A DNA stretch of 64,000 nt, taken from positions 11,454,973-11,518,972 of the forward strand of contig NC_054713.1 in the NCBI RefSeq assembly GCF_016097555.1, given 5' to 3'. This DNA comes from Gigantopelta aegis. Its lineage: Eukaryota > Mollusca > Gastropoda > Neomphalida > Peltospiridae. Below, piece by piece: positions 1-64,000 of this stretch; within the stretch, counting starts at the first letter, position 1; every line of letters starts with the position of its first letter. Both the position numbers and the translations under genes were made by a program. A model generated the notes under the pieces. That model made no database searches and was not told the origin of the DNA. It saw only the letters and a list, made by a program, of their open reading frames with translations.

Positions 1-229
1 GGAAACCCGTAATCACCACTTCATGGGCTACACTTTTCGATTAGCAGCAAGGGGTCTTTTATATGCACCATCCCACAGACAGGATAACACATACCATGGC
101 CTTTGATATACCAGTCGTGGTGCACTGGCTGGAGCAAAAAATGGCCCAATGGGCCCACCGACGGGGATAGATCCCAAACCGACTGCACATCAAGCGAACG
201 CTTTACCACGGGGCTACATCCCGTTCCTT
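1..229 (-). repeat. tRNA-derived SINE, type B, cut by window edge
   Basis: The tRNA-like head lies at the right end and reads leftward as a tRNA A-box (tagccccgtggtaaagcg) and a B-box-like stretch. It is followed by the shared central domain (ggtatgtgttatcctgtctg) and the start of the type B tail (agtagcccatgaagtgg). The 3' end lies outside the window. The family is used as a reference for the other SINE entries: type B tails end in a sequence that, read on the SINE strand, gives gcgtcgttaaataaaac. Confidence 0.85.
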
Positions 230-266
230 ATTTATAAAACTAATGCATGAAAACGAAATCCTACAA

Positions 267-1626
267 CCACCATTGTCTACTCAAGGGAGACAATCATCTC
301 TACATAATGCAGTTCAGGCAAGTGTTCTACCACTGAGCTATATCCACCACCATTGTCTACTCAAGGGAGACAATCACCTCTACATAATGCAATTCAGGCA
401 AGTGTTCTACCACTGAGCTATATCCACCACCATTGTCTACTCAAGGGAGACAATCATCTCTACATAATGCAATTCAGGCAAGTGTTCTACCACTGAGCTA
501 TATCCACCACCATTGTCTACTCAAGGGAGACAATCATCTCTACATAATGCAATTCAGGCAAGTGTTCTACCACTGAGCTATATCCACCACCATTGTCTAC
601 CCAAGGGAGACAATCACCTCTACATAATGCAGTTCAGGCAAGTGTTCTACCACTGAGCTATATCCACCACCATTGTCTACTCAAGGGAGACAATCACCTC
701 TACATAATGCAGTTCAGGCAAGTGTTCTACCACTGAGCTATATCCACCACCATTGTCTACTCAAGGGAGACAATCACCTCTACATAATGCAGTTCAGGCA
801 AGTGTTCTACCACTGAGCTATATCCACCACCATTGTCTACCCAAGGGAGACAATCACCTCTACATAATGCAGTTCAGGCAAGTGTTCTACCACTGAGCTA
901 TATCCACCACCATTGTCTACCCAAGGGAGACAATCACCTCTACATAATGCAGTTCAGGCAAGTGTTCTACCACTGAGCTATATCCACCACCATTGTCTAC
1001 CCAAGGGAGACAATCATCTCTACATAATGCAGTTCAGGCAAGTGTTCTACCACTGAGCTATATCCACCACCATTGTCTACCCAAGGGAGACAATCACCTC
1101 TACATAATGCAGTTCAGGCAAGTGTTCTACCACTGAGCTATATCCACCACCATTGTCTACTCAAGGGAGACAATCACCTCTACATAATGCAGTTCAGGCA
1201 AGTGTTCTACCACTGAGCTATATCCACCACCATTGTCTACTCAAGGGAGACAATCATCTCTACATAATGCAGTTCAGGCAAGTGTTCTACCACTGAGCTA
1301 TATCCACCACCATTGTCTACTCAAGGGGGACAATCATCTCTACATAATGCAGTTCAGGCAAGTGTTCTACCACTGAGCTATATCCACCACCATTGTCTAC
1401 TCAAGGGAGACAATCATCTCTACCTAATGCAGTTCAGGCAAGTGTTCTACCACTGAGCTATATCCACCACCATTGTCTACTCAAGGGAGACAATCACCTC
1501 TACATAATGCAATTCAGGCAAGTGTTCTACCACTGAGCTATATCCACCACCATTGTCTACTCAAGGGGGACAATCACCTCTACATAATGCAATTCAGGCA
1601 AGTGTTCTACCACTGAGCTATATCCA
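267..1626. repeat. 80-bp minisatellite, 17 copies, with tRNA-like A-box
   Basis: An 80-bp unit repeats about 17 times in exact register with few substitutions (tcaaggg/ccaaggg, cagttcagg/caattcagg). On the minus strand each unit contains tagctcagtggtagaac, a good tRNA A-box. A clear B-box is missing. The unit is therefore probably the 5' part of a tRNA-related SINE that was amplified in tandem. The array abuts a LINE tail on its right side. Confidence 0.93.
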
Positions 1627-1654
1627 CCTCCCACCCACCCGCCTTGTTTAGTGC

Positions 1655-1835
1655 GCTGGACCCCTGAAGGGAAAAGAAAGAGAGGACGTCCGAAAACAAC
1701 ATGGCGCCGAAAAGTGGAAATAGAGATGAAGGAGACAGAACACAGTTGGGGCACATCAAGAGACTGGCAAGGGATAGACCGGTGTGGAGGAACTTTGTCG
1801 CTGCCCTAAATACCATTAGACATGACAGAAAATGA
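1655..1835 (+). mobile_element. 3'-terminal fragment of a non-LTR retrotransposon (LINE)
   Basis: Two overlapping plus-strand frames give KRGRPKTTWRRKVEIEMKE and then RLARDRPVWRNFVAALN followed by a stop. This is the typical C-terminal tail of LINE reverse transcriptase proteins (R-G-R-P-x-x-T-W-R-R ... L-A-x-D-R-x-x-W). One frameshift lies between the two halves near 1756. Only the last ~55 codons remain, so this is a 5'-truncated dead copy. The exact LINE clade cannot be fixed from so short a tail. Confidence 0.75.
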
Positions 1836-2035
1836 TGATGTCATTAACTCACTTGAAAAGAAGGCACTTTGTGTCAACAGTAATATCAAACTGACCATCT
1901 TCCCGCGCACTGCTTTTTGTCACAGTTCCGCCATGCTCTTTATTCAACATCTAAAACAGAAAACAATAACAAAAATATGTACAGTAAAACTGAACAAATG
2001 TATCAGTTACTAATGCACTAATTGGAACGAGCAAA

Positions 2036-2126
2036 AAAAGTTGAATGTATCCACCGAGGTGATTCGATCCTGCAACGCAAGCACCTCAAGTGAGCACTCG
2101 ATCGACTGAGCTAAATCCCACCCCAT
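2036..2126 (-). repeat. tRNA-derived SINE head, type C, truncated
   Basis: The minus strand reads gggatttagctcagtcgatc and then a B-box-like gcaggatcgaatcacc. This is the head used by type C SINEs elsewhere in the window; body and tail are missing. Confidence 0.7.
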
Positions 2127-2389
2127 ATGGTATTAAACAGAGACTGGGAATACTGGGGGTAAACACTGAACATCTGGCCACAAATATGCATATAAGTAAC
2201 ACCAGACTTTATCAAACTTTAGTGTAATTTTAAACATCAACTGTTCTGAAATAACATAAAATTTAGTCAATTACCCTTTCACGAATGAACATTATTTTAG
2301 GCATTTATAACCTTTAAGTAAAAATATGCGAGTAAAAGTCATAAAAAGTATTTTTTGTTAAAAATTAATCTTAGATTAGTACTTTTATA

Positions 2390-2690
2390 TGGAGGCGAGA
2401 CGTAGCCCAGTGCTTGATGCACGGTCGGTCTGGGATCGATTCCCGTCGGTGGGCCCATTGGGCTATTTCTCGTTCCAGCCAGGGCACCACAACTGGTATA
2501 TAAAAGGCTGTGGTATGTGCTATCCTGTTTGTGGGAACATGCATATAAAAGATCCTTTAGCATTAGGAAACATGTAGTGGGTTTCCTCTACCGACTACAA
2601 GTCAGAATTACCAAATGTTTGACATCCAATAGCCGATGATTAATATATCAATGTGCTCTAGTGGTGTCGTTAAACAAAACAAACTTTTAA
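2390..2690 (+). repeat. tRNA-derived SINE, type A, near full length
   Basis: The tRNA-like head (gacgtagcccagtg...gggatcgattcccgtc) is followed by the central domain and then the type A tail (gacatccaatagccgatgat ... gtggtgtcgttaaacaaaac). About ten bases of the head after the A-box are missing compared with the other copies. Confidence 0.9.
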
Positions 2691-2771
2691 ATTATATAAA
2701 CTAATTTCATACTCTCCACAGGCATTGAAATACTGAGACAGGTAGGACAATTTACCTGTATAGCAACAATT

Positions 2772-2994
2772 CAGGGGTCGAAATACTACTATCCCAACTG
2801 GTTTTTGCTGGCCAACATCACCACGGGCCAGTACACATTGTTTCCCCCCCCCACCGTTATCCCAACAATTATTTTTACATTAAATTTTATATTCACACAA
2901 TATAATGATTGAATCATGTTTAATTCGAATCGGCAGAATTTATAGCCTTTCAGAACGAATATCCGGAAGGTATTTTAGCAAATTTCAACCCCTG
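2772..2994. mobile_element. hAT-like MITE
   Basis: It starts caggggtcgaaat and ends atttcaacccctg, an imperfect 13-bp terminal inverted repeat beginning CAGGGG as in many hAT-type elements. No coding capacity. I could not find a clean 8-bp target duplication. It lies in the intron downstream (in gene direction) of the GMPS exon at 3029-3143. Confidence 0.55.
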
Positions 2995-3028
2995 CTCCAC
3001 GTCCAACATTACTCTAGTGTTGCAATAC

Positions 3029-3143
3029 CTGAAGGCCGTAACATATCCCAAGCAGTGGTAAGCCACAGTTGAAGATGTCGGCATCGTACAATGGAGCGTC
3101 CGTGTCATTGACAGAACTTGGGCCTCCCGATATTATTATCGCT
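3029..3143 (-). CDS. GMPS: GMP synthase (GMPS), exon with the catalytic cysteine region
   Basis: GMP synthase makes GMP from XMP using glutamine and ATP in cytosolic purine synthesis; this exon belongs to its N-terminal class I glutamine amidotransferase domain. The translation reads [20 protein letters not shown] and later LLGICYGLQ. The cysteine of G-I-C-Y-G is the nucleophile that forms the glutaminyl thioester in this family, and the segment matches the equivalent part of animal GMPS as I remember it. The exon starts after a tttcag acceptor with one base that completes the AAA codon begun by the previous exon, and ends CAG before GTATTG, in phase 0. The remaining exons (rest of GATase, ATP pyrophosphatase and dimerisation domains) must lie left of the window. 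Confidence 0.93.
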
Positions 3144-3249
3144 CTGAAATAAAACAATTATATATATTATATATATATGAAAACCCCCACAAGATCAACC
3201 CATTATATGGCAACAAAATATCTAAAGTAAAATACAACAAAAACATATA

Positions 3250-3690
3250 AGACTAGGTATCTAATATTATATTAGCCCGAAAGTGTAGACTAGGTATCTA
3301 ATATTATATTAGCCCGTAAAGTGTGTAGACTAGGTATCTAATATTATATTAGCCTGAAATGTGTGTAGACTAGGTATCTAATATTATATTAGCCTGAAAA
3401 GTCTGTAGACTAGGTATCCAATATTATATTAGCCCGAAAAGTGTGTAGACTAGGTATCCAATATTATATTAGCCCGAAAAGTGTGTAGATTAGGTATCCA
3501 ATATTATATTACTATTAGCGCGAAAAGTGTGTAGACTAGGTATCCAATATTATATTAGCCGGAAATGTGTGTAGACTAGGTATCTAATATTATATTAGCC
3601 TGAAAAATGTGTAGACTAGGTATCTAATATTAAATTAGCCTGAATCAGTGTGTAGACAAGGTATTTAATATTACATTAGCCTGAAATATG
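3250..3690. repeat. 40-bp minisatellite, about 11 copies
   Basis: The unit contains gactaggtatctaatattat and atta-gcc-gaaaagtgtgta, repeated every ~40 bp with small indels. It lies in an intron of GMPS. No open frame follows it. Confidence 0.9.
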
Positions 3691-3758
3691 TGTGGGTCAT
3701 AAAACTGAAGACTGGAGAAAACTTGGAGCGAAGAGAAAAAGAAGGAAGTTGAAAGAAA

Positions 3759-4143
3759 GAAAGAAAGAAGTGTTTTATTTAACGACGCACTCAACACATT
3801 TTATTTACGGTTATATGGCGTCAGACATATGGTTAAGGACCACACAGATTTTGAGAGGAAACCCGCTGTTGCCATTACATGGGCTACTCTTCAGATTGGC
3901 AGCAAGGGATCTTTTATTTGCGCTCCCCACAGGCAGGATAGCACAAACCATGGCCTTTGTTGAACCAGTTATGGATCACTGGTCGGTGCAAGTGGTTTAC
4001 ACCTACCCATTGAGCCTTGCGGAGCACTCACTCAGGGTTTGGAGTCGTTATCTGGATTAAAAATCCCATGCCTCGACTGGGATCCGAACCCAGTACCTAC
4101 CAGCCTGTAGACCGATGGCCTGCCACGACGCCACCGAGGCCGG
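3759..4143 (-). repeat. tRNA-derived SINE, type D (long head), type B tail
   Basis: Read on the minus strand, it starts at the right with a distinct tRNA-like head (ggcctcggtggcgtcgtggc ... gggttcggatccc, a good B-box). An extra ~100-bp segment follows, then the shared central domain and the type B tail ending in a poly(cttt)-like run. It is a homologue of 40744-41137. It lies in a GMPS intron. Confidence 0.88.
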
Positions 4144-4346
4144 TAAGAAGGAAGTTGAAGTCACATAACTGGAACTACAGGGAGCACACAGTGTGAAGAA
4201 TTTTAGGCCATCCCATCGGCTGTTGGGATGTTCTGACCTGACCACTTGCGTGGGGGGTGGGGAGAGGAGAGGTGCACTTATTGAGGACAGGTAATGAAAA
4301 GTATTTCACTGACAGTGGGCATTATTGCAATAATCTGACTGCTTAC

Positions 4347-4438
4347 TTGTAGTGTTTTTCTTTCAGTGTGAATGCTGGCGTGTCCAGCGGAAGAATGTCA
4401 CACTCTACGTTCAGTTCCCGAACCTTCCTGTCAATCAC
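4347..4438 (-). CDS. GMPS: GMP synthase (GMPS), second visible exon
   Basis: The translation begins [19 protein letters not shown] and continues [11 protein letters not shown], matching the segment after ILDAGAQYGK in animal GMPS (human VIDRRVRELFVQSEIFPLE from memory). The acceptor is tttcag at 4439-4440. The donor is GTAAGC at 4346. The exon has 30 codons plus two bases (AA); these join the A that starts the exon at 3143 to give lysine. It belongs to the amidotransferase domain of this cytosolic purine-synthesis enzyme. Confidence 0.93.
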
Positions 4439-4583
4439 CTGAAATGAAAGTACAATCGTCACAGTTTACATTACTTAGTCCACATGTACATACAGTGTAA
4501 GGAATGGGATGAAGTTTTCTGATTTACCACTGCTTTCACAAGCCAAACAATTATCAATTAAAATTAACATGTATGTATCATGC

Positions 4584-4745
4584 CAGGGCTAGCTGTGGGT
4601 GATCAGAAAATTTCGCCAAATTATGTCAACAATGCAAAACCTGAAGCTATTTTCCAATAAAAGATCAATTATTACACAATTTTTTCCCCGCCAAATTAAA
4701 ATAAAATTTGTCAATTGTTCTTAAATAGTAGCAGAGCTAGCCCTG
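4584..4745. mobile_element. hAT-like MITE
   Basis: It begins cagggctag and ends ctagccctg. A homologous copy with the same ends and interior (ttcgccaaatt ... aaataaaatttg) is at 49604-49805. Non-coding, in an intron of GMPS. Confidence 0.7.
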
Positions 4746-4778
4746 CATGGTTTGAGGGACTAGCTATATGTATTTTAT

Positions 4779-5225
4779 CAGGCATCGAAATAAGCATTGT
4801 CCGGTAACCCATTTACAGGTTACCACAAAATATAGCCTGGTAACCTATACAATGTAGGTTACCACAACTATATGAAAGTTAGAATTGAATTCCTGTTACT
4901 GTTACTTTTAACGTGGACATTCTGAAATTGTATCGGTGCGTGCGAACATCGGTACAAGAAACGAAATCCTGAAGTAAATTTATCTAGTGGGCGCTGCTTA
5001 AATGCGGATTGCCGAGATTACTTGGAATTGCACAAGTGCGCGTGAACATAGATGCAATTCCTTACAAGAAAATGAAACGCAGAAGTCCGGAATGCATTGC
5101 CTGGTTTACGTTCGGAAACGAAATTACCGTTACATTGAAATGTTTGTCGAGAACGAAACACCGTTCTCGACTGTGGTAACCTCCCGGTAACCTGAACGAC
5201 CGTTCTCGACTTATTTCGATGCCTG
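4779..5225. mobile_element. hAT-like MITE, 447 bp
   Basis: It starts caggcatcgaaataag and ends cttatttcgatgcctg, a near-perfect terminal inverted repeat. The bases ttttat occur directly on both sides and may be a short target duplication. The interior is rich in ggtaacc motifs. It contains a chance 62-codon open frame with no recognisable domain. It lies in an intron of GMPS. Confidence 0.75.
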
Positions 5226-5469
5226 TTTTATGCCAAGCACATCAGAACTGTGGATTTGTTTTCTAAATTAAAATGCTTAAACAGTAAATAAACAACATTT
5301 CTTAAACATCAACTTTTGTCGAAGTAATTTAAATTCTTACATATACTTCATTTTGTATTAGAATGGCATTATGTATTACATAACCAACCTGTGAATAAAG
5401 TGCAATTAAGTTTCAGTTTGAACTAAATAAAACCTGAAACTTAGTAATAATTAGTTCTCTATTTATTGA

Positions 5470-5717
5470 AGGGACAGGACATAGCTCAGTGGTCAAGTGC
5501 TCACTGATGCGTGGTCGGTTTGGGATCAATACCCGTGGTATGTGCTATCCTGTCTGTGGGATGGTGCAAATAAAAGATCCTGTGCTACTAATGGAAGAAT
5601 GTAGTGAGTTTCCTCTCTCAGACTATGTCAAAATTACCACGTCTGACATCAAATAGCCGATGATTAATAAATCAATGTGCTCTACTGGTGTCATTAAACA
5701 AAACAAACAAACTTTTT
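5470..5717 (+). repeat. tRNA-derived SINE, type A, internally deleted
   Basis: The head (catagctcagtggtcaag) and type A tail (catcaaatagccgatgat) are present. About 75 bp between the B-box and the central domain are missing (gggatcaatacccg runs straight into tggtatgtgctatcc). Confidence 0.85.
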
Positions 5718-5817
5718 AACTATTAATTGATAAAACGGTTCAATTAAACTCTGTTAATCAAGCCGTATCAATACAATGAAATACTTTCTTTAAATATTTA
5801 CAATTTGCAGACAAAAA

Positions 5818-6117
5818 AGTTTGTTTTGTTTAACGACACTACTAGAGCACATTGATTATTAATCATTGGCTATTGGATGTCAAACATTTGGTAATTTTGA
5901 CATATGGTCTTAGGGAGGAAACCCGCCACATTTTTCCATTAGTAGCAAGAAATGTATGCACCATCCCACAGACAGGATAGCGTATACCACGGCCTTTGAT
6001 ATACCAGTCAAGTGCACTGGCTGGAACGAGAAATAGACCAATGGGCTCATCAATGGGGATCGATCGCAAACTGACCACGCATAACCGAGTGCTTTACCAC
6101 TGGGTTACGTCCCGCCC
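5818..6117 (-). repeat. tRNA-derived SINE, type A
   Basis: Opposite in direction to the neighbour at 5470 and separated by ~100 bp. The tail lies at the left (gtttgttttgtttaacgaca) and the tRNA-like head at the right (ggcgggacgtaacccagtgg on the minus strand). Both copies sit in the first visible GMPS intron. Confidence 0.88.
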
Positions 6118-6242
6118 CCAATTTGGGGACAAATAACAATAAAACTTCTGTAGTATTACTTGAAGATTGTGACAGTTCCAAATGATAGTCTAGAGACGAT
6201 GTTTAAAACTCTAAACATTTATAATGATATGTATGTACAAAC

Positions 6243-6346
6243 CTTCCCATACTGTGCACCAGCATCGAGTATTGCGACTTTCTCTCCATTTGCTGCTCCA
6301 TCCCCACTCATACATTGTGCAGCAGAACCATTCATCACAATATTAG
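6243..6346 (-). CDS. GMPS: GMP synthase (GMPS), first recognisable exon
   Basis: It encodes a poorly conserved lead (NIVMNGSAAQCMSGDGAAN) and then EKVAILDAGAQYGK, the start of the class I glutamine amidotransferase domain. The acceptor is ttttccag. The exon opens with two bases of a split codon, which implies coding sequence upstream, unless the methionine in IVMNGS is the real start and the exon begins in 5' UTR. The donor is GTTTGT right after AAG, phase 0, joining VIDRKV. No earlier exon was found to the right; human GMPS has a similarly variable N-terminus before this motif. Confidence 0.9.
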
Positions 6347-6376
6347 CTGGAAAATAACAAATTAAATCTTCAAAAT

Positions 6377-6402
6377 AGTATATATATATATATATATATA
6401 TA
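6377..6402. repeat. (TA)n microsatellite
   Basis: About 13 uninterrupted TA units, 31 bp upstream (gene sense) of the acceptor of the first recognisable GMPS exon. Confidence 0.9.
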
Positions 6403-7884
6403 CATTGTATATGTAAACATATATATTCCACTAAAAGCTGAACTTTCCTTATCCTTCTGATAACTGCAGACGAGATATCTCGCCTGACGTCACGCCAGTC
6501 GACATACTGCAGGGTGTACACTTTACGGTCGCCCAATCGCCCATGGCGAGTTAAAATAGCGTTGGGCAAGTCAAAACCGTATCATGTGTCGCCCGCCTGG
6601 CAATCGAAAATTTCCGCATATTGTGTTATGTATCAAAATGCAAATAACTAATGTCTGTAAGAGATCGGAAAGTTATTTTGTATTTATTGTTTTCAACTGG
6701 TTTCCTATTAGTATCTGCACAACCAAACCCATATAGGACATAATAGCAACCACTTCTCCAGTCTATCGAACTGTCTAAAGCCATTCGGAATGCCTCGGCC
6801 AGTTTTGATTACATACTTGGGGAAAATCCTGGCCACATAAAAGTATTCATAGGTTCAATCGGAACACCTCGACCATGTCCATCTTTACTTTCCATTTAGT
6901 TACAATCAGAACAACTCACCACATGCTGCTATGCTATGTTTGGCAGAAAGATTTTGTTTAGGAGCCTGGAGTTTTCCGAAGTTAACCGTGTTAGAAAGTT
7001 TTTGTTTTTTTACGGAATATACAGTCTCCTATACCAAACACCCAATCGTCACTGTGAACAATGTCAACAGCAGCTATCATTGCCTGTGCACGTGCGAGTG
7101 TTGTTAAATAATTATTAAGCCTTTAACTTGTGTTGTTTGTTTATTTCTCTAGTGGATGTCATTATTGTTTGTATAGATTGCTGTCAGCTTAGTATTTTTT
7201 TAATTCCTCGTCATACGCCCATAAAAGCACCTTATTCATTCCAAGACCGAGCCTTGGTAAAACATTCCAGATGTTTGATTGTGTGGGTTCTGTGACAACA
7301 TAATAATTATAATTTAATTACAACAGTTTGTAATAAAACTAAAACAAGTTCTGTTTCCTTCTTTTTGTGTTGTTATTATTAGTGATTTCCCGAGAAATTC
7401 GGCAAGGCATGGTAGACCAAACAGTTTTGGGGCATTTTCACCATTTTCGGGGCACTTGTTTTCATTAAAAATACACAAAAATCAATTGAAATAAACATTA
7501 ATGTAATTTATGTGCTTGCTTTAATAAATGAATGGCAAAAGATATAAAATACATATTTTATTAATTAATAATACCTTTTGGGGTGTTTTATAAAGGAAAT
7601 TTTAGAATTAATTAGTGAAAAAGGCTTGTTTAATCTCAGGGCAGCATGGTGCTGATTAAGGCAAGATGGTGCTAGACTACTGAGGCATGGTGCTGCACCA
7701 TGCTAAAACAAGCTAGGGAAAACACTATATTATCGTTTGTATAATATGTTAACATATTTTTAAAGTGCAAAGTTGGGTTTTTTAAACGAAATTTGGTCGC
7801 GGGCCATTCAAGAGTTGTACGGGCGAGTCAAAGTGTTGCTGAGAGTGGCCCGATTGGCCAGTCAAAACGAAATCCCAAGCGCAT
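6403..7884. other. intergenic or 5' flank of GMPS, nothing firm
   Basis: This is where the GMPS promoter and first exon would be expected, but I found no convincing start or CpG-rich block. A short stretch (6486-6510, cgtcacgccagtcgacatac) recurs at 11718-11742. Around 7640-7720 a local imperfect repeat of ggcatggtgctg-like words is visible. No open frame with a recognisable product. Confidence 0.4.
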
Positions 7885-8463
7885 ACCCTGATACTGCACA
7901 CTGTATACAGTTCATTCCCCAATTCAAATTTTCCCGCTGTTTTGTACATGGCACTCACCATGAAAAATACCTTGGAATTTTGAGTTAAAAAAGTGGTTTT
8001 CGGCCAGTATTTTCGCTTGACAACCACGACAGCACATCGCAGTCATTTTCAGGGATCGATAGTTGATTGTGACAGCTAATTTGATAATAAATTTGATAGT
8101 TTTACCAACAACGAAAATCGCCAAATATTGGGATATGAATCGTAGTCCGTGTTTGTTTTCTTTAAAGTATGGTCAAAAAACTGTTATTGGGGAATAATGG
8201 ACATAAATAATGGACAACTGGCTAGAAATGCCCCTAAATAAACACGACTTCTTTTATTATTTTCCTAATTCTAATCAACATTAATTGATCAAAAATATCA
8301 TAAAAATTAGAAAAACCCACCAAAAATAATACTTACCAATTTAAATATGAACTTTATTTTTATGTATTTATAAAACATTTAAGTGAATATATGTAAGTAA
8401 AAATTATAAACTTGTACCCACTCAACGTGGTTTTTGTCAAAATTAATCCAGTAGTCTAAAGGT
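7885..8463. repeat. dispersed or duplicated block, copy 1
   Basis: It is roughly colinear with 11737-12370 at high similarity, from ctgtatacagttcattcccc through gggatcgatagttgattgtg to ccagtagtctaaaggttaa. The short frames inside it are not conserved between the two copies, so I do not call a gene. The decayed Tc1 element lies between the two copies. Confidence 0.8.
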
Positions 8464-8497
8464 TAAGAGGCAATTATTCAATTTCAATCCTGGGCCC

Positions 8498-8625
8498 ATA
8501 ATTTCAAAGCCATTTTTGCACTACGAAATAATAAAACCACTGTAAGCTATGACATCACTATGACATGTGCTGTAGTGACTTCATAGTCCATGATCGTTTC
8601 ACAATTTCGTAGCCGTAATTAGAGC
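8498..8625. mobile_element. decayed palindromic MITE
   Basis: The near-palindrome (cactacgaaataataaaacc ... cacaatttcgtagccgtaa) resembles the cleaner copy at 43098-43246 in order of motifs, including the central gacatcac/gtgacttc words. Confidence 0.5.
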
Positions 8626-8764
8626 TGGGCGGTATACCGTATACAACCCCTGCAATTAAGAAAATTAAAATGCCCCCCAAAAATGCGGATTGTAAGTAAA
8701 TCTGAATGATGAGTTTGTTATTTGTTTCGTTTGCTAATATTCTGTAACATTCATTAATACCAGT

Positions 8765-9312
8765 GGCAGTATTCATTGACTAAAAGTGACGTAACAGTTA
8801 ACATGTGAATGACACGTGCACGATCACAGGGCTTCTAGAATTTTTATAAAATCCACTAGCCATGGGATCAGTGATTTACGTGTACAAAGATTCACAAGGC
8901 CTACTTTTCTTTAAGTTATTTAAATTTTACCAAATAATAGTAAAAATAAGATATGTCATCTAAAGAGGGAGATAAGAGCTTAAAAACATTAACATTGGGG
9001 TTGGGGTGGGGGCAGGATATTCATATTTATAAAAGACATAACTGCAACATTTGAAAAATATAATCCACTAGCCGTCGGGCATGGCAATAGTAGTTATTTA
9101 CTAGCCCAACATTGAATATCACTAGCCATGGGAGTGGGGCTACCATAATCTAGAAGCCCTGTCTGGCATGGCAATAGTAGTTATTTACTAGCCCAACATT
9201 GAATATCACTAGCCATAGGAGTGGGGATACTATAATCTAGACGTCCTAGGCAGTATTCATTGACTGGAATTAATGTAACAGTTAACATGCGAATGACACG
9301 TGCACGATCAAT
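8765..9312. repeat. 63-bp duplication flanking a MITE
   Basis: The segment cagtattcattgact...gtgcacgatca at 8765-8826 recurs at 9250-9312 with a few changes. The MITE of the next entry and a second partial copy of that MITE's right end (9162-9249) lie between the two. Confidence 0.75.
8827..9161. mobile_element. hAT-like MITE with CAGGGCTTCTAGA ends
   Basis: It starts cagggcttctagaat and ends atctagaagccctg. The same family is at 54101-54535 (actagccatgggagtggggc in both). Its right part (ggcatggcaatagtagttat onward) is repeated directly once more up to 9249. Confidence 0.75.
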
Positions 9313-9509
9313 AGAAATTATATTAGAATAGAATAGATGTTTCACAACACCCCAGCACGAAAAATACATTGGCTACTGGGTGTCAAACTATGGTGCATGA
9401 TCAAGAACAATGGGATGTAAACACTTCAAGTGACTAGTAGGAGTGTAAGTTGAAAATTTTACTGAAAATAAGACATTCATACTGCACCATCGCCATGGTT
9501 CAACAATAT

Positions 9510-11065
9510 ATACTACTCAAAACAATTTAAGGGTCAGACGATATTTTCGACATTATTTTCTGAATGTCAATTATATTAGCTAGAACATAATGTCCAGCAT
9601 GGTATTGTTCCATTTTGACGAAAGTGGGTCTAAGCAACCCATAAATGAATTAAAATCCTCTGTCATTGACACTGTCGACTAGTTCTAATGGCGAAAACAT
9701 GCTTACATTTGCACGTAAATTAGGGCGAAAGCGAAAGGTCTGCTAAGTGCCCATAACTTGCTTTTTCACAAAGCGCTTCATTTGCACGCTTTGCATATGT
9801 ATTCCATGTTCCCAATGCTGAATTTCCGTATAATTGGAGCTTGCGTTCGTGTACGGTGCACACTCCAAATTCGACAATGGTACGACTTCAACTGACTATC
9901 GAAGATCGAGGAAGGGCTATTGCTTGGCTTCAGGATGGCAATACGCAAAGAAATGTTGCTCTGAGACTTGGTGTCAGTCAGAGTGTTGTTGGCTGACTGT
10001 GGCAACGGTACCAAGCAACGAATTCTGTTCGAAATCGTCCACGTTCGGGAAGACACCGAAGCACTACAAATAGAGGACCGCTACATCACCAATATGGCTC
10101 TACGTCAACGCACAACCACTGCACACCGATTACGTGACAATCTGCGGACTGCGACTGGAACTCGAGTGTCTGATCAAACCATACGCAATCGTCTGAGAGT
10201 CAATAATCTACGCTGCCGTCGCCAGGCTGTTCGACCACCACTCCTACCACGTTACAGAACGGCCAGACGTCACTGGTGCACGCTTCATCTGTGGTGGCAA
10301 CGTGTTCAGTGGGGTCGAGTGATGTTCACTGATGAGTCCAGGTTTAGTCTCAGTTCAACGACGGTCGGGTTTGTGTCTACAGACGTCCTGGGGAGCGCTT
10401 CGCTGACGTTAACGTTAGACAACGTCACCGGTTCGGTGGTGGCAGCGTCATCTCTATCCACCACAGGACCCCCCTCTATGTGGTGGATGGCAATCTGAAT
10501 GGAATCCGCTATCTGAATGAGATTATCTGGCCGTTGGTTCTCCCAGGCCTTCAGCAGATTGGCGGCGGGGCAGTTCTGCAGGATGACAATGCCAGACCCC
10601 ACCGCGCCAGCGTGGTAACGGACTTTCTCAGACAACAAGGTATCGCCAGGATGGATTGGCCAGCATATTCGCCTGACTTGGCCCCAATAGAGAACGCCTG
10701 GGACGAATTAGGCAGGAGAGTTCGGGATAACCATGCCCCTCCGGCCAACCTTCATGATCTGGGTCAACTTCTTATGGCAGAGTGGCAGGCCATTCCCCAA
10801 GAGTTCTTCAGACGTCTGATCAACAGCATGAGGAAACGATGTGTCAAGTGTATTCGCGCCAGGGGTGGATTCACACACTATTAAACGAATGTTCTAATGT
10901 GTAAAATCAATGTTTGACAACCTTCAACTTTGACAGCATGTCATGTGACTTTCTTGTATACAGTGACGTTTATTTGTGTTTTTTTGTAAATATGGAACAA
11001 TAAATAAAAAATTTGGTGTAGTTTACATCATCAATCTAATACACTCTGAAACTTATTTTGCCCTT
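9510..11065 (+). mobile_element. decayed Tc1-type DNA transposon
   Basis: It carries a Tc1/mariner transposase relic in the middle. The left end tatatactactcaaaacaat looks like a terminal repeat; the right end near acactctgaaacttattttg is diverged and the exact edge is unsure. It is an older copy than the intact Tc1-type element at 44.3 kb and belongs to a different lineage: the two transposases are only moderately similar. Confidence 0.75.
9878..10884 (+). pseudogene. Tc1-type DD34E transposase, broken
   Basis: The transposase is the enzyme that cuts and pastes Tc1 elements at TA. The N-terminal helix-turn-helix part starts MVRLQLTIEDRGRAIAWLQD at 9878. The catalytic part shows FTDESRFSL (first D), DNARPHRA (second D) and DWPAYSPDLAPIENAWDEL (E). 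There are 34 residues between the second D and the E. Damage visible by comparison with intact Tc1 proteins: an in-frame TGA in the first DNA-binding part (near 9997), a frame change near 10,070, another near 10,345, and a few codons missing after GGGSV. The last 134 codons to the TAA at 10,884 are open. It cannot make a full enzyme. Confidence 0.88.
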
Positions 11066-11736
11066 ATTACTAGTTCACCCGAGTCATTTTGAGCAGGGTT
11101 GAGCCGTTTCGCCCAATTTTTATTTTGTTAATAAAGTACATTTATTCATTGATTTGTCCTATATCCATCGATTTTTACATGTCAGACATTGTGATCTACA
11201 TTGTGTGTTTATATTTAGATAAAAATAATATTCTAATTTTGTTTATTTCCAATGTCATTTACTCCAATCTAATTAAAATTAGCTCCACTATTACACATGG
11301 ATCTAACAGCAGCCCGTTGGAGCTCATGTCTAGTTGACCTTTCATTCAACCAACAAAAACCTGCAAAATCATGGCAGTGATTTGAAAAGAATTTGAAAAC
11401 ATTCGGGATTATGCCGAGGGTATACGAAATGATTCGGGTGAATTACGAAATATGACAGAAACTAATTGCAATATAAAATTTGTTTCATGACGAAAAAAAC
11501 AAAACGTGATGGTGTAGCCATAGATACTAGTATACAATCTAAGAGTTTATTATTGCATTTTTCCCCCTGTTTTTCTTCAATGTTGAAATAAACTAACAAG
11601 TTCACCTATTGCATAAATAACCTTGCCCGATATTTTTAGAATATGCATGCTTCCGAATAATGATATAAAAGGCGAAGTGTAATTGGTCGATATTTAACCT
11701 TCTGAGTACTGCACGACGTCACGTCAGTCGACATAC
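11066..11736. repeat. dispersed repeat related to 41325-41790
   Basis: Words such as ttgaaaacattcgggattat followed by gagggtatacga, agctccactattacacatgg and tataaaaggcgaagtgt all recur at 41325-41790, partly in inverted order. It looks like part of a larger non-autonomous element whose borders I cannot set. No gene seen. Confidence 0.55.
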
Positions 11737-12370
11737 TGTATACTGTATACAGTGCATTCCCCAATTCATCTTTCCCGCCGTTTTGCACACGACACTCACC
11801 GGAAACGGAAATATAATAAAAGAAAAAAGATTTTGTTTTCAAAATGGTGGCTTTTGTTCTGATTTTTTCAATTGAAAACACCTTGAAATTTTGAGTTCAA
11901 AAAGCGGTTTTCGGCAAGTAATTTCGCTTGACAAAAATGGCGGCACATTGCGGTCATTTTCAGGGATCGATAGCTGATTGTGACAGCTAATTTGATAATA
12001 AATTTGATCGTTTTACCAACAACAAAAATCACCAAATATTGCAATATGAATCGTAGTTCGGGTTTAAAAAAAAATTCTGGTCAGAAAACCAGTTATCGGG
12101 AATAATGGACATAAATATTGGACAGCTGGCCATAAATGCCCGTAAGTAAACACAACTTTGTCGATTTTTTGCCTAATTTTAATCACCATTAGCTGATCTA
12201 AAAATTATAAAAATTACAAAAACCCACGAAAATAATACTTACCAATTCATATGTGAACTTTATTTCATGTATTTATAAAACATTTAAGTGAATATATGTG
12301 AGTAAAAATTATAAACTTGTACCCACTCAACGTGGTTTTTGTTAAAAATTAATCCAGTAGTCTAAAGGTT
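11737..12370. repeat. dispersed or duplicated block, copy 2
   Basis: Partner of 7885-8463, with ~55 extra bases near 11805-11880. Confidence 0.8.
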
Positions 12371-12875
12371 AAATTGTTATTTATAGATGAAATGTCACCT
12401 GAAATGTCCACAAAATGCTGTTAGATCTACTGGTAGACCCAGTAGAGCTAATTTAATCAGATTGCATTTACTCAAGCCATATGCACGAAATACGTACAGG
12501 CCTTAGATAATATACAGACAATGTATTCACATTAATAATTAATTTATGAACAGTCACACTGCATACTACCGAGTCTGAATTTAAGTGAATATATGTGAGT
12601 AAAAATTATAAACTTGTACCCACTCAACGTGGTTTTTGTTAAAAATTAATCCAGTAGTCTAAAGGTTAAATTGTTATTTATAGATGAAATGTCACCTGAA
12701 ATGTCCACAAAATGCTGTTAGATCTACTGGTAGACCCAGTAGAGCCAATTTAATCAGATTGCATTTACTCAAGCCATATGCACGAAATACGTACAGGCCT
12801 TAGATAATATACAGACAATGTATTCACATTAATAATTAATTTATGAACAGTCACACTGCATACTACCGAGTCTGA
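12283..12875. repeat. 297-bp direct tandem duplication
   Basis: 12283-12579 and 12580-12875 are almost identical (the only difference noticed is agagctaatt against agagccaatt). This implies a very recent event. The left edge of the unit is inside the duplicated block above. Confidence 0.95.
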
Positions 12876-12926
12876 TGTAGATTTCGCCTAGCTTCAGTTG
12901 ACAGAACGTAAACAGCTGATAAGGCA

Positions 12927-13751
12927 TTAAAGCCGCACACCCTAGTTCCATCCAGCGAAAATAAATTATAATTTGGTTAATCTACAAACCTGTAACACAC
13001 TTAGATCACGTTTTTATCAAATGGAGTGAAAAAGCAGGTTTTATATCAATAAATACCATGGGAATCCTCATGTCCCAATTGCTTGAAATAATTTTGAAAG
13101 TGTATTCTGATGTCACCGGTAGATGTCGCTCGAAGCACAACAATGCCTACGTCACGACAAATTTCACCGACTTGGGGTGCGTTCTTTTCACCTCTCCTGG
13201 ACATGTTCCAACTGTTGTCCTGGTTGTATCCCCTCTCCAGATATCGTAGGACGTAGCAAAATTATTGGTTTTAAGGGTTTGTAACGTTTTGTATTGAGAC
13301 ACTTACTTGTCTGAACTTTATTGTTACTGAAAATGTTCACGAACTGTGAAGAAAAATCTCACAAATGAACAACAACAAATCGGATGTTTATTGCGCGAAC
13401 TGTGCACGAGAAAACAAACCAAACCAAAATGATAACGGTCACGTGGTATACCAACGTCTGTGACATTGAAATGGAAATATCCCGTCTAAAAATAGATTAG
13501 ACCGTGTCTGCTCAACGTTTTTTTCTCAAACGTGCGTCCGTTTTTCGGAAATACGAAAAATGCATTTTGTGGTATTACAAACACCAGGATTACCAGGATT
13601 ACCAAAAAACACTTCAGGTGAATGGAAATGTATATTCTAAATAATAAACGGTAAGTAAAGTGCAATTTTATTCGTGAAAAGATGGGTTTAATAGCGAAAA
13701 ACAATGCCGTAATGGTTAACAACTAGCCTTAACTAGGGTGTGTCCCTTTAA
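12927..13751. mobile_element. TTAA-flanked MITE, long form (825 bp)
   Basis: It is bounded by TTAA on both sides, with ends ttaaagccgcacaccctagtt and aactagggtgtgtccctttaa. The terminal sequences match the shorter element at 15982-16360, but this copy has ~430 bp extra in the centre. TTAA target sites point to the piggyBac type. No transposase frame. Confidence 0.8.
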
Positions 13752-14519
13752 TATCCAAAGACAGAAAATTAACTAATATTTGGTAATAAATAATGAATAA
13801 TTACAGAAGACAAAAATACTTCAAAACTATAATAAATAGATTTATTTTGAGGGGCAAAACGACTCGGGTATGAGATTTAGAGTGAACCAACCCTGGGTGG
13901 ATAGGACGAAGGGCGAAACAATGCAGTGTTCGAAATGGTTTTAGGGCGAAACAACCCGGATTCGTACGAAGCCAAAACAAGGGTCCGAAAAGAGACGGTC
14001 TTCGACCTTAGGCCTAAATATTTAAAAGGTTGCTATTAATACCCAAAATAAATAATAGTAAATTAATAAAGCATGATAGATTAAGGGGGTTCAATGTCAT
14101 ATTTTTATATGTCCATCATAAAAACATGAATTGCGTTTTTTCTGTTTAATGTCGTCATGATTATGTCGACAAAATGTTACTCACGACAATAGGCACAACT
14201 TACATATTAAACGAATTTAAAGTGTAGATCTACAATAAAGTGACCGCATAGACAAAAAACTAAACCGTTCTTTGCACTTCTAGTGATCAGATCTTTTCCT
14301 GAAATAACTTAACTCTGTTTATCTTAATGCTGTCACGTCTATTGCAATTAATACTAAAATATTTTTGCTCCAACTTGACCAAAACCACATTACGCGGAAA
14401 GCCGTGTCGAATGCAGTTGCGCATGCGTAATATTTGCCATTTCCGGGTTTAAAAACAGTGGCGGCAAGAGGTGGGGGACTGCTACTCGCGATTCACTAAT
14501 ATCAGGTAGCACTATACCA
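13752..14519. other. no gene seen
   Basis: AT-rich DNA with the words gggcgaaac and cgaaacaa repeated loosely around 13,850-13,980. No exon-like frame with splice signals was found on either strand. Confidence 0.4.
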
Positions 14520-14830
14520 ATTAATTTCCGGCTGGGTCGAAGTTCGAGGTGCACCGCTTTTGGTAGAGAAGTGAACACCACAAGTCCTGTGATTGGTTAT
14601 AAATGTGAATGTGTTGGTAGTAAAAAAAATTAGTTTCATCTGGGCTAAAAATGTATACAATTTTAATTCATCTAGTACCACTGTGTCAAGTAGCCTTGTG
14701 CTTGGAACATGTATGGGGTACATGTAAAAAAAAAGTACTAAAATTTTGTGCGAAACTAGGGGTTGTAAAAACATCTGGTTATACCGAAAATGAGCCATGA
14801 AAGGTACCATTTTTTGCAGTTAATAATTTG
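14520..14830 (-). repeat. dispersed repeat, inverted relative to 30.45-30.70 kb
   Basis: The minus strand matches the plus strand at about 30,470-30,690 and 34,370-34,590 (gttccaagcacaaggctact ... acttctctaccaaaa). The latter two are inside the tandem ParB-like locus, so the locus carries a repeat that also exists elsewhere. Confidence 0.75.
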
Positions 14831-15981
14831 AGGTAGGGGTTGTAGTACTGATATTTATGGGTCATAGTTTGGTTGATATATTGCATATAGTGTTTTTAAA
14901 CACAAACGTTAACATGGTCGCCTATGGGATTTGAATTGGTATAGTCCAACCATCAAAACCTATATTAGCTCGGCCATTTACCTTTCGACCGACCGTTCAA
15001 AATTGCGCCAAATGCCCTCAATCAAAATTGCGCACCCTTTTCTCTTTGGCATTTAACTGCTCCATTCAGGGGCGTGCGCAGGAAATTTTGCAGGGGGGGG
15101 GGGGGGGATCGAGGTGTCCGGCGAAGAAGTACGTCGATCTCGCCCAACGTCGATCTAGCCGTAAATCCTATTTCCTACTGGGCGAAATCGCCGTACATTT
15201 TATAAAGGATTGGCACTGTTTAGAATGTTTATATTATTAAAATTAATTAATGTATAGACTTATTCTTATTCAGTGCATGTTGGTGTGGGGTTTTTAAAAA
15301 AATGTTTTTCATTGATGATTGTGTTAGTTTATGTTTACACCTTGGCGACATGTTTTTCTTCTGTGTAGAAGCTGGTTATGATGTAACTAGATTGTGTTAA
15401 TAATGTTTAAAATGTATATATTATTAAAATCAATTAATGTGTGCATGACGTTGTTGACTGGATACTTGTTTCAAGCTGATTTTTTTTTATTGGAATTAAG
15501 TCATAATAATAATTGTAAAATGGTTTCGGTCCACATATATTAAAACAGTTTTCATTTATTATTGCATTTAAAAAATATATTGTTTTGATAAAATTTACAT
15601 ATTGAACGAATTAAAAATATATATATATAATTAATGGAATTAAGTCATAATAATATTGTAAAATGGGGGTAAAATCTGAGGTTGCACCCATGGCATATTA
15701 TTTTAATATTGAACACCGACGATTTATATTAGTCGCGGGTCTAGGGTATGTTGCATATCACAGCGATGCCCTACACCTTGTATGCATATGGAGACGAATC
15801 TGAGTATTACATTTAGAATTATCACTAAAATCAATCAGTTCATTATTCAACTTTTTATTATAAAAAAGTCTAAAAACAGTTCATATTTTGATACATATAC
15901 AACACTGGGGTCACCAAGCGGGAGCATGCTCGCAGAAGTCTGGCTGCACTTCTCTCGCCACGTTCATACTCCTGCCAGTAC
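14831..15981. other. unassigned AT-rich DNA
   Basis: It contains a G run (15,094-15,108) next to ggggcgtgcgcaggaaat. An imperfect direct duplication (gtttatattattaaaattaattaatgt-like at 15,225 and 15,410; ttggaattaagtcataataa at 15,490 and again near 15,635) is also present. No gene recognised. Confidence 0.4.
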
Positions 15982-16360
15982 TTAAAGGGACATACCCTAG
16001 TTTCAACCCGTGAAAATTAACATGAAGTTTAGTTAATCTACAAACCTGTAACACATTTGGATGAAGTTACAATCGAGTGAAACATGAGTCTGAGACTTTT
16101 AAATGGTGAAATACCCTCTAAAAATAGACTAAAACTCGACTCCATAATTGTTACTTCTCAAACGCACGTGCGTTTTTAAAAATATGACAAATGCATTTTA
16201 TGTTATTTAAAACATCAGGATGACCAAAAACACTTCGAATGTACAGAACTTAATAATCTAAACAATAAAATCTAAGTAAAGTATTATTTAAGTTATCAAA
16301 AACGGTTACAATAGTCAAAAGTATATGTTAGTGTTTAAAAACTAGGGTATGTCCCTTTAA
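15982..16360. mobile_element. TTAA-flanked MITE, 379 bp
   Basis: It is bounded by TTAA at 15982-15985 and 16357-16360, with terminal inverted repeats ttaaagggacataccctagt / actagggtatgtccctttaa. It sits directly against the MULE transposase fragment, so it probably jumped into it. Confidence 0.88.
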
Positions 16361-16800
16361 AAGTCTTGGCCTGCATGTCTCGGTATTTCTTCTTCTGCAT
16401 TCGTTCGAGCTTTCCATCAGAGACGAGCCGAAGCTGGTTTTTCACGTGTGTGGCTTCCTCGTGTAGCAGAGATACCAGCAGGTACAGCTGGACTTGGGGA
16501 CGTCCTCTGCAGTTCAATCTGTAATGCCAGCCTTCAACGTCATTGTTCGTACGGGTGCACGCTCCAGCTCTCGGGTGTCCAGAGGTCGTCTATGGTGGGT
16601 AATGCAGGACACAGCGCTGCTCCCAGGTTGTCTTCTACTAACTGACTAACAATTGTCCCCGCGGACCAAAACGGATTTTCCATGGCCTCGGACTTCATTG
16701 CCACTGAAATGGTTGCTGCTACCTTCCCTCCTAAGTTTGCTTCGTGACAATGGACCCCTTGTCCTCGATGAAAATCCTCCCCTGTCTGTCGGACAGTAGC
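16361..16800 (-). pseudogene. fragment of a Mutator-like (MULE) transposase
   Basis: A minus-strand frame gives RTNNDVEGWHYRLN, then VQLYLLVSLLHEEATHVKNQ and KLERMQKKKYRDMQAKTFK. This pattern, N-N-x-x-E-G-W-H followed by a hydrophobic L-L-H-x-E-A helix and a K/R-rich tail, is typical of the C-terminal part of MULE-type transposases that I know from invertebrate repeat proteins. The upstream part is out of frame and no catalytic core is visible, so it is a remnant. Its 3' side is cut off by the TTAA MITE. Confidence 0.65.
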
Positions 16801-17339
16801 TGGGCAGTACTTAACACGTGCATTACAAGAAGGTCACACACAATACAACTATTGACAGACATTCTTAGAGAAATTTTCTAACGAACGAAATGCGTTTAAC
16901 TGAAATATCTAGCAATATTCGAATGCGAATGAGGTCTGCCTATTTTGGGGCATTATTTTATACCCGTTAATGTGTTAACACATTTCATATTATAACAACA
17001 GTGTGCATGCCTGGACTGTATTAACGGAATAACAGAAGAGTTGTTACAGGCGATTGACCGTTAACGTTAATCCGTAAATTAATGTTTGACATAACATTAC
17101 GTGCAATGTTTTAAAACATTGACTGTTGTAATGTCTCTGTAATACAAAAAACACAAAAACAATTTAATGTAATGTAAATAATATTTTTATTAGCGTAAAA
17201 TACATAAAACCGTTAATGTCATATATACACTTATAATATAACAACCAAAAATAATACAATCAATCAATCAATCAATCATTTATTTCTATATATGAATCAC
17301 ATAGAAATTGTTACATAATAGGAGACAAAATATGTATAA
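16801..17339. other. unassigned; no gene seen
   Basis: AT-rich, with a short (caat)n run near 17,258. Nothing exon-like. Confidence 0.4.
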
Positions 17340-17679
17340 AACCCCGTTCTCACTTGAACGATTTTCTACGCGAATTCCGTGCGACCACCAAATCGTACAG
17401 GGCGTGCGGGAGTCGCACGGCAGTATGTTGATGATTCACACACGTTGTAGGGGTGTCGTGTGTATTTCGGACATGTCGCATGCCGGTGCGACATTTTTCA
17501 AATGTTTAAAATTATCGTACAGCTGTCTCTAGGTTCGCATTGGTCGCATAGAGGTTGCACAGCAGTCGCACGACAGTATGCTAAGTGACCTAGGTAATTC
17601 GTACGGGAATCGCACGGCTGTACAATCTTTTAGTCGCACCGCAGTTGTACGAAAAATCGTTCAAGTGAAAACTGGGCTT
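17340..17679. mobile_element. MITE, 340 bp
   Basis: The ends aaccccgttctcacttgaac and its near mirror gttcaagtgaaaactgggctt form terminal inverted repeats of about 26 bp. The interior is unusually rich in gtcgcac and gtacg words compared with the AT-rich flanks. The superfamily is not certain. Confidence 0.75.
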
Positions 17680-19650
17680 ACAGAACAATAATATTAAGTA
17701 TAAAAGTATACTATCTGAAACAAATGAGGCCAATTTTTATGTATGGGCATAATCATACAAAGTGTAAACAAAAAAAAAAAAAAATTCCTGTTCCCCGAAA
17801 CACAAATAAAAAAATATAAAAAATTAGTGGTTATTTTTGGAAACGGACATTTTGGTATTAGTGAAAAGTGGTAAAATTCCAAGTTAATAATTCATTATGT
17901 TATTATTTAAATATTTGTGGCATATTTTATATCCTAATCGGTTCCTCAAAATAAAATGACATTTATCTTTTATTTTGACAGATGCAAATCTCGCGCAGCG
18001 CCGTGAGCACGCCAAATATCATTATTTCCTGTTGAAATGACATGACGCACGAATATTGAGTACACTAAATGAGAATAAGTCTATACATTAATTAATTTTA
18101 GTCATATAAATATTTTAAGCATTGTTTATCCTTTTGAAAAATTGACCCCTTCTAGGGCTATTCTGAGGTGTTTTCTGCTGGCTAGCCGAGCTGCTTTCTG
18201 ACCACATTCATATGAATGTAAAAAATCGGGATATGAATTTTGTTTTCGCCTTGAGCGGGTGTGTGTGTGTGTGTGTGTGTGTGTTCGACCCCAACCCCCC
18301 CCCCCCTGCGCACGCGCCTGCCATTCAAATTCCATAGCACCACCCCCACCCCCACCCGCCTGCTACCGATTTGATCGGGCTGCTGGTGCTCCCTTGCACC
18401 TGTCAGTGCAAGCGGTCCCTCCTCTCCCCTCCCCCCGCCTTTCCTGTCATGGACGGAGGAGCCGGCTCTTGTGCCCACGACAGGCGTGCGCTACAACAGC
18501 TTGTTCTGAATGTGCACGTAAACCCTATGACATGACATGACATGAGATGGTGGAACGGAGTGGTTTGTAAAAAAGCAAATGCCACTGAATGCTATTTAAA
18601 ATAAAAAAGCTGATTTGAAAATGTTCTGGAATGCATATATATATATGCATCTAAGACTTTAAAGAAACACAAGAGCAGAGCAAGCCTCAAACCCAGCTAA
18701 CTGTCTTTGGTTTGCATAGCCTAGCTAGATTTATGTAGGCATATTAAGCCTCTATTAGAAACATACTTATCTGCCCTTGATTGTCATCGCGCTAAGCGGC
18801 CCCAATTAGCCACTAAATTATTTCTGGCGCATTATACTCCAGTCGCTTGCAACAAAGGCCCTTTGTTGCTACTGAATTGTGGAGTAGTCGACTTGTTTTT
18901 TGACATTAAAAAAGTTTTCTATTACTATTATTGTTTGTCAGATTGTGTGCAATCTCCTTCTTTCACAGAAAAGAAAATGTACAATATGTTTTGTGCTCAA
19001 CAAAAATACTTACGAACACATCTTGGGGGGAGGGGGTTGGGGACCAAAATTGTTCATTGATGATCGACTCGTTAAAACCGCACTTTAATAAAGTTTTGAT
19101 ATTTGCAAGTAATATGCATGTGTTTGTGTATATATCACTGTGTAGGAATGGAAGTATACATTAATACATCTATGTATAATGGTCATTCTACAGAAAGCGT
19201 CAATTTTGAAAACACAAATTCAAGATAAAACAATTAAAATATATAAATATTTATTGTTATTTGGAAACTAGATGAACAAAGAAACATAAAAATATATCTG
19301 GCCACGCAGAACTGTAATCGGCCTGCATGTGCAGGCACGTTACCTTATGAACAAGTTCATTATGTCATTGGTGTTACCAGCCAAGTGGGGTAGTTCAGCA
19401 GTGTAATCCAATTGGTTTATAGTGATCAAGAGCACATGGATGTGTTATTTAGGTGTCCATAATAACATATATGGAATAACTTTAGAATTAAAAACTATCC
19501 CAAGGGTGTAATTGTGCATTTCCACACGGATATTCTGTATGTGACTTAAATAATACACTGTGGTAGTTTTAATTATTTAAAAATATGGAGTCCTTCAAAA
19601 TAAATTTCATCAAAGTCATAAAGGTAGAAGGTATGCTTTCCTAAATAAAC
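17680..19650. other. unassigned, with (GT)n at 18258-18283
   Basis: It contains a GT microsatellite followed by C runs (18,280-18,355), a catgaca triple near 18,526-18,545, and a G-rich tract near 19,025. The open frames here come from these simple repeats and carry no recognisable domain. Confidence 0.45.
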
Positions 19651-19972
19651 CGGGGCAAGACGTAGCCCAGTGGTACAGCGCTCGGTCGGTGTGAGATCGA
19701 TCCCCGTCGGTGGGCACATTGGGCTATTTCTCATTCCAGCCAGTGCACCACAACTGGTATATCAAAGGCCATGGTATGTGCTATCCTGTCAGTGGGATGG
19801 TGCATATAAAAGATCCCTTGCTGCTAATCGAAAAGAGTAGCCCATGAAGTGGCAACAGCGGGTTTCATCTCTCGATATCTGTGTGGTCCTTAACCATATG
19901 TCTGATGCCATATAACCGTAAATAAAATGTGTTGAGTGCGTCATTAAATAAAACATTTTTTTCTTTCTTTCC
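19651..19972 (+). repeat. tRNA-derived SINE, type B, full length
   Basis: The head gacgtagcccagtggtacag, central domain and type B tail (catataaccgtaaataaaat, then gtcattaaataaaacatt and a t/c-rich end) are all present. Confidence 0.92.
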
Positions 19973-20277
19973 TAAATAAACAATTTAAATTTCAAAAATA
20001 AAGTTTCTTGAGAAATGACACCAATGACAAAACAAGTAACACCAATGACACTCAAGACTGTATCCAGGAAATACTATTATTCTTGAGACTACCACTACAC
20101 TACTTGTTAGCAAAATTATGTAATTAATATTTCCTTAAATGTTTTGGGTTTTTTTCTTCTTCTTCAACCTACAACTATTAGGCCTAAAGGCCTAAAGGCC
20201 TATTAGAATAATTGTGTCTTTCTGTATTGATAAGATACGGCCGGTCAGACAGTTTATACTAAATTCCCAATTAACAT
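19973..20277. other. no gene seen
   Basis: AT-rich; a small triplication of aggcctaa occurs near 20,180-20,203. Confidence 0.4.
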
Positions 20278-20590
20278 TGCAGTATTGGCCCAATACTGGC
20301 CCAATAAATCCAGTTCCGTTGGGCCAATATCGTCAACCAGTACTGGCCCATTAAATTCTTGCTCATCGGCGGGGTATTGGTCCATTACAATTTTCCAGTA
20401 TTGGCCCGGTATTGGCACAGTACACAAATGCATTATTGGCCCAATATATGCAGTAACATTGGGCCAATATCATCAACCAGTACAAGGCCAATATTTGTAA
20501 CCAGTACCGGTCCAATATCCTCAACCAGTACAAGGCCAATATTTGTAACCAGTACCGGTCCAATATCCTCAACCAGTACCGGCCCAATCA
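20278..20590. repeat. imperfect ~32/64-bp tandem repeat
   Basis: Words attggcccaatac, ccagtaccggtccaatatcc and ccagtacaaggccaatattt alternate. The right half is a clean 64-bp dimer repeated at least twice. The frames open on both strands are by-products of the repeat. Confidence 0.85.
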
Positions 20591-21091
20591 CAGATTATTT
20601 TTGACAAAGGTGTGCATTTTACTAGCAAAATAAATTATAAACACTGTAATACCATATTTTATTAACCTAGTACTTAACATTTCTTTCAGAAATTTTGGGA
20701 GAAAATCCTACAAGATAGGAGGTTGGATTAAATTGCATACATTTCGAAGGTAATTTTTAGTACACATGATTTTCATACCTGGGTAGTCAAAGGGTCTGCA
20801 GGCTACAAAGTTATGAATTTCTTTTATACTATATCTATGCACATGATTTTACCAAATGTATTGTTTCAATACCACACTATTATGCATGTTTAATTTAAAC
20901 ATAAGCTGTCCATAAAGCACTTCGACCACAAATTGTATGTATTGCATTGTATAAATGTGTTATGTAATTGTGTGATTATTGCAGGTGTTTACACACCAGG
21001 GCAGTCCGGACATTCTTTTCAGACAGCGTTGCTTCAACTTCCTGCACAGAAACAAGCGGTAGATTAAGCCCTTCCAATACATGTTCTGTTT

Positions 21092-21225
21092 CTACATGCT
21101 GGGATGTCCCTCCAATTTATTCATTATGGTGTTCATTTGTTTCCGTTGCCATTTTAATTCCTTTGTTATACCATCCAAAGACACCTGGATGCCTGAGATG
21201 GCTTTAAGCATCTCTCTTTCGACAC
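21092..21225 (-). CDS. gene X, terminal exon (unrecognised protein)
   Basis: I do not recognise gene X. This exon encodes VEREMLKAISGIQVSLDGIT and then KELKWQRKQMNTIMNKLEGHPSM with a TAG stop. The whole is an amphipathic, coiled-coil-like C-terminus. The acceptor is ...attaatag and the exon opens with two bases (GT). The exon at 22317 ends CAA A in front of GTATGT, giving a serine codon across the junction; this phase agreement supports the model. Similar short coiled-coil tails end many invertebrate multi-copy nuclear proteins derived from transposons, but that link is only a guess. Confidence 0.6.
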
Positions 21226-21540
21226 CTATTAATAGAATAATTTTAATATGTTTACAAAGTTACAAACTAATTTAAAACCAAAATTACAATAAAGAATATA
21301 CCAGAATACAATAATGTGTGAAATATAAAGTCAATACTAATGCCAAGCTATTTAAATGTAATTTTCAACAAGTTAATCATTTTGTTCAGGGCAGTTCTTA
21401 AGTCTTATTATACCCGATACTTTGGGTGATGTTGGTGTTTTCATTCTAGGGAATGGTACAATGTTTTCGTGAGAAGAGGACCCATTTGAAAATTACGAAA
21501 CAAAATATTGCTGAATTTTATTTTAAAATACATGCATTGG

Positions 21541-21862
21541 AAGGAAATGTTTTATTTAACGACGTACTCAACACATTGTATTTACGGTTATATGGCGTCG
21601 GACATATGGCTTAGGACCACACAGATACTGAGAGGAAACCCGCTGTCGCCACTTCATGGGCTACTCTTTTTCGATTAGCAGCAAGGGATCTTTTATATGC
21701 ATCATCCCACAGACAGGATAACACATACCACAGCCTTTGATATACCAGTCGTGGTGCACTGGCTGGAGCGAGAAATAGCCCAGTGGGGCCACCGACGGGG
21801 ATCGATCCCAAACCAACCACACATCAAGCGAACACTTTACCATTGTGCTAAGCCCCGCCCCT
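21541..21862 (-). repeat. tRNA-derived SINE, type B
   Basis: The tail is at left (gaaatgttttatttaacgac) and the tRNA-like head at right (ggggcttagcacaatgg on the minus strand). It lies in the last intron of gene X. Confidence 0.9.
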
Positions 21863-22316
21863 ACATACATTGGTTACATATTTTTGGCTAAAAAAAGGTA
21901 TCATAACATTAAGCAAATATTGAATGTATTATCAAAAGCTATGGGTCGAAGGCAATATCAGTTGGGATTCCCAACTGAGTAATATATACTCAGAAGATAG
22001 AAAATGGCTTAGCCAAATTTTAGCCACTTGCAAATTTTATTAGCCATTTGTTGTAAAAAGATATTAGCCAATGGCTAATTTGGCTACCGACAGCGCGAGC
22101 CCTGGAGTATACTCTTCCATTATCACATATCTATTGACCAATCAAACTGTAGTAATTAACCTAATATACTAGAAGAATTAATCATATATTTTTCCAAACA
22201 GAATGATTAAAAATCATTTCATTTTTTATAAGTATTTATTGTATTTGTATTCCACATGGGGTGTCACTAAGCTCATTTAAAATCATATACAATGCATATG
22301 TATATGTCACACATAC

Positions 22317-22578
22317 TTTGGGAAATTCTTTGAAAGCGCTGAATTAGTGTTTCTCTGGGAAGAAATTCATTTAGATCAGATCCTGTGCCTCAGGTTGTTT
22401 AAGACGAGATTCTACAGAACTTGATTGATGACATTCAGCCTGTGTATGTGATGTGGACTGCAGAGAATGGAGTAAAGACTCTGGGGATTGCTCTGACAAC
22501 ACTATCATGTTAGGTATAGGTGGTGTGGGTGGGGCCCTTGTGAGACGTCCAGCATATTTGTGGTTAACAGCAGATTTG
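22317..22578 (-). CDS. gene X, right-hand part of an exon split by a transposon
   Basis: Reading on the minus strand from the TTAA at 22579-22582, the frame gives KSAVNHKYAGRLTRAPPTPP and continues through ...SVESRLKQPEAQ. There is no acceptor at its left border; the border is the end of a TTAA element. If the element and one TTAA are removed, the exon at 24466 joins it in frame (GTT AAC AAA). At the other end, GSDLNEFLPRETLIQRFQ leads to a GTATGT donor whose phase fits the terminal exon. The two halves of this segment are, however, in different frames: the first runs into TAA within ~10 codons of LKQPEAQ. So this allele seems to carry the insertion and one frameshift. Likely a disrupted host gene. 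Confidence 0.55.
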
Positions 22579-24465
22579 TTAAAGGAAGGAACAATTAAGG
22601 CATTTGGCCTGGTATGCATATTCAACGATATATAATGCACATTATTGCTTAATATCAACAAGTATAATCGTATAGTTAATTAATAAAATGGTTAAATGTG
22701 ACGGCTATTATATATAACGGGGGCAGCCATTTTGTACCATCTCGCGTAACGTCAGGAATGAGCCTTAGAACTAGAGAACACAATCTACCTGGTTTTTGCG
22801 GGATGATAAATAGTCATACATTGCAATGTTCTGTAATAATACACATCCCAGTAAGCCAGCAATAAGTATATTCAGCACTATATATATATTATTTTTCAAT
22901 ACAAAATAAAATACCATTGTCAAAGTGGCTGCACAACAAGTCGAAATAATTAACTATGTTTTGTCCATGCATTAACCTACATACTGAAATGATACACAGA
23001 GTGTTTTCTTAGTTAATTGGTCTATGCTGTTAGTTGCTTCTACCTGTGATTCCTGATTGGCAGGTGTGTATTTGATTGGTAACCAGACGAGCCAATTAAT
23101 TGACGCTGTCTAGACACAAAAATACATACCGGTATTGTGGAATATTACCTGTCACCCCTAAAATGGTAGTGGACATGGTTTATTACTGTAAATAGTTCTG
23201 TAAAACTATTGATTAAGTAGACTTTTTCATCTAAAACCACAGAACTGACCAATTACGTAGTCCCAAAGAAAAAACAATTATCACTTGGGTATCGTGAGTT
23301 GTTGTTTTTGCTCCAACGTAGCATATCAATAGGCCTAATAGTGTATGTTTTTCCTTTGGATTATTTAACAGAGAAAAATACTATAACCCCATTTTGTTCC
23401 GTTAATGCAACTTGAAATATATTTAGTTAAATAGTTTATTATTATATTACGTTAATTATGCTGTTTTACAAGTCAGGTTGATCAAAGAGAAGTGCCTTGT
23501 CGTAAATTACTGCTTTTGTTTACACTGTACATACAGGATATGGTCAGGAGCTGACGTCACTTCGCCCCAAGCTATCCCACCGGACGTAACAAAAACGAAA
23601 CAAAATGGCTGCCCCAGTTAGCAGGAATAATCATGTTTTTTCATTCACTCTAAAATTACGCGTTTTTCATTTGCTAAAGTGTCGGTATGTGTTGGTGGTC
23701 CGGGTATGCATCTTTCCAACACATAAGGCTCTTGTTTGAGTTGACCCTACCTTTAAAGTGTCGGTATGTGTTGGTGGTCCGGGTATGCATCTTTCCAACA
23801 CATACGGCTCGTTTGAGTTGACCCTACCTTTAAAGTGTCGGTATGTGTTGGTGGTCCGGGTATGCATCTTTCCAACACATAAGGCTCTTGTTGGAGTTGA
23901 CCCTACCTTTAAAGTGTCAGTATGTGTTGGTGGTCCGGGTATGCATCTTTCCAACACATAAGGCTCTTGTTGGAGTTGACCCTACCTTTAAAGTGTCGGT
24001 ATGTGTTGGTGGTCCGGGTGTGCATCTTTCCAACACATAAGGCTCTTTTTGGAGTTGACCCTACCTTTAAAGTGTCGGTATGTGTTGGTGGTCCGGGTGT
24101 GCATCTTTCCAACACATAAGGCTCTTGTTGGAGTTGACCCTACCTTTAAAGTGTCGGTATGTGTTGGTGGTCCGGGTGTGCATCTTTCCAACACATAAGG
24201 CTCTTGTTGGAGTTGACCCTACCTTTAAAGTGTCGGTATGTGTTGGTGGTCCGGGTATGCATCTTTCCAACACATAAGGCTCTTGTTGGAGTTGACCCTA
24301 CCTTTAAAGTGTCGGTATGTGTTGGTGGTCCGGGTATGCATCTTTCCAACACATAAGGCTCTTGCTGGAGTTGACCCTACCTTTAAAGTGTCGGTATGTG
24401 TTGGTGGTCCGGGTATGCATCTTTCCAACACATAAAGCTCTTGTTTGAGTTGACCCTACCTTTAA
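22579..24465 (-). mobile_element. TTAA-flanked element, copy 1, inserted in a gene X exon
   Basis: It is bounded by TTAA (22579-22582 and 24462-24465). The ends read ttaaaggaaggaacaattaa and, from the other side, ttaaaggtagggtcaactc. The body (22583-23676, with tgacgtcacttcgccccaag near 23,553) has no transposase frame. A second, inverted copy is at 25738-27278. The ~79-bp terminal segment next to 24461 is amplified ten times (separate entry). TTAA specificity suggests mobilisation by a piggyBac-like enzyme; that is family knowledge, not seen here. Confidence 0.8.
23677..24461. repeat. 79-bp minisatellite, 10 copies, made of a transposon end
   Basis: The unit contains gtcggtatgtgttggtggtc, tgcatctttccaacacataa and gttgaccctaccttta. 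The inverted copy of the element at 25738 has this segment only once, so the array arose by tandem growth within copy 1. Frames open on both strands all through it because 79 is not a multiple of three and stops are rare; they are not genes. Confidence 0.93.
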
Positions 24466-24545
24466 CTTTCTTGGTCGGATTGGGTTTGTATGTCTCATCA
24501 TCGTCATCCTCGCTACTGCTACTAGATAACTGTTTCTTCTTGCGT
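24466..24545 (-). CDS. gene X, left-hand part of the split exon
   Basis: After a tttacag acceptor, the exon opens with A (completing AA|A from the previous exon). It encodes RKKKQLSSSSSEDDDDETYK and then PNPTKKV up to the TTAA where the transposon starts. It has a basic patch, a serine run and an acidic run, as in disordered linkers of nuclear proteins. The only donor-like site here, AAAG|GTAGGG, is formed by the transposon end itself. Confidence 0.65.
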
Positions 24546-24574
24546 CTGTAAACAAATAATGGTAAAAACATTTT

Positions 24575-25129
24575 GAAAAAAAATCACGTTTGATTAAATT
24601 TCCAATTTGGTTATTTTGGCACACATGCAATGTGCTAAAATGGTACAACGTATCCAAAAGGTTCATGATATTTTCCAAAATGATTTCGATCATTGTAATA
24701 TAGATATAGAGATAGAGATAGAGATAGAGATAGAGATAGAGATAGAAATAGAGATAGAGATAGATAGATAGATCAGATCAAACATTTTAAATAGGAAAAA
24801 ATCACGTTTGATTAAATTTCCAATTTGGTTATTTTGGCACACATGCAATGTGCTAAAATGGTACAACGTATCCAAAAGGTTCATGATATTTTCCAAAATG
24901 ATTTCGATCATTGTAATATAGATATAGAGATAGAGATAGAGATAGAGATAGAAATAGAGATAGAGATAGATAGATAGATCAGATCAAACATTTTAAATAG
25001 GAAAAAATCACGTTTGATTAAATTTCCAATTTGGTTATTTTGGCACACATGCAATGTGCTAAAATGGTACAACGTATCCAAAAGGTTCATGATATGTTCC
25101 AAAATGATTTCGATCATTGTAATATATAC

Positions 25130-25197
<68 letters not shown>

Positions 25198-25237
25198 ATA
25201 TGTAGATAGATAGATCAGATCAAACATTTTAAATAGG
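24575..25237. repeat. triplicated ~220-bp unit with (GATA/GAGATA)n and (AT)n cores
   Basis: Three direct copies start near 24,575, 24,797 and 25,002. Each contains tcacgtttgattaaatttcc, acatgcaatgtgctaaaatg and gatttcgatcattgtaatat, and ends with gatcagatcaaacattttaa. The first two carry gagata repeats. In the third this is replaced by a ~64-bp AT run (25,127-25,190). It lies in an intron of gene X. Confidence 0.93.
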
Positions 25238-25386
25238 ACTGTTCACACATCAGGATGACACATCATCAATTCTGGCCTAGAGGTAGGATGGAGGGGGGGG
25301 GGGGGGGGAGAGAAATACTTCTCTCTGAAATCTCTTGAACACCCAACCACATCTTTCACATAAAGCTAGATACGCCTCTGAAGCCT

Positions 25387-25741
25387 TTAAAGTAACATTC
25401 CTGAGTTTGCTGCAAGTTTTAAGATGTTATCGACTAACAATTGTAATTACATATCAAATATATTGTTTCTGCATAAAATATTAGTGGCTGTATATTAAAT
25501 GTGTTTCTGATCGTACTAATATTTGTACTAGGTTAAATTTCATTTTATTTCCTCAAAAATGTTTTTCGTACATACAAAATTATTTTAAGACAAAATCCAG
25601 TTTGGGCTTCTTAGAAATATTAAGATGACCAGAAACGCATTGAATATACAGACGCTAAATAAGAAAACATATTTAATCGTAGAAATATTGTATTAGTCTA
25701 AAACATCTTACAATCAAGCAAACTCAGGAATGTCCCTTTAA
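25387..25741. mobile_element. TTAA-flanked MITE, 355 bp
   Basis: Terminal inverted repeats ttaaagtaacattcctgagtt / aactcaggaatgtccctttaa, with a few mismatches. TTAA lies at both ends. Its right TTAA (25738-25741) is shared with the next element, so the two lie back to back. Confidence 0.88.
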
Positions 25742-27278
25742 AGGTAGAGTAAACTCAAACAAGAGATTTATGTGTTGGAAAGATCCATACCCGGACCACC
25801 AACACATACTAACACTTTAACAAATGAAAAACGCGTAATTTTAGAGTGAATGAAAAAAACATGATTATTCCTGCTAACTGGGGCCAGCCATTTTGTTTCG
25901 TTTTTGTGACGTCCGGTGGTATAGCTTGGGGCGAAGTGACTTCAGCTCCGTCCATCTGCTCTATGCACAGTGTAAATAAACGCTCTAATTTACGACAAGG
26001 CGCTTCGCTTTCATCAACCTGACTTGTAAAACATAAATGACTTGATTTAGAGAATAACTAACGAGCTACGAGGAATTATGAATTATCTGTCCCAAGTGAA
26101 TGAATGTTGTAAACCCGAGCCTTTGGCGAGGGTTTTACAACATCATTCACGAGGGACAGATAATTCGTAACTCCTCGTAGCGAGTTGGTTATTCTCTTTA
26201 TTACCCATTGTCAATTTTAACTGAATTTTAATGTAATAATATTCCTCTGCAGTCTACAACAAAGCCATCAGCCATTACGTCATATAATCTTATGCGCTAC
26301 ATGAGTCTTATTTGTTTTTGTAAATCTTTGTAGATCGTATAACGTATGTGTAATCTGACTCATGAATGGAAACATTATATGAATGAAAGTGAAGTTCCGG
26401 CCATGCCAAGCAACCAACCAAACGTCGTGATTTTTAAGCCAGCCAATCAGTGGCTGTAGAAGCAATCTGCACACTGTGCAGAGATCGAAAAAATATAACC
26501 CTGTATATTTGAGCCCATATGCTACGTTTGAGCAAAAACGACCACTCACGATACCCAAGTGATAATTTTCTTTTCTTTGGGACTACGTAATTGGTCAGTT
26601 TTGTGATTTTAAAGTCTACTTAATCAAGGGTTTTACAGAATTACTAACAATAATAAAGCAAGACGGCTGATCGATTACGATTAGAGGGGTGTCCGTGCGG
26701 TTAAAACACAATACCCTGTGATCTTAATAAAAGAGGCACATCTTTTTAGTGGGTCTAGACTCAGTGTCTTGGGGCCGTCTAAATATACACCTGCCAATCA
26801 GGAATCACAGGTACAGGCCACGGAAAGAAACAACCAATTAACTAAGAAAACACTCCGATTATTATTTCAGTATGTGGGTTAATTTATGTACAAACCATAA
26901 TACAGTTATTTCAACACTTTGACAATGGTGGTTTATTTTGTATTAAATATAATATATAATTGTTGCTGGCTTACTGGGATGACTATTATTACAGAATATT
27001 GCGATGCATCCGCAAAAATCAGGTATGTTTTGTTTCTTGTGTTCAAAGACTAATTCCTGACGTGACACGTTAGGTATTACGTAACCACCAGCTCGCCAGA
27101 GGGCGTATTCACTGGGATGGTACAAAATGGCTGCGCCCGTTATATATAATAGCCGTCACATTTAACCGTTTTATTAATTAACTATACGATTATACTTGTT
27201 GATATTAAGCAATAATGTGCATTATATATCGTTGAATACGCATACCAGGTCAAATGCCTTGATTGTCCCCTCCTTTAA
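25738..27278 (+). mobile_element. TTAA-flanked element, copy 2, inverted relative to copy 1
   Basis: It begins ttaaaggtagagtaaactc and ends ttgattgtcccctcctttaa. Segment by segment it is the reverse complement of 22579-23757: cacctgccaatcaggaatca here against tgattcctgattggcaggtg there; also cccaagtgataattttc and ataatgtgcattatatatcg. It is ~350 bp longer, mainly because of the foldback insertion at 26049 and the sequence after it. It lies in an intron of gene X. Confidence 0.85.
26049..26198. mobile_element. foldback (hairpin) element, ~150 bp
   Basis: gagaataactaacgagctac at the left pairs with gtagcgagttggttattctc at the right, and the pairing continues inward (attatctgtccc / gggacagataat; gttgtaaaaccc-type words) around a ~10-nt loop. 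A similar structure with agagaataact ends lies at 61064-61208. Confidence 0.8.
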
Positions 27279-27338
27279 AGTAAACTGTGAACTGAAAGTT
27301 TAAAACTATTATTGGTAATAGGCCTTGTAAATACTCAC

Positions 27339-27441
27339 TTTCGAATTAGTCTGCCCATCACCAGTGCCTCCTCAGGATCTGTTTGAAGATCAGACTGGTC
27401 CTCTGCCAACTTTAACTTCCGATGTTCATCAGCATAGGTTG
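27339..27441 (-). CDS. gene X, internal exon
   Basis: The exon encodes TYADEHRKLKLAEDQSDLQT and DPEEALVMGRLIR between an acceptor (ctatgtag) and a consensus donor (GTGAGT). It has 33 full codons with two bases on either side. The trailing AA joins the A at 24545, keeping the frame. It opens with two bases of a codon, so an earlier exon must end with one. The exon at 27724 ends in phase 0 and does not fit directly. Charged, predicted mostly helical; no domain recognised. Confidence 0.62.
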
Positions 27442-27723
27442 CTACATAGATAAATATTGGGCACAGTTTTAATAACTGACATTTTTAAAATTAAAACAAT
27501 CAATTGCCTGAAATTGCATTGGTATGAAACTTGACTGTTCCTCCATAGCGGAAACAACCAGTGCCCATACAATTTAAGCCGACTAGACAAACATGGTTAC
27601 TTTGTTTTGAAAATGATTATGGGCCAATAGTACTTTGTTTTTGCATAACATTTTGTTCGAATATACTAAACACATTTTGATATATTGCTTTAATGCATAA
27701 AGAATGTTACGTAAGTGACATAC

Positions 27724-28206
27724 ATCCTTTTTTATACTAATTAGGTTGCCAGTAGACAATAATGTCCTTGGATCTTTTGGTAAATCAGGCTGAAATTTGG
27801 CCAAAATACCTAATAATGCTCTTAAAGAAATATGGGATATTTGATTTTCAACGGACCATTTCGCTAAGAGAACTGGAAGTTCTTCATCAATGGGTCCACC
27901 TATATCAATGTAATCATCATTACTGTCTGAATGTTGATCTGACTGATCTGATAGTTGTTCATGTTCACTGTCAGTAAATGCATCTTGTGGTGCATTAAAC
28001 TCAGATTCTCCATCACTTTCTTCATCAATTTGAAAATGTGTATCTATAATTCCACCACAAGGCACCCTAACTGACACAACAGGTTCAACATTATTCAAAA
28101 TGTTAATATCTATTTCTTCATCACTTTCATCTGTTTCTATGGCAATATCATGTAGATGTGCCTCTACTTTAGCATTCATTTTCCTTCGTTTTGTCCAGTA
28201 AGACAT
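27724..28206 (-). CDS. transposase-associated repeat protein, N-terminal exon
   Basis: From M at 28206 the frame runs MSYWTKRRKMNAKVEAHLHD, then an acidic Asp/Glu/Ser-rich stretch, then WSVENQISHISLRALLGILA and LPKDPRTLLSTGNL. A helical segment followed by L-P-x-D-x-R-T-L-L is a motif I recall from many multi-copy invertebrate proteins annotated as transposase-domain or uncharacterised. It probably belongs to a transposon-derived family. A GTATGT donor follows AAG GAT (phase 0). It may be the first exon of gene X, but the phases do not match the exon at 27441, so either an exon is missing between them or they are separate. About 161 codons. Confidence 0.5.
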
Positions 28207-29012
28207 ACTAGCTTTAGTATTAATTGTTTTGGTGATATTATATCGACTTGAAACTAACCATGCATCAAATAAAACCTGTAGACAATCTATGAATATCACA
28301 TATAGCTACTATTCAGGTAAAATTATTAAATATACCTGGTATTAATACAGGCCAATTTGGCAATCTCACGGAGTCAGACTGTGACAGTAATTTATCTGGT
28401 TCAAATTGTCACTGACGAAGGATGAATAATATTTAATGCCAAGTGGACACTATGTTTTAGCAAACCATTATCGGAAGGCAGCAATTGTGCAAGATGAGTG
28501 ACGATTTTGATGCCAATCTTTGCATTGCTGCATGGCCTCAATTATAACCAGGCAAATAAATATTAAAATTTGATATTTATTTTATAACAAAGTACATTAA
28601 TCAATATTATATTTACGTCCAACTTTACACGTAACTTGCGTTTTTGTTGTTTCGTGAATAGCTCTTCAGTCGTAGATTTACGTTTACGTGTAAAACTAGG
28701 CTTACGATGTTTTGTGAATATGGGTCCAGTACTGTTTTGCCAGTACACGGATCTTTAACTTGTTACAGTATTTTGTATCGGCACGTATGTATTGCGCCGT
28801 TCAACATTTTCAGTTGTTAAAAACAACTACATGATAAAATATATATTTCTGAACTATGCACAATGGACGAACACTTTGTTTAATTCTTTTTTTTTTTCTT
28901 TTTTTTTTAAATGAAAACATCAATTTGTCCAGTGTTCCGGTATGGTCCTCATGTTACCAACGGTTCCACAGGGAATGCCTTTTTTTATACTATGAAATTT
29001 ACTACATGTTAT
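28207..29012. other. no gene; dispersed repeat at 28617-28725
   Basis: 28617-28725 is the inverted partner of 43256-43365 (acgtttacgtgtaaaa, cttcagtcgtagatttacgt). T-rich runs lie near 28,888-28,908. No other exon candidate. Confidence 0.5.
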
Positions 29013-29517
29013 TTATTTCTGAACCGATTGTTTTATAAATTGGACACAAAAAATAGCCTTACGTTTCCGGTTCCTTTTCTGTTGTCTGACAGGAAGAGGT
29101 GAGAGAGCTCGATTAAAGCCCTTCGTATTTACCACAGCAATGACAACTGAATTTCCTGGGGTAGGTGTTGGGCCAGGATTATTAGATCTAGCAAGACGTT
29201 CTGTTGTCTCATCATTCTCAAAGCCTGATACATTTCCTGGGGTAGGTGTTGAGCCTGGCGTATCAGATCTAGCTGGACTTTCTGTTGCCTCACCATTCTC
29301 AGAGTCTGATACAATTCCTGGGGTAGATGTTAGGCCTGGACTATCAGATCTAGCTGGACTTTCTGTTGTCTCGTCATTCTCAGAGCCTGATACATGTCCT
29401 GGGGTAGGTGTTGAACCTGGCGTATCAGATCTAGCTGGACTTTCTGTTGCCTCACCATTCTCAGAGCCTGATACATTTCCTGGGGTAGGTGTTGGGCCTG
29501 GCATATCAGATCTACTA
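29013..29517 (-). CDS. P/T/S/E-repeat exon and basic C-terminus, truncated locus copy (copy 0)
   Basis: Five 81-bp units encode the 27-residue repeat (SPARSDTPGSTPTPGNVSGS-type). After these comes a unique tail, SVVIAVVNTKGFNRALSPLP and a K/R-rich end, then TGA near 29013. The right border at ~29,517 is where the next copy of the locus begins (cagatcta joins ctacgcaatac), so the head of this gene copy is missing. It may serve as the last exon for the neighbouring copy, but no phase-compatible acceptor was confirmed. The plus strand is open too; the minus strand is favoured because the phase-matched exons of the complete copies lie there. Confidence 0.4.
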
Positions 29518-29718
29518 CGCAATACTAAATTCCCCGTAAACCGAAACTGGAAGTTGTATTTGTTGACAGTTACCAAGAGTTACATAAATAATAAATAACA
29601 TTTACTTTTGTACTAATAATCAGTGGCATAGGAAGGTGCTAAAAAGTGGGGGGTGGCACACTTTTACACTATTATCAAACAAATATAAAGCAAACTATCT
29701 GAAAAGTGGAAGGCTCAC

Positions 29719-30180
29719 CATTCTCAGAGCCTAATACATTTCCTGGGGTAGGTGTTGGGCCTGGCGTATCAGATCTAGCTGGAATTCCTGTTGCCTCACC
29801 ATTCTCAGAGCCTGATACATTTTCTGGGGTAGGTGTTGGGCCTGGCGTATCAGATCTAGCTGGACTTTCTGTTGCCTCACCATTCTCAGAGCCTGATACA
29901 TTTCCTGGGGTAGGTGTTGGGCCTGGCGTATCAGATCTAGCTGGAATTCCTGTTGCCTCACCATTCTCAGAGCCTGATACATTTCCTGGGGTAGGTGTTG
30001 GGCCTGGCGTATCAGATCTAGCTGGAATTCCTGTTGCCTCACCATTCTCAGAGCCTGATACATTTTCTGGGGTAGGTGTTGGGCCTGGCGTATCAGATCT
30101 AGCTGGACTTTCTGTTGCCTCAACATTCTTAGAGCCTGATACATTTCCTGGGGTAGGTGTTGGGCCTGGAACCAGGGATT
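29719..30180 (-). CDS. ParB-like gene, copy A, repeat exon
   Basis: Second exon of the gene that starts at 32122. The acceptor is cgtccacag, followed by AA TCC CTG GTT; the leading AA joins the G left by exon 1 to give glutamate. It encodes SLVPGPTPTPGNVSGS and six 27-residue units of the type PARSDTPGPTPTPGNVSGSE, probably a flexible disordered arm. It ends GAG AAT G in front of a good GTGAGC donor, so another exon should follow. Every unit carries the similar sequence AATG|GTGAGG, so alternative donors are possible. The left border runs into a MITE fragment (gaaaagtggaagg). No function can be assigned to the repeat. Confidence 0.55.
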
Positions 30181-31731
30181 CTGTGGACGACGTAATAATG
30201 CATGTCTTACACAATCGTCATTGTATGCAAATTCAAAAATTATATAAGGGTGTATACTATCAAATCAAATCCCATAGACGACAATAGTAACATGTGGCTA
30301 AAATCCCTACCTGCATCGCATCAATCGACATAAACGACACGGATATAAATACTACCACCCCTCACCCTTGAAGTGAATCAGAAAAAAATTGGGGGGTTAA
30401 GCTGCTCATTTCTGAGATAAAGGGTAGCGTCTATGACTACCCTAGTTCTGCACAAAATTCGAGTACGTTTTTTTACAGGTACCGCTTACATGTTCCAAGC
30501 ACAAGGCTACTTGACACAGTGGTATTAGATGAAATAAAACTGCATACATTTTTAGCCCAGATGAAACTAATTTTGTTTACAACCAACACACTCATATTTA
30601 TAGCCAATCACAGGACTTGTGGTGTTCACTTCTCTATCAAAAATTTCGATGCACCTCAAACTTTGACCCAGCCGGAAGTTATTTGGTTTAGTACTACCAC
30701 AAGTGGGGCAAAGAGTGCCGTCCCCAGCGCTCTTTGGCCCAATAGGGGTGGCACGCTTTGCCTCAATGGAAGACTTATGAAATATGCTGAATTTCTAAAA
30801 TTGAAAAGTCCGTCTCGCATTGAAACCCACCTAAACAGAACTGCTAATTACTGAATATGATCAATTTTAAGATTCCTTGTGGATTCATGCCTTAAAACGC
30901 AAACAAAACATACATAGATAATCACTATTTTTGGATTTTCATAGCTCTTGCCTATAGTTAATGCTTTAATGACGGTAACTTGATGTCGGATGGTGGACAA
31001 CGTCACTGCTCATTGATTGGATTGTTCCGGCAGTGCCACCTAACGATCATTTCTGAATAAATTAAGTGGGTTGCTTTGCCCGACCGGTGCGGTTTACCCC
31101 GCTCTCCCCTACATGTAACGCGTATGCCAACCGCTGGCCACTGTCAAATTTTCAAGGCAAATCCCCCACCAACCCCTGGAAAGGTGTTGTACCATACCTC
31201 TATGGATATAAATATGTTTTGGAGATATGAGACGACCCCTCGATCAAGGCAGTTAAATTTGTTCAAAATCACGTGAGAAGCTCAGCGCCAGCGCAAATCA
31301 CGTAAAGTCCCAGTTCTACTGGCGTCCCGCTAAATGAAGAAAAACAAAGCTGGCCGTTGCGTTTGTAGTTGACCTAGATAATGTAGATAAGCGAGCATTG
31401 CGAAATTATAGCGATGTGGTGGACCTTTTATGTACCAAATAGAACTGAATCATCTATTCTAAATGCTTAAATAATAAAAATATTCCAGGGACTGCAGCTT
31501 TAAGTCACTTGAGCTCTAGGACAGACACACGGATAAACCCAGTTCAATCTATAAACATTGTTTTATAGGCATGTCTGGTTTCTTTGGAGCACATACAACC
31601 TTATCAAAGCATACATTCAACTCCGCCTTATGCAGAGATGCGGTTTGGAATTAGGTATTTATTTTGTTACAAAACTACTAAATAAATAGTACAAGCATAT
31701 TAATTTAACTAATTTAACAAACGATATATAC

Positions 31732-32122
31732 CTTCTTTGTGCTGTTTAATAATGTTTGTAAATTTATCATCCATAAGAGAATCTTTACGAATACTGATGG
31801 ACTTTCCACCGTTATGAGTCGTATGCTTTTTTTTTAAATAGACTGAATCAAACGGTTTCATATTCACTTTCACTTTATTCACTAAACCAGCCAATTCCAT
31901 TTTTTTCAACAGGTACAAACGGCGATTGCCGTCTACAACGAAATATTGTCCTTCATAGGTCATCACGTCCATTGGTGAAAAGACATCTTCTGGTTTCGTG
32001 GATCCCAATACGTTTTTCAAAGACGAATCCAAAGTCTGACGATTTCGAAATTTATTTTTTACACTCTTTTGTGCATGCAACAGTTCTGACGGTCGAAAGT
32101 CACGGTACATTGTGACACACAC
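31732..32122 (-). CDS. ParB/sulfiredoxin-fold-like protein, copy A, first exon
   Basis: 130 codons plus one base from ATG at 32122 to a GTATAT donor. The core shows FRPSELLHAQ, RNRQTLDSSLKNVLG, then FVVDGNRRLYLLKKMELAGL and VNKVKVNMKPFD. The succession of a start such as F-x-x-x-x-h, a helix (Q-T-L-D-S-S-L), a strand and then the V-D-G-N-R-R-L-Y-x-L-K helix resembles the ParB/sulfiredoxin-like domain of small eukaryotic proteins with the D-N-R-R-L signature. ParB relatives bind nucleotides or DNA, and sulfiredoxin repairs peroxiredoxin; which of these applies here, if any, is unknown. No sulfiredoxin catalytic cysteine motif is seen. A second possible start is the M at codon 5. The partner exon with repeats is 1.55 kb downstream, in phase. 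Confidence 0.6.
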
Positions 32123-32448
32123 TAGTACTTTGTGCAGCGAATATTAAATATTTTATAACTTATTTTATCTCGCCGAATGTTTCTCTGTTGGTGTTTGAAT
32201 ATTCAGTCTGTATACAGTCCATTGCCTTACGGTACATGAAATGAAACCTAAATCGTGTCCTTAATTCATGAATGTTCGATTCCAAGAAATAAGCTACTAC
32301 GCAATACTAAATTCCCCGTAAACCGAAACTGGAAGTTGTATTTGTTGACAGTTACCAAGAGTTACATAAATAATATATAACATTTACTTTTGTACTAATA
32401 ATCAGTGGCATAGGAAGGTGCTAAAAAGTGGGGGGTGGCACACTTTTA

Positions 32449-33149
32449 TAAGAATAAGAATAAGAATAATTTATTTGCATAACACCCGAATATGGGCAGA
32501 GCAAAAATAACAATATAATATACATTTATCTGCAGTAACAGTAACATAAATATACATTAATTACATGAACAAACATCTGAATCAACAAATACATATGTAA
32601 TTTAAGCCTATTACTAGTGATATTGATATTTAGGTAAAAGCAAATATTGTCAGAAGTGCAGAGCCATAAAAACCCCATCAACTATGGCGTTCGTGAATTA
32701 TTTTTCATGAATCCACACACCCCCGCACATTCTCCATCAGCCTATACAGACGTGAAATGCAAACAATCTGAAATCACTTCCAACTCATATGCTTTCACGC
32801 AACTTAAAGCATATCTTTACAAATTGCAAATGATAGGGCATAATTCCGGAATATTGTTGCGTGTAAGAAATAAGAATTTTTCATTATCAGTCAAAAAAGA
32901 AAAATGTGATTCTTGTTTTATTATTTTATGATGTAAATCATTTCTAAAAGCATTATATATAGGGCACGTCATAATGAAATGATATTCGTCTTCAACTTCT
33001 AGGGGACAGTTGGGACAATATCTCTCATTCGCAGGGACAGGTGGTTTCTTGTATCTTCCCTTTTCAATCATAAGTGAATGTGAACTTAAACGAAGCCTAC
33101 TAAAAGCTTTTCTGCTTTCATAGTCTTTGGTATGTAATAAATATATTTA
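32449..33149 (-). mobile_element. 5'-truncated LINE fragment with target duplication
   Basis: It is inserted into copy B between two copies of cacactttta (32439-32448 and 33150-33159). The minus-strand frame 33071-32817 reads KGRYKKPPVPANERYCPNCP, then EVEDEYHFIMTCPIYNAFRN. This is the C-x2-C ... E-D-E-x-H-F ... C-x-x-Y zinc-knuckle tail found near the C-terminus of many LINE reverse transcriptase proteins. The 3' end is a (ttattc)n-type tail. Only the tail of the element was copied. Confidence 0.85.
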
Positions 33150-33211
33150 CACACTTTTACACTATTATCAAACAAATATAAAGCAAACTATCTGAAAAGT
33201 GGAAGGCTCAC

Positions 33212-34078
33212 CATTCTCAAAGCCTAATACATTTCCTGGGGTAGGTGTTGGGCCTGGCGTATCAGATCTAGCTGGAATTCTTGTTGTCTCACCATTCTCA
33301 GAGCCTAATACATTTCCTGGGGTAGGTGTTGGGCCTGGCGTATCAGATCTAGCTGGAATTCTTGTTGCCTCACCATTCTCAGAGCCCGATACATTTTCTG
33401 GGGTAGGTGTTGGGCCTGGCGTATCAGATCTAGCTGGACTTTCTGTTGCCTCACCATTCTCAGAGCCTGATACATTTCCTGGGGTAGGTGTTGGGCCTGG
33501 CGTATCAGATCTAGCTGGACTTTCTGTTGTCTCACCATTCTCAGAGCCTGATACATTTCCTGGGGTAGATGTTGGGCCTGGAGTATCAGATCTAGCTGGA
33601 CTTTCTGTTGTCTCACCATTCTCAGAGCCTGATACATTTCCTGGGGTAGGTGTTGGGCCTGGCGTATCAGATCTAGCTGGACTTTCTGTTGTCTCACCAT
33701 TCTCAGAGCCTGATACATTTCCTGGGGTAGATGTTAGGCCTGGAGTATCAGATCTAGCTGGACTTTCTGTTGCCTCACCATTCTCAGAGCCTGATACATT
33801 TCCTGGGGTAGATGTTAGGCCTGGAGTATTAGATCTAGCTGGACTTTCTGTTGCCTCACCATTCTCAGAGCCTGATACATTTCCTGGGGTAGATGTTAGG
33901 CCTGGAGTATTAGATCTAGCTGAACTTTCTGTTGCCTCACCATTCTCAGAGCCTGATACATTTCCTGGGGTAGGTGTTGGGCCTGGCGTATCAGATCTAG
34001 CTGGACTTTCTGTTGCCTCACCATTCTCAGAGCCTGATACATTTCCTGGGGTAGGTGTTGGGCCTGGAACCAGGGATT
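33212..34078 (-). CDS. ParB-like gene, copy B, repeat exon
   Basis: Same design as 29719-30180, with acceptor cgtccacag, leading AA, and end AATG before GTGAGC, but with eleven 27-residue units (about 288 codons). All length differences from copy A are whole 81-bp units, so the frame is kept. Units differ mainly at a few positions (GLTSTPG against GPTPTPG; ESPAR against RIPAR or ESSAR). It is rich in Pro, Thr, Ser, Glu and Gly, without Cys or aromatic residues in the repeats, and therefore probably unstructured. Confidence 0.55.
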
Positions 34079-35597
34079 CTGTGGACGACGTAATAATGCA
34101 TGTCTTACACAATCGTCATTGTATGCAAATTCAAAAATTATATAAGGGTGTATACTATCAAATCAAATCCCATAGACGACAATAGTAACATGTGGCTAAA
34201 ATCCCTACCTGCATCGCATCAATCGACATAAACGACACGGATATAAATACTACCACCCCTCACCCTTGAAGTGAATCAGAAAGAAATTGGGGGGTTAAGC
34301 TGCTCATTTCTGAGATAAAGGGTAGCGTCTATGACTACCCTAGTTCCGCACAAAATTCGAGTACGTTTTTTTACAGGTATCCCTTACATGTTCCAAGCAC
34401 AAGGCTACTTGACACAGTGGTATTAGATGAAATAAAATTGCATACATTTTTAGCCCAGATGAAACTAATTTTTTTTACAACCAACATACTCATATTTATA
34501 GCCAATCACAGGACTTGTGGTGTTCACTTCTCTATAAAAAATTTCGATGCACCTCGAACTTTGACCCAGCCGGAAGTTATTTGGTTTAGTACTAGCGCTC
34601 TTTGCCCCAATAGGGGTGGCACGCTTTGCCTCAATGGAAGACATATGAAATAAGCTGAATTTCGAAAATTGAAAAGTCCGTCTTGCATTGAAACCCACCT
34701 AAATATATGTAATAGAACTGCTAATTACTGAATATGATCAATTTTAAGATTCCTTGTGCATTCATGACTTAAAAGGCAAACAAAGCATACATAGATAATC
34801 GCTATTTTTGGATTTTCATAGCTCTCGCCTATAGTTAATGCTTTAATGACGGTAACTTGACGTCGGATGATGGACAACGTCACTGCTCATTGGTTGTATT
34901 GTTCCGGCAGTGCCACCTAACGATCATTTGTGAATAAATTAAGTGGGTTGCTTTGCCCGACCGGTGCGGTTTACACCGCTCTCCCCTACATGTAACGCGT
35001 ATGCCAACCGCTGGCCACTGTCAAAGTTTCAAGGCAAATTCCCCACCGACCCCTGGAAAGGTGTTGTACCATACCTCTATGGATATAAATATGTTTTGGA
35101 GATATGAGACGACCCCTCGATCAAGGCAGTTAAATTTGTTCAAAATGACGTGAGAAGCTCAGCGCCTGCGCAAATCACGTAAAGTCCCAGTTCTACTGGC
35201 TTCCCGCTAAATGAAGGAAAACAAAGCTGGCCAATGCGTTTCTAGTTGACCTAGATAATGTAGATAAGCGAGCATTGCGAAACTATAGCAATGTGGTGGA
35301 CCTTTTATGTACCAAACACAACTGAATCATCTATTCTATATGCTTAAATAATAAAAAATATTCCAGGCACTGCAGCTTTAAGTCACTTGAGCTCTAGGAC
35401 AGACAGACGGATAAACCCAGTTCTATCTATAAACATTGTTTTATAGGCATGTCTGGTTTCTTTGGAGCACATACAACCTTATCAAAACATACATTCAACT
35501 CCGCCTTATGCAAAGATGCGGTCTGGAATTAGGTATTTGTTTTGTTACAAAGCTACTAAATAAATAGTACAAGCATATTAATTTAACAAACGAATAC

Positions 35598-35988
35598 CTT
35601 CTTTGTGCTGTTTAATAATGTTGCTAATTTTATCATCCATACGATAATCATTTCGAATACTGATGGACTTTCCACTGTTATGAGTTGTATGCTTTTTATT
35701 GAAATAGACCGAATCAAACGGTTTCATATTCACTTTCACTTTATTCACTAAACCAGCCGATTCCATTTTTTTCAACAGGTACAAACGCCGATTGCCGTCT
35801 ACAACGAAATAGTGTCCTTCATCGGTCATCACGTCCATTGGTGGAAAGACATCTTCTGGTTTCGTGGATCCCAATACTGTTTTCAAAGACGAGTCCAAAG
35901 TCTGACGATTTCGAAATTTACAGTTTACACCGTCTTGTGCATGCAACAGTTCAGACGGTCGAAAGTAACTGTCCATTGTGACACACAC
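35598..35988 (-). CDS. ParB/sulfiredoxin-fold-like protein, copy B, first exon
   Basis: Exactly the same length (130 codons plus one base) and splice phase as copy A. The core FVVDGNRRLYLLKKMESAGL is kept, as are RNRQTLDSSLKTVLG and VNKVKVNMKPFD. By eye about 30 bases differ from copy A; around five are silent and most of the others change the amino acid, mainly near the start (YRD/DSY, KSVKNK/DGVNCK) and at the end. Loss of constraint or selection for change could both explain this. The intron of ~1.5 kb leads in phase to the repeat exon at 34078. Confidence 0.6.
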
Positions 35989-36743
35989 TAATACTTGGTG
36001 CAGCGAATATTAAATATTTTATAACTTATTTCTGTTGGTGTTTGAATATTCAGTCTGTACAAAATACATTGCCTTACGTGTCCTTAATTCTTGAATGTTC
36101 GATTCCAAGAAATAAGCTAGGGGAAGCTTGGGAGAGTTGGGCCACTTTTCACATTTTAACATATTGCAATCTTCCTATTCATGGCCGATAATTGCTTAAT
36201 GTGATTATGACATGTACAGATATTAAAATACATATATGTACTAGCTGGTTCCGTATGCAGGCCAACCTGTAGAAGGTGAAGGTGATTTTCAAAAGGTGTC
36301 ATTTTGGCCCAACTCTCCCTGGGGGTGGTGAGAGTTGGGCCATGTTCAAGGAGAGTTGGGCCACAAAAGGGAGACTTGGGACAGAAAATGTACAGAATAA
36401 AACAACTATCCAGTGAAGGAAAATGGTCTCAATTTATTTCCAAACTTATAAAATGACCCTTTAAACAGCATGTAACTAGAAAAGTATCGTTCAGATCCCA
36501 AACAGAAGCTTAAAAACAATATTGAGAATCATAGTCAATCCCATGACTACGAGTAGGTACAATTGGTCCAGTAGCACTCCACTAGGACGAATCAACTTAA
36601 ATCGGTAAAATATTCAAGTTCAATAATGTTTTAATGATGTCACTGATAGCTTGGTTAGAAAAGTACTTTCAGTGTAACAATCGGAGAAAAATAATACTGA
36701 TGATGTGAAATTCACAGAAAGTGGTGGTAGGTTTATTGATGTT

Positions 36744-39527
36744 TTAATAAAGGGATGAGTGGAAATCCCATAGTGTGAAGTCACAAGGAAATGAAAATTT
36801 TCCTGCTCGACGAGCTGTGCCACCAAGCTGTTTAGGCGCAGGAAGCTTCTTGATGATGTCATTCTTAGGAAATGATGCATTATCATTGTTGTTGATGCAA
36901 AATGTAGGTGTCGTCTGCTGACGACTGAATTCTCGTTTAAGGAAAACCCCTTCACACACATTCCCATCAATGACATCAATCCGTGCTATATAATGCACAA
37001 TACGTGATTTGGCAGACTCAAATTTTACAACTGCAAAATCACCTTCAATAATTTCACAATCTAGGTCATCAACATCGCTATCACCACTTTCTGTGAATTT
37101 CACATCATCAGAACCACTTTCCTCTGATGAAGTTGATGGAGTTTGGCATTTTTTTGCTTTACTTTTAAACAACTTCTTTCTTGCTTTGGGTTTGACTGGT
37201 TGTTTGGCCTTCCGTTTGTTAGTTTGACTGGCAGCTAGTGCCTCAGCTATACTATTGCGTACTGGGGTATTGGTTAAAATTTTTGTATCCCCTCTTTTGC
37301 GACCTCTGTTGGTGACTTTTCGTGGCCCAGCTTTTGGCAGTGGAACAATATCAGCAGGTGATACATAAGTGTTACTTGGCCCTGGTTGGGAAGCTGGTGT
37401 TCCTAGGGAACTTGGACCTGGTTTGGCAGCTGGTGGTTCTGTAGTACTTGGACCTGGCTGGACAACTAGTGGTTCTGTAGTACGTGGACCTGGCTGGGCA
37501 GCTGGTGGTTCTGTAGTATGTGGACCTGGCTGGACAGCTGGTGGTTCTGTAGTACTTGGACCTGGCTGGACAGCTGGTGGTTCTGTAGTACGTGGACCTG
37601 GCTGGGCAGCTGGTGGTTCTGTAGTATGTGGACCTGGCTGGACAGCTGGTGGTTCTGTAGTACTTGGACCTGGCTGGACAGCTGGTGGTTCTGTAGTACG
37701 TGGACCTGGCTGGACAGCTGGTGGTTCTGTAGTACGTGGACCTGGCTGGATAGCTGGTGGTTCTGTAGTACTTGAACCTGGCTGGACAGCTGGTGGTTCT
37801 GTAGTACTTGAACCTGGCTGGACAGCTGGTGGTTCTGTAGTAGTTGGACCTGGCTGGACAACTAGTGGTTCTGTAGTACGTGGACCTGGCTGGACAGCTG
37901 GTGGTTCTGTAGTACTTGAACCTGGCTGGACAGCTGGTGGTTCTGTAGTACTTGAACCTGGCTGGACAGCTGGTGGTTCTGTAGTACTTGAACCTGGCTG
38001 GACAGCTGGTGGTTCTGTAGTAGTTGGACCTGGCTGGACAACTAGTGGTTCTGTAGTACGTGGACCTGGCTGGACAGCTGGTGGTTCTGTAGTACTTGAA
38101 CCTGGCTGGACAGCTGGTGGTTCTGTAGTACTTGAACCTGGCTGGACAACTAGTGGTTCTGTAGTACGTGGACCTGGCTGGACAGCTGGTGGTTCTGTAG
38201 TACTTGAACCTGCCTTGGGGGTTTCAGTGGTTTGTTCAGAAGGAACTAGCAGTTCAACATTTCCCTCTAATTCCTCTGGAAGATCTCTATTAGTTATTGT
38301 GGCTGGCGCAAAGTCGGTTTCACTGAACACATCCCGGTTGTAGGGGTAAATTCCTGTACTTTGAAACGCAGAAATAATGTTTTTGGCAGTAAGACCATGC
38401 AACTGAGCATGAGAAGTGAATTCAGGGATTTCATAGATCGTAATTGTTTTTCCTGGATTTGAACGCATCCAATTTTCAACAGCTCGAGCATATGCCGTCT
38501 TGAAAGGTTTAAAACAGCTCACATCCAGAGGTTGTAACTTGTGACTAGTGTGTGGTGGTATTGTTAATAATATTACACCATTTTCTTTAGCCAAGTCGAT
38601 GACTGCAAGAGAGATATGAGTCTCGTGATTATCTAAGATCAGCAAAACTTTCTTCTCCTTGCTGCATCTTGTATGGCGTATGAAATGTTTCAGATAACCC
38701 AAGAATAGCTCTTCATTGATCCATCCACTTGGATTTGCACCTCCAATACACCCGGGGGGACCATTTTTGGTGAAATAATCTCGGACGTTTTTCCGTGGGA
38801 AAATAAGCATTGGTGGAACGACGCTACCTGCCGCGTTAATGGTGTACACGGCGGTGACAAGTTGCCCCTTTTCTGCAGAGGTGATTGACCCCACTTGTTT
38901 AACTCCTTGTTTAGCCACAATGTTTTCAGGCGGCGAAACTGTAGTACACCCCGTCTCGTCGCAGTTGTAGATATCATGACATTCAAATTTGTGCAGGTCC
39001 ATAACTTGTCCGAGGTTATCATAAAATTTGCCAACGTTATAACGATTGAAGGCACTTGCCCTGGCGAGAGATGTTGCCTCTGGTGTTCGGATTGCAAGAT
39101 GATTTCTTTCTTTAAATGATATCCAAAAGTGTTCACCAGTCATTCCATTTTCTTTCCACGAATTAGGCACCGTCACATTGTTTCTCATAGCATATTCAAA
39201 AATCAGTGAGCGACATTTATTCCTACTAAGTCCGTGAAATTGTTCCGCTAAAGTCTTGATATGTGTCGCCAAGTCATCTTCCATCACTGCAGAAAAAATC
39301 ATGTTTGTCAGTCGACATTTTTCATAGCCAAAAGCTTCATTTCGTTCATCATGCTGTCCAGTTTGTGCATTACACTTATCCATGTATCTCGTGAGGGTCA
39401 TTCTTGCAATATTAAAGTCATTAGCAGCTGCACGGATGCTACTTCCTCCCTTTACTTGTTCACTTGCTCTATGTAGAACGTCCTCTGGTGCCCCTCTATT
39501 GGATATTCTTTTATATTTTCGTGGCAT
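36744..39527 (-). CDS. pogo-type DDD transposase with internal 12-residue repeats
   Basis: A 927-aa transposase for cut-and-paste at TA. The start is taken at MPRKYKRISNRG, which follows an acceptor-like tttttttcag; the frame stays open 33 codons further upstream. Order (counted from this start): a psq-type helix-turn-helix at ~10-50 (RAANDFNIARMTLTRYM); a CENP-B-like second DNA-binding region to ~170; and the DDE_1 core with IYNCDETG (D190), LLILDNHETH (D299) and HKLQPLDVSCFKPFK (D335), spaced 35 residues apart. Next come 23 repeats of the type GSSTTEPPAVQP at ~438-712, a K-rich segment (KRKAKQPVKPKARKK), an acidic run (EESGSDD) and a C-terminal part, EGDFAVVKFESAKSRIVHYI, that looks like a small beta-barrel (Tudor- or SH3-like) domain. 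No stop or frameshift. The repeat arm is unusual for the family. Confidence 0.93.
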   Translation of the reverse strand: MPRKYKRISNRGAPEDVLHRASEQVKGGSSIRAAANDFNIARMTLTRYMDKCNAQTGQHDERNEAFGYEKCRLTNMIFSAVMEDDLATHIKTLAEQFHGLSRNKCRSLIFEYAMRNNVTVPNSWKENGMTGEHFWISFKERNHLAIRTPEATSLARASAFNRYNVGKFYDNLGQVMDLHKFECHDIYNCDETGCTTVSPPENIVAKQGVKQVGSITSAEKGQLVTAVYTINAAGSVVPPMLIFPRKNVRDYFTKNGPPGCIGGANPSGWINEELFLGYLKHFIRHTRCSKEKKVLLILDNHETHISLAVIDLAKENGVILLTIPPHTSHKLQPLDVSCFKPFKTAYARAVENWMRSNPGKTITIYEIPEFTSHAQLHGLTAKNIISAFQSTGIYPYNRDVFSETDFAPATITNRDLPEELEGNVELLVPSEQTTETPKAGSSTTEPPAVQPGPRTTEPLVVQPGSSTTEPPAVQPGSSTTEPPAVQPGPRTTEPLVVQPGPTTTEPPAVQPGSSTTEPPAVQPGSSTTEPPAVQPGSSTTEPPAVQPGPRTTEPLVVQPGPTTTEPPAVQPGSSTTEPPAVQPGSSTTEPPAIQPGPRTTEPPAVQPGPRTTEPPAVQPGPSTTEPPAVQPGPHTTEPPAAQPGPRTTEPPAVQPGPSTTEPPAVQPGPHTTEPPAAQPGPRTTEPLVVQPGPSTTEPPAAKPGPSSLGTPASQPGPSNTYVSPADIVPLPKAGPRKVTNRGRKRGDTKILTNTPVRNSIAEALAASQTNKRKAKQPVKPKARKKLFKSKAKKCQTPSTSSEESGSDDVKFTESGDSDVDDLDCEIIEGDFAVVKFESAKSRIVHYIARIDVIDGNVCEGVFLKREFSRQQTTPTFCINNNDNASFPKNDIIKKLPAPKQLGGTARRAGKFSFPCDFTLWDFHSSLY
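37381..38215. repeat. 36-bp coding minisatellite inside the pogo transposase gene
   Basis: 23 units of 36 bp (ggttctgtagtacttg + gacctggctggacagct on the plus strand) encode 12 residues each on the minus strand. The first-position variants (SS, PR, PT, PH, PS) and PPAVQ/PLVVQ/PPAAQ recur in blocks, e.g. higher-order sets of four to five units, a sign of unequal exchange. The plus strand is open too, only as a mirror. Confidence 0.95.
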
Positions 39528-40155
39528 CTGAAAAAAAATACTGACATCACTAAAGCAAACTTGAAGAAACATTTCAGTATAATATGCAGTACTTTGATCT
39601 AGGCCCACAATAATTCTCCCACACACTATCTGTTAATAATAATCCTTAACAGCATGTAGTCAAATTAATAAGCTTTAGAGAAAGGATTATTCATCAAATG
39701 TAAATAATGGGAGAGTTGGGACACCATGCGGGGAGAGTTGGGCCATTGCCCAACCCTCCCACCCTGGACTGTCCCAACTCTCCCAAGTCTCACCATTTTT
39801 AATTTCAACCAAATTTTTATCTTGGGCGGTGATCACATGGATTTCAAAACTGCCTTGATGGAAGAAGACTGTCACAGCTATCACGCAGAATACACTAGAA
39901 CAGTGTTCTATATACTGTTTAAGAGATATAAAAATGCTTACCTTGGAGTAAAAATTGTGTCTTTTGTGCGAAAAATGTATTTTTGTCCACAATATATGGA
40001 CAAGAGCCTGGAAATTCAAGTCCCTTATATCAATAGAAAGATAATGCTTAGTGCTTCAAATAGATGGCAGCACCTGTCTCAAACAACGAGCTATGACAAT
40101 GATATTAGGGGTGGCTCAACTCTCCCTGTGGCCCAACTCTCCCAAGCTTCCCCTA

Positions 40156-40340
40156 CTACGCAATACTAAATTCCCCGTAAACCGAAACTACAAGTTGTAT
40201 TTGTTGACAGTTACCAAGAGTTACATAAATAATATATAACATTTACTTTTGTACTAATAATCAGTGGCATAGGAAGGTGCTAAAAAGTGGGGGGTGGCAC
40301 ACTTTTATAAGAATAAGAATAAGAATAATAAAGTGTGCCC
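40156..40340. repeat. tandem duplication, copy C (truncated)
   Basis: It repeats the first ~155 bp of copies A and B (ctacgcaatactaaattccc to cacactttta). It continues with taagaataagaataagaat, the LINE tail otherwise found only in copy B, and then breaks off into an unrelated C-run. So it derives from a B-like copy that already had the LINE insertion. Confidence 0.88.
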
Positions 40341-40408
40341 CCCCCCCCCCCCGCTAGCTACGGCCCTGAACATAAATAATAGATAAGATTTACTTTTGTA
40401 TTAATAAT

Positions 40409-40432
40409 CAGTGGCATAGGAAGGTGCCAAAA

Positions 40433-40464
<32 letters not shown>

Positions 40465-40562
40465 GGGCACACTTTTATATTTACACTATTATAAAGCAAA
40501 CTACCTGAAAAGTGGAAGACACATGCCAGCCTTGCCCCCCACCCCCGCTTCCTACGCCAGTG
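40409..40562. mobile_element. hAT-like MITE, 154 bp
   Basis: It begins cagtggcataggaagg and ends cttcctacgccagtg. Its left half and the word ctgaaaagtggaag also occur at the start of copies A and B, where the repeat exon now interrupts it. Confidence 0.65.
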
Positions 40563-40743
40563 ATAATTAATGACACTATATTTGCATGTGCTGTATTTAT
40601 TATGCTAATTAAGTACAAATGTATCGATCCCACATAATATTTGTATGATTAACCCAACAACATTACATATGTGTTACAACACAACTCACACAGTTATTAT
40701 GATAATACTTTATTCTCTGTAACACATACAGTGGCGTGGTTGA

Positions 40744-41137
40744 CCGGCCTCGGTGGCGTCGTGGTTAGGCTATCGGTCTACAGGCTGGTAGGTACTGGGT
40801 TCGGATCCCAGTCGAGGCATGTGATTTTTAATCCAGATACCCCGACTCCAAACCCTGAGCGAGTGCTCCGCAAGGCTCAATGGGTAGATGTAAACCACTT
40901 GCACCGACCAGTGATCCATAACTGGTTCAACAAAGGCCATGGTTTGTGCTATCCTGCCTGTGGGAAGCGCAAATAAAAGATCCCTTGCTGCTAATCGGAA
41001 AGAGTAGCCCATGAAGTGGCGACAGCGGGTTTCCTCTCAAAATCTGTGTGGTCCTTAACCATATGTCTGACGCCACATAACCGTAAACAAAATGTGTTGA
41101 GTGCATCGTTAAATAAAGCATTTCTTTCTTTCTTTCA
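40744..41137 (+). repeat. tRNA-derived SINE, type D, full length
   Basis: The head ggcctcggtggcgtcgtggt ... gggttcggatccc has good A- and B-boxes. An extra segment follows, then the central domain and type B tail, ending in (ctttctt)n. Homologous to 3759-4143. Confidence 0.92.
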
Positions 41138-41170
41138 GTGGCGTGGTTGGACATACAAGAGCAAATAAAG

Positions 41171-41316
41171 TAAAGTTTGTTTCATTTAACGACGCCACTA
41201 GAGCTCATTGATTTTTTTATCTTATCATCGGCTATTGGACGTCAAACATATGGTCATTCTGACTGTTTTTTAGAGGAAACCCGCTGTCGCCACTACATGG
41301 GCTACTCTTTTACGAC
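41171..41316 (-). repeat. SINE fragment with chimeric tail
   Basis: A type A tail (gtttgtttcatttaacgacg ... ggctattggacgtcaaaca) is joined to the type B pre-tail (cgctgtcgccactacatgg). This combination shows that tails recombine. Head absent. Confidence 0.75.
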
Positions 41317-41790
41317 AGGCTTTTATTAAAAATAATTTGAAAACATTCCGAATTATCCTGAGGGTATACGACATGTTTCGTGTGAATTACGAATGCCTTA
41401 AAACATGTTTTATTTTATAAAATAAATAATTTGTAATGTAAAACTGAAGACTGATTTAGTTTAGTTTTTTTATATAAATAAATAATTTTTAATGTAAAAT
41501 TGAAGACTGATAACGTATTTGTATGGTTCGCTGTACTGCGGCCACTAAAAAAGTCTGGCCCATATTTTTAGAATTTGTATGCTCCCAAATAACGTTATAA
41601 AAGGCGAAGTGTGATTGGTCAATATTTAAATTATTATTTACAGACGAAATGTTACCTGGACATTGGGGACTGCGCAGTGTTGTTAGTTTTAAATCACTGG
41701 CAGGATTCTGCAAGTAAGGTTTTGATTGGTGGACATGAGCTCCAACTGGCTGTCTTTAGATCCACATGTAATAGTGGAGCTAATTTTAAT
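41317..41790. repeat. dispersed repeat related to 11.1-11.7 and 12.4 kb
   Basis: Shares ttgaaaacattccgaattat, tataaaaggcgaagtgtgat, attatttacagacgaaatg and ggagctaattttaatta with the earlier region, in different order and direction. Probably a rearranged non-autonomous element. Confidence 0.55.
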
Positions 41791-42073
41791 TAGATTGGCC
41801 TGCTTGTAGACCCTATCATGTTGCATCGTCAGCATGGTACTCCGCTCTTCGGTACGGGATTCCACGGTTTTATTGTGGAAGCTGTTACGATGTCAGTCGT
41901 ACCGGTGCAGAAACACCTCCCTGGTCGGTGTGGTAGGCAGCTGCTCCAGTGTTGGAGCATACACGGCCGGGGGCTTTGTTCCGGTCTGGTTGACCTAGCG
42001 CTATTCCGCATTTGTGGCCGTGCCGAGCTTGCTAGCTGACCTAGCTGAGTTGTTTATACCATTATTATTTTTT

Positions 42074-42104
<31 letters not shown>

Positions 42105-42599
42105 GTTTTTAGTGACTAAACTTTAAAAAATCATATCTCAAAACTCGAATGAAATATTTGGGTGCTTTCAGTGGCAAACCCATTCTGAGATACCCAGACA
42201 GTTTTTTTTAAAAGTTACATTTGTATTCACTATATTCAGGCAGAATAGTCAATTTTAGGGTAAAAACATCAGTTTCGAAATTCCTCTTTTATGAAAATCG
42301 CAGAAAAGAGTGATTTTGAGATTTCCTTGCTATGTAAGACACCAAAAGCTGTCAAAGTTGAGTATATCGGTAAAATCCATTGCGAAGTGATTGTCATTCA
42401 CTGATATTCCTAAGGTGCCATTGACAAGTAGTTGCCATAGTAACATATTTCTTTGGTGGGTTTTCACTTGTCATAACTGATTTGAATAATGGATGCCAAG
42501 GTTACAGATATTTTAGATAGCTTGTAATCTTTTACAGTGAACTATTCAATTCATGCCTAAGTTACAAGCTTTTCAACATGATAAACAGGAAAAGTGTTA
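41791..42599. other. unassigned; GC-rich patch and T/G homopolymers
   Basis: 41,820-42,040 is clearly more GC-rich than the flanks (cacggccgggggctttgttc). It opens frames on both strands without a recognisable product, and may be part of a repeat. T and G runs lie at 42,068-42,106. The rest is blank. Confidence 0.4.
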
Positions 42600-42908
42600 A
42601 AGTTTGTTTTATTTAACAACAACACTAGAGCACACTGATTTATTAATCACCAGCTATTGGATATCAAACATTTGGTAATTTTGACAAATAATCTTAGAGA
42701 GGCAACCCGCAACATTTTTCCATTAGTAGCAAGGGATCTTATATATACACCATCCCACAGACAGGAGAGCACATGCCACAACCTTTGATATACCAGTCTT
42801 GGTGTTCTGGCTGGAACGAGAAATAGTCCAATAAGCCCACCGACGTGGATCGATCCCAGACTGACTGTGCATCAGGCATGTACATTACCACTGTGCCACT
42901 TCACGTCT
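42600..42908 (-). repeat. tRNA-derived SINE, type A
   Basis: Tail at left (gtttgttttatttaacaaca), head at right with diverged A-box (cgtgaagtggcacagtgg on the minus strand). Confidence 0.88.
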
Positions 42909-43097
42909 GACAAACAGGAATGTCATCATGATCCAGGATACCTTGAGGATAATGACTACGGTGATCTTAGGTAAAATATCAATTAAACAATAGTCTGGTA
43001 ATCACTATTTATCTCCTGTGTCGTCCAAGCTTCATTTGAAAGTCAACATGATTTCTGTATCAAGACATATGGATCACGTTGGTGGAGTAAAAGACCT

Positions 43098-43246
43098 GGG
43101 GCCCTATTTTCGAAGCGATCTTAGCGCTACGAAATCGTAAAACCGTCGTAGGTTGTGACGTCACTACAGCGCACGCCATAGTGACGTCATAGCTTACGAT
43201 GATTTCACGATTTTGTAGGCTAAGATAGCTTCGAAAATATGGGCCC
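43098..43246. mobile_element. palindromic MITE, 149 bp
   Basis: gggccctattttcgaagc at left and gcttcgaaaatatgggccc at right, with nearly continuous self-complementarity through cgtcactacag / gtgacgtca-type words. Decayed relative at 8498-8625. Confidence 0.82.
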
Positions 43247-43255
43247 TGGAGCCAA

Positions 43256-43440
43256 TTTCACTAAACATCGTAAGCTACGTTTTGCACGTAAACGTAAATC
43301 TACGACTGAAGAGCATTTCACAAAGAAGTGTAAACGTAAGTTACGAGTAAAGTTAGACGTAAATCTAAGAGTGTCCTCGACCACAACTAGTCGCACACGT
43401 AAATTGCTACATCCACTTCCATAATTCATAAAATGGTCAC
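43256..43440. repeat. dispersed repeat of cgtaa-rich words
   Basis: Partner of 28617-28725 in the opposite direction (cgtaaacgtaaatctacgac). The open frame rich in Lys/Arg is due to the base composition and is not regarded as coding. Confidence 0.65.
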
Positions 43441-43531
43441 ACTTTTGGTTTTTGTAAAGAGTTTAACAAATTAACTCCCTTTATTAATCCAGTGATAGTC
43501 AGTTTTGTTACCTGTGTCATTTGATCCACTT

Positions 43532-43845
43532 ATGGCGGGATTTAGCTCAGTCGGTTGCGTGCTCGCTTGAGGTGCCAGCGTCACAGGATCGAACCACCTA
43601 GGTAGATCCATTCAACTGATTTTTTCTTCTGGTTCCAACCAGTGCATCACAGCTGGTCAAAGGCCGTGGTATGTACTTTCCTGTCTGTGGGAAAGCGGAT
43701 ATAAAAGATTCCTTGCTGCATTAGGAAACAAATATAGCGGGTTTCCTCTAAAAACTACTTGTCAGAATTACCAAATGTTTCACATCGAATAGCCGATGAA
43801 TAATAAATCAATCTGTTTTAGTGGTGTTGTTAAACAAAAACTTTT
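43532..43845 (+). repeat. tRNA-derived SINE, type C (second head), type A tail
   Basis: The head ggatttagctcagtcggttg ... ggatcgaaccacc differs from type A, but the central domain and tail (cacatcgaatagccgatgaa) are the same as type A. Reference copy for type C. Confidence 0.9.
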
Positions 43846-44303
43846 TTTTTTTAATCCACTCAATTTTTTTTTTTTTTTTTCAAATAGGCTGATAGCGTTC
43901 TATTAAGACGAGTGCATATTTTTTTTATATATGCAAATGTATGCAGCAAAAAAACCCAGACGACATGGGGGGGGGGGGGTAAACTGTCCTGAAAACACGT
44001 CTCTTCTTGTCTTCATTACGAATATTTCGGATCTCGGCTCATTTGCCTTGCACAAACTCAGCTAGCTCCTATTACAATTCTGTGACACCCCTTTCCCCTT
44101 TACAAATGTCTAGATCCGCCCCTGCTATCAAATGTATTATTTTAAAACTTATATTTGACGCACTGTACCATGTTTTACGTTCATCTTTTTAAAATTCAAC
44201 ATCATATTTTCTCTACAATTTAGAAATAAAAGATATATCCATGTAGTCCAAAATATTGGACTAGAGTACTCGAGAGTCAAACTCGACCATGACCCGAGTC
44301 GTA
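43846..44303. other. no gene seen
   Basis: T runs at 43,860-43,880 and a G run at 43,969-43,979; the rest is unremarkable AT-rich DNA. Confidence 0.4.
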
Positions 44304-45813
44304 TATATATACTCTTCAAAAAAAGAAACGCAAAAGGGTACAAATGGGTTATAACTCCGATTTTATGTTTCCTACCGGTTCATGCTTTGTGAATATAAGG
44401 TCATTGCATGTCCCAAACACATTCCCACGGTTACATTCGATAAAACGCAGCTACTGTACAATAAAGTTCCAAAATGTGAATATTCGCAAAAACGCAGCCA
44501 CGTGCAAACCATGTCACCACTGCACATGCGTTGTCTGCACGTGCAACATGAACACCGACAGTATAAAAGTGCAGGGTGTTCGCTTGCCTGGCCTCTGTAT
44601 CTGGCCGACAGTTGACAATCCAGGACATGCCACGTCTCAGTGAACCGCAGAGAAACAATGCCATCGGCCGACTAGACGCAGGCGAATCCAGAACGGCCGT
44701 TGCCAGGGCATTCCATGTGTCCCCAAGCACCATCTCCAGACTGTGGGACCGTTACCAGCAACATGGATCAACACGTGACCTCCCTAGATCCGGTCGACCA
44801 CGGGTCACTACCCCCGGGCAGGACCGCTACATCCGGGTACGCCACCTTCGGGAACGATTGACTACTGCCACCTCCACAGCCGCAGCAATACCAGGTTTGC
44901 GCAGGATATCCGACCAGACCGTACGGAACCGCCTACGTGAGGTAGGAATTCGTGCCAGACGTCCATTTCGAGGTGTCATCTTAACACCACAACACCGTCG
45001 ACTCCGACTGCAGTGGTGCCAGATTCATCGACAATGGCCTCAACTGCGATGGAGACAGGTGTGGTTCAGTGACGAGTCCCGATTTCTGCTCCGACGTCAT
45101 GATGGAAGATGTCGCGTGTATAGGCGTCGTGGTGAACGTTATGCGGCAAACTGCGTGCAGGAAGTGGACAGATTCGGCGGGGGTAGTGTCATAGTGTGGG
45201 CAGCCATCTCACACACTGGCAGAACTGACCTGGTCCACGTGCAGGGCAACCTGAATGCACAGGGCTACATTGACCAGATCCTCCGGCCACACATCGTTCC
45301 AGTTATGGCCAACGCCAACGCAGTGTTCCAACATGACAACGCCAGGCCTCACACAGCACGTCTCACAACGGCTTTCCTACAGAACAACAACATTAATGTC
45401 CTTCCTTGGCCATCGATATCACCGGATTTGAACCCAATTGAGCATCTATGGGACGAGTTGGACCGACGCCTCCGACAGCGACAACCACAGCCCCAGACCC
45501 TGCCCGAGCTGGCAGCAGCCTTGCAGGCCGAGTGGGCCACCATCCCCCGGGACGTCATCCGTACTCTGGTTGCTTCAATGGGCAGGCGGTGCCAGGCAGT
45601 TGTCAACACACGCGGAGGCCACACCCGGCATTGACTCCAGATGACCTTGACCTTGGTGGTGTGTCCTATCACTTACTCACAATGGACTAGAGTGAATTGT
45701 GAACAATCCTGCAACATTTGGTAATTATCGGACTCACCATTCAATAATTAAATCAATACTCCAAATGTTACGACAATGTGGTTTTGCGTTTCTTCTTTTG
45801 AAGAGTATATATA
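44304..45813 (+). mobile_element. intact Tc1-type DNA transposon, ~1.5 kb
   Basis: It has terminal inverted repeats (left tatatactcttcaaaaaaag, right matching in reverse as cttcttttgaagagtatata) with one or two mismatches. It lies in a TA-rich target, so the exact edge may move by a few TA steps. The single transposase gene is unbroken. It is inserted beside a tRNA-like SINE (45815-45930). Confidence 0.92.
44627..45634 (+). CDS. Tc1-type DD34E transposase, full length
   Basis: 335 aa, the normal size for Tc1 transposases. Start at MPRLSEPQRNNAIGRLDAGE (44627); the frame is open 17 codons further. Paired helix-turn-helix DNA-binding parts lie at ~1-110 (TAVARAFHVSPSTISRLWDR, the GRPR AT-hook-like motif SGRPRVTT, ISDQTVRNRL). 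Catalytic triad: FSDESRF (D149), QHDNARPH (D237) and SPDLNPIEHLWDEL (E272), with exactly 34 residues between the last two. The glycine-rich box is FGGGSVIVWAAIS. The gene is markedly more GC-rich than the surrounding DNA. No damage is seen, so the enzyme could be active. Confidence 0.95.
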   Translation: MPRLSEPQRNNAIGRLDAGESRTAVARAFHVSPSTISRLWDRYQQHGSTRDLPRSGRPRVTTPGQDRYIRVRHLRERLTTATSTAAAIPGLRRISDQTVRNRLREVGIRARRPFRGVILTPQHRRLRLQWCQIHRQWPQLRWRQVWFSDESRFLLRRHDGRCRVYRRRGERYAANCVQEVDRFGGGSVIVWAAISHTGRTDLVHVQGNLNAQGYIDQILRPHIVPVMANANAVFQHDNARPHTARLTTAFLQNNNINVLPWPSISPDLNPIEHLWDELDRRLRQRQPQPQTLPELAAALQAEWATIPRDVIRTLVASMGRRCQAVVNTRGGHTRH

Positions 45814-45814
45814 C

Positions 45815-45930
45815 GAGAGGATTCGAATCACGGACTCTCAGTACGAGAATCCAGTGTTCTGCCGACTGAGCTAATAGGGAAATTCCCACTAGCTATTGCC
45901 AGTAGAAGCACTTTATACCAACACTACTAC
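45815..45930 (-). repeat. tRNA-like SINE fragment (type F), copy 1
   Basis: The minus strand shows cctattagctcagtcggcag (A-box) and gtgattcgaatcc (B-box). The anticodon arm does not pair well, so it is a SINE head rather than a tRNA gene. Tc1 abuts it. Confidence 0.7.
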
Positions 45931-46079
45931 ATATTCCCCCACACAAGTGAAGATACGTCCCGGAGCTGTGGGCCACGGGCAGTTGAACTGGTACGGGTTC
46001 TAACTGGGTTATAACTCTATTCTTGTGTTAACAACACACCCAGTCTCTACGTCGGCTCCAAATGTACAGGAAAATCGAC

Positions 46080-46200
46080 CTTCACTGAGGGGATTCGAAC
46101 CAGAGACCCTCAGTGTGAGAGTCCTGTGCTCTACCCACTGAGCTAATAGGGAAATTCCCACTAGCTACTGCCAGTAGGAGCACTTTATACCAACACTATA
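46080..46200 (-). repeat. tRNA-like SINE fragment (type F), copy 2
   Basis: The minus strand shows cctattagctcagtgggtag and ctctggttcgaatcccctca. It shares aatagggaaattcccactag and ggagcactttataccaacac with copy 1. Confidence 0.75.
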
Positions 46201-46206
46201 CATGTG

Positions 46207-46637
<431 letters not shown>

Positions 46638-47345
46638 CAGTGGTGGTGGTGGTGGTGGTGGTGTTGGGGGGGGGGGGGGGGGGCTGATAGATCGAGGGCG
46701 CAACTCAAAGTTGCAATGGGAGTTCGGGCGTGGGTATGCTCCCCCGTAATATTTTGAAAACCTGATGTCTTGAAATGCAATTTTCTGCATTCTACAAGTA
46801 AAATTCTGCCTTAAGATTTACTACCAATAATATAATAATAATGCCTGATGTACGAGCTCTCTTCGCCTATTTCCGCCCATCGTTAAGCATAATTATTTCA
46901 TAAACTGTTTTATTAGTAGGCCGACCGAATGGCGAATATTAGGTGAATCATTCGGAACAACACCGCCAAACCTTTCGGGGAAATCCGGAATTACCCGATG
47001 TGTTCCGAATGTTAATAACTGACAGTTGGCAAGTCTAACAATAACATGGCAACGGTACTAGTCTCGATTTCATTGACAGCAACGTGCAACAATAGTTTGC
47101 GGAAACTTTGATTATTTGTGGTCTATAATTCGAGTTTTATCGCAGGAAAACTCTGTGATTAAAATGTGAGTTAGTTTAGTTTAAATTATTATTTTATTAT
47201 TGTTATTTTTTATTTGAAAAGTCAGTGGTAAATATGTACGTACGTACGCACGTGTGTATGTCCGCACGCAAACACGAGCAACCAACCAATCATTCATTTA
47301 TAAATCTATGCATTCACCCACCTGTTCAATCTTACCTTTTTTTTT
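46638..47345. other. unassigned; (GGT)n/G run then blank
   Basis: ggtggt repeats and a G run lie at 46,638-46,683. Around 46,925-47,030, gaatggcgaatattaggtg, attcggaacaacacc and ttccgaatgtt suggest an old palindromic element. No gene. Confidence 0.4.
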
Positions 47346-47347
47346 GA

Positions 47348-47450
47348 AGGACTTTCCTTTGGCACTGTCACTAACCCTAACCTAACCCTAACTATTTATG
47401 ATAAGTAATTATAATGTTCTTTATACGTGACAGTGCCAAAGGGAAGTCCT
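47348..47450. mobile_element. short MITE with telomere-like core
   Basis: aggactttcctttggcactg at left and cagtgccaaagggaagtcct at right form near-perfect 24-bp inverted repeats around a 55-bp core. The core starts with ctaaccctaacctaacccta (47371-47392). Confidence 0.8.
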
Positions 47451-47456
47451 ACCTTT

Positions 47457-47777
47457 AGCTTGGTTGAGTGCTCGCTTGAGGTGCTTGCGTTGCAGGATTG
47501 AGCACCTGGGTAAATGCATTCAACTGATTGGGTTTTTTCTTGTTCCAACCAGTGCACCACAACTGGTCAAAGGTCGTGGTATGTTTTTCTGTAGGTGGGA
47601 AAGTGCATATAAAAGATCCCTTGCTGCATCTTGTAGTAGGTTTCCTCTGTTGACTACATATGTCAGAATTACCAAATCATTGAAATGTTTGACAGCCGAT
47701 AATTAATTAATAATCATTGAAATGTTTGACATCCAATAGCCGATAATTAATTAATAAATGTGCTCTAGTAGTGCCTT
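47457..47777 (+). repeat. tRNA-derived SINE, type C
   Basis: The head starts at the A-box (ggttgagtgctcgcttgagg); its first bases are missing. The tail contains a ~37-bp internal duplication (attgaaatgtttgaca...gccgataattaattaat). Confidence 0.88.
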
Positions 47778-48263
47778 CTATTTACACATCCATCAATTCA
47801 GTTACCCATCCATTCCATCATCCAAATGTAACAAATGTGTTTTAAGAAGTTTTTTAAATGATATAAGATTTTGGGCATTTTTAAGAGTGTCTGGCAGTTC
47901 ATTCCATTTCTTCACAGCACTCACACTAAAGTAACATTTCTATGCATGTATATAGGCACGCATGCACTTGCGCACACACACAATACACACACACACATGA
48001 ACACACGAAAACACATACACACACATACATTCACACACACACATACATTCACACACACAATACACACACAATACACACAAACAATACACACAATACACAC
48101 ACACAATACACACTATACACACAACACACACACAACACACAAATACTCACACACAGACACATACGTACACATGGACACACATATGCACATATAGAGTCAG
48201 ACACAGACACATACACACAGACACAGACACATACACACAGACACATAAACACAGACACAGACA
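47778..48263. repeat. (CA)n-rich, degenerate microsatellite
   Basis: From about 47,970 to 48,263 the plus strand is almost only cacaca and cacata/cagaca words. Earlier bases are blank. Confidence 0.92.
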
Positions 48264-48272
48264 CACACATAA

Positions 48273-48510
48273 ATTGGCTATTGGATGTCAAACATTTGTT
48301 AATTCTGACATATAGTATATATTATTTCATTAGTAGCAAGATATATTTTATATGCACCATTCCACGGACTGGATAACACATACCATGGCCTTTGATATAC
48401 CACTCATGGAACACTGGCTGGAATGAGAAATAGCCCAATAGGCCCATCGACGGGGATCGACCGCGCATCAAGCGAGCACTTTACCACTGGGCTATATCCC
48501 ACCCCTCCAC
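48273..48510 (-). repeat. tRNA-derived SINE, type A, tail shortened
   Basis: Starts within the tail (attggctattggatgtcaaa) right after the CA repeat; head at right (gatatagcccagtggtaaag on the minus strand). Confidence 0.85.
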
Positions 48511-48756
48511 TCCAAAACAGAAATACTGCAGCTTCACCATTCTTCTCATTACAGTCCTTATGGCTTATGCAAGCAATTGCTCGTGCTCTAGTGTGCTCTC
48601 ACAAAACAATTTCTGCATGTGCGAAAAACAGCTCACCTCATCATGCACTGCTATAACTAATTTATTTTACTCAAAATTACTTTGAATTCGACACTGAGAG
48701 CAAGCACTCTTCTTCATAATTTTAGGCAAGCATTTTATTTTACCAGAGATTTTCAA

Positions 48757-48933
48757 AAAGAAAGAAAGAAATGTTTTATTTAATGACGCACTCAACACAT
48801 TTTATTTACGGTTATATAGTGTCAGACATATGGTTAGGGACCACACAAATATTGAGAGGAAACCCGCTGTCGCCACTTCATGGGCTACTTTTTTTTGATT
48901 AGCAGCAAGGGATCTTTTATATGCACCATCCCA
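48757..48933 (-). repeat. tRNA-derived SINE, type B, head missing
   Basis: A complete type B tail with (aaag)n end; the copy stops in the central domain (gcaccatccca), so it is 5'-truncated as expected for copies made by LINE machinery. Confidence 0.88.
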
Positions 48934-49044
48934 AGAGATTTTCAAACCATAAGCACTGTCATTATCATTGTCTATAATAAATTATTTTGTTGTGCTCTTT
49001 TCATAAAATGACTTTATTGAGTTGTTTGTTTTCTTTGTGTAAAG

Positions 49045-49152
49045 CGATTCAGGATGACAGACCTGGGTATGGACATGATCACGAAGAAACCACGGACTCC
49101 GCGGGATGAGTACACCCTGCTGACAGAGTCACAGATCAGAAACATCAGACAG
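49045..49152 (+). CDS. gene Y, first visible coding exon
   Basis: I do not recognise gene Y. This exon contains CGATTCAGG then ATG at 49054 and encodes MTDLGMDMITKKPRTPRDEY and TLLTESQIRNIRQ up to a GTGAAC donor, phase 0. The acceptor tttgtgtaaag lies just before 49045. The methionine is probably the start, with 5' UTR in this and earlier exons, but the frame is open back to the acceptor. The five exons give a 275-residue, charged protein without signal peptide or membrane segment. A SINE head begins 15 bp after the donor. Confidence 0.72.
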
Positions 49153-49167
49153 GTGAACTTCATTTGT

Positions 49168-49255
49168 AGATGGGTGGGACGTAACCCAGTGGTAAAGCAC
49201 TCGCTTGATGCACGGTCGGTCTGGGATCGATCCCCATCAGTGGGCCCATTGAGCT
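49168..49255 (+). repeat. tRNA-derived SINE head only
   Basis: gggacgtaacccagtggtaa to cccattgag, then cut off; the next SINE starts in the opposite direction 12 bp later. Confidence 0.8.
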
Positions 49256-49266
49256 TCATTTGTATA

Positions 49267-49583
49267 ATTTTTTTGTATTTAACGACACACTCAACACATT
49301 TTATTTACGGTTATATGGCATCATACATATGGTTAAGGACCACACAGATATTGAGAGAGGAAACCCGCTGTCGCCACTTCATGGGCTACTCTTTTCGATT
49401 AGCAGCAAGCAATCATTTACATGCACCATCCCACATATAGGGTAGTACATACCATGGTCTTTGATACACCAGTCATGGTGCACTGGCTGGAATGAGAAAT
49501 AGCCCAATGGGCCCACTGATTGGGATCAATCCCAGATTGACCGCGCATTGAGCGAACGCTTTACCACTGGGCTACGTCCCGCA
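49267..49583 (-). repeat. tRNA-derived SINE, type B
   Basis: Tail at left (tttgtatttaacgacacact), full head at right (gcgggacgtagcccagtgg on the minus strand). It sits inside gene Y's first visible intron. Confidence 0.92.
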
Positions 49584-49603
49584 CAGATTTTACAAAAGTG
49601 TCA

Positions 49604-49805
49604 CAGGGCTAGAAATATGTTTCTAGGTGAGAAAACTGTTTCGCCAAATTGTCTATTAAACTTGAAAAAATGCAGAAATCAACAGTTATTTTCTAAAAAT
49701 TGTCAATTATTCCATGAATTTTTTTTCTCCAAACTGAAATAAAATTTGCAAACTACTTTTAAAATTTGCAATTGCCGAATTTGATGAGTGCCAGAGCTAG
49801 CCCTG
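49604..49805. mobile_element. hAT-like MITE
   Basis: Ends cagggctag / ctagccctg; second copy of the family at 4584-4745. Confidence 0.72.
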
Positions 49806-51324
49806 TTGTCAGGATTCTTGTATTGCCCAAGTGAGAGTGGGGGTAATACATGAATCCTTGACACAAGTTTTGTAAAATTAATACAACTCACACACAAGTG
49901 TAATCATTTCTTTATTATCCAGATTATCCATAATATTATTTTTATAAATTACAAGGACCATTTCAAAACATTTGAAGCATAACTACATGTAGAAGGAGTT
50001 GACAAAATGATGTCATTTTCAGAAATAATGTCATTAAGAACTATGTGGATAATAAATAATAAATATATCCTTGTGATTGTGGTTTTAACCTGCCAAACCA
50101 TATACATCATTTGAAATATGTGAGGCAATAACTGCGGAAGCCACATTATGTTATGACATCGCTTCCCAAAATTACATCATTCATTGGTCATGTGAAATTG
50201 TTATGACGTGTGTGTCATACTGGTAATATTTCCCTGAATATTTTGAACTATGTGGATAATAAATAATAAATATATACTTGAGATTGTGGTCTTAACCTGC
50301 CAAACCATATACATCATTTGAAATATGTGAGCCAAGTGAATTCTCAATCTCTAACCACTGAAGTATCAAGAGAAGTACCCTCTACCCCAGATTCAGTGGC
50401 TAGCAATGTCAGACCAGATATTTGAGTTTGGATTACCGTACCCAAATACACAAATAAAATTAATTTTACATTTACCGGGGCAGTACCCAGATCAAAATCC
50501 TAGTGGAGGGGGCACTACTTTTTATAAACAAATGAAACTCTATACAAATTTAACTCTTGAGATGTGTATGCTATTTTCTGGAGTAAAAAGAAAAGTGAGA
50601 TTCTCAGAGATTCTTTCTTATTTGTTTTCAATTAAATTATAAGAAGTGATAAAAATATCGCTTCATTCAAGAATATTAAACATTTTATTCAGCCCAAAGT
50701 GAGAACAAAAAACAAAACACGAAAAACTCCAACAATGAACAACCAACCAACAACACAATAAAAATCAAAACAACAGCACCAATTTAAAATAAAATAAAAT
50801 AATAGCCCATCTTTGGCTCAGTCATTATAGGTTTTTTGACCTAGGGTGAGACCTTTTTAATCCATGAACATTGCTATTTTACTCTAAGGTGCCATTTAAT
50901 CCATGGTCATTCATCTGTTAAGGATGTGTTAAGGGATATATCAGATCTATATACTCTGAGAAACAAAAGTTACAATAGATTTAAGATATATACTGAATAC
51001 TGAATAGGCTGAAATAGATAAGATACATTGTACTTAATTTGACATTTGTCTTTTTAATTTTATATTCACTTTTAACATTAATTAGTTGTGTATTTATGTA
51101 TATGCATTGTAATGTACAGATATTTATGTGTGAAACACACTGTGAAATAATCAGCAATCCAAATAAACATTGGTATTCATATTACATAATTTTTACGATT
51201 CTGGTGGAATAAGCAAATAAAAAAAAATTGGAATAAATAAATGAATAAATAATAATAAAAATTCCCCAATTTCAATGCCTTATAGCAAATGTCGGATTTT
51301 AATGCATATTTTTTACTTCTCCAG
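49806..51324. other. intron of gene Y; no further exon seen
   Basis: A ~57-bp direct duplication (actatgtggataataaataa ... ccatatacatcatttgaaat) occurs at about 50,040-50,120 and 50,248-50,328. The rest is AT-rich. The frame at 50,406-50,642 has no flanking splice sites. Confidence 0.5.
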
Positions 51325-51565
51325 AACCGAACATCTTTCTTTGACGTCAGTAAAATCGGATGGACGCCATCGCGGACCCCCTACAAGAATGGAGAGAGAG
51401 CCACATTCAAGAGGTTCTCGCATTCAGCCAATGAAAATCTGTTTCGGGGCAGGACTCTCTCGGGACCAGTTTGTTGGATTGACGAACAAGTCACCACCAC
51501 CGTACCCGAGAACCACAACACATCAAGACATGGAGCATCGCTTCCATGGGGTGTCGAAAAACAAG
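51325..51565 (+). CDS. gene Y, second visible exon
   Basis: 80 codons plus one base. Acceptor ttctccag, donor GTAAGC. It encodes NRTSFFDVSKIGWTPSRTPY, ...FKRFSHSANENLFRGRTLSG and ends ...NTSRHGASLPWGVEKQ. Two other frames are also long here. This one is chosen because it joins the previous exon (phase 0) and the next exon (phase 1) without a stop. The SLPWG motif faintly recalls LPWG motifs in sperm microtubule inner proteins, but I would not name the gene on that. Its 3' end and following intron were copied repeatedly just downstream. Confidence 0.75.
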
Positions 51566-52715
51566 GTAAGCTCACATCTGAAGGTACCCCACCCTGTTTG
51601 TCTTCCCTAGGGTATACAAGTCATGCGATAAACAGCAGTGTTCTAAATACCACCCATTTCCCTTCTACAGTTTTCTGAAAAGAAACCACTCATGACTACC
51701 CGAGAACATCAAGATTTGCAATGTCACTTCCATGGGGTGTCAAAAAACAAGGTAAGCTGACATCTAAAGGTACCCCACCCTATTTGTCTTCTCTAGGGTA
51801 TACAAGTCATGCGATAAACAGCAGTGTTCTAAATCCCACCCATTTCCCTTATCCAGTTTTCTGAAAAGAAACCACTCGTGACTGTACCCGAGAACATCAA
51901 TACATCAAGATTTTCAACATCTCTTCCAAGGGGTGCTGAAAAACAAGGTAAGTGAAAATCACGTACCCCACCCTGTTTCTCTTCCCTTGAGTATAAAAAT
52001 CATGGGGTAAACAACAGTTCAGATCTCATGAATAGACTGCAATGTTTAATTATTTTTAAACAAAAATTATTTATTTATTTATTGGCCACCACATGCCTAA
52101 GGCTTGAATCTTATGAATGGACTGTAATTTTTTTTTCTAAAAATATCAAGGCAAGCATCAGGTACCCCACCCTGTTTGTCTTCCCTGACGTATACAAATT
52201 ATGGGGTAAACAGCTGTGTTCTAAATCAAGGTAAGCTGCATATACCCCATCTCAATTCTCTTCCCTGGGGTATACCAATCATGGGGTAAACAGCAGTGTT
52301 CTCAAACCCACCCATTTCCCTTCTCCAGTTTTCTGACAGTCAAGGTAAGTACCAGGTACCCCACCCTAATTATCTTCCTTGGGTTATACAAATTATGGGA
52401 TAAACAGCAGTGTTCTCAAACCCACCCATTTCCCGTCTCCAGTTTTCTGACAGTCAAGGTAAGTACCAGGTACCCCACCCTAATTATCTTCCTTGGGTTA
52501 TACAAATTATGGGATAAACAGCAGTGTTCTAAAACCCACCCATTTCTTGCCTTTCTCCAGTTTTTTTAAAAACAAGGTAGGCATCAGGTACCCCACCCTG
52601 GGTTTTTCCCACCCTGGGGTATACAAATTATGGGGTTAACAGCAGTGTTCTAAAACTCACCCATTTCCCTTCTGCAGTTTTCTGAAAATCAAAGTAAGCA
52701 TCAGGTGCCCCACCC
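51566..52715 (+). repeat. tandem array of exon-end plus intron units in gene Y
   Basis: About seven units of ~90-190 bp repeat the order ggtaccccaccct, gtatacaa-tcatgggg, aacagcagtgttctaaa, acccatttcccttctccag, then ttttctga...caag and gtaagt. Several units have an acceptor, a mini-exon and a donor. Examples: 51671-51751 (81 nt), 51857-51947 (91 nt), and 16-nt versions at 52329-52344, 52443-52458 and 52561-52576. The first two mini-exons still resemble the end of exon 51325-51565. In the phase left by that exon they would meet a stop (51671) or shift the frame, so they are probably not normal cassettes. Confidence 0.8.
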
Positions 52716-52797
52716 TAATTATCCACCTCAGTGGACCCATGCTCTGATTGGGGTTTTTTCACATCCCAACCAATGCCCCACGATGGGTGTATCAATA

Positions 52798-53022
52798 CAG
52801 GGTTTCTGCCAGAGGGTAAAACATTTTCAGATTTTATTTTTTTAAGTTAATGTTTTGACAAAATTAATTACTCTTATCATTACTGTATGATTTTCCTAAC
52901 CCTAACCCTAACCCTAACCCTAAACTTAATCCATTTTCTTTCCTTCTATACCCCCAGTTGACTGTGGCTGCATTCAGTTCCATAGCGCCATACCCAAACA
53001 TTTCTTTCTGGTAGAAACACTG
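52798..53022. mobile_element. hAT-like MITE with telomere-like core, inserted in a SINE
   Basis: cagggtttctgccagag at left and tctggtagaaacactg at right form terminal inverted repeats. The interior carries cctaaccctaaccctaac at 52895-52923. Confidence 0.75.
52895..52923. repeat. interstitial telomere-like (CCCTAA)n
   Basis: Between four and five perfect CCCTAA units, the animal telomere repeat, inside the MITE above. Confidence 0.95.
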
Positions 53023-53299
53023 TCAAAGGTTGTGTTATGTGCTGTCCTGTCTGGAAAAGTACATATCAAAGACCCCTTTCTGCTGATGGAAAAAGGTAGA
53101 CTACGAGTCAAAAATTACTAAATGTTTGACATCCAATAGTCGATGCTGAATAAATAAATGTGCTCTAGTGGTGTTGTTAAACAAACAGACTTTAACTTTT
53201 GCCTCCCTTAATCATCACTTATTTTTCCTGAGGTTATGGAATGCAAAGTAACCAACAAGTAGCCCACCTTCACATGGTTACCTCCTGCAGGTTTCTGAG

Positions 53300-53625
53300 A
53301 ATACCCCCGTAGCCCAGTGGTAAAGTGCTCACTTGATGCACGGTCGGTTTGGTATCTATCCCTGTCGGTGAGCCCATTGGGCTATTTCTCATTCCAGCCA
53401 GTGCACCATGACCGGTATATTAAAGGCCATGGTACATGTATGTGCAATCCTTTCTGTGGGAAAGTGCATATCAAAGATCCCTTTCTGCATTATGAAAAAT
53501 GTAGCGGGTTTCCTCTAATGACTATACGAGTCAAAATTGCCAAATGTTTGACATACAATAGCCAGTGACTAAAAAATAAATCTGCTCTTGTGGTGTCATT
53601 AAACAAAACAAACTTTAACAAACTT
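53300..53625 (+). repeat. tRNA-derived SINE, type A
   Basis: Head cgtagcccagtggtaaagtg, tail gacatacaatagccagtgac; a small gtacat duplication lies in the centre. Confidence 0.9.
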
Positions 53626-53659
53626 TTATCATTTTCATTTCAACTTATTTTCGTGCTTT

Positions 53660-53878
53660 ATATCCAATTATGGTTCAAGCACACTGTCCTGGGCACACAC
53701 CTCAGCTGTCTGGGCTGTTTGTCCAGAACAGTGGGCTAGTTGTTAACGGTTAGTGAGAGAGAAGAGGGTGTAGTGGTCTTACATCTACCCACTGAGTCGT
53801 TAAAACTCGCTCTGGGTGGGAGCCGCTACCGGGCTGCGAACCCTGTACCTACCAGCCTTATATCCGATGGCTTAACTT
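53660..53878 (-). repeat. another tRNA-headed repeat (type E), partial
   Basis: The minus strand gives atcggatataaggctggtag and gtacagggttcgcagcc (B-box). An unrelated body follows (agagcgagttttaacgactc, cagacagctgaggtgtgtgc). Only one copy is in the window, so its borders are approximate. Confidence 0.5.
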
Positions 53879-54100
53879 TTTTATTAATCTGATCTCCTCG
53901 TTTAAGGGGAGCTATCACTCTTGTTGCCTATCACTCCCCGGAAACTAGTTCAACGAGAATAATTTATATCTCTTGAATTGCTTTGAATTTTAAAAAACCC
54001 CGAAAGGATTAAATATTCATTGATCAATATGATAATATCTTAAATGGCTCCCCATAATGTAAGTTAGGAGAGCAATTAATTACTCACCTCAATTATATTT

Positions 54101-54535
54101 CAGGGCTTCTAGAAATTTTATAAAATCCACTAGCCATGGGATCAGTGATTTAAAATTTTTACTAACCACGATTTAAAATTCACTAGCCCTGCTTTACTTT
54201 AAGTTAATAAAATTTTACTAAATAATAATAATAATCAGATATGTCACCTAAAGACTGAGATTGACATTGACATAATGTTTTTAACATGCTCCTATACCAC
54301 TAAGGTTTCAAGCATGACCACCCTGGGTTCGGCCTCTGAGATAGAGCTTAAAAACACTAACATTGGGGGTTGGGGAGGGGTCCAGATGTTCATATTTACA
54401 AAATAGACTTAACTGCAACATTTAATCTCTTTTGTTTTTCACTAGCTATCAGGCATGGCAGTAGTAATTATTTGCTAGCCCAGCATTGAATATCACTAGC
54501 CATGGGAGTGGGGCTACCATAATCTAGAAGCCCTG
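54101..54535. mobile_element. hAT-like MITE with CAGGGCTTCTAGA ends
   Basis: Same family as 8827-9161; starts cagggcttctagaaatttt and ends aatctagaagccctg. It lies in a gene Y intron. Confidence 0.8.
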
Positions 54536-54732
54536 TATTCATGGCAAAGTCTGTCATTGTATAAAAACAATAATTAATCCAAATTACGACAAGATATATA
54601 TAATAAATATTTTTAATCAATGTACAGATTCTAATAAAAAAAAAAAAAAAAAATTATAAATGACATAATAATGTTCCTTTAGTGTCTTTTATGACATGAT
54701 TTTTATTAAATGTATTTTATTGATACACACAG

Positions 54733-54882
54733 GTTTGAGGACACTAGGGCACCCACAGAGTGATGAAACCTGGAGGTTTATGAAGATAGGCATGTACTGC
54801 AGACACCCAACAAACATCCCCGGAGAAATCAACATGAAATTTGGCAGACCTGGCCAAGGATACCATGCCCAAAGATTTCCAA
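54733..54882 (+). CDS. gene Y, third visible exon
   Basis: Two bases, 49 codons, one base. Acceptor gatacacacag, donor GTAGGT. It encodes LRTLGHPQSDETWRFMKIGM, YCRHPTNIPGEINMKFGRPG and QGYHAQRFP. The GT at its start completes a glycine codon with the G of the previous exon. This is the most conserved-looking part of the protein, rich in Gly, Pro, Trp, Tyr, His and Cys. I know no name for it. Confidence 0.78.
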
Positions 54883-55797
54883 GTAGGTACAACCAAGTGA
54901 TAATTACAAACTATAATCCAAGTGTGATTCCAAGTAGGTACTTGTACCAAGTGATAACTGCGAACTGTACTCCAAATGTAATTCCATGTAGCCCACCTGG
55001 GGTATGGTAGAAGGTATCTCACCAATATTGATGATACATTGGTGACAATACAAACATAAAGCCAAGCACTGACTAAATTATTAACAGTAGATGCTATATA
55101 CTACCTGACATGAAGAAAACAGCCTCTGTGACAGGATTTAAGCAAATAAAATTGATACTTCGCCATCTGCAACTTCAATTATCCACACTCCTAGGGGCAT
55201 GGAGTAATGGAGGCAACTCTTGTTAAAAATATGTAACGTAACACAGGCACTGTAAACAGTGGTCTTGCCTGTAGCTAAGCAGATATGCATCTGTCAGTTT
55301 GATATGCCAAAATCAAGAGGCAATGTTACCCTTCCAATATTCCATAATCATCCTGTCAAGTCTCTTCAGACACCAACATAATAAAATAAAGAAAAGAGGT
55401 ACTCTTTTTCATAGAACTAAATTCATCGCCTACACATCGCTCATTGGCTGAAATAGCGGTGTGATCCCTAGAAGGCAACAGTTATTTGTGAATCTTCAGC
55501 TGAGATTTATGCATGCCAGCCCATGGCATCTTAAATTCCCACCTATGGTTTGAAAATAAAGAAAGATACAAGTATTTTTAGTCTCAAGTAAATTACAAAT
55601 ACCGGTACGGTCATAAAAGGACATTTTAAATATTTTTAGTTAAATATTTGTATTACTTTCATCATAGTGTGTCCAAACTGCTTGATTTTGGGTGCATTTT
55701 TGACAATGTTCAGACACATACAAACCACACCAAAAAAATTCCTGATGCATGCATACCAAGCCTCATTATAGCTAAACCGTTTTCACTCCTGGTGATG
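54883..55797. other. intron of gene Y; nothing firm
   Basis: Directly behind the donor, the motif aagtaggtac...aagtgataa is repeated with shifts (54,881-54,955), including extra donor-like GTAGGT sites. No other gene or repeat recognised. Confidence 0.5.
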
Positions 55798-56110
55798 GGT
55801 GGGATGTAGCCCAGTGCAAAAGTGCTCGCTTGATGCGCGGTCGGTCTAGGATTGACCCCCGTCAGTGGACCCATTGGGCTATTTCTCGTTCCAGCCAGTG
55901 CTCCACAACTGGTGTAACAAAGGCTGTGGTATGTACTATCCTATCTGTGGGACGGCGCATATAAAAGATCACTTGCTGCTAATCGAAAAGAGTAGCCCAT
56001 GAAGTGGCGACAGCGGGTTTCCTCTCTCAATATCTGTGTGGTCCTTACCAAATAACCGTAAATACAATGTGTTGAGTGCGTCGGTAAATAAATAAATAAA
56101 ACATGTCTTT
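55798..56110 (+). repeat. tRNA-derived SINE, type B
   Basis: Head gggatgtagcccagtgcaaa, tail gaccgtaaata-type with gtgcgtcggtaaataaataa. It ends 26 bp before a coding exon of gene Y, so its end region lies where the branch point and pyrimidine tract would be. Confidence 0.9.
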
Positions 56111-56135
56111 TCATTATGTTTAATTTATATTTTAG

Positions 56136-56340
56136 GTAATTCATCATGGTTCGGCACCTCTGCTCCACTGAACCGGACTGCGATCCTCGATGACATTCAC
56201 AGAAAGACATCAGAAGAATACGATGCTATCCAAACCTTTAAACAAAAGCACATTCAAAAAAGACTGAGAAAGTTTCCTGAATTTTCAGAATATACAGACA
56301 AATTTGCATTGTTATCCAAATTAGTGCCAATACCTAAAAC
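56136..56340 (+). CDS. gene Y, fourth visible exon
   Basis: Two bases, 67 codons, two bases. Acceptor tatattttag, donor GTGAGT. It encodes NSSWFGTSAPLNRTAILDDI, HRKTSEEYDAIQTFKQKHIQ, KRLRKFPEFSEYTDKFALLS and KLVPIPK. The only frame without stops is also the one that fits both neighbours (AGT serine in front, ACC threonine behind). The second half is basic and predicted helical. Confidence 0.8.
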
Positions 56341-56390
56341 GTGAGTTTTTTGTTTATATATCCAAAGTACTGCATTCAATATATGAACCA

Positions 56391-56706
56391 GGGGCGAGAT
56401 TTAGCTCAGTCGGTTGAGTGGTCGCTTGAGGTGCTTGCGTCGCAGGATCAGGCCACCTCGGTGGATCCATTCAGCTGATTTGATTTTCTCGTTCCAACCA
56501 GAGCACCACAACTGGACAAAGGTCGTGGTATGTGTTGTCCTGTCTGTGGGAAAGTGCACATAAAAGATCGCATGCTGCATTAAGAAAAATGTAACAGGTT
56601 TTCTCTGATGACTACGAGTCAGAATTACCAAATATTTGACATCCAATAGCCTATGATTAATTAATCAATGTGCTCCCATGGTGTCATTAAACAAAAAAAC
56701 TTTTCA
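56391..56706 (+). repeat. tRNA-derived SINE, type C
   Basis: Head gcgagatttagctcagtcgg ... cgcaggatcaggcc, type A tail (gacatccaatagcctatgat). Begins 50 bp after the exon donor. Confidence 0.92.
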
Positions 56707-56845
56707 ATGTATGAACCACCCAGGGTGATTAAAATGTTTTCAAAGGGGGTGCTTATTGGGATTTATTCACAGGGAACATATTCAAATATGTACACATGAC
56801 ATATATCACATTCAGGTTTTTCAGTCATGTCTGATAAGAATACAT

Positions 56846-57091
56846 GAAGAGTTCAGGCGCAAAACGCGATATAAACCATTTTCTTTCTTGTTTTTAGTTA
56901 AAGCCATTATTGTATGTCTGTAAGGGTTAATCGTAGGTCCGCTGATTTGCCACAAAAGGAGATTGATCCTTGTGAAATTGTATTGGTTAAATCCCGTGTT
57001 TTTGTATCAAAACGCGATAAACGCCAATTAAAAACATCACTTTTACTGAAAATGAAAAATGGATATATCGCGTTTTGTGCCTGAACTCTTC
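56846..57091. mobile_element. MITE, 246 bp
   Basis: gaagagttcaggcgcaaaac at left and ttttgtgcctgaactcttc at right, with the pairing continuing to cgcgatata / tatatcgcg, give ~28-bp terminal inverted repeats. Non-coding. Confidence 0.82.
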
Positions 57092-57120
57092 ACATGCTTC
57101 CTAACTTGGAGCATGAGTTT

Positions 57121-57447
57121 TCAAAGAAATGTTTTATTTAACAATGCACTCAACACATTTTATTTACGGTTATTTGGCGTCAGACATATGGTTAAGGACC
57201 ATACCGATATTGAGAGAGGAAACCCGCTGTCGCCACTTCATGGGCTACTCTTTTCAGTTAGCAGCAAGGGACCTTTTATATGCACCATCCCACAGACAGG
57301 GTAGTACATACCACGGCCTTTGATATACCAGTCATGGTGCACTGGCTGGATCGAGAAATAGAGCAATTGGGCCACCAACGGGGATCGATCTCACACAGAC
57401 CGTACATCGAGCGAGCGCTGCACCACTGGGCTACGTCCTGCCCCTCG
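57121..57447 (-). repeat. tRNA-derived SINE, type B
   Basis: Complete: tail gaaatgttttatttaacaat at left, head ggcaggacgtagcccagtgg on the minus strand at right. Confidence 0.93.
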
Positions 57448-58203
57448 GTTCTTCAGTCACAATTCATTACATCATTCTAAATAGTAGCAATGTATAGTAG
57501 ATTTTTTTAAAACCACAAAACTACACACACACACACACACACATAAAACAATTGCTAGCAAAATGACATGCGAGAAACTGTGCCCAGATCGCCAAATGCA
57601 ACCAATGTACCGTTTGGGCGACTTAAATATTAAAAATATAATGGCGTTAGTCACCCAAAAAATATTGTTTGGGCGATCTCCTTTAGAGCTATAACATATG
57701 AGCCACTATTAATATTTGTATTGAATATATTTATTCCACAATAAAATCTTGTTCATGGTTCACTTACTATATTTTGCCAACATCCATTTTGGGGGGGGGG
57801 GGCACCATATTTTTGACAAGTTTCGAGTCCTGAACTACATGCACCATTGAGTGGTAATCGAGTCCCATGTGATTGAAAATATTTACAAATGTTCTGCAAT
57901 TTATTTAAAGTATGAGTCACTATAAAAATAAATCGAGAAATAAACATCAGATTCAAGAATGTCACAAAAATAAAAATCATATTTTAAAAATCATAATAAA
58001 AAGAAGTTTAAGTATTTTTGAAACTTGACGGGGTCCTCTCTGATGCTTATATAATGGTCACATGCATTTTATTAATAAGAAAATATAAATGAGTAAATAT
58101 TTTCATATATATTATAAATTTATATATGACAACTGTAAATTGTAACAGTGCTCTTTATTGGAAGCCACACACATTATTGGTACAGAAAAAAATTAACACA
58201 ATG
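57448..58203. other. intron of gene Y; (AC)n at 57522-57543
   Basis: Two words, gtttgggcgac and gtttgggcgatc, occur 70 bp apart (57,610 and 57,671). A G run is at 57,791. No exon seen. Confidence 0.45.
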
Positions 58204-58530
58204 AAGGAAGGAAATGTTTTATTTAACGATGCACTCAACACATTTTATTTACGGTTATATGGCGTCAGACATATGGTTAAGGACCACACAGATTTTAAGA
58301 GAGGAACCTGCTGTCGCCACTTCATGAGCTACTCTTTTCAATTAGCAGCAAGAGATCTTTTATATGCACCATCCCACAGACAGAATAACACATACCACAG
58401 CCTTTGATATACCAGTTGTGGTGCACTGGCTGGAGCAAGAAATAGCCCAATGGGCCCACCGACGGGGATCGATCCCAGACTGACCGCGCATCAAGCGAAC
58501 GCTCTACCACTGGGCTACGTCCCGCCCCTT
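58204..58530 (-). repeat. tRNA-derived SINE, type B
   Basis: Complete, with intact head (ggggcgggacgtagcccagt on the minus strand) and tail; one of the least diverged copies. Confidence 0.93.
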
Positions 58531-58618
58531 AATAGAATGAAGCCAACATCGAAAGTCATCAAGTGAAATTAACCCAGCAGAGCGAACACGTGCATAATGT
58601 TAGGTCTACGTTGTTTCC

Positions 58619-58752
58619 AGATCCCTTGCTGCTAATGGAAACAATGTATTGGGTTTCCACTGATGATTACCATAATATGTTTGACCTCCAATAGCCGATG
58701 ATTAATTACTCAATGTGCTCTAGTTGTGTCGTTAAACAAAACAAACTTAAAC
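58619..58752 (+). repeat. tRNA-derived SINE, type A, 5'-truncated
   Basis: Begins in the central domain (agatcccttgctgctaatgg) and has the whole type A tail. Confidence 0.88.
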
Positions 58753-59249
58753 ATTTCTGGCCCAAATTCTGAAAATAAATGTACAAGACATGCAATCGTC
58801 AATATTCAAATTATTTTGGTGTTACATTTAATAAATAATTATCTATAAATATCTATATACAAGTACATGTTTAGTACTGTACCATAAATACTTGACGTAA
58901 TGTTCGGTTTATAAACGGTACATCTTATATATGAATGGTACCTGTGTAAAACATGTACAAAAAACAGTAGTATGGATTATTTGATGGTGTATTATATACA
59001 TAAATGCATACACGTACTGTATAGAAATTATGATTAGTGTTTGAGATGCATTTATGAGATGAGTTTATTTTGGATTACTCAGTACTTTTTTTTATTTAAG
59101 GTACTTTTTTCCCCCAACTAAAAATACATGTGCATGCACACACGCACATGCGAGCACACACACACATGCATACACACCTCTCCTAAAATCTGCATGTATA
59201 TATGCCTGGAATATTTGATAATTTATAACTTTTAAAAATCATATTTCAG
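58753..59249. other. intron end of gene Y; nothing else
   Basis: AT-rich with a short CA-rich part near 59,130-59,170. No exon seen. Confidence 0.45.
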
Positions 59250-59382
59250 CCTGCATGAAAGGAAGCAGTTCATGTTACAGCAGAAAGCAGAAATGGAGGA
59301 AGACGCAAAAGCAGAAGCAGAACTGAAGGCAGCACAAGAAGCAAACCAGAGACAAAAAGCAGAATCACGATTTGTATATTAA
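59250..59382 (+). CDS. gene Y, terminal exon
   Basis: Acceptor atatttcag; one base then 43 codons and TAA. It encodes LHERKQFMLQQKAEMEEDAK, AEAELKAAQEANQRQKAESR and FVY. It forms one long charged alpha-helix, probably coiled coil. The leading C completes ACC with the AC of exon 56136-56340. Confidence 0.8.
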
Positions 59383-59935
59383 TTAGTTCGCACCCGACTG
59401 ATTTTGCCAGTGTCTGACCTGCCTGAACCAAAACCACAATTTCCGAAGCAAAAGTTATACAATTTAGAAAGAAACTTTTTAAAAATTTAAAAAGAAACTT
59501 TTCTGTAGTTAAGATCTGAATATGTTATGGATCTTGGCACCTGACTGATTTTGCCAGTGTCGAATCTGGCTGTACCAAAACCACAACATACAAAGAAGAA
59601 ATAAAATTTGCATATTAATTAGTTCACATCTGAATGCAAAATTATACAATTTAGATATTCATTAAAAAGAAACTTTTCTGTAGTTAAGATGTGAAAATGT
59701 TATGGATCTTTGCAGAAAGAAGACATCAGTATGTTCACACCTGACTGATTTTGCCAGTGTCGAACTGGCTGTTCCCAAACCACAACATACAAAGAAGAAA
59801 TTAAATTTGCATATTAATTAGTTCACATTTGAATGATTTTAGCATGGAGTACCTAACTGTACCAAAAATGAAACTTACAAATAGCAGAAACATAATTTGC
59901 ATATTTACTGCCTACTTATTTATCACCAAGCGCTT
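59383..59935 (+). repeat. 3' UTR region of gene Y with ~130-250-bp repeats
   Basis: The words tgactgattttgccagtgtc, accaaaaccacaacatacaa, tttgcatattaattagttca and aaagaaacttttctgtagtt recur three to four times. One of the repeated words covers the stop region (tttgtatattaattagttc), so the array includes a copy of the exon end. No clear polyadenylation site can be chosen. Confidence 0.75.
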
Positions 59936-61063
59936 GCGAACAGTTTGACTGGTTTAATTAAAAACAAAGTGTATAGTCGGTGATGGATATTGGAACAAAG
60001 AAAAACATGTCTTACAAACATTGACATAACCAGGATTTTATATTTGCGGGTGGGGTACCCACACTCTCTACAGCCAGGATTTTATATTTGCGGGTGGGGT
60101 GGGGTACCCACACTATCTACAAGTGGTATTATGGGATGACAGGCAAATATAAAAATGGGGTCCAGAAACATAGTTGGCAAATTAATTTAAAAATCTGTTT
60201 TTGTGTAGTAAATCTATCCCAGTGATTTCACCAGTGATGGATTTGGTGATAAAGAGGCCATACCAAAAAACAAAACTCCCGAAAAGCAGAAATACAATTT
60301 TGCATTATTAAAACAATATTTTTGAGTATTTAAGGTACAGTTTTCCATGTACGTAGTTTTTTTATGTGGCGTGGTCACAGTACACGAAAAACAAATGCTT
60401 TAAAGGTCCTACATGTATGTCAAAGTTGAAACTACCACATTTTGTTATTTTCACATTTCTTTGTAATAAATAACTACAAATTAATCAGTCCCAAAAATAA
60501 TCTTTCCATAATTAACTCAAGAATTATCATTTTTAAAAGTCTTGTGGCTAAATATAGCATGGTCACCATCTTTGTTTCTTTGGCAACGAATTAGGGAAAA
60601 AACTTAGTGTGTTGAATGTGTATGCCTAAAACAATGACATCACTAGTTGAAACATTTGACACACTCTGAAGATTCCCCACTAAAATACTCTTTTTTTTCT
60701 TCTAGTAAATGGAATTATTTGGTTGTAATTTTTATAGGAATATAGGTAAAGGTATAAAATTTATTTCAAAGAAAACATTAATTAATATTTTTGGCAGGAA
60801 AGGCCATTTTTGTAACTTTGACATAGCACCTTTAAAAAAAAAAATTCTATGGTTTTCTACAGAAGTGTTTCATGCTGCTACAAAAACTGTACTCATGAAT
60901 GGAAGTCTGTGTTTAATATATGAATGTTTGTGCCAATGACAGATCTGGGGATAACGATGCCATACTAAAACCTAAACTTTACAACCAAATACACAGTTTG
61001 GATTTGATTTTAGTTTTATTCATAAAGTTACTGACTATAAATCCTATAAGGTATATATAGAGA
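59936..61063. other. no gene seen; small tandem duplication
   Basis: ccaggattttatatttgcgg with gtggggtacccacac occurs twice (60,030-60,120). The frame at 60,709-60,939 has no splice support or known domain. Confidence 0.45.
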
Positions 61064-61208
61064 ATAACTAGTAATTGATGTCGGATATCTGCTTTATCCT
61101 GTGAAGGTAAGAATGGGAAATTCTGCGAGGCTCTGCCGAGTGGAATTTCTCATTCGGCCTGAACAGGATAAAGCAGATATCCGACATCATTAACTAGTTA
61201 TTATCTTT
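61064..61208. mobile_element. foldback (hairpin) element, ~145 bp
   Basis: agagaataactagtaattga pairs with the right end (ttaactagttattatct), and gatgtcggatatctgcttta pairs with its mirror around a ~50-nt loop region. Same end motif as the hairpin at 26049-26198. Confidence 0.82.
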
Positions 61209-61419
61209 ATGCTGCAGACCATAAACATTAAGTGGAAAAGCTATTATTTCTGTTATTTCAGTCACATTGTACGATGATCTAGAGGTCAATGAGCAATTTT
61301 GTAATGTAGCTATGCGTGCGACGTCATATGACTGACGTCATATGACTGACGTCAAAAGTCATATCCTGCTGCTATACGGATATGACTTTGCTTTATCCTT
61401 CATCATATTCTGTCAATAG

Positions 61420-61733
61420 TTTGTTTGTTTTGTTTAACGACACCGCTAGAGCACATTGATTTATTAATCATCGGCTATTGGATGTCAAACATTTGGTAAT
61501 TTCGACTCATATAGTCATTAGAGAAAACTCACTAAATTTTTCTAATGCAGCAAGTGATCTTTTATATGCACCATCCCACAGACAGGATAGCACATACCAC
61601 GGTCTTTGATATACCAGTTGAGGTGCACTGGCTGGAACAAGAAATAGCCCAATGGGCCCACCAACGGGGATCGATCTTAAACTGACCACACATCGAGCGA
61701 GCACTTTACCACTGGGCTACGTCACGCTTCTCT
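61420..61733 (-). repeat. tRNA-derived SINE, type A
   Basis: Tail gtttgttttgtttaacgaca at left, head gcgtgacgtagcccagtgg on the minus strand at right. Confidence 0.92.
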
Positions 61734-61849
61734 GTCAATAGAAACAGTGGTTGCAGGATAAATATTTTTATATAAAAAAACTTTTTGTTCAGATAAAAAT
61801 AAAATGGCAGCTACTACAAACAGCAAAATGACTGGAAACTCAATGGATT

Positions 61850-62120
61850 TCTTAGCTCCCGGCTGGTCCAGCGGGAAGGCTGGACTATAGTTTCTCTGTT
61901 CGTCCGTCTGTCCGTATGTTCCACGTGTTCTGGACTTTTATCCAGAATTCCTCAAGATATAGATCTGAAATTTTATAGTGTATAGTTTTAAAATGTACAG
62001 TTACATATCAAGTTTGAATTTTATGCCGATTTACCAATTTTTCACCGAGTTATGGCCCTTGAACATAGGAGATACGAAATTTGTTGGGCCCGGTAAGGGA
62101 CATGTGTTGCTGTAGCAATA
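61850..62120. repeat. dispersed molluscan-type repeat (ccgtctgtccg / gttatggcccttg)
   Basis: Contains gttcgtccgtctgtccgtat, tatccagaattcctcaagat and gagttatggcccttgaacat. I recall this combination from many bivalve and gastropod sequences. Only one copy here, so borders are approximate. Confidence 0.5.
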
Positions 62121-62877
62121 TTCTCAGAATGATTGTTTTAATTAGACGGAAGGAGGTTTCTAAATTGGTTCTTTTTTATTACCAACAATATTTATCAAAT
62201 TATTCAAATTTTATGTAAAGTTTCTTTTGGACGTTGGTATATCTATACAAAATGTTTAAATAATGAGAATCTATAGTTGTATAGTTGTGACACTTTATGT
62301 TCTTAAATGATTATAGAGTTCTGTACACATATTCTTATATTCTCCTTTTCTACGTGTATTTGTTTTATAACACCTTCCGTTATGCCTGTATATTGTGATA
62401 TATGTATGACAACTGATGAGCTGCAAACGCTCACGATTAATGAAGAATTAAATTGAACTGAGAAGTACATTATGCAAATTCACAGCATTGATAAAAATAA
62501 ATAAAACGTATTATTGTGATTAGATCTTGTAAATATTTTAATTTTATATGCACTTATTTCAATTTTTTTTTTTTTTTTTTAGTAATGTACTGATGCAATG
62601 CATCAGCATAAGGTAAGAAATGATATAATGCCCTAAATTCTGTTACATTTTACAAATAGAGCAATATATTTTGAGTTTTTAATGATATTTTAGTAAATGT
62701 TTACATGTACATGTATTTATAATAAATACTGGAATTAATTTAGTGTGTTCATTTTTTAATTTTTAAACATTTTAGATGTTACGGCTAATGACCGAAATCC
62801 AGGGAGCAATACTAGTATTTACAAATGTTATGTAAGCAAAGTCGATTCATTCAATTGGTACCTACATGTAGGTTAAA
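62121..62877. other. no gene seen
   Basis: AT-rich with a T run at 62,563-62,580. Nothing exon-like. Confidence 0.4.
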
Positions 62878-63184
62878 GTGTGTTTTGTTCAACAACACCA
62901 CTAGAGCACATTGATTTATTAATCATCGGCTATTGGATGTCAAACATTTGGTAATTTTGACATAGTTTAGAGAGGAAACCTGCTACATTTTCCCATTAAT
63001 AGCAAGGGCTCTTTTTATATGCTCCATCCCACAGACAGGATAGCACATAACACAGCCTTTGATATACCAGTTGTGGAGCACTGGCTGGAACGAGAAATAG
63101 CCCAATGGGCCCACTGATGGGGATCGATCCCAGACCAACAGCGCATCGGGCGAGCGCTTTACCATTGGGCTACATCCCGCCCCA
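62878..63184 (-). repeat. tRNA-derived SINE, type A
   Basis: Complete, tail at left (gtgttttgttcaacaacacc), head at right (ggggcgggatgtagcccaat on the minus strand). Confidence 0.92.
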
Positions 63185-63785
63185 ATATGTCGGCAAATGT
63201 TTATTCGTTTTATGTGAATTTGATTCACATAATCACGGAGTTACAATTTAACTATTGGTGTGCTGCACATTAAAGGTTAAAGCAGGGAACATTTTATCAA
63301 AATTTTGACTAGTGATATTTCTAGTCCATTGAAAATTGATTAGCAACTATACTGTTTAATGTTTTAAAATTGTGTAGCGATCTCCAATATTTGCAGTGAA
63401 TGGAAACATGATACTGAACAAAATGTTCCCTGTAAAGGGTCCAAAAATTAGTACAGAACAATATATATATGCATTTTTCTTCAATACATCAATTAAATTC
63501 TGATGATTGTAAGTTTGTGATTTTTGAATTTAGAAAAGAACGATTCCAAGGTAACCAATTGGTCATTTGCACCAATATGAAGTTGGGTAACACACTCAAA
63601 CCAAATGATGGTTCGCTTGGAATATTGTCCTGGAAATCGCAGGAATAAAACTCGTTAAGATAGGTTTTGAAACAACTTGTGGTAAGATAAATAGTATCTC
63701 TTGGCCACGCCTGTAGTATTTTAAATCTACAAAAATTTTAGGTTCAGTAAAAAAAAAAAAAAAAAAAAATCCTTTTGGAAAGCGA
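63185..63785. other. no gene seen
   Basis: AT-rich, with an A run at 63,750-63,769 directly before the last SINE. Confidence 0.4.
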
Positions 63786-64000
63786 GTTTGTTGTTTAATA
63801 CCACCACTAAAGCATATTGATTTATTAATCCTTGGCTACTGGATGTCAGACATTTGGTAATTTTGACTTACAAGTGTTCGAGGCAACCCGCAAAATTTTC
63901 CATCAGTAGCAAGGGATCTTTTATATGCACCATCCCACAGACAGGATAGCACATATCATGACCTTTGATATTCCAGTCGTGGTGCACTGACTGGAGTGAG
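63786..64000 (-). repeat. tRNA-derived SINE, type A, cut by window edge
   Basis: Tail and central domain present (gtttgttgtttaataccacc ... tttgatattccagtcgtgg); the head lies beyond the window. Confidence 0.9.

Follow-up and report, generated by a model that had tools for sequence, protein, structure and literature searches.

The window, a stretch of 64,000 nucleotides of Gigantopelta aegis, carries on its minus strand the remains of a DUF4806-type gene, the exons of which are numbered here as in its paralogue on contig C8. Exon 2 (27339-27441) was recognised by its frame, its splice scoring and its match to C8, and exon 4 (20997-21225) by alignment to C8 and C5. Between them, exon 3 is found in two halves, both delimited by splice scoring and by alignment to C8 and C5: an upstream half at 24466-24545, with the acceptor TTTACAG/ACGC, and a downstream half at 22317-22578, with the donor CAAA/GTATGT. 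The halves are separated by element A (22579-24465, plus strand), a non-autonomous TTAA transposon of 1887 nt including a TTAA on each side, which reads TTAA-AGGAAGG...CCCTACCT-TTAA and which the paralogues at C8 and C5 lack. The two copies of the target site (22579-22582 and 24462-24465, plus strand) were placed from the sequence, from other copies of the element and from the alignment to C8. The original prediction had read this arrangement from the letters: an element bounded by TTAA between two exon segments, each with one good outer splice site. Both points held, the acceptor at 24545 scoring in the 97th percentile and the donor at 22317, which is fair, in the 93rd, by matrix scoring.

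When the element and one TTAA are left out, exon 3 is joined from 80 + 4 + 262 nt, and its frame stays open over 288 nt, matching the phase of exon 2. We compared it with the window's own genome, a single assembly of 1,149,253,464 bases (1.15 Gb) in 5,216 contigs, where its translation has seven matches. One of them, C8:40719553-40719849, covers residues 31-129 and runs open, without a break, through the point of insertion. At the DNA level, window positions 20587-22582 align to C8 40717781-40719758 and positions 24462-24705 to C8 40719755-40719996, and the two blocks overlap by exactly four bases, TTAA (window 22582 corresponds to C8 40719758, and 24462 to 40719755). The C8 exon has no stop, its acceptor and donor sequences are identical to those of the window, and the main alignment blocks are 91-97% identical. 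A more diverged copy at C5 is also uninterrupted at the insertion point, where it reads CCTAAT instead of TTAA; its exon has extra repeats and one stop. Searched with up to two mismatches, the 26-mer of the empty site has a single hit in the assembly, at C8, and at this threshold the assembly yielded no further allele of the window locus that lacks the element. The window thus has a split exon with a doubled TTAA, and empty sites lie in the same genome. The claim that removal of the element and of one TTAA restores one exon, in one frame and in the right phase upstream, is borne out by the uninterrupted C8 exon, and the empty site that the original prediction suggested looking for exists as a paralogue with a single TTAA.

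The nature of the interrupted gene can be assessed at C8. When C8 exons 4 and 5 are joined at inferred splice sites, they match DUF4806 (PF16064; E 2.2e-7, 31.6 bits against a cut-off of 25), in agreement with our first presumption that the gene was DUF4806-like. The window pieces gave nothing usable against Pfam and NCBIfam, and no DUF4806 match, because most of the domain is missing there. The PF16064 model run on the genome gave no match, and it found none of 14 controls either, which makes this no proof of absence. Upstream of exon 2, C8 has a plausible candidate for an N-terminal exon within 40721533-40721321 and, terminating about 3.4 kb before exon 2, a 556-codon open frame that encodes 547 amino acids from its first ATG. 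That this product is transposase-like is an assumption with no database match behind it: it has no significant match in Pfam (the best is DUF1258, E 0.018), and its structure model, with a mean pLDDT of 29.4, is useless. Both genes would be carried by one larger DNA transposon with CCC..GGG ends, the C8 unit of which measures 12.4 kb and is bounded, by computed positions, by CCCAGTAAACATGGG near 40726866 and by ..GCAATGTTGATTGGG at 40714479. Two-gene CACTA/EnSpm-like DNA transposons pair a transposase gene with another gene and carry repeated motifs close to their ends. The larger unit resembles them in its two genes and in the TTGGGCCAATA-like motifs repeated near its ends; it differs in that the ends, CCCARTNAACAT, are not CACTA, no Pfam transposase is matched and no target-site duplication is seen.

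A number of arguments favour the hypothesis that the DUF4806-type gene belongs to this larger transposon. First, a search with its 3' end, which in the window lies at 20266-20540 (minus strand, ...GGGCCAATACTGCAATGTTAATTGGG), found 12 matches, which fall at eight loci; seven of these share the end point, and the sequence beyond it differs. Second, a search with the 5' end gave 18 matches; the end at C8 corresponds to query position 4, and two C10 loci together with ten short matches in a C4 array begin at position 3 or 4, the matches at C3 and C7 begin at 7 and 9, and those at C9 and in the window fall short of the end. Sharply bounded inverted-repeat ends of this kind are found at several loci. 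Third, C8 exons 4 and 5 have 12 matches at seven loci, and six of the seven (C8:40717553, the window, C10:50464324, C10:86639749, C4:39050193 and C8:17494558), on four contigs, have one of the recurring ends within 3.5 kb and in the same orientation. This pattern would be the expected trace of a low-copy two-gene DNA transposon, and the broken gene is most likely one of its genes, not the host gene that it had been called. The alternative, a true host gene that was segmentally duplicated and happens to lie near unrelated repeated ends, is improbable. It would account for the resemblance of the window and C8 copies to a duplication, given the identity of their main blocks, for the few gene copies found in the assembly and for a C8 unit without a visible target-site duplication. 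It would also suit the seventh locus, C8:67463735 (66% identical), and the C5 gene copy, neither of which has a unit end among the matches listed. It fits poorly with one of the ends lying in the same orientation at six of seven loci, and with a 3' end point shared by seven of eight. Against the transposon, the C8 unit shows no target-site duplication and its two ends match at only 19 of 26 positions; among the loci seen, only C8 has both ends. At C7, the first gene is split between frames behind a shortened 5' end, and neither the DUF4806 exons nor the 3' end was found. The remnant of the larger unit in the window spans 20266-28794.

If the gene belongs to the larger transposon, the window would hold one decayed copy of it, which, set against C8, carries a 5-nt duplication and lacks one G and two stretches of about 4.2 and 3 kb. 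In the downstream half of exon 3, GATCT is doubled (22373-22382, minus strand, from the alignment), which shifts the frame into a TAA at 22371-22373; it is single in C8 and C5. In exon 4, one G is missing near 21108-21110. An alignment break at 20540-20587 (minus strand) leaves unmatched about 3 kb of C8 (40714762-40717781) in which the last exon lies, along with most of the DUF4806 domain. A second break, at 27746 (minus strand), leaves 4.2 kb of C8 (40720938-40725183) unmatched, including the probable N-terminal exon and the greater part of the first gene; what remains of the first gene, at 27746-28206 (minus strand), corresponds to about the first 154 of the 547 codons in C8. The original prediction of a disrupted copy with added decay agrees with these two frameshifts and with the absence of the first and last exons. 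Some of its details do not: the frame was said to change once downstream and it is lost twice, and exon 4 was taken as terminal where C8 has a further exon beyond it. As judged from these alignments, the gene copy would be broken even without element A, and it probably yields no intact protein.

The same decay weighs on the suggestion that the element has to be spliced out, which we consider very unlikely to describe the locus. Under this reading, element A, alone or with part of the exon, would be removed as an intron from the donor-like site at its own end, giving a shortened product. The donor AAAG/GTAGGG at the border was rightly attributed to the transposon end: with the last exonic base at 24460 (minus strand, by splice scoring), it is in the 99th percentile of 4,008 minus-strand GTs with the splice matrix. 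When each AG between 24440 and 22317 is tried with it, five of 113 give a join that is open to the exon donor at 22317, namely 22388, 22382, 22352, 22338 and 22327 (36th, 70th, 67th, 23rd and 82nd percentile), and the first three of them put that donor in the phase of exon 4, past the GATCT duplication. On paper, element A could thus be bypassed by a cryptic splice. However, none of the five acceptors is strong, the best one is in the wrong phase, and all five joins remove exon sequence along with the element. None of the open joins uses the two strongest AGs of the exon, 22457 (98th) and 22354 (92nd), and four further AGs (22501, 22492, 22480 and 22411; 34th, 66th, 75th and 69th) read in frame to the TAA at 22371. 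Finally, the frameshift of exon 4 would stay in any such product, and the last and probable first exons would still be missing.

The open frame of the joined exon is by itself only suggestive because random joins give it not very rarely: when pieces of the window were joined at random 200,000 times, 2.9% of the joins had some open frame and 1.5% were open in the set frame, and those with both halves open were in frame in 34% of cases. The question is settled because the C8 paralogue has an uninterrupted exon with exactly one TTAA. The chance that the segments represent distinct, ordinary exons with accidental TTAA borders is therefore negligible, even if one good splice site is present in either half and frame continuity is common enough once both are open: the paralogues at C8 and C5, in which two exons around an ordinary intron might have been seen, each show one exon, the empty site at C8 is incompatible with two, and both ends of the element recur in 26 other complete copies.

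A genome search with the stretch 22317-24545 gave at least 42 matches (40 of 4,742 first-look candidates were scored), and we examined 28 copies of element A (L002-L029, the window copy being L002), mostly top-scoring matches and therefore no random sample; 27 are complete and one (L023) stops short of the left end. TTAA is present on both sides of 26 of the 27 complete copies, the exception having TTGA on the left (L019), and the empty site has one TTAA, as expected of target-site duplication. The termini are AG..CT in all 27, the right end reads AGGTA in all 27, and the left end is AGGAA or AGGAG in 26 (AGCAA in L010). Judged by eye, the flanks differ between copies except in L006 and L027, which have matching 12-nt flanks and sit in the same TTAA of apparently one dispersed repeat. 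The family consensus has about 1.22 kb, and the copies are 97.2-98.6% identical to it (97.2% for the window copy). The family looks non-autonomous because the longest open frame of the consensus has 73 codons, and it is present in high copy number.

A TTAA target with 5'-RR..YY-3' termini is the signature of Kolobok in PMC9587614 and PMC6004289, the former of which sets such termini apart from those of piggyBac. The ends of element A are not of the piggyBac type, AG..CT being RR..YY, and all 27 complete copies have RR..YY termini next to the TTAA. By target and ends, element A is a Kolobok/T2-type non-autonomous element, which would presumably be mobilised by a Kolobok-like transposase. The T2-MITE Xmix/Xstir of Xenopus, of the Kolobok superfamily, shares the TTAA target and AG..CT termini according to PMC6004289, and the left end of element A, AGGAA or AGGAG, fits its AGGRR rule; both families are non-coding and have many similar copies. 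The right end, AGGTA instead of AGGRR, breaks the rule in all 27 copies, the consensus of element A is about 1.22 kb, and we therefore call the element T2-like and do not file it as T2. In what PMC9587614 describes, KolobokP of bivalves and other animals resembles it in the 5'-RR..YY-3' termini and in forming multimers, and differs in carrying direct repeats of around 450 or 660 bp at its ends and in showing no marked target preference, whereas element A has a 79-bp repeat at one end only and targets TTAA. Among viral contigs, the test applied showed no relative of either protein, and there was no match to the 20-mer of the element end. One bacterial contig (L001) matches this 20-mer, which we attribute to chance (about 0.5 matches are expected by a rough count, and the context is unrelated by eye), and it was left out of the copy comparison. 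Neither element A nor DUF4806 as a transposon gene was described in the titles and beginnings of abstracts searched, which is weak evidence.

The window copy is distinguished by its right end, where ten head-to-tail copies of the terminus, each ending in CCTTTAA, form an array at 23675-24465 (plus strand) with a period of 79 bp (one of 77). Among the 27 complete copies, the number of right-end units is one in 22, two in two, three in two and ten in the window copy. Each unit carries the terminal TTAA and a strong donor-like site, and the array contains ten instances of the motif AAAGGTAGGG. The exact unit-unit junction is found 137 times genome-wide (106 + 31), nine of them in the window, and its reversed control not at all. 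The arrays recur in the family, because junctions are present at no fewer than 13 loci among the first 100 places listed of 137, and the recurrence of the 79-bp right terminus in this form points to a transposon end turning satellite-like; the longest array among the matches listed is at C8:54516252-54518378, and another is at C6:12269359-12270652. In the window copy, the right end has expanded to ten units, probably through slippage or unequal exchange between the internal TTAAAG and the terminal TTTAAAG. Tandem repeats on MITEs are already known from Xstir in Xenopus (PMC6004289), from coral CMITEs (PMC2872659) and from PMC6947457. Xmix also has an amplified internal tandem segment, Xstir, whereas the amplified unit of element A includes the terminus itself, and the two are likened by features alone. 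The coral CMITEs form tandem arrays that the authors of PMC2872659 preferred to explain by replication slippage; they differ in that full-sized elements are repeated and that CMITEs are linked to piggyBac.

Two further elements, in the intron that separates exon 2 from exon 3, bear on the order of events. MITE C (25387-25741, no strand assigned), the two ends of which read TTAAAGGGACATTCC... and TTAAAGTAACATTCC..., is shared with the C8 copy and therefore predates the split between the two. Element B (25738-27278, minus strand) is an inverted, divergent relative of element A, 82% identical to the A-family consensus and absent from C8; it is positioned at the terminal TTAA of MITE C and has a single right-end unit with an internal TTAAAG before it. 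It contains a palindrome at 26049-26197, with 73-bp arms that are 79% complementary and 3 nt apart, which has no counterpart in A. Since C8 lacks both A and B, the simplest reading is that they arrived after the window and C8 copies separated; the alternative is that both were excised exactly from C8. The divergence of B does not date it, because at 82% to the A consensus it probably belongs to another subfamily.

Taken together, these observations make it very probable that a TTAA element is nested in a decayed copy of a two-gene larger DNA transposon. The process would have involved 1) the insertion of element A at a TTAA in exon 3, with duplication of the TTAA, most likely as a precise and ordinary nested insertion into a dead transposon copy; and 2) the insertion of its relative, element B, at a TTAA in the intron. 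Of the original interpretation, the exon split at TTAA by a transposon, in frame and in a decayed copy, stands; the host gene is not supported, and the splicing out of the element is not shown. A clean nested insertion with its empty site offers a worked example of how frame continuity and TTAA borders can be read from raw sequence, and is also a warning that an apparent host gene can prove to be a transposon gene. If the larger unit is indeed a transposon, a DUF4806 gene inside it would give a testable context for a family of unknown function. We hold in about equal measure belief and doubt in a broader conjecture, that DUF4806 proteins serve, at least partly, as the second protein in an undescribed lineage of animal DNA transposons, which end in CCCARTNAACAT and encode a transposase-like partner of 547 aa, and that the TTAA family repeatedly arrays its own right terminus.

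Other features of the window include two arrays with an 81-bp period, open in several frames (29013-30217 and 33168-34115), that are followed by similar frames of 143-144 codons (31709-32143 and 35578-36009); the resulting pairs, 29013-32143 and 33168-36009, look like a local duplication. At 36744-39632 (minus strand), a frame of 962 codons encodes a DDE_1 transposase domain (E 1.1e-21) and holds about 23 copies of a 36-bp repeat (12 aa, TTEPPAVQPGP-like). At 44567-45634 (plus strand) lies a 355-codon Tc1-like transposase frame (DDE_3, HTH_Tnp_Tc3_2), possibly a recent copy because it is uninterrupted.
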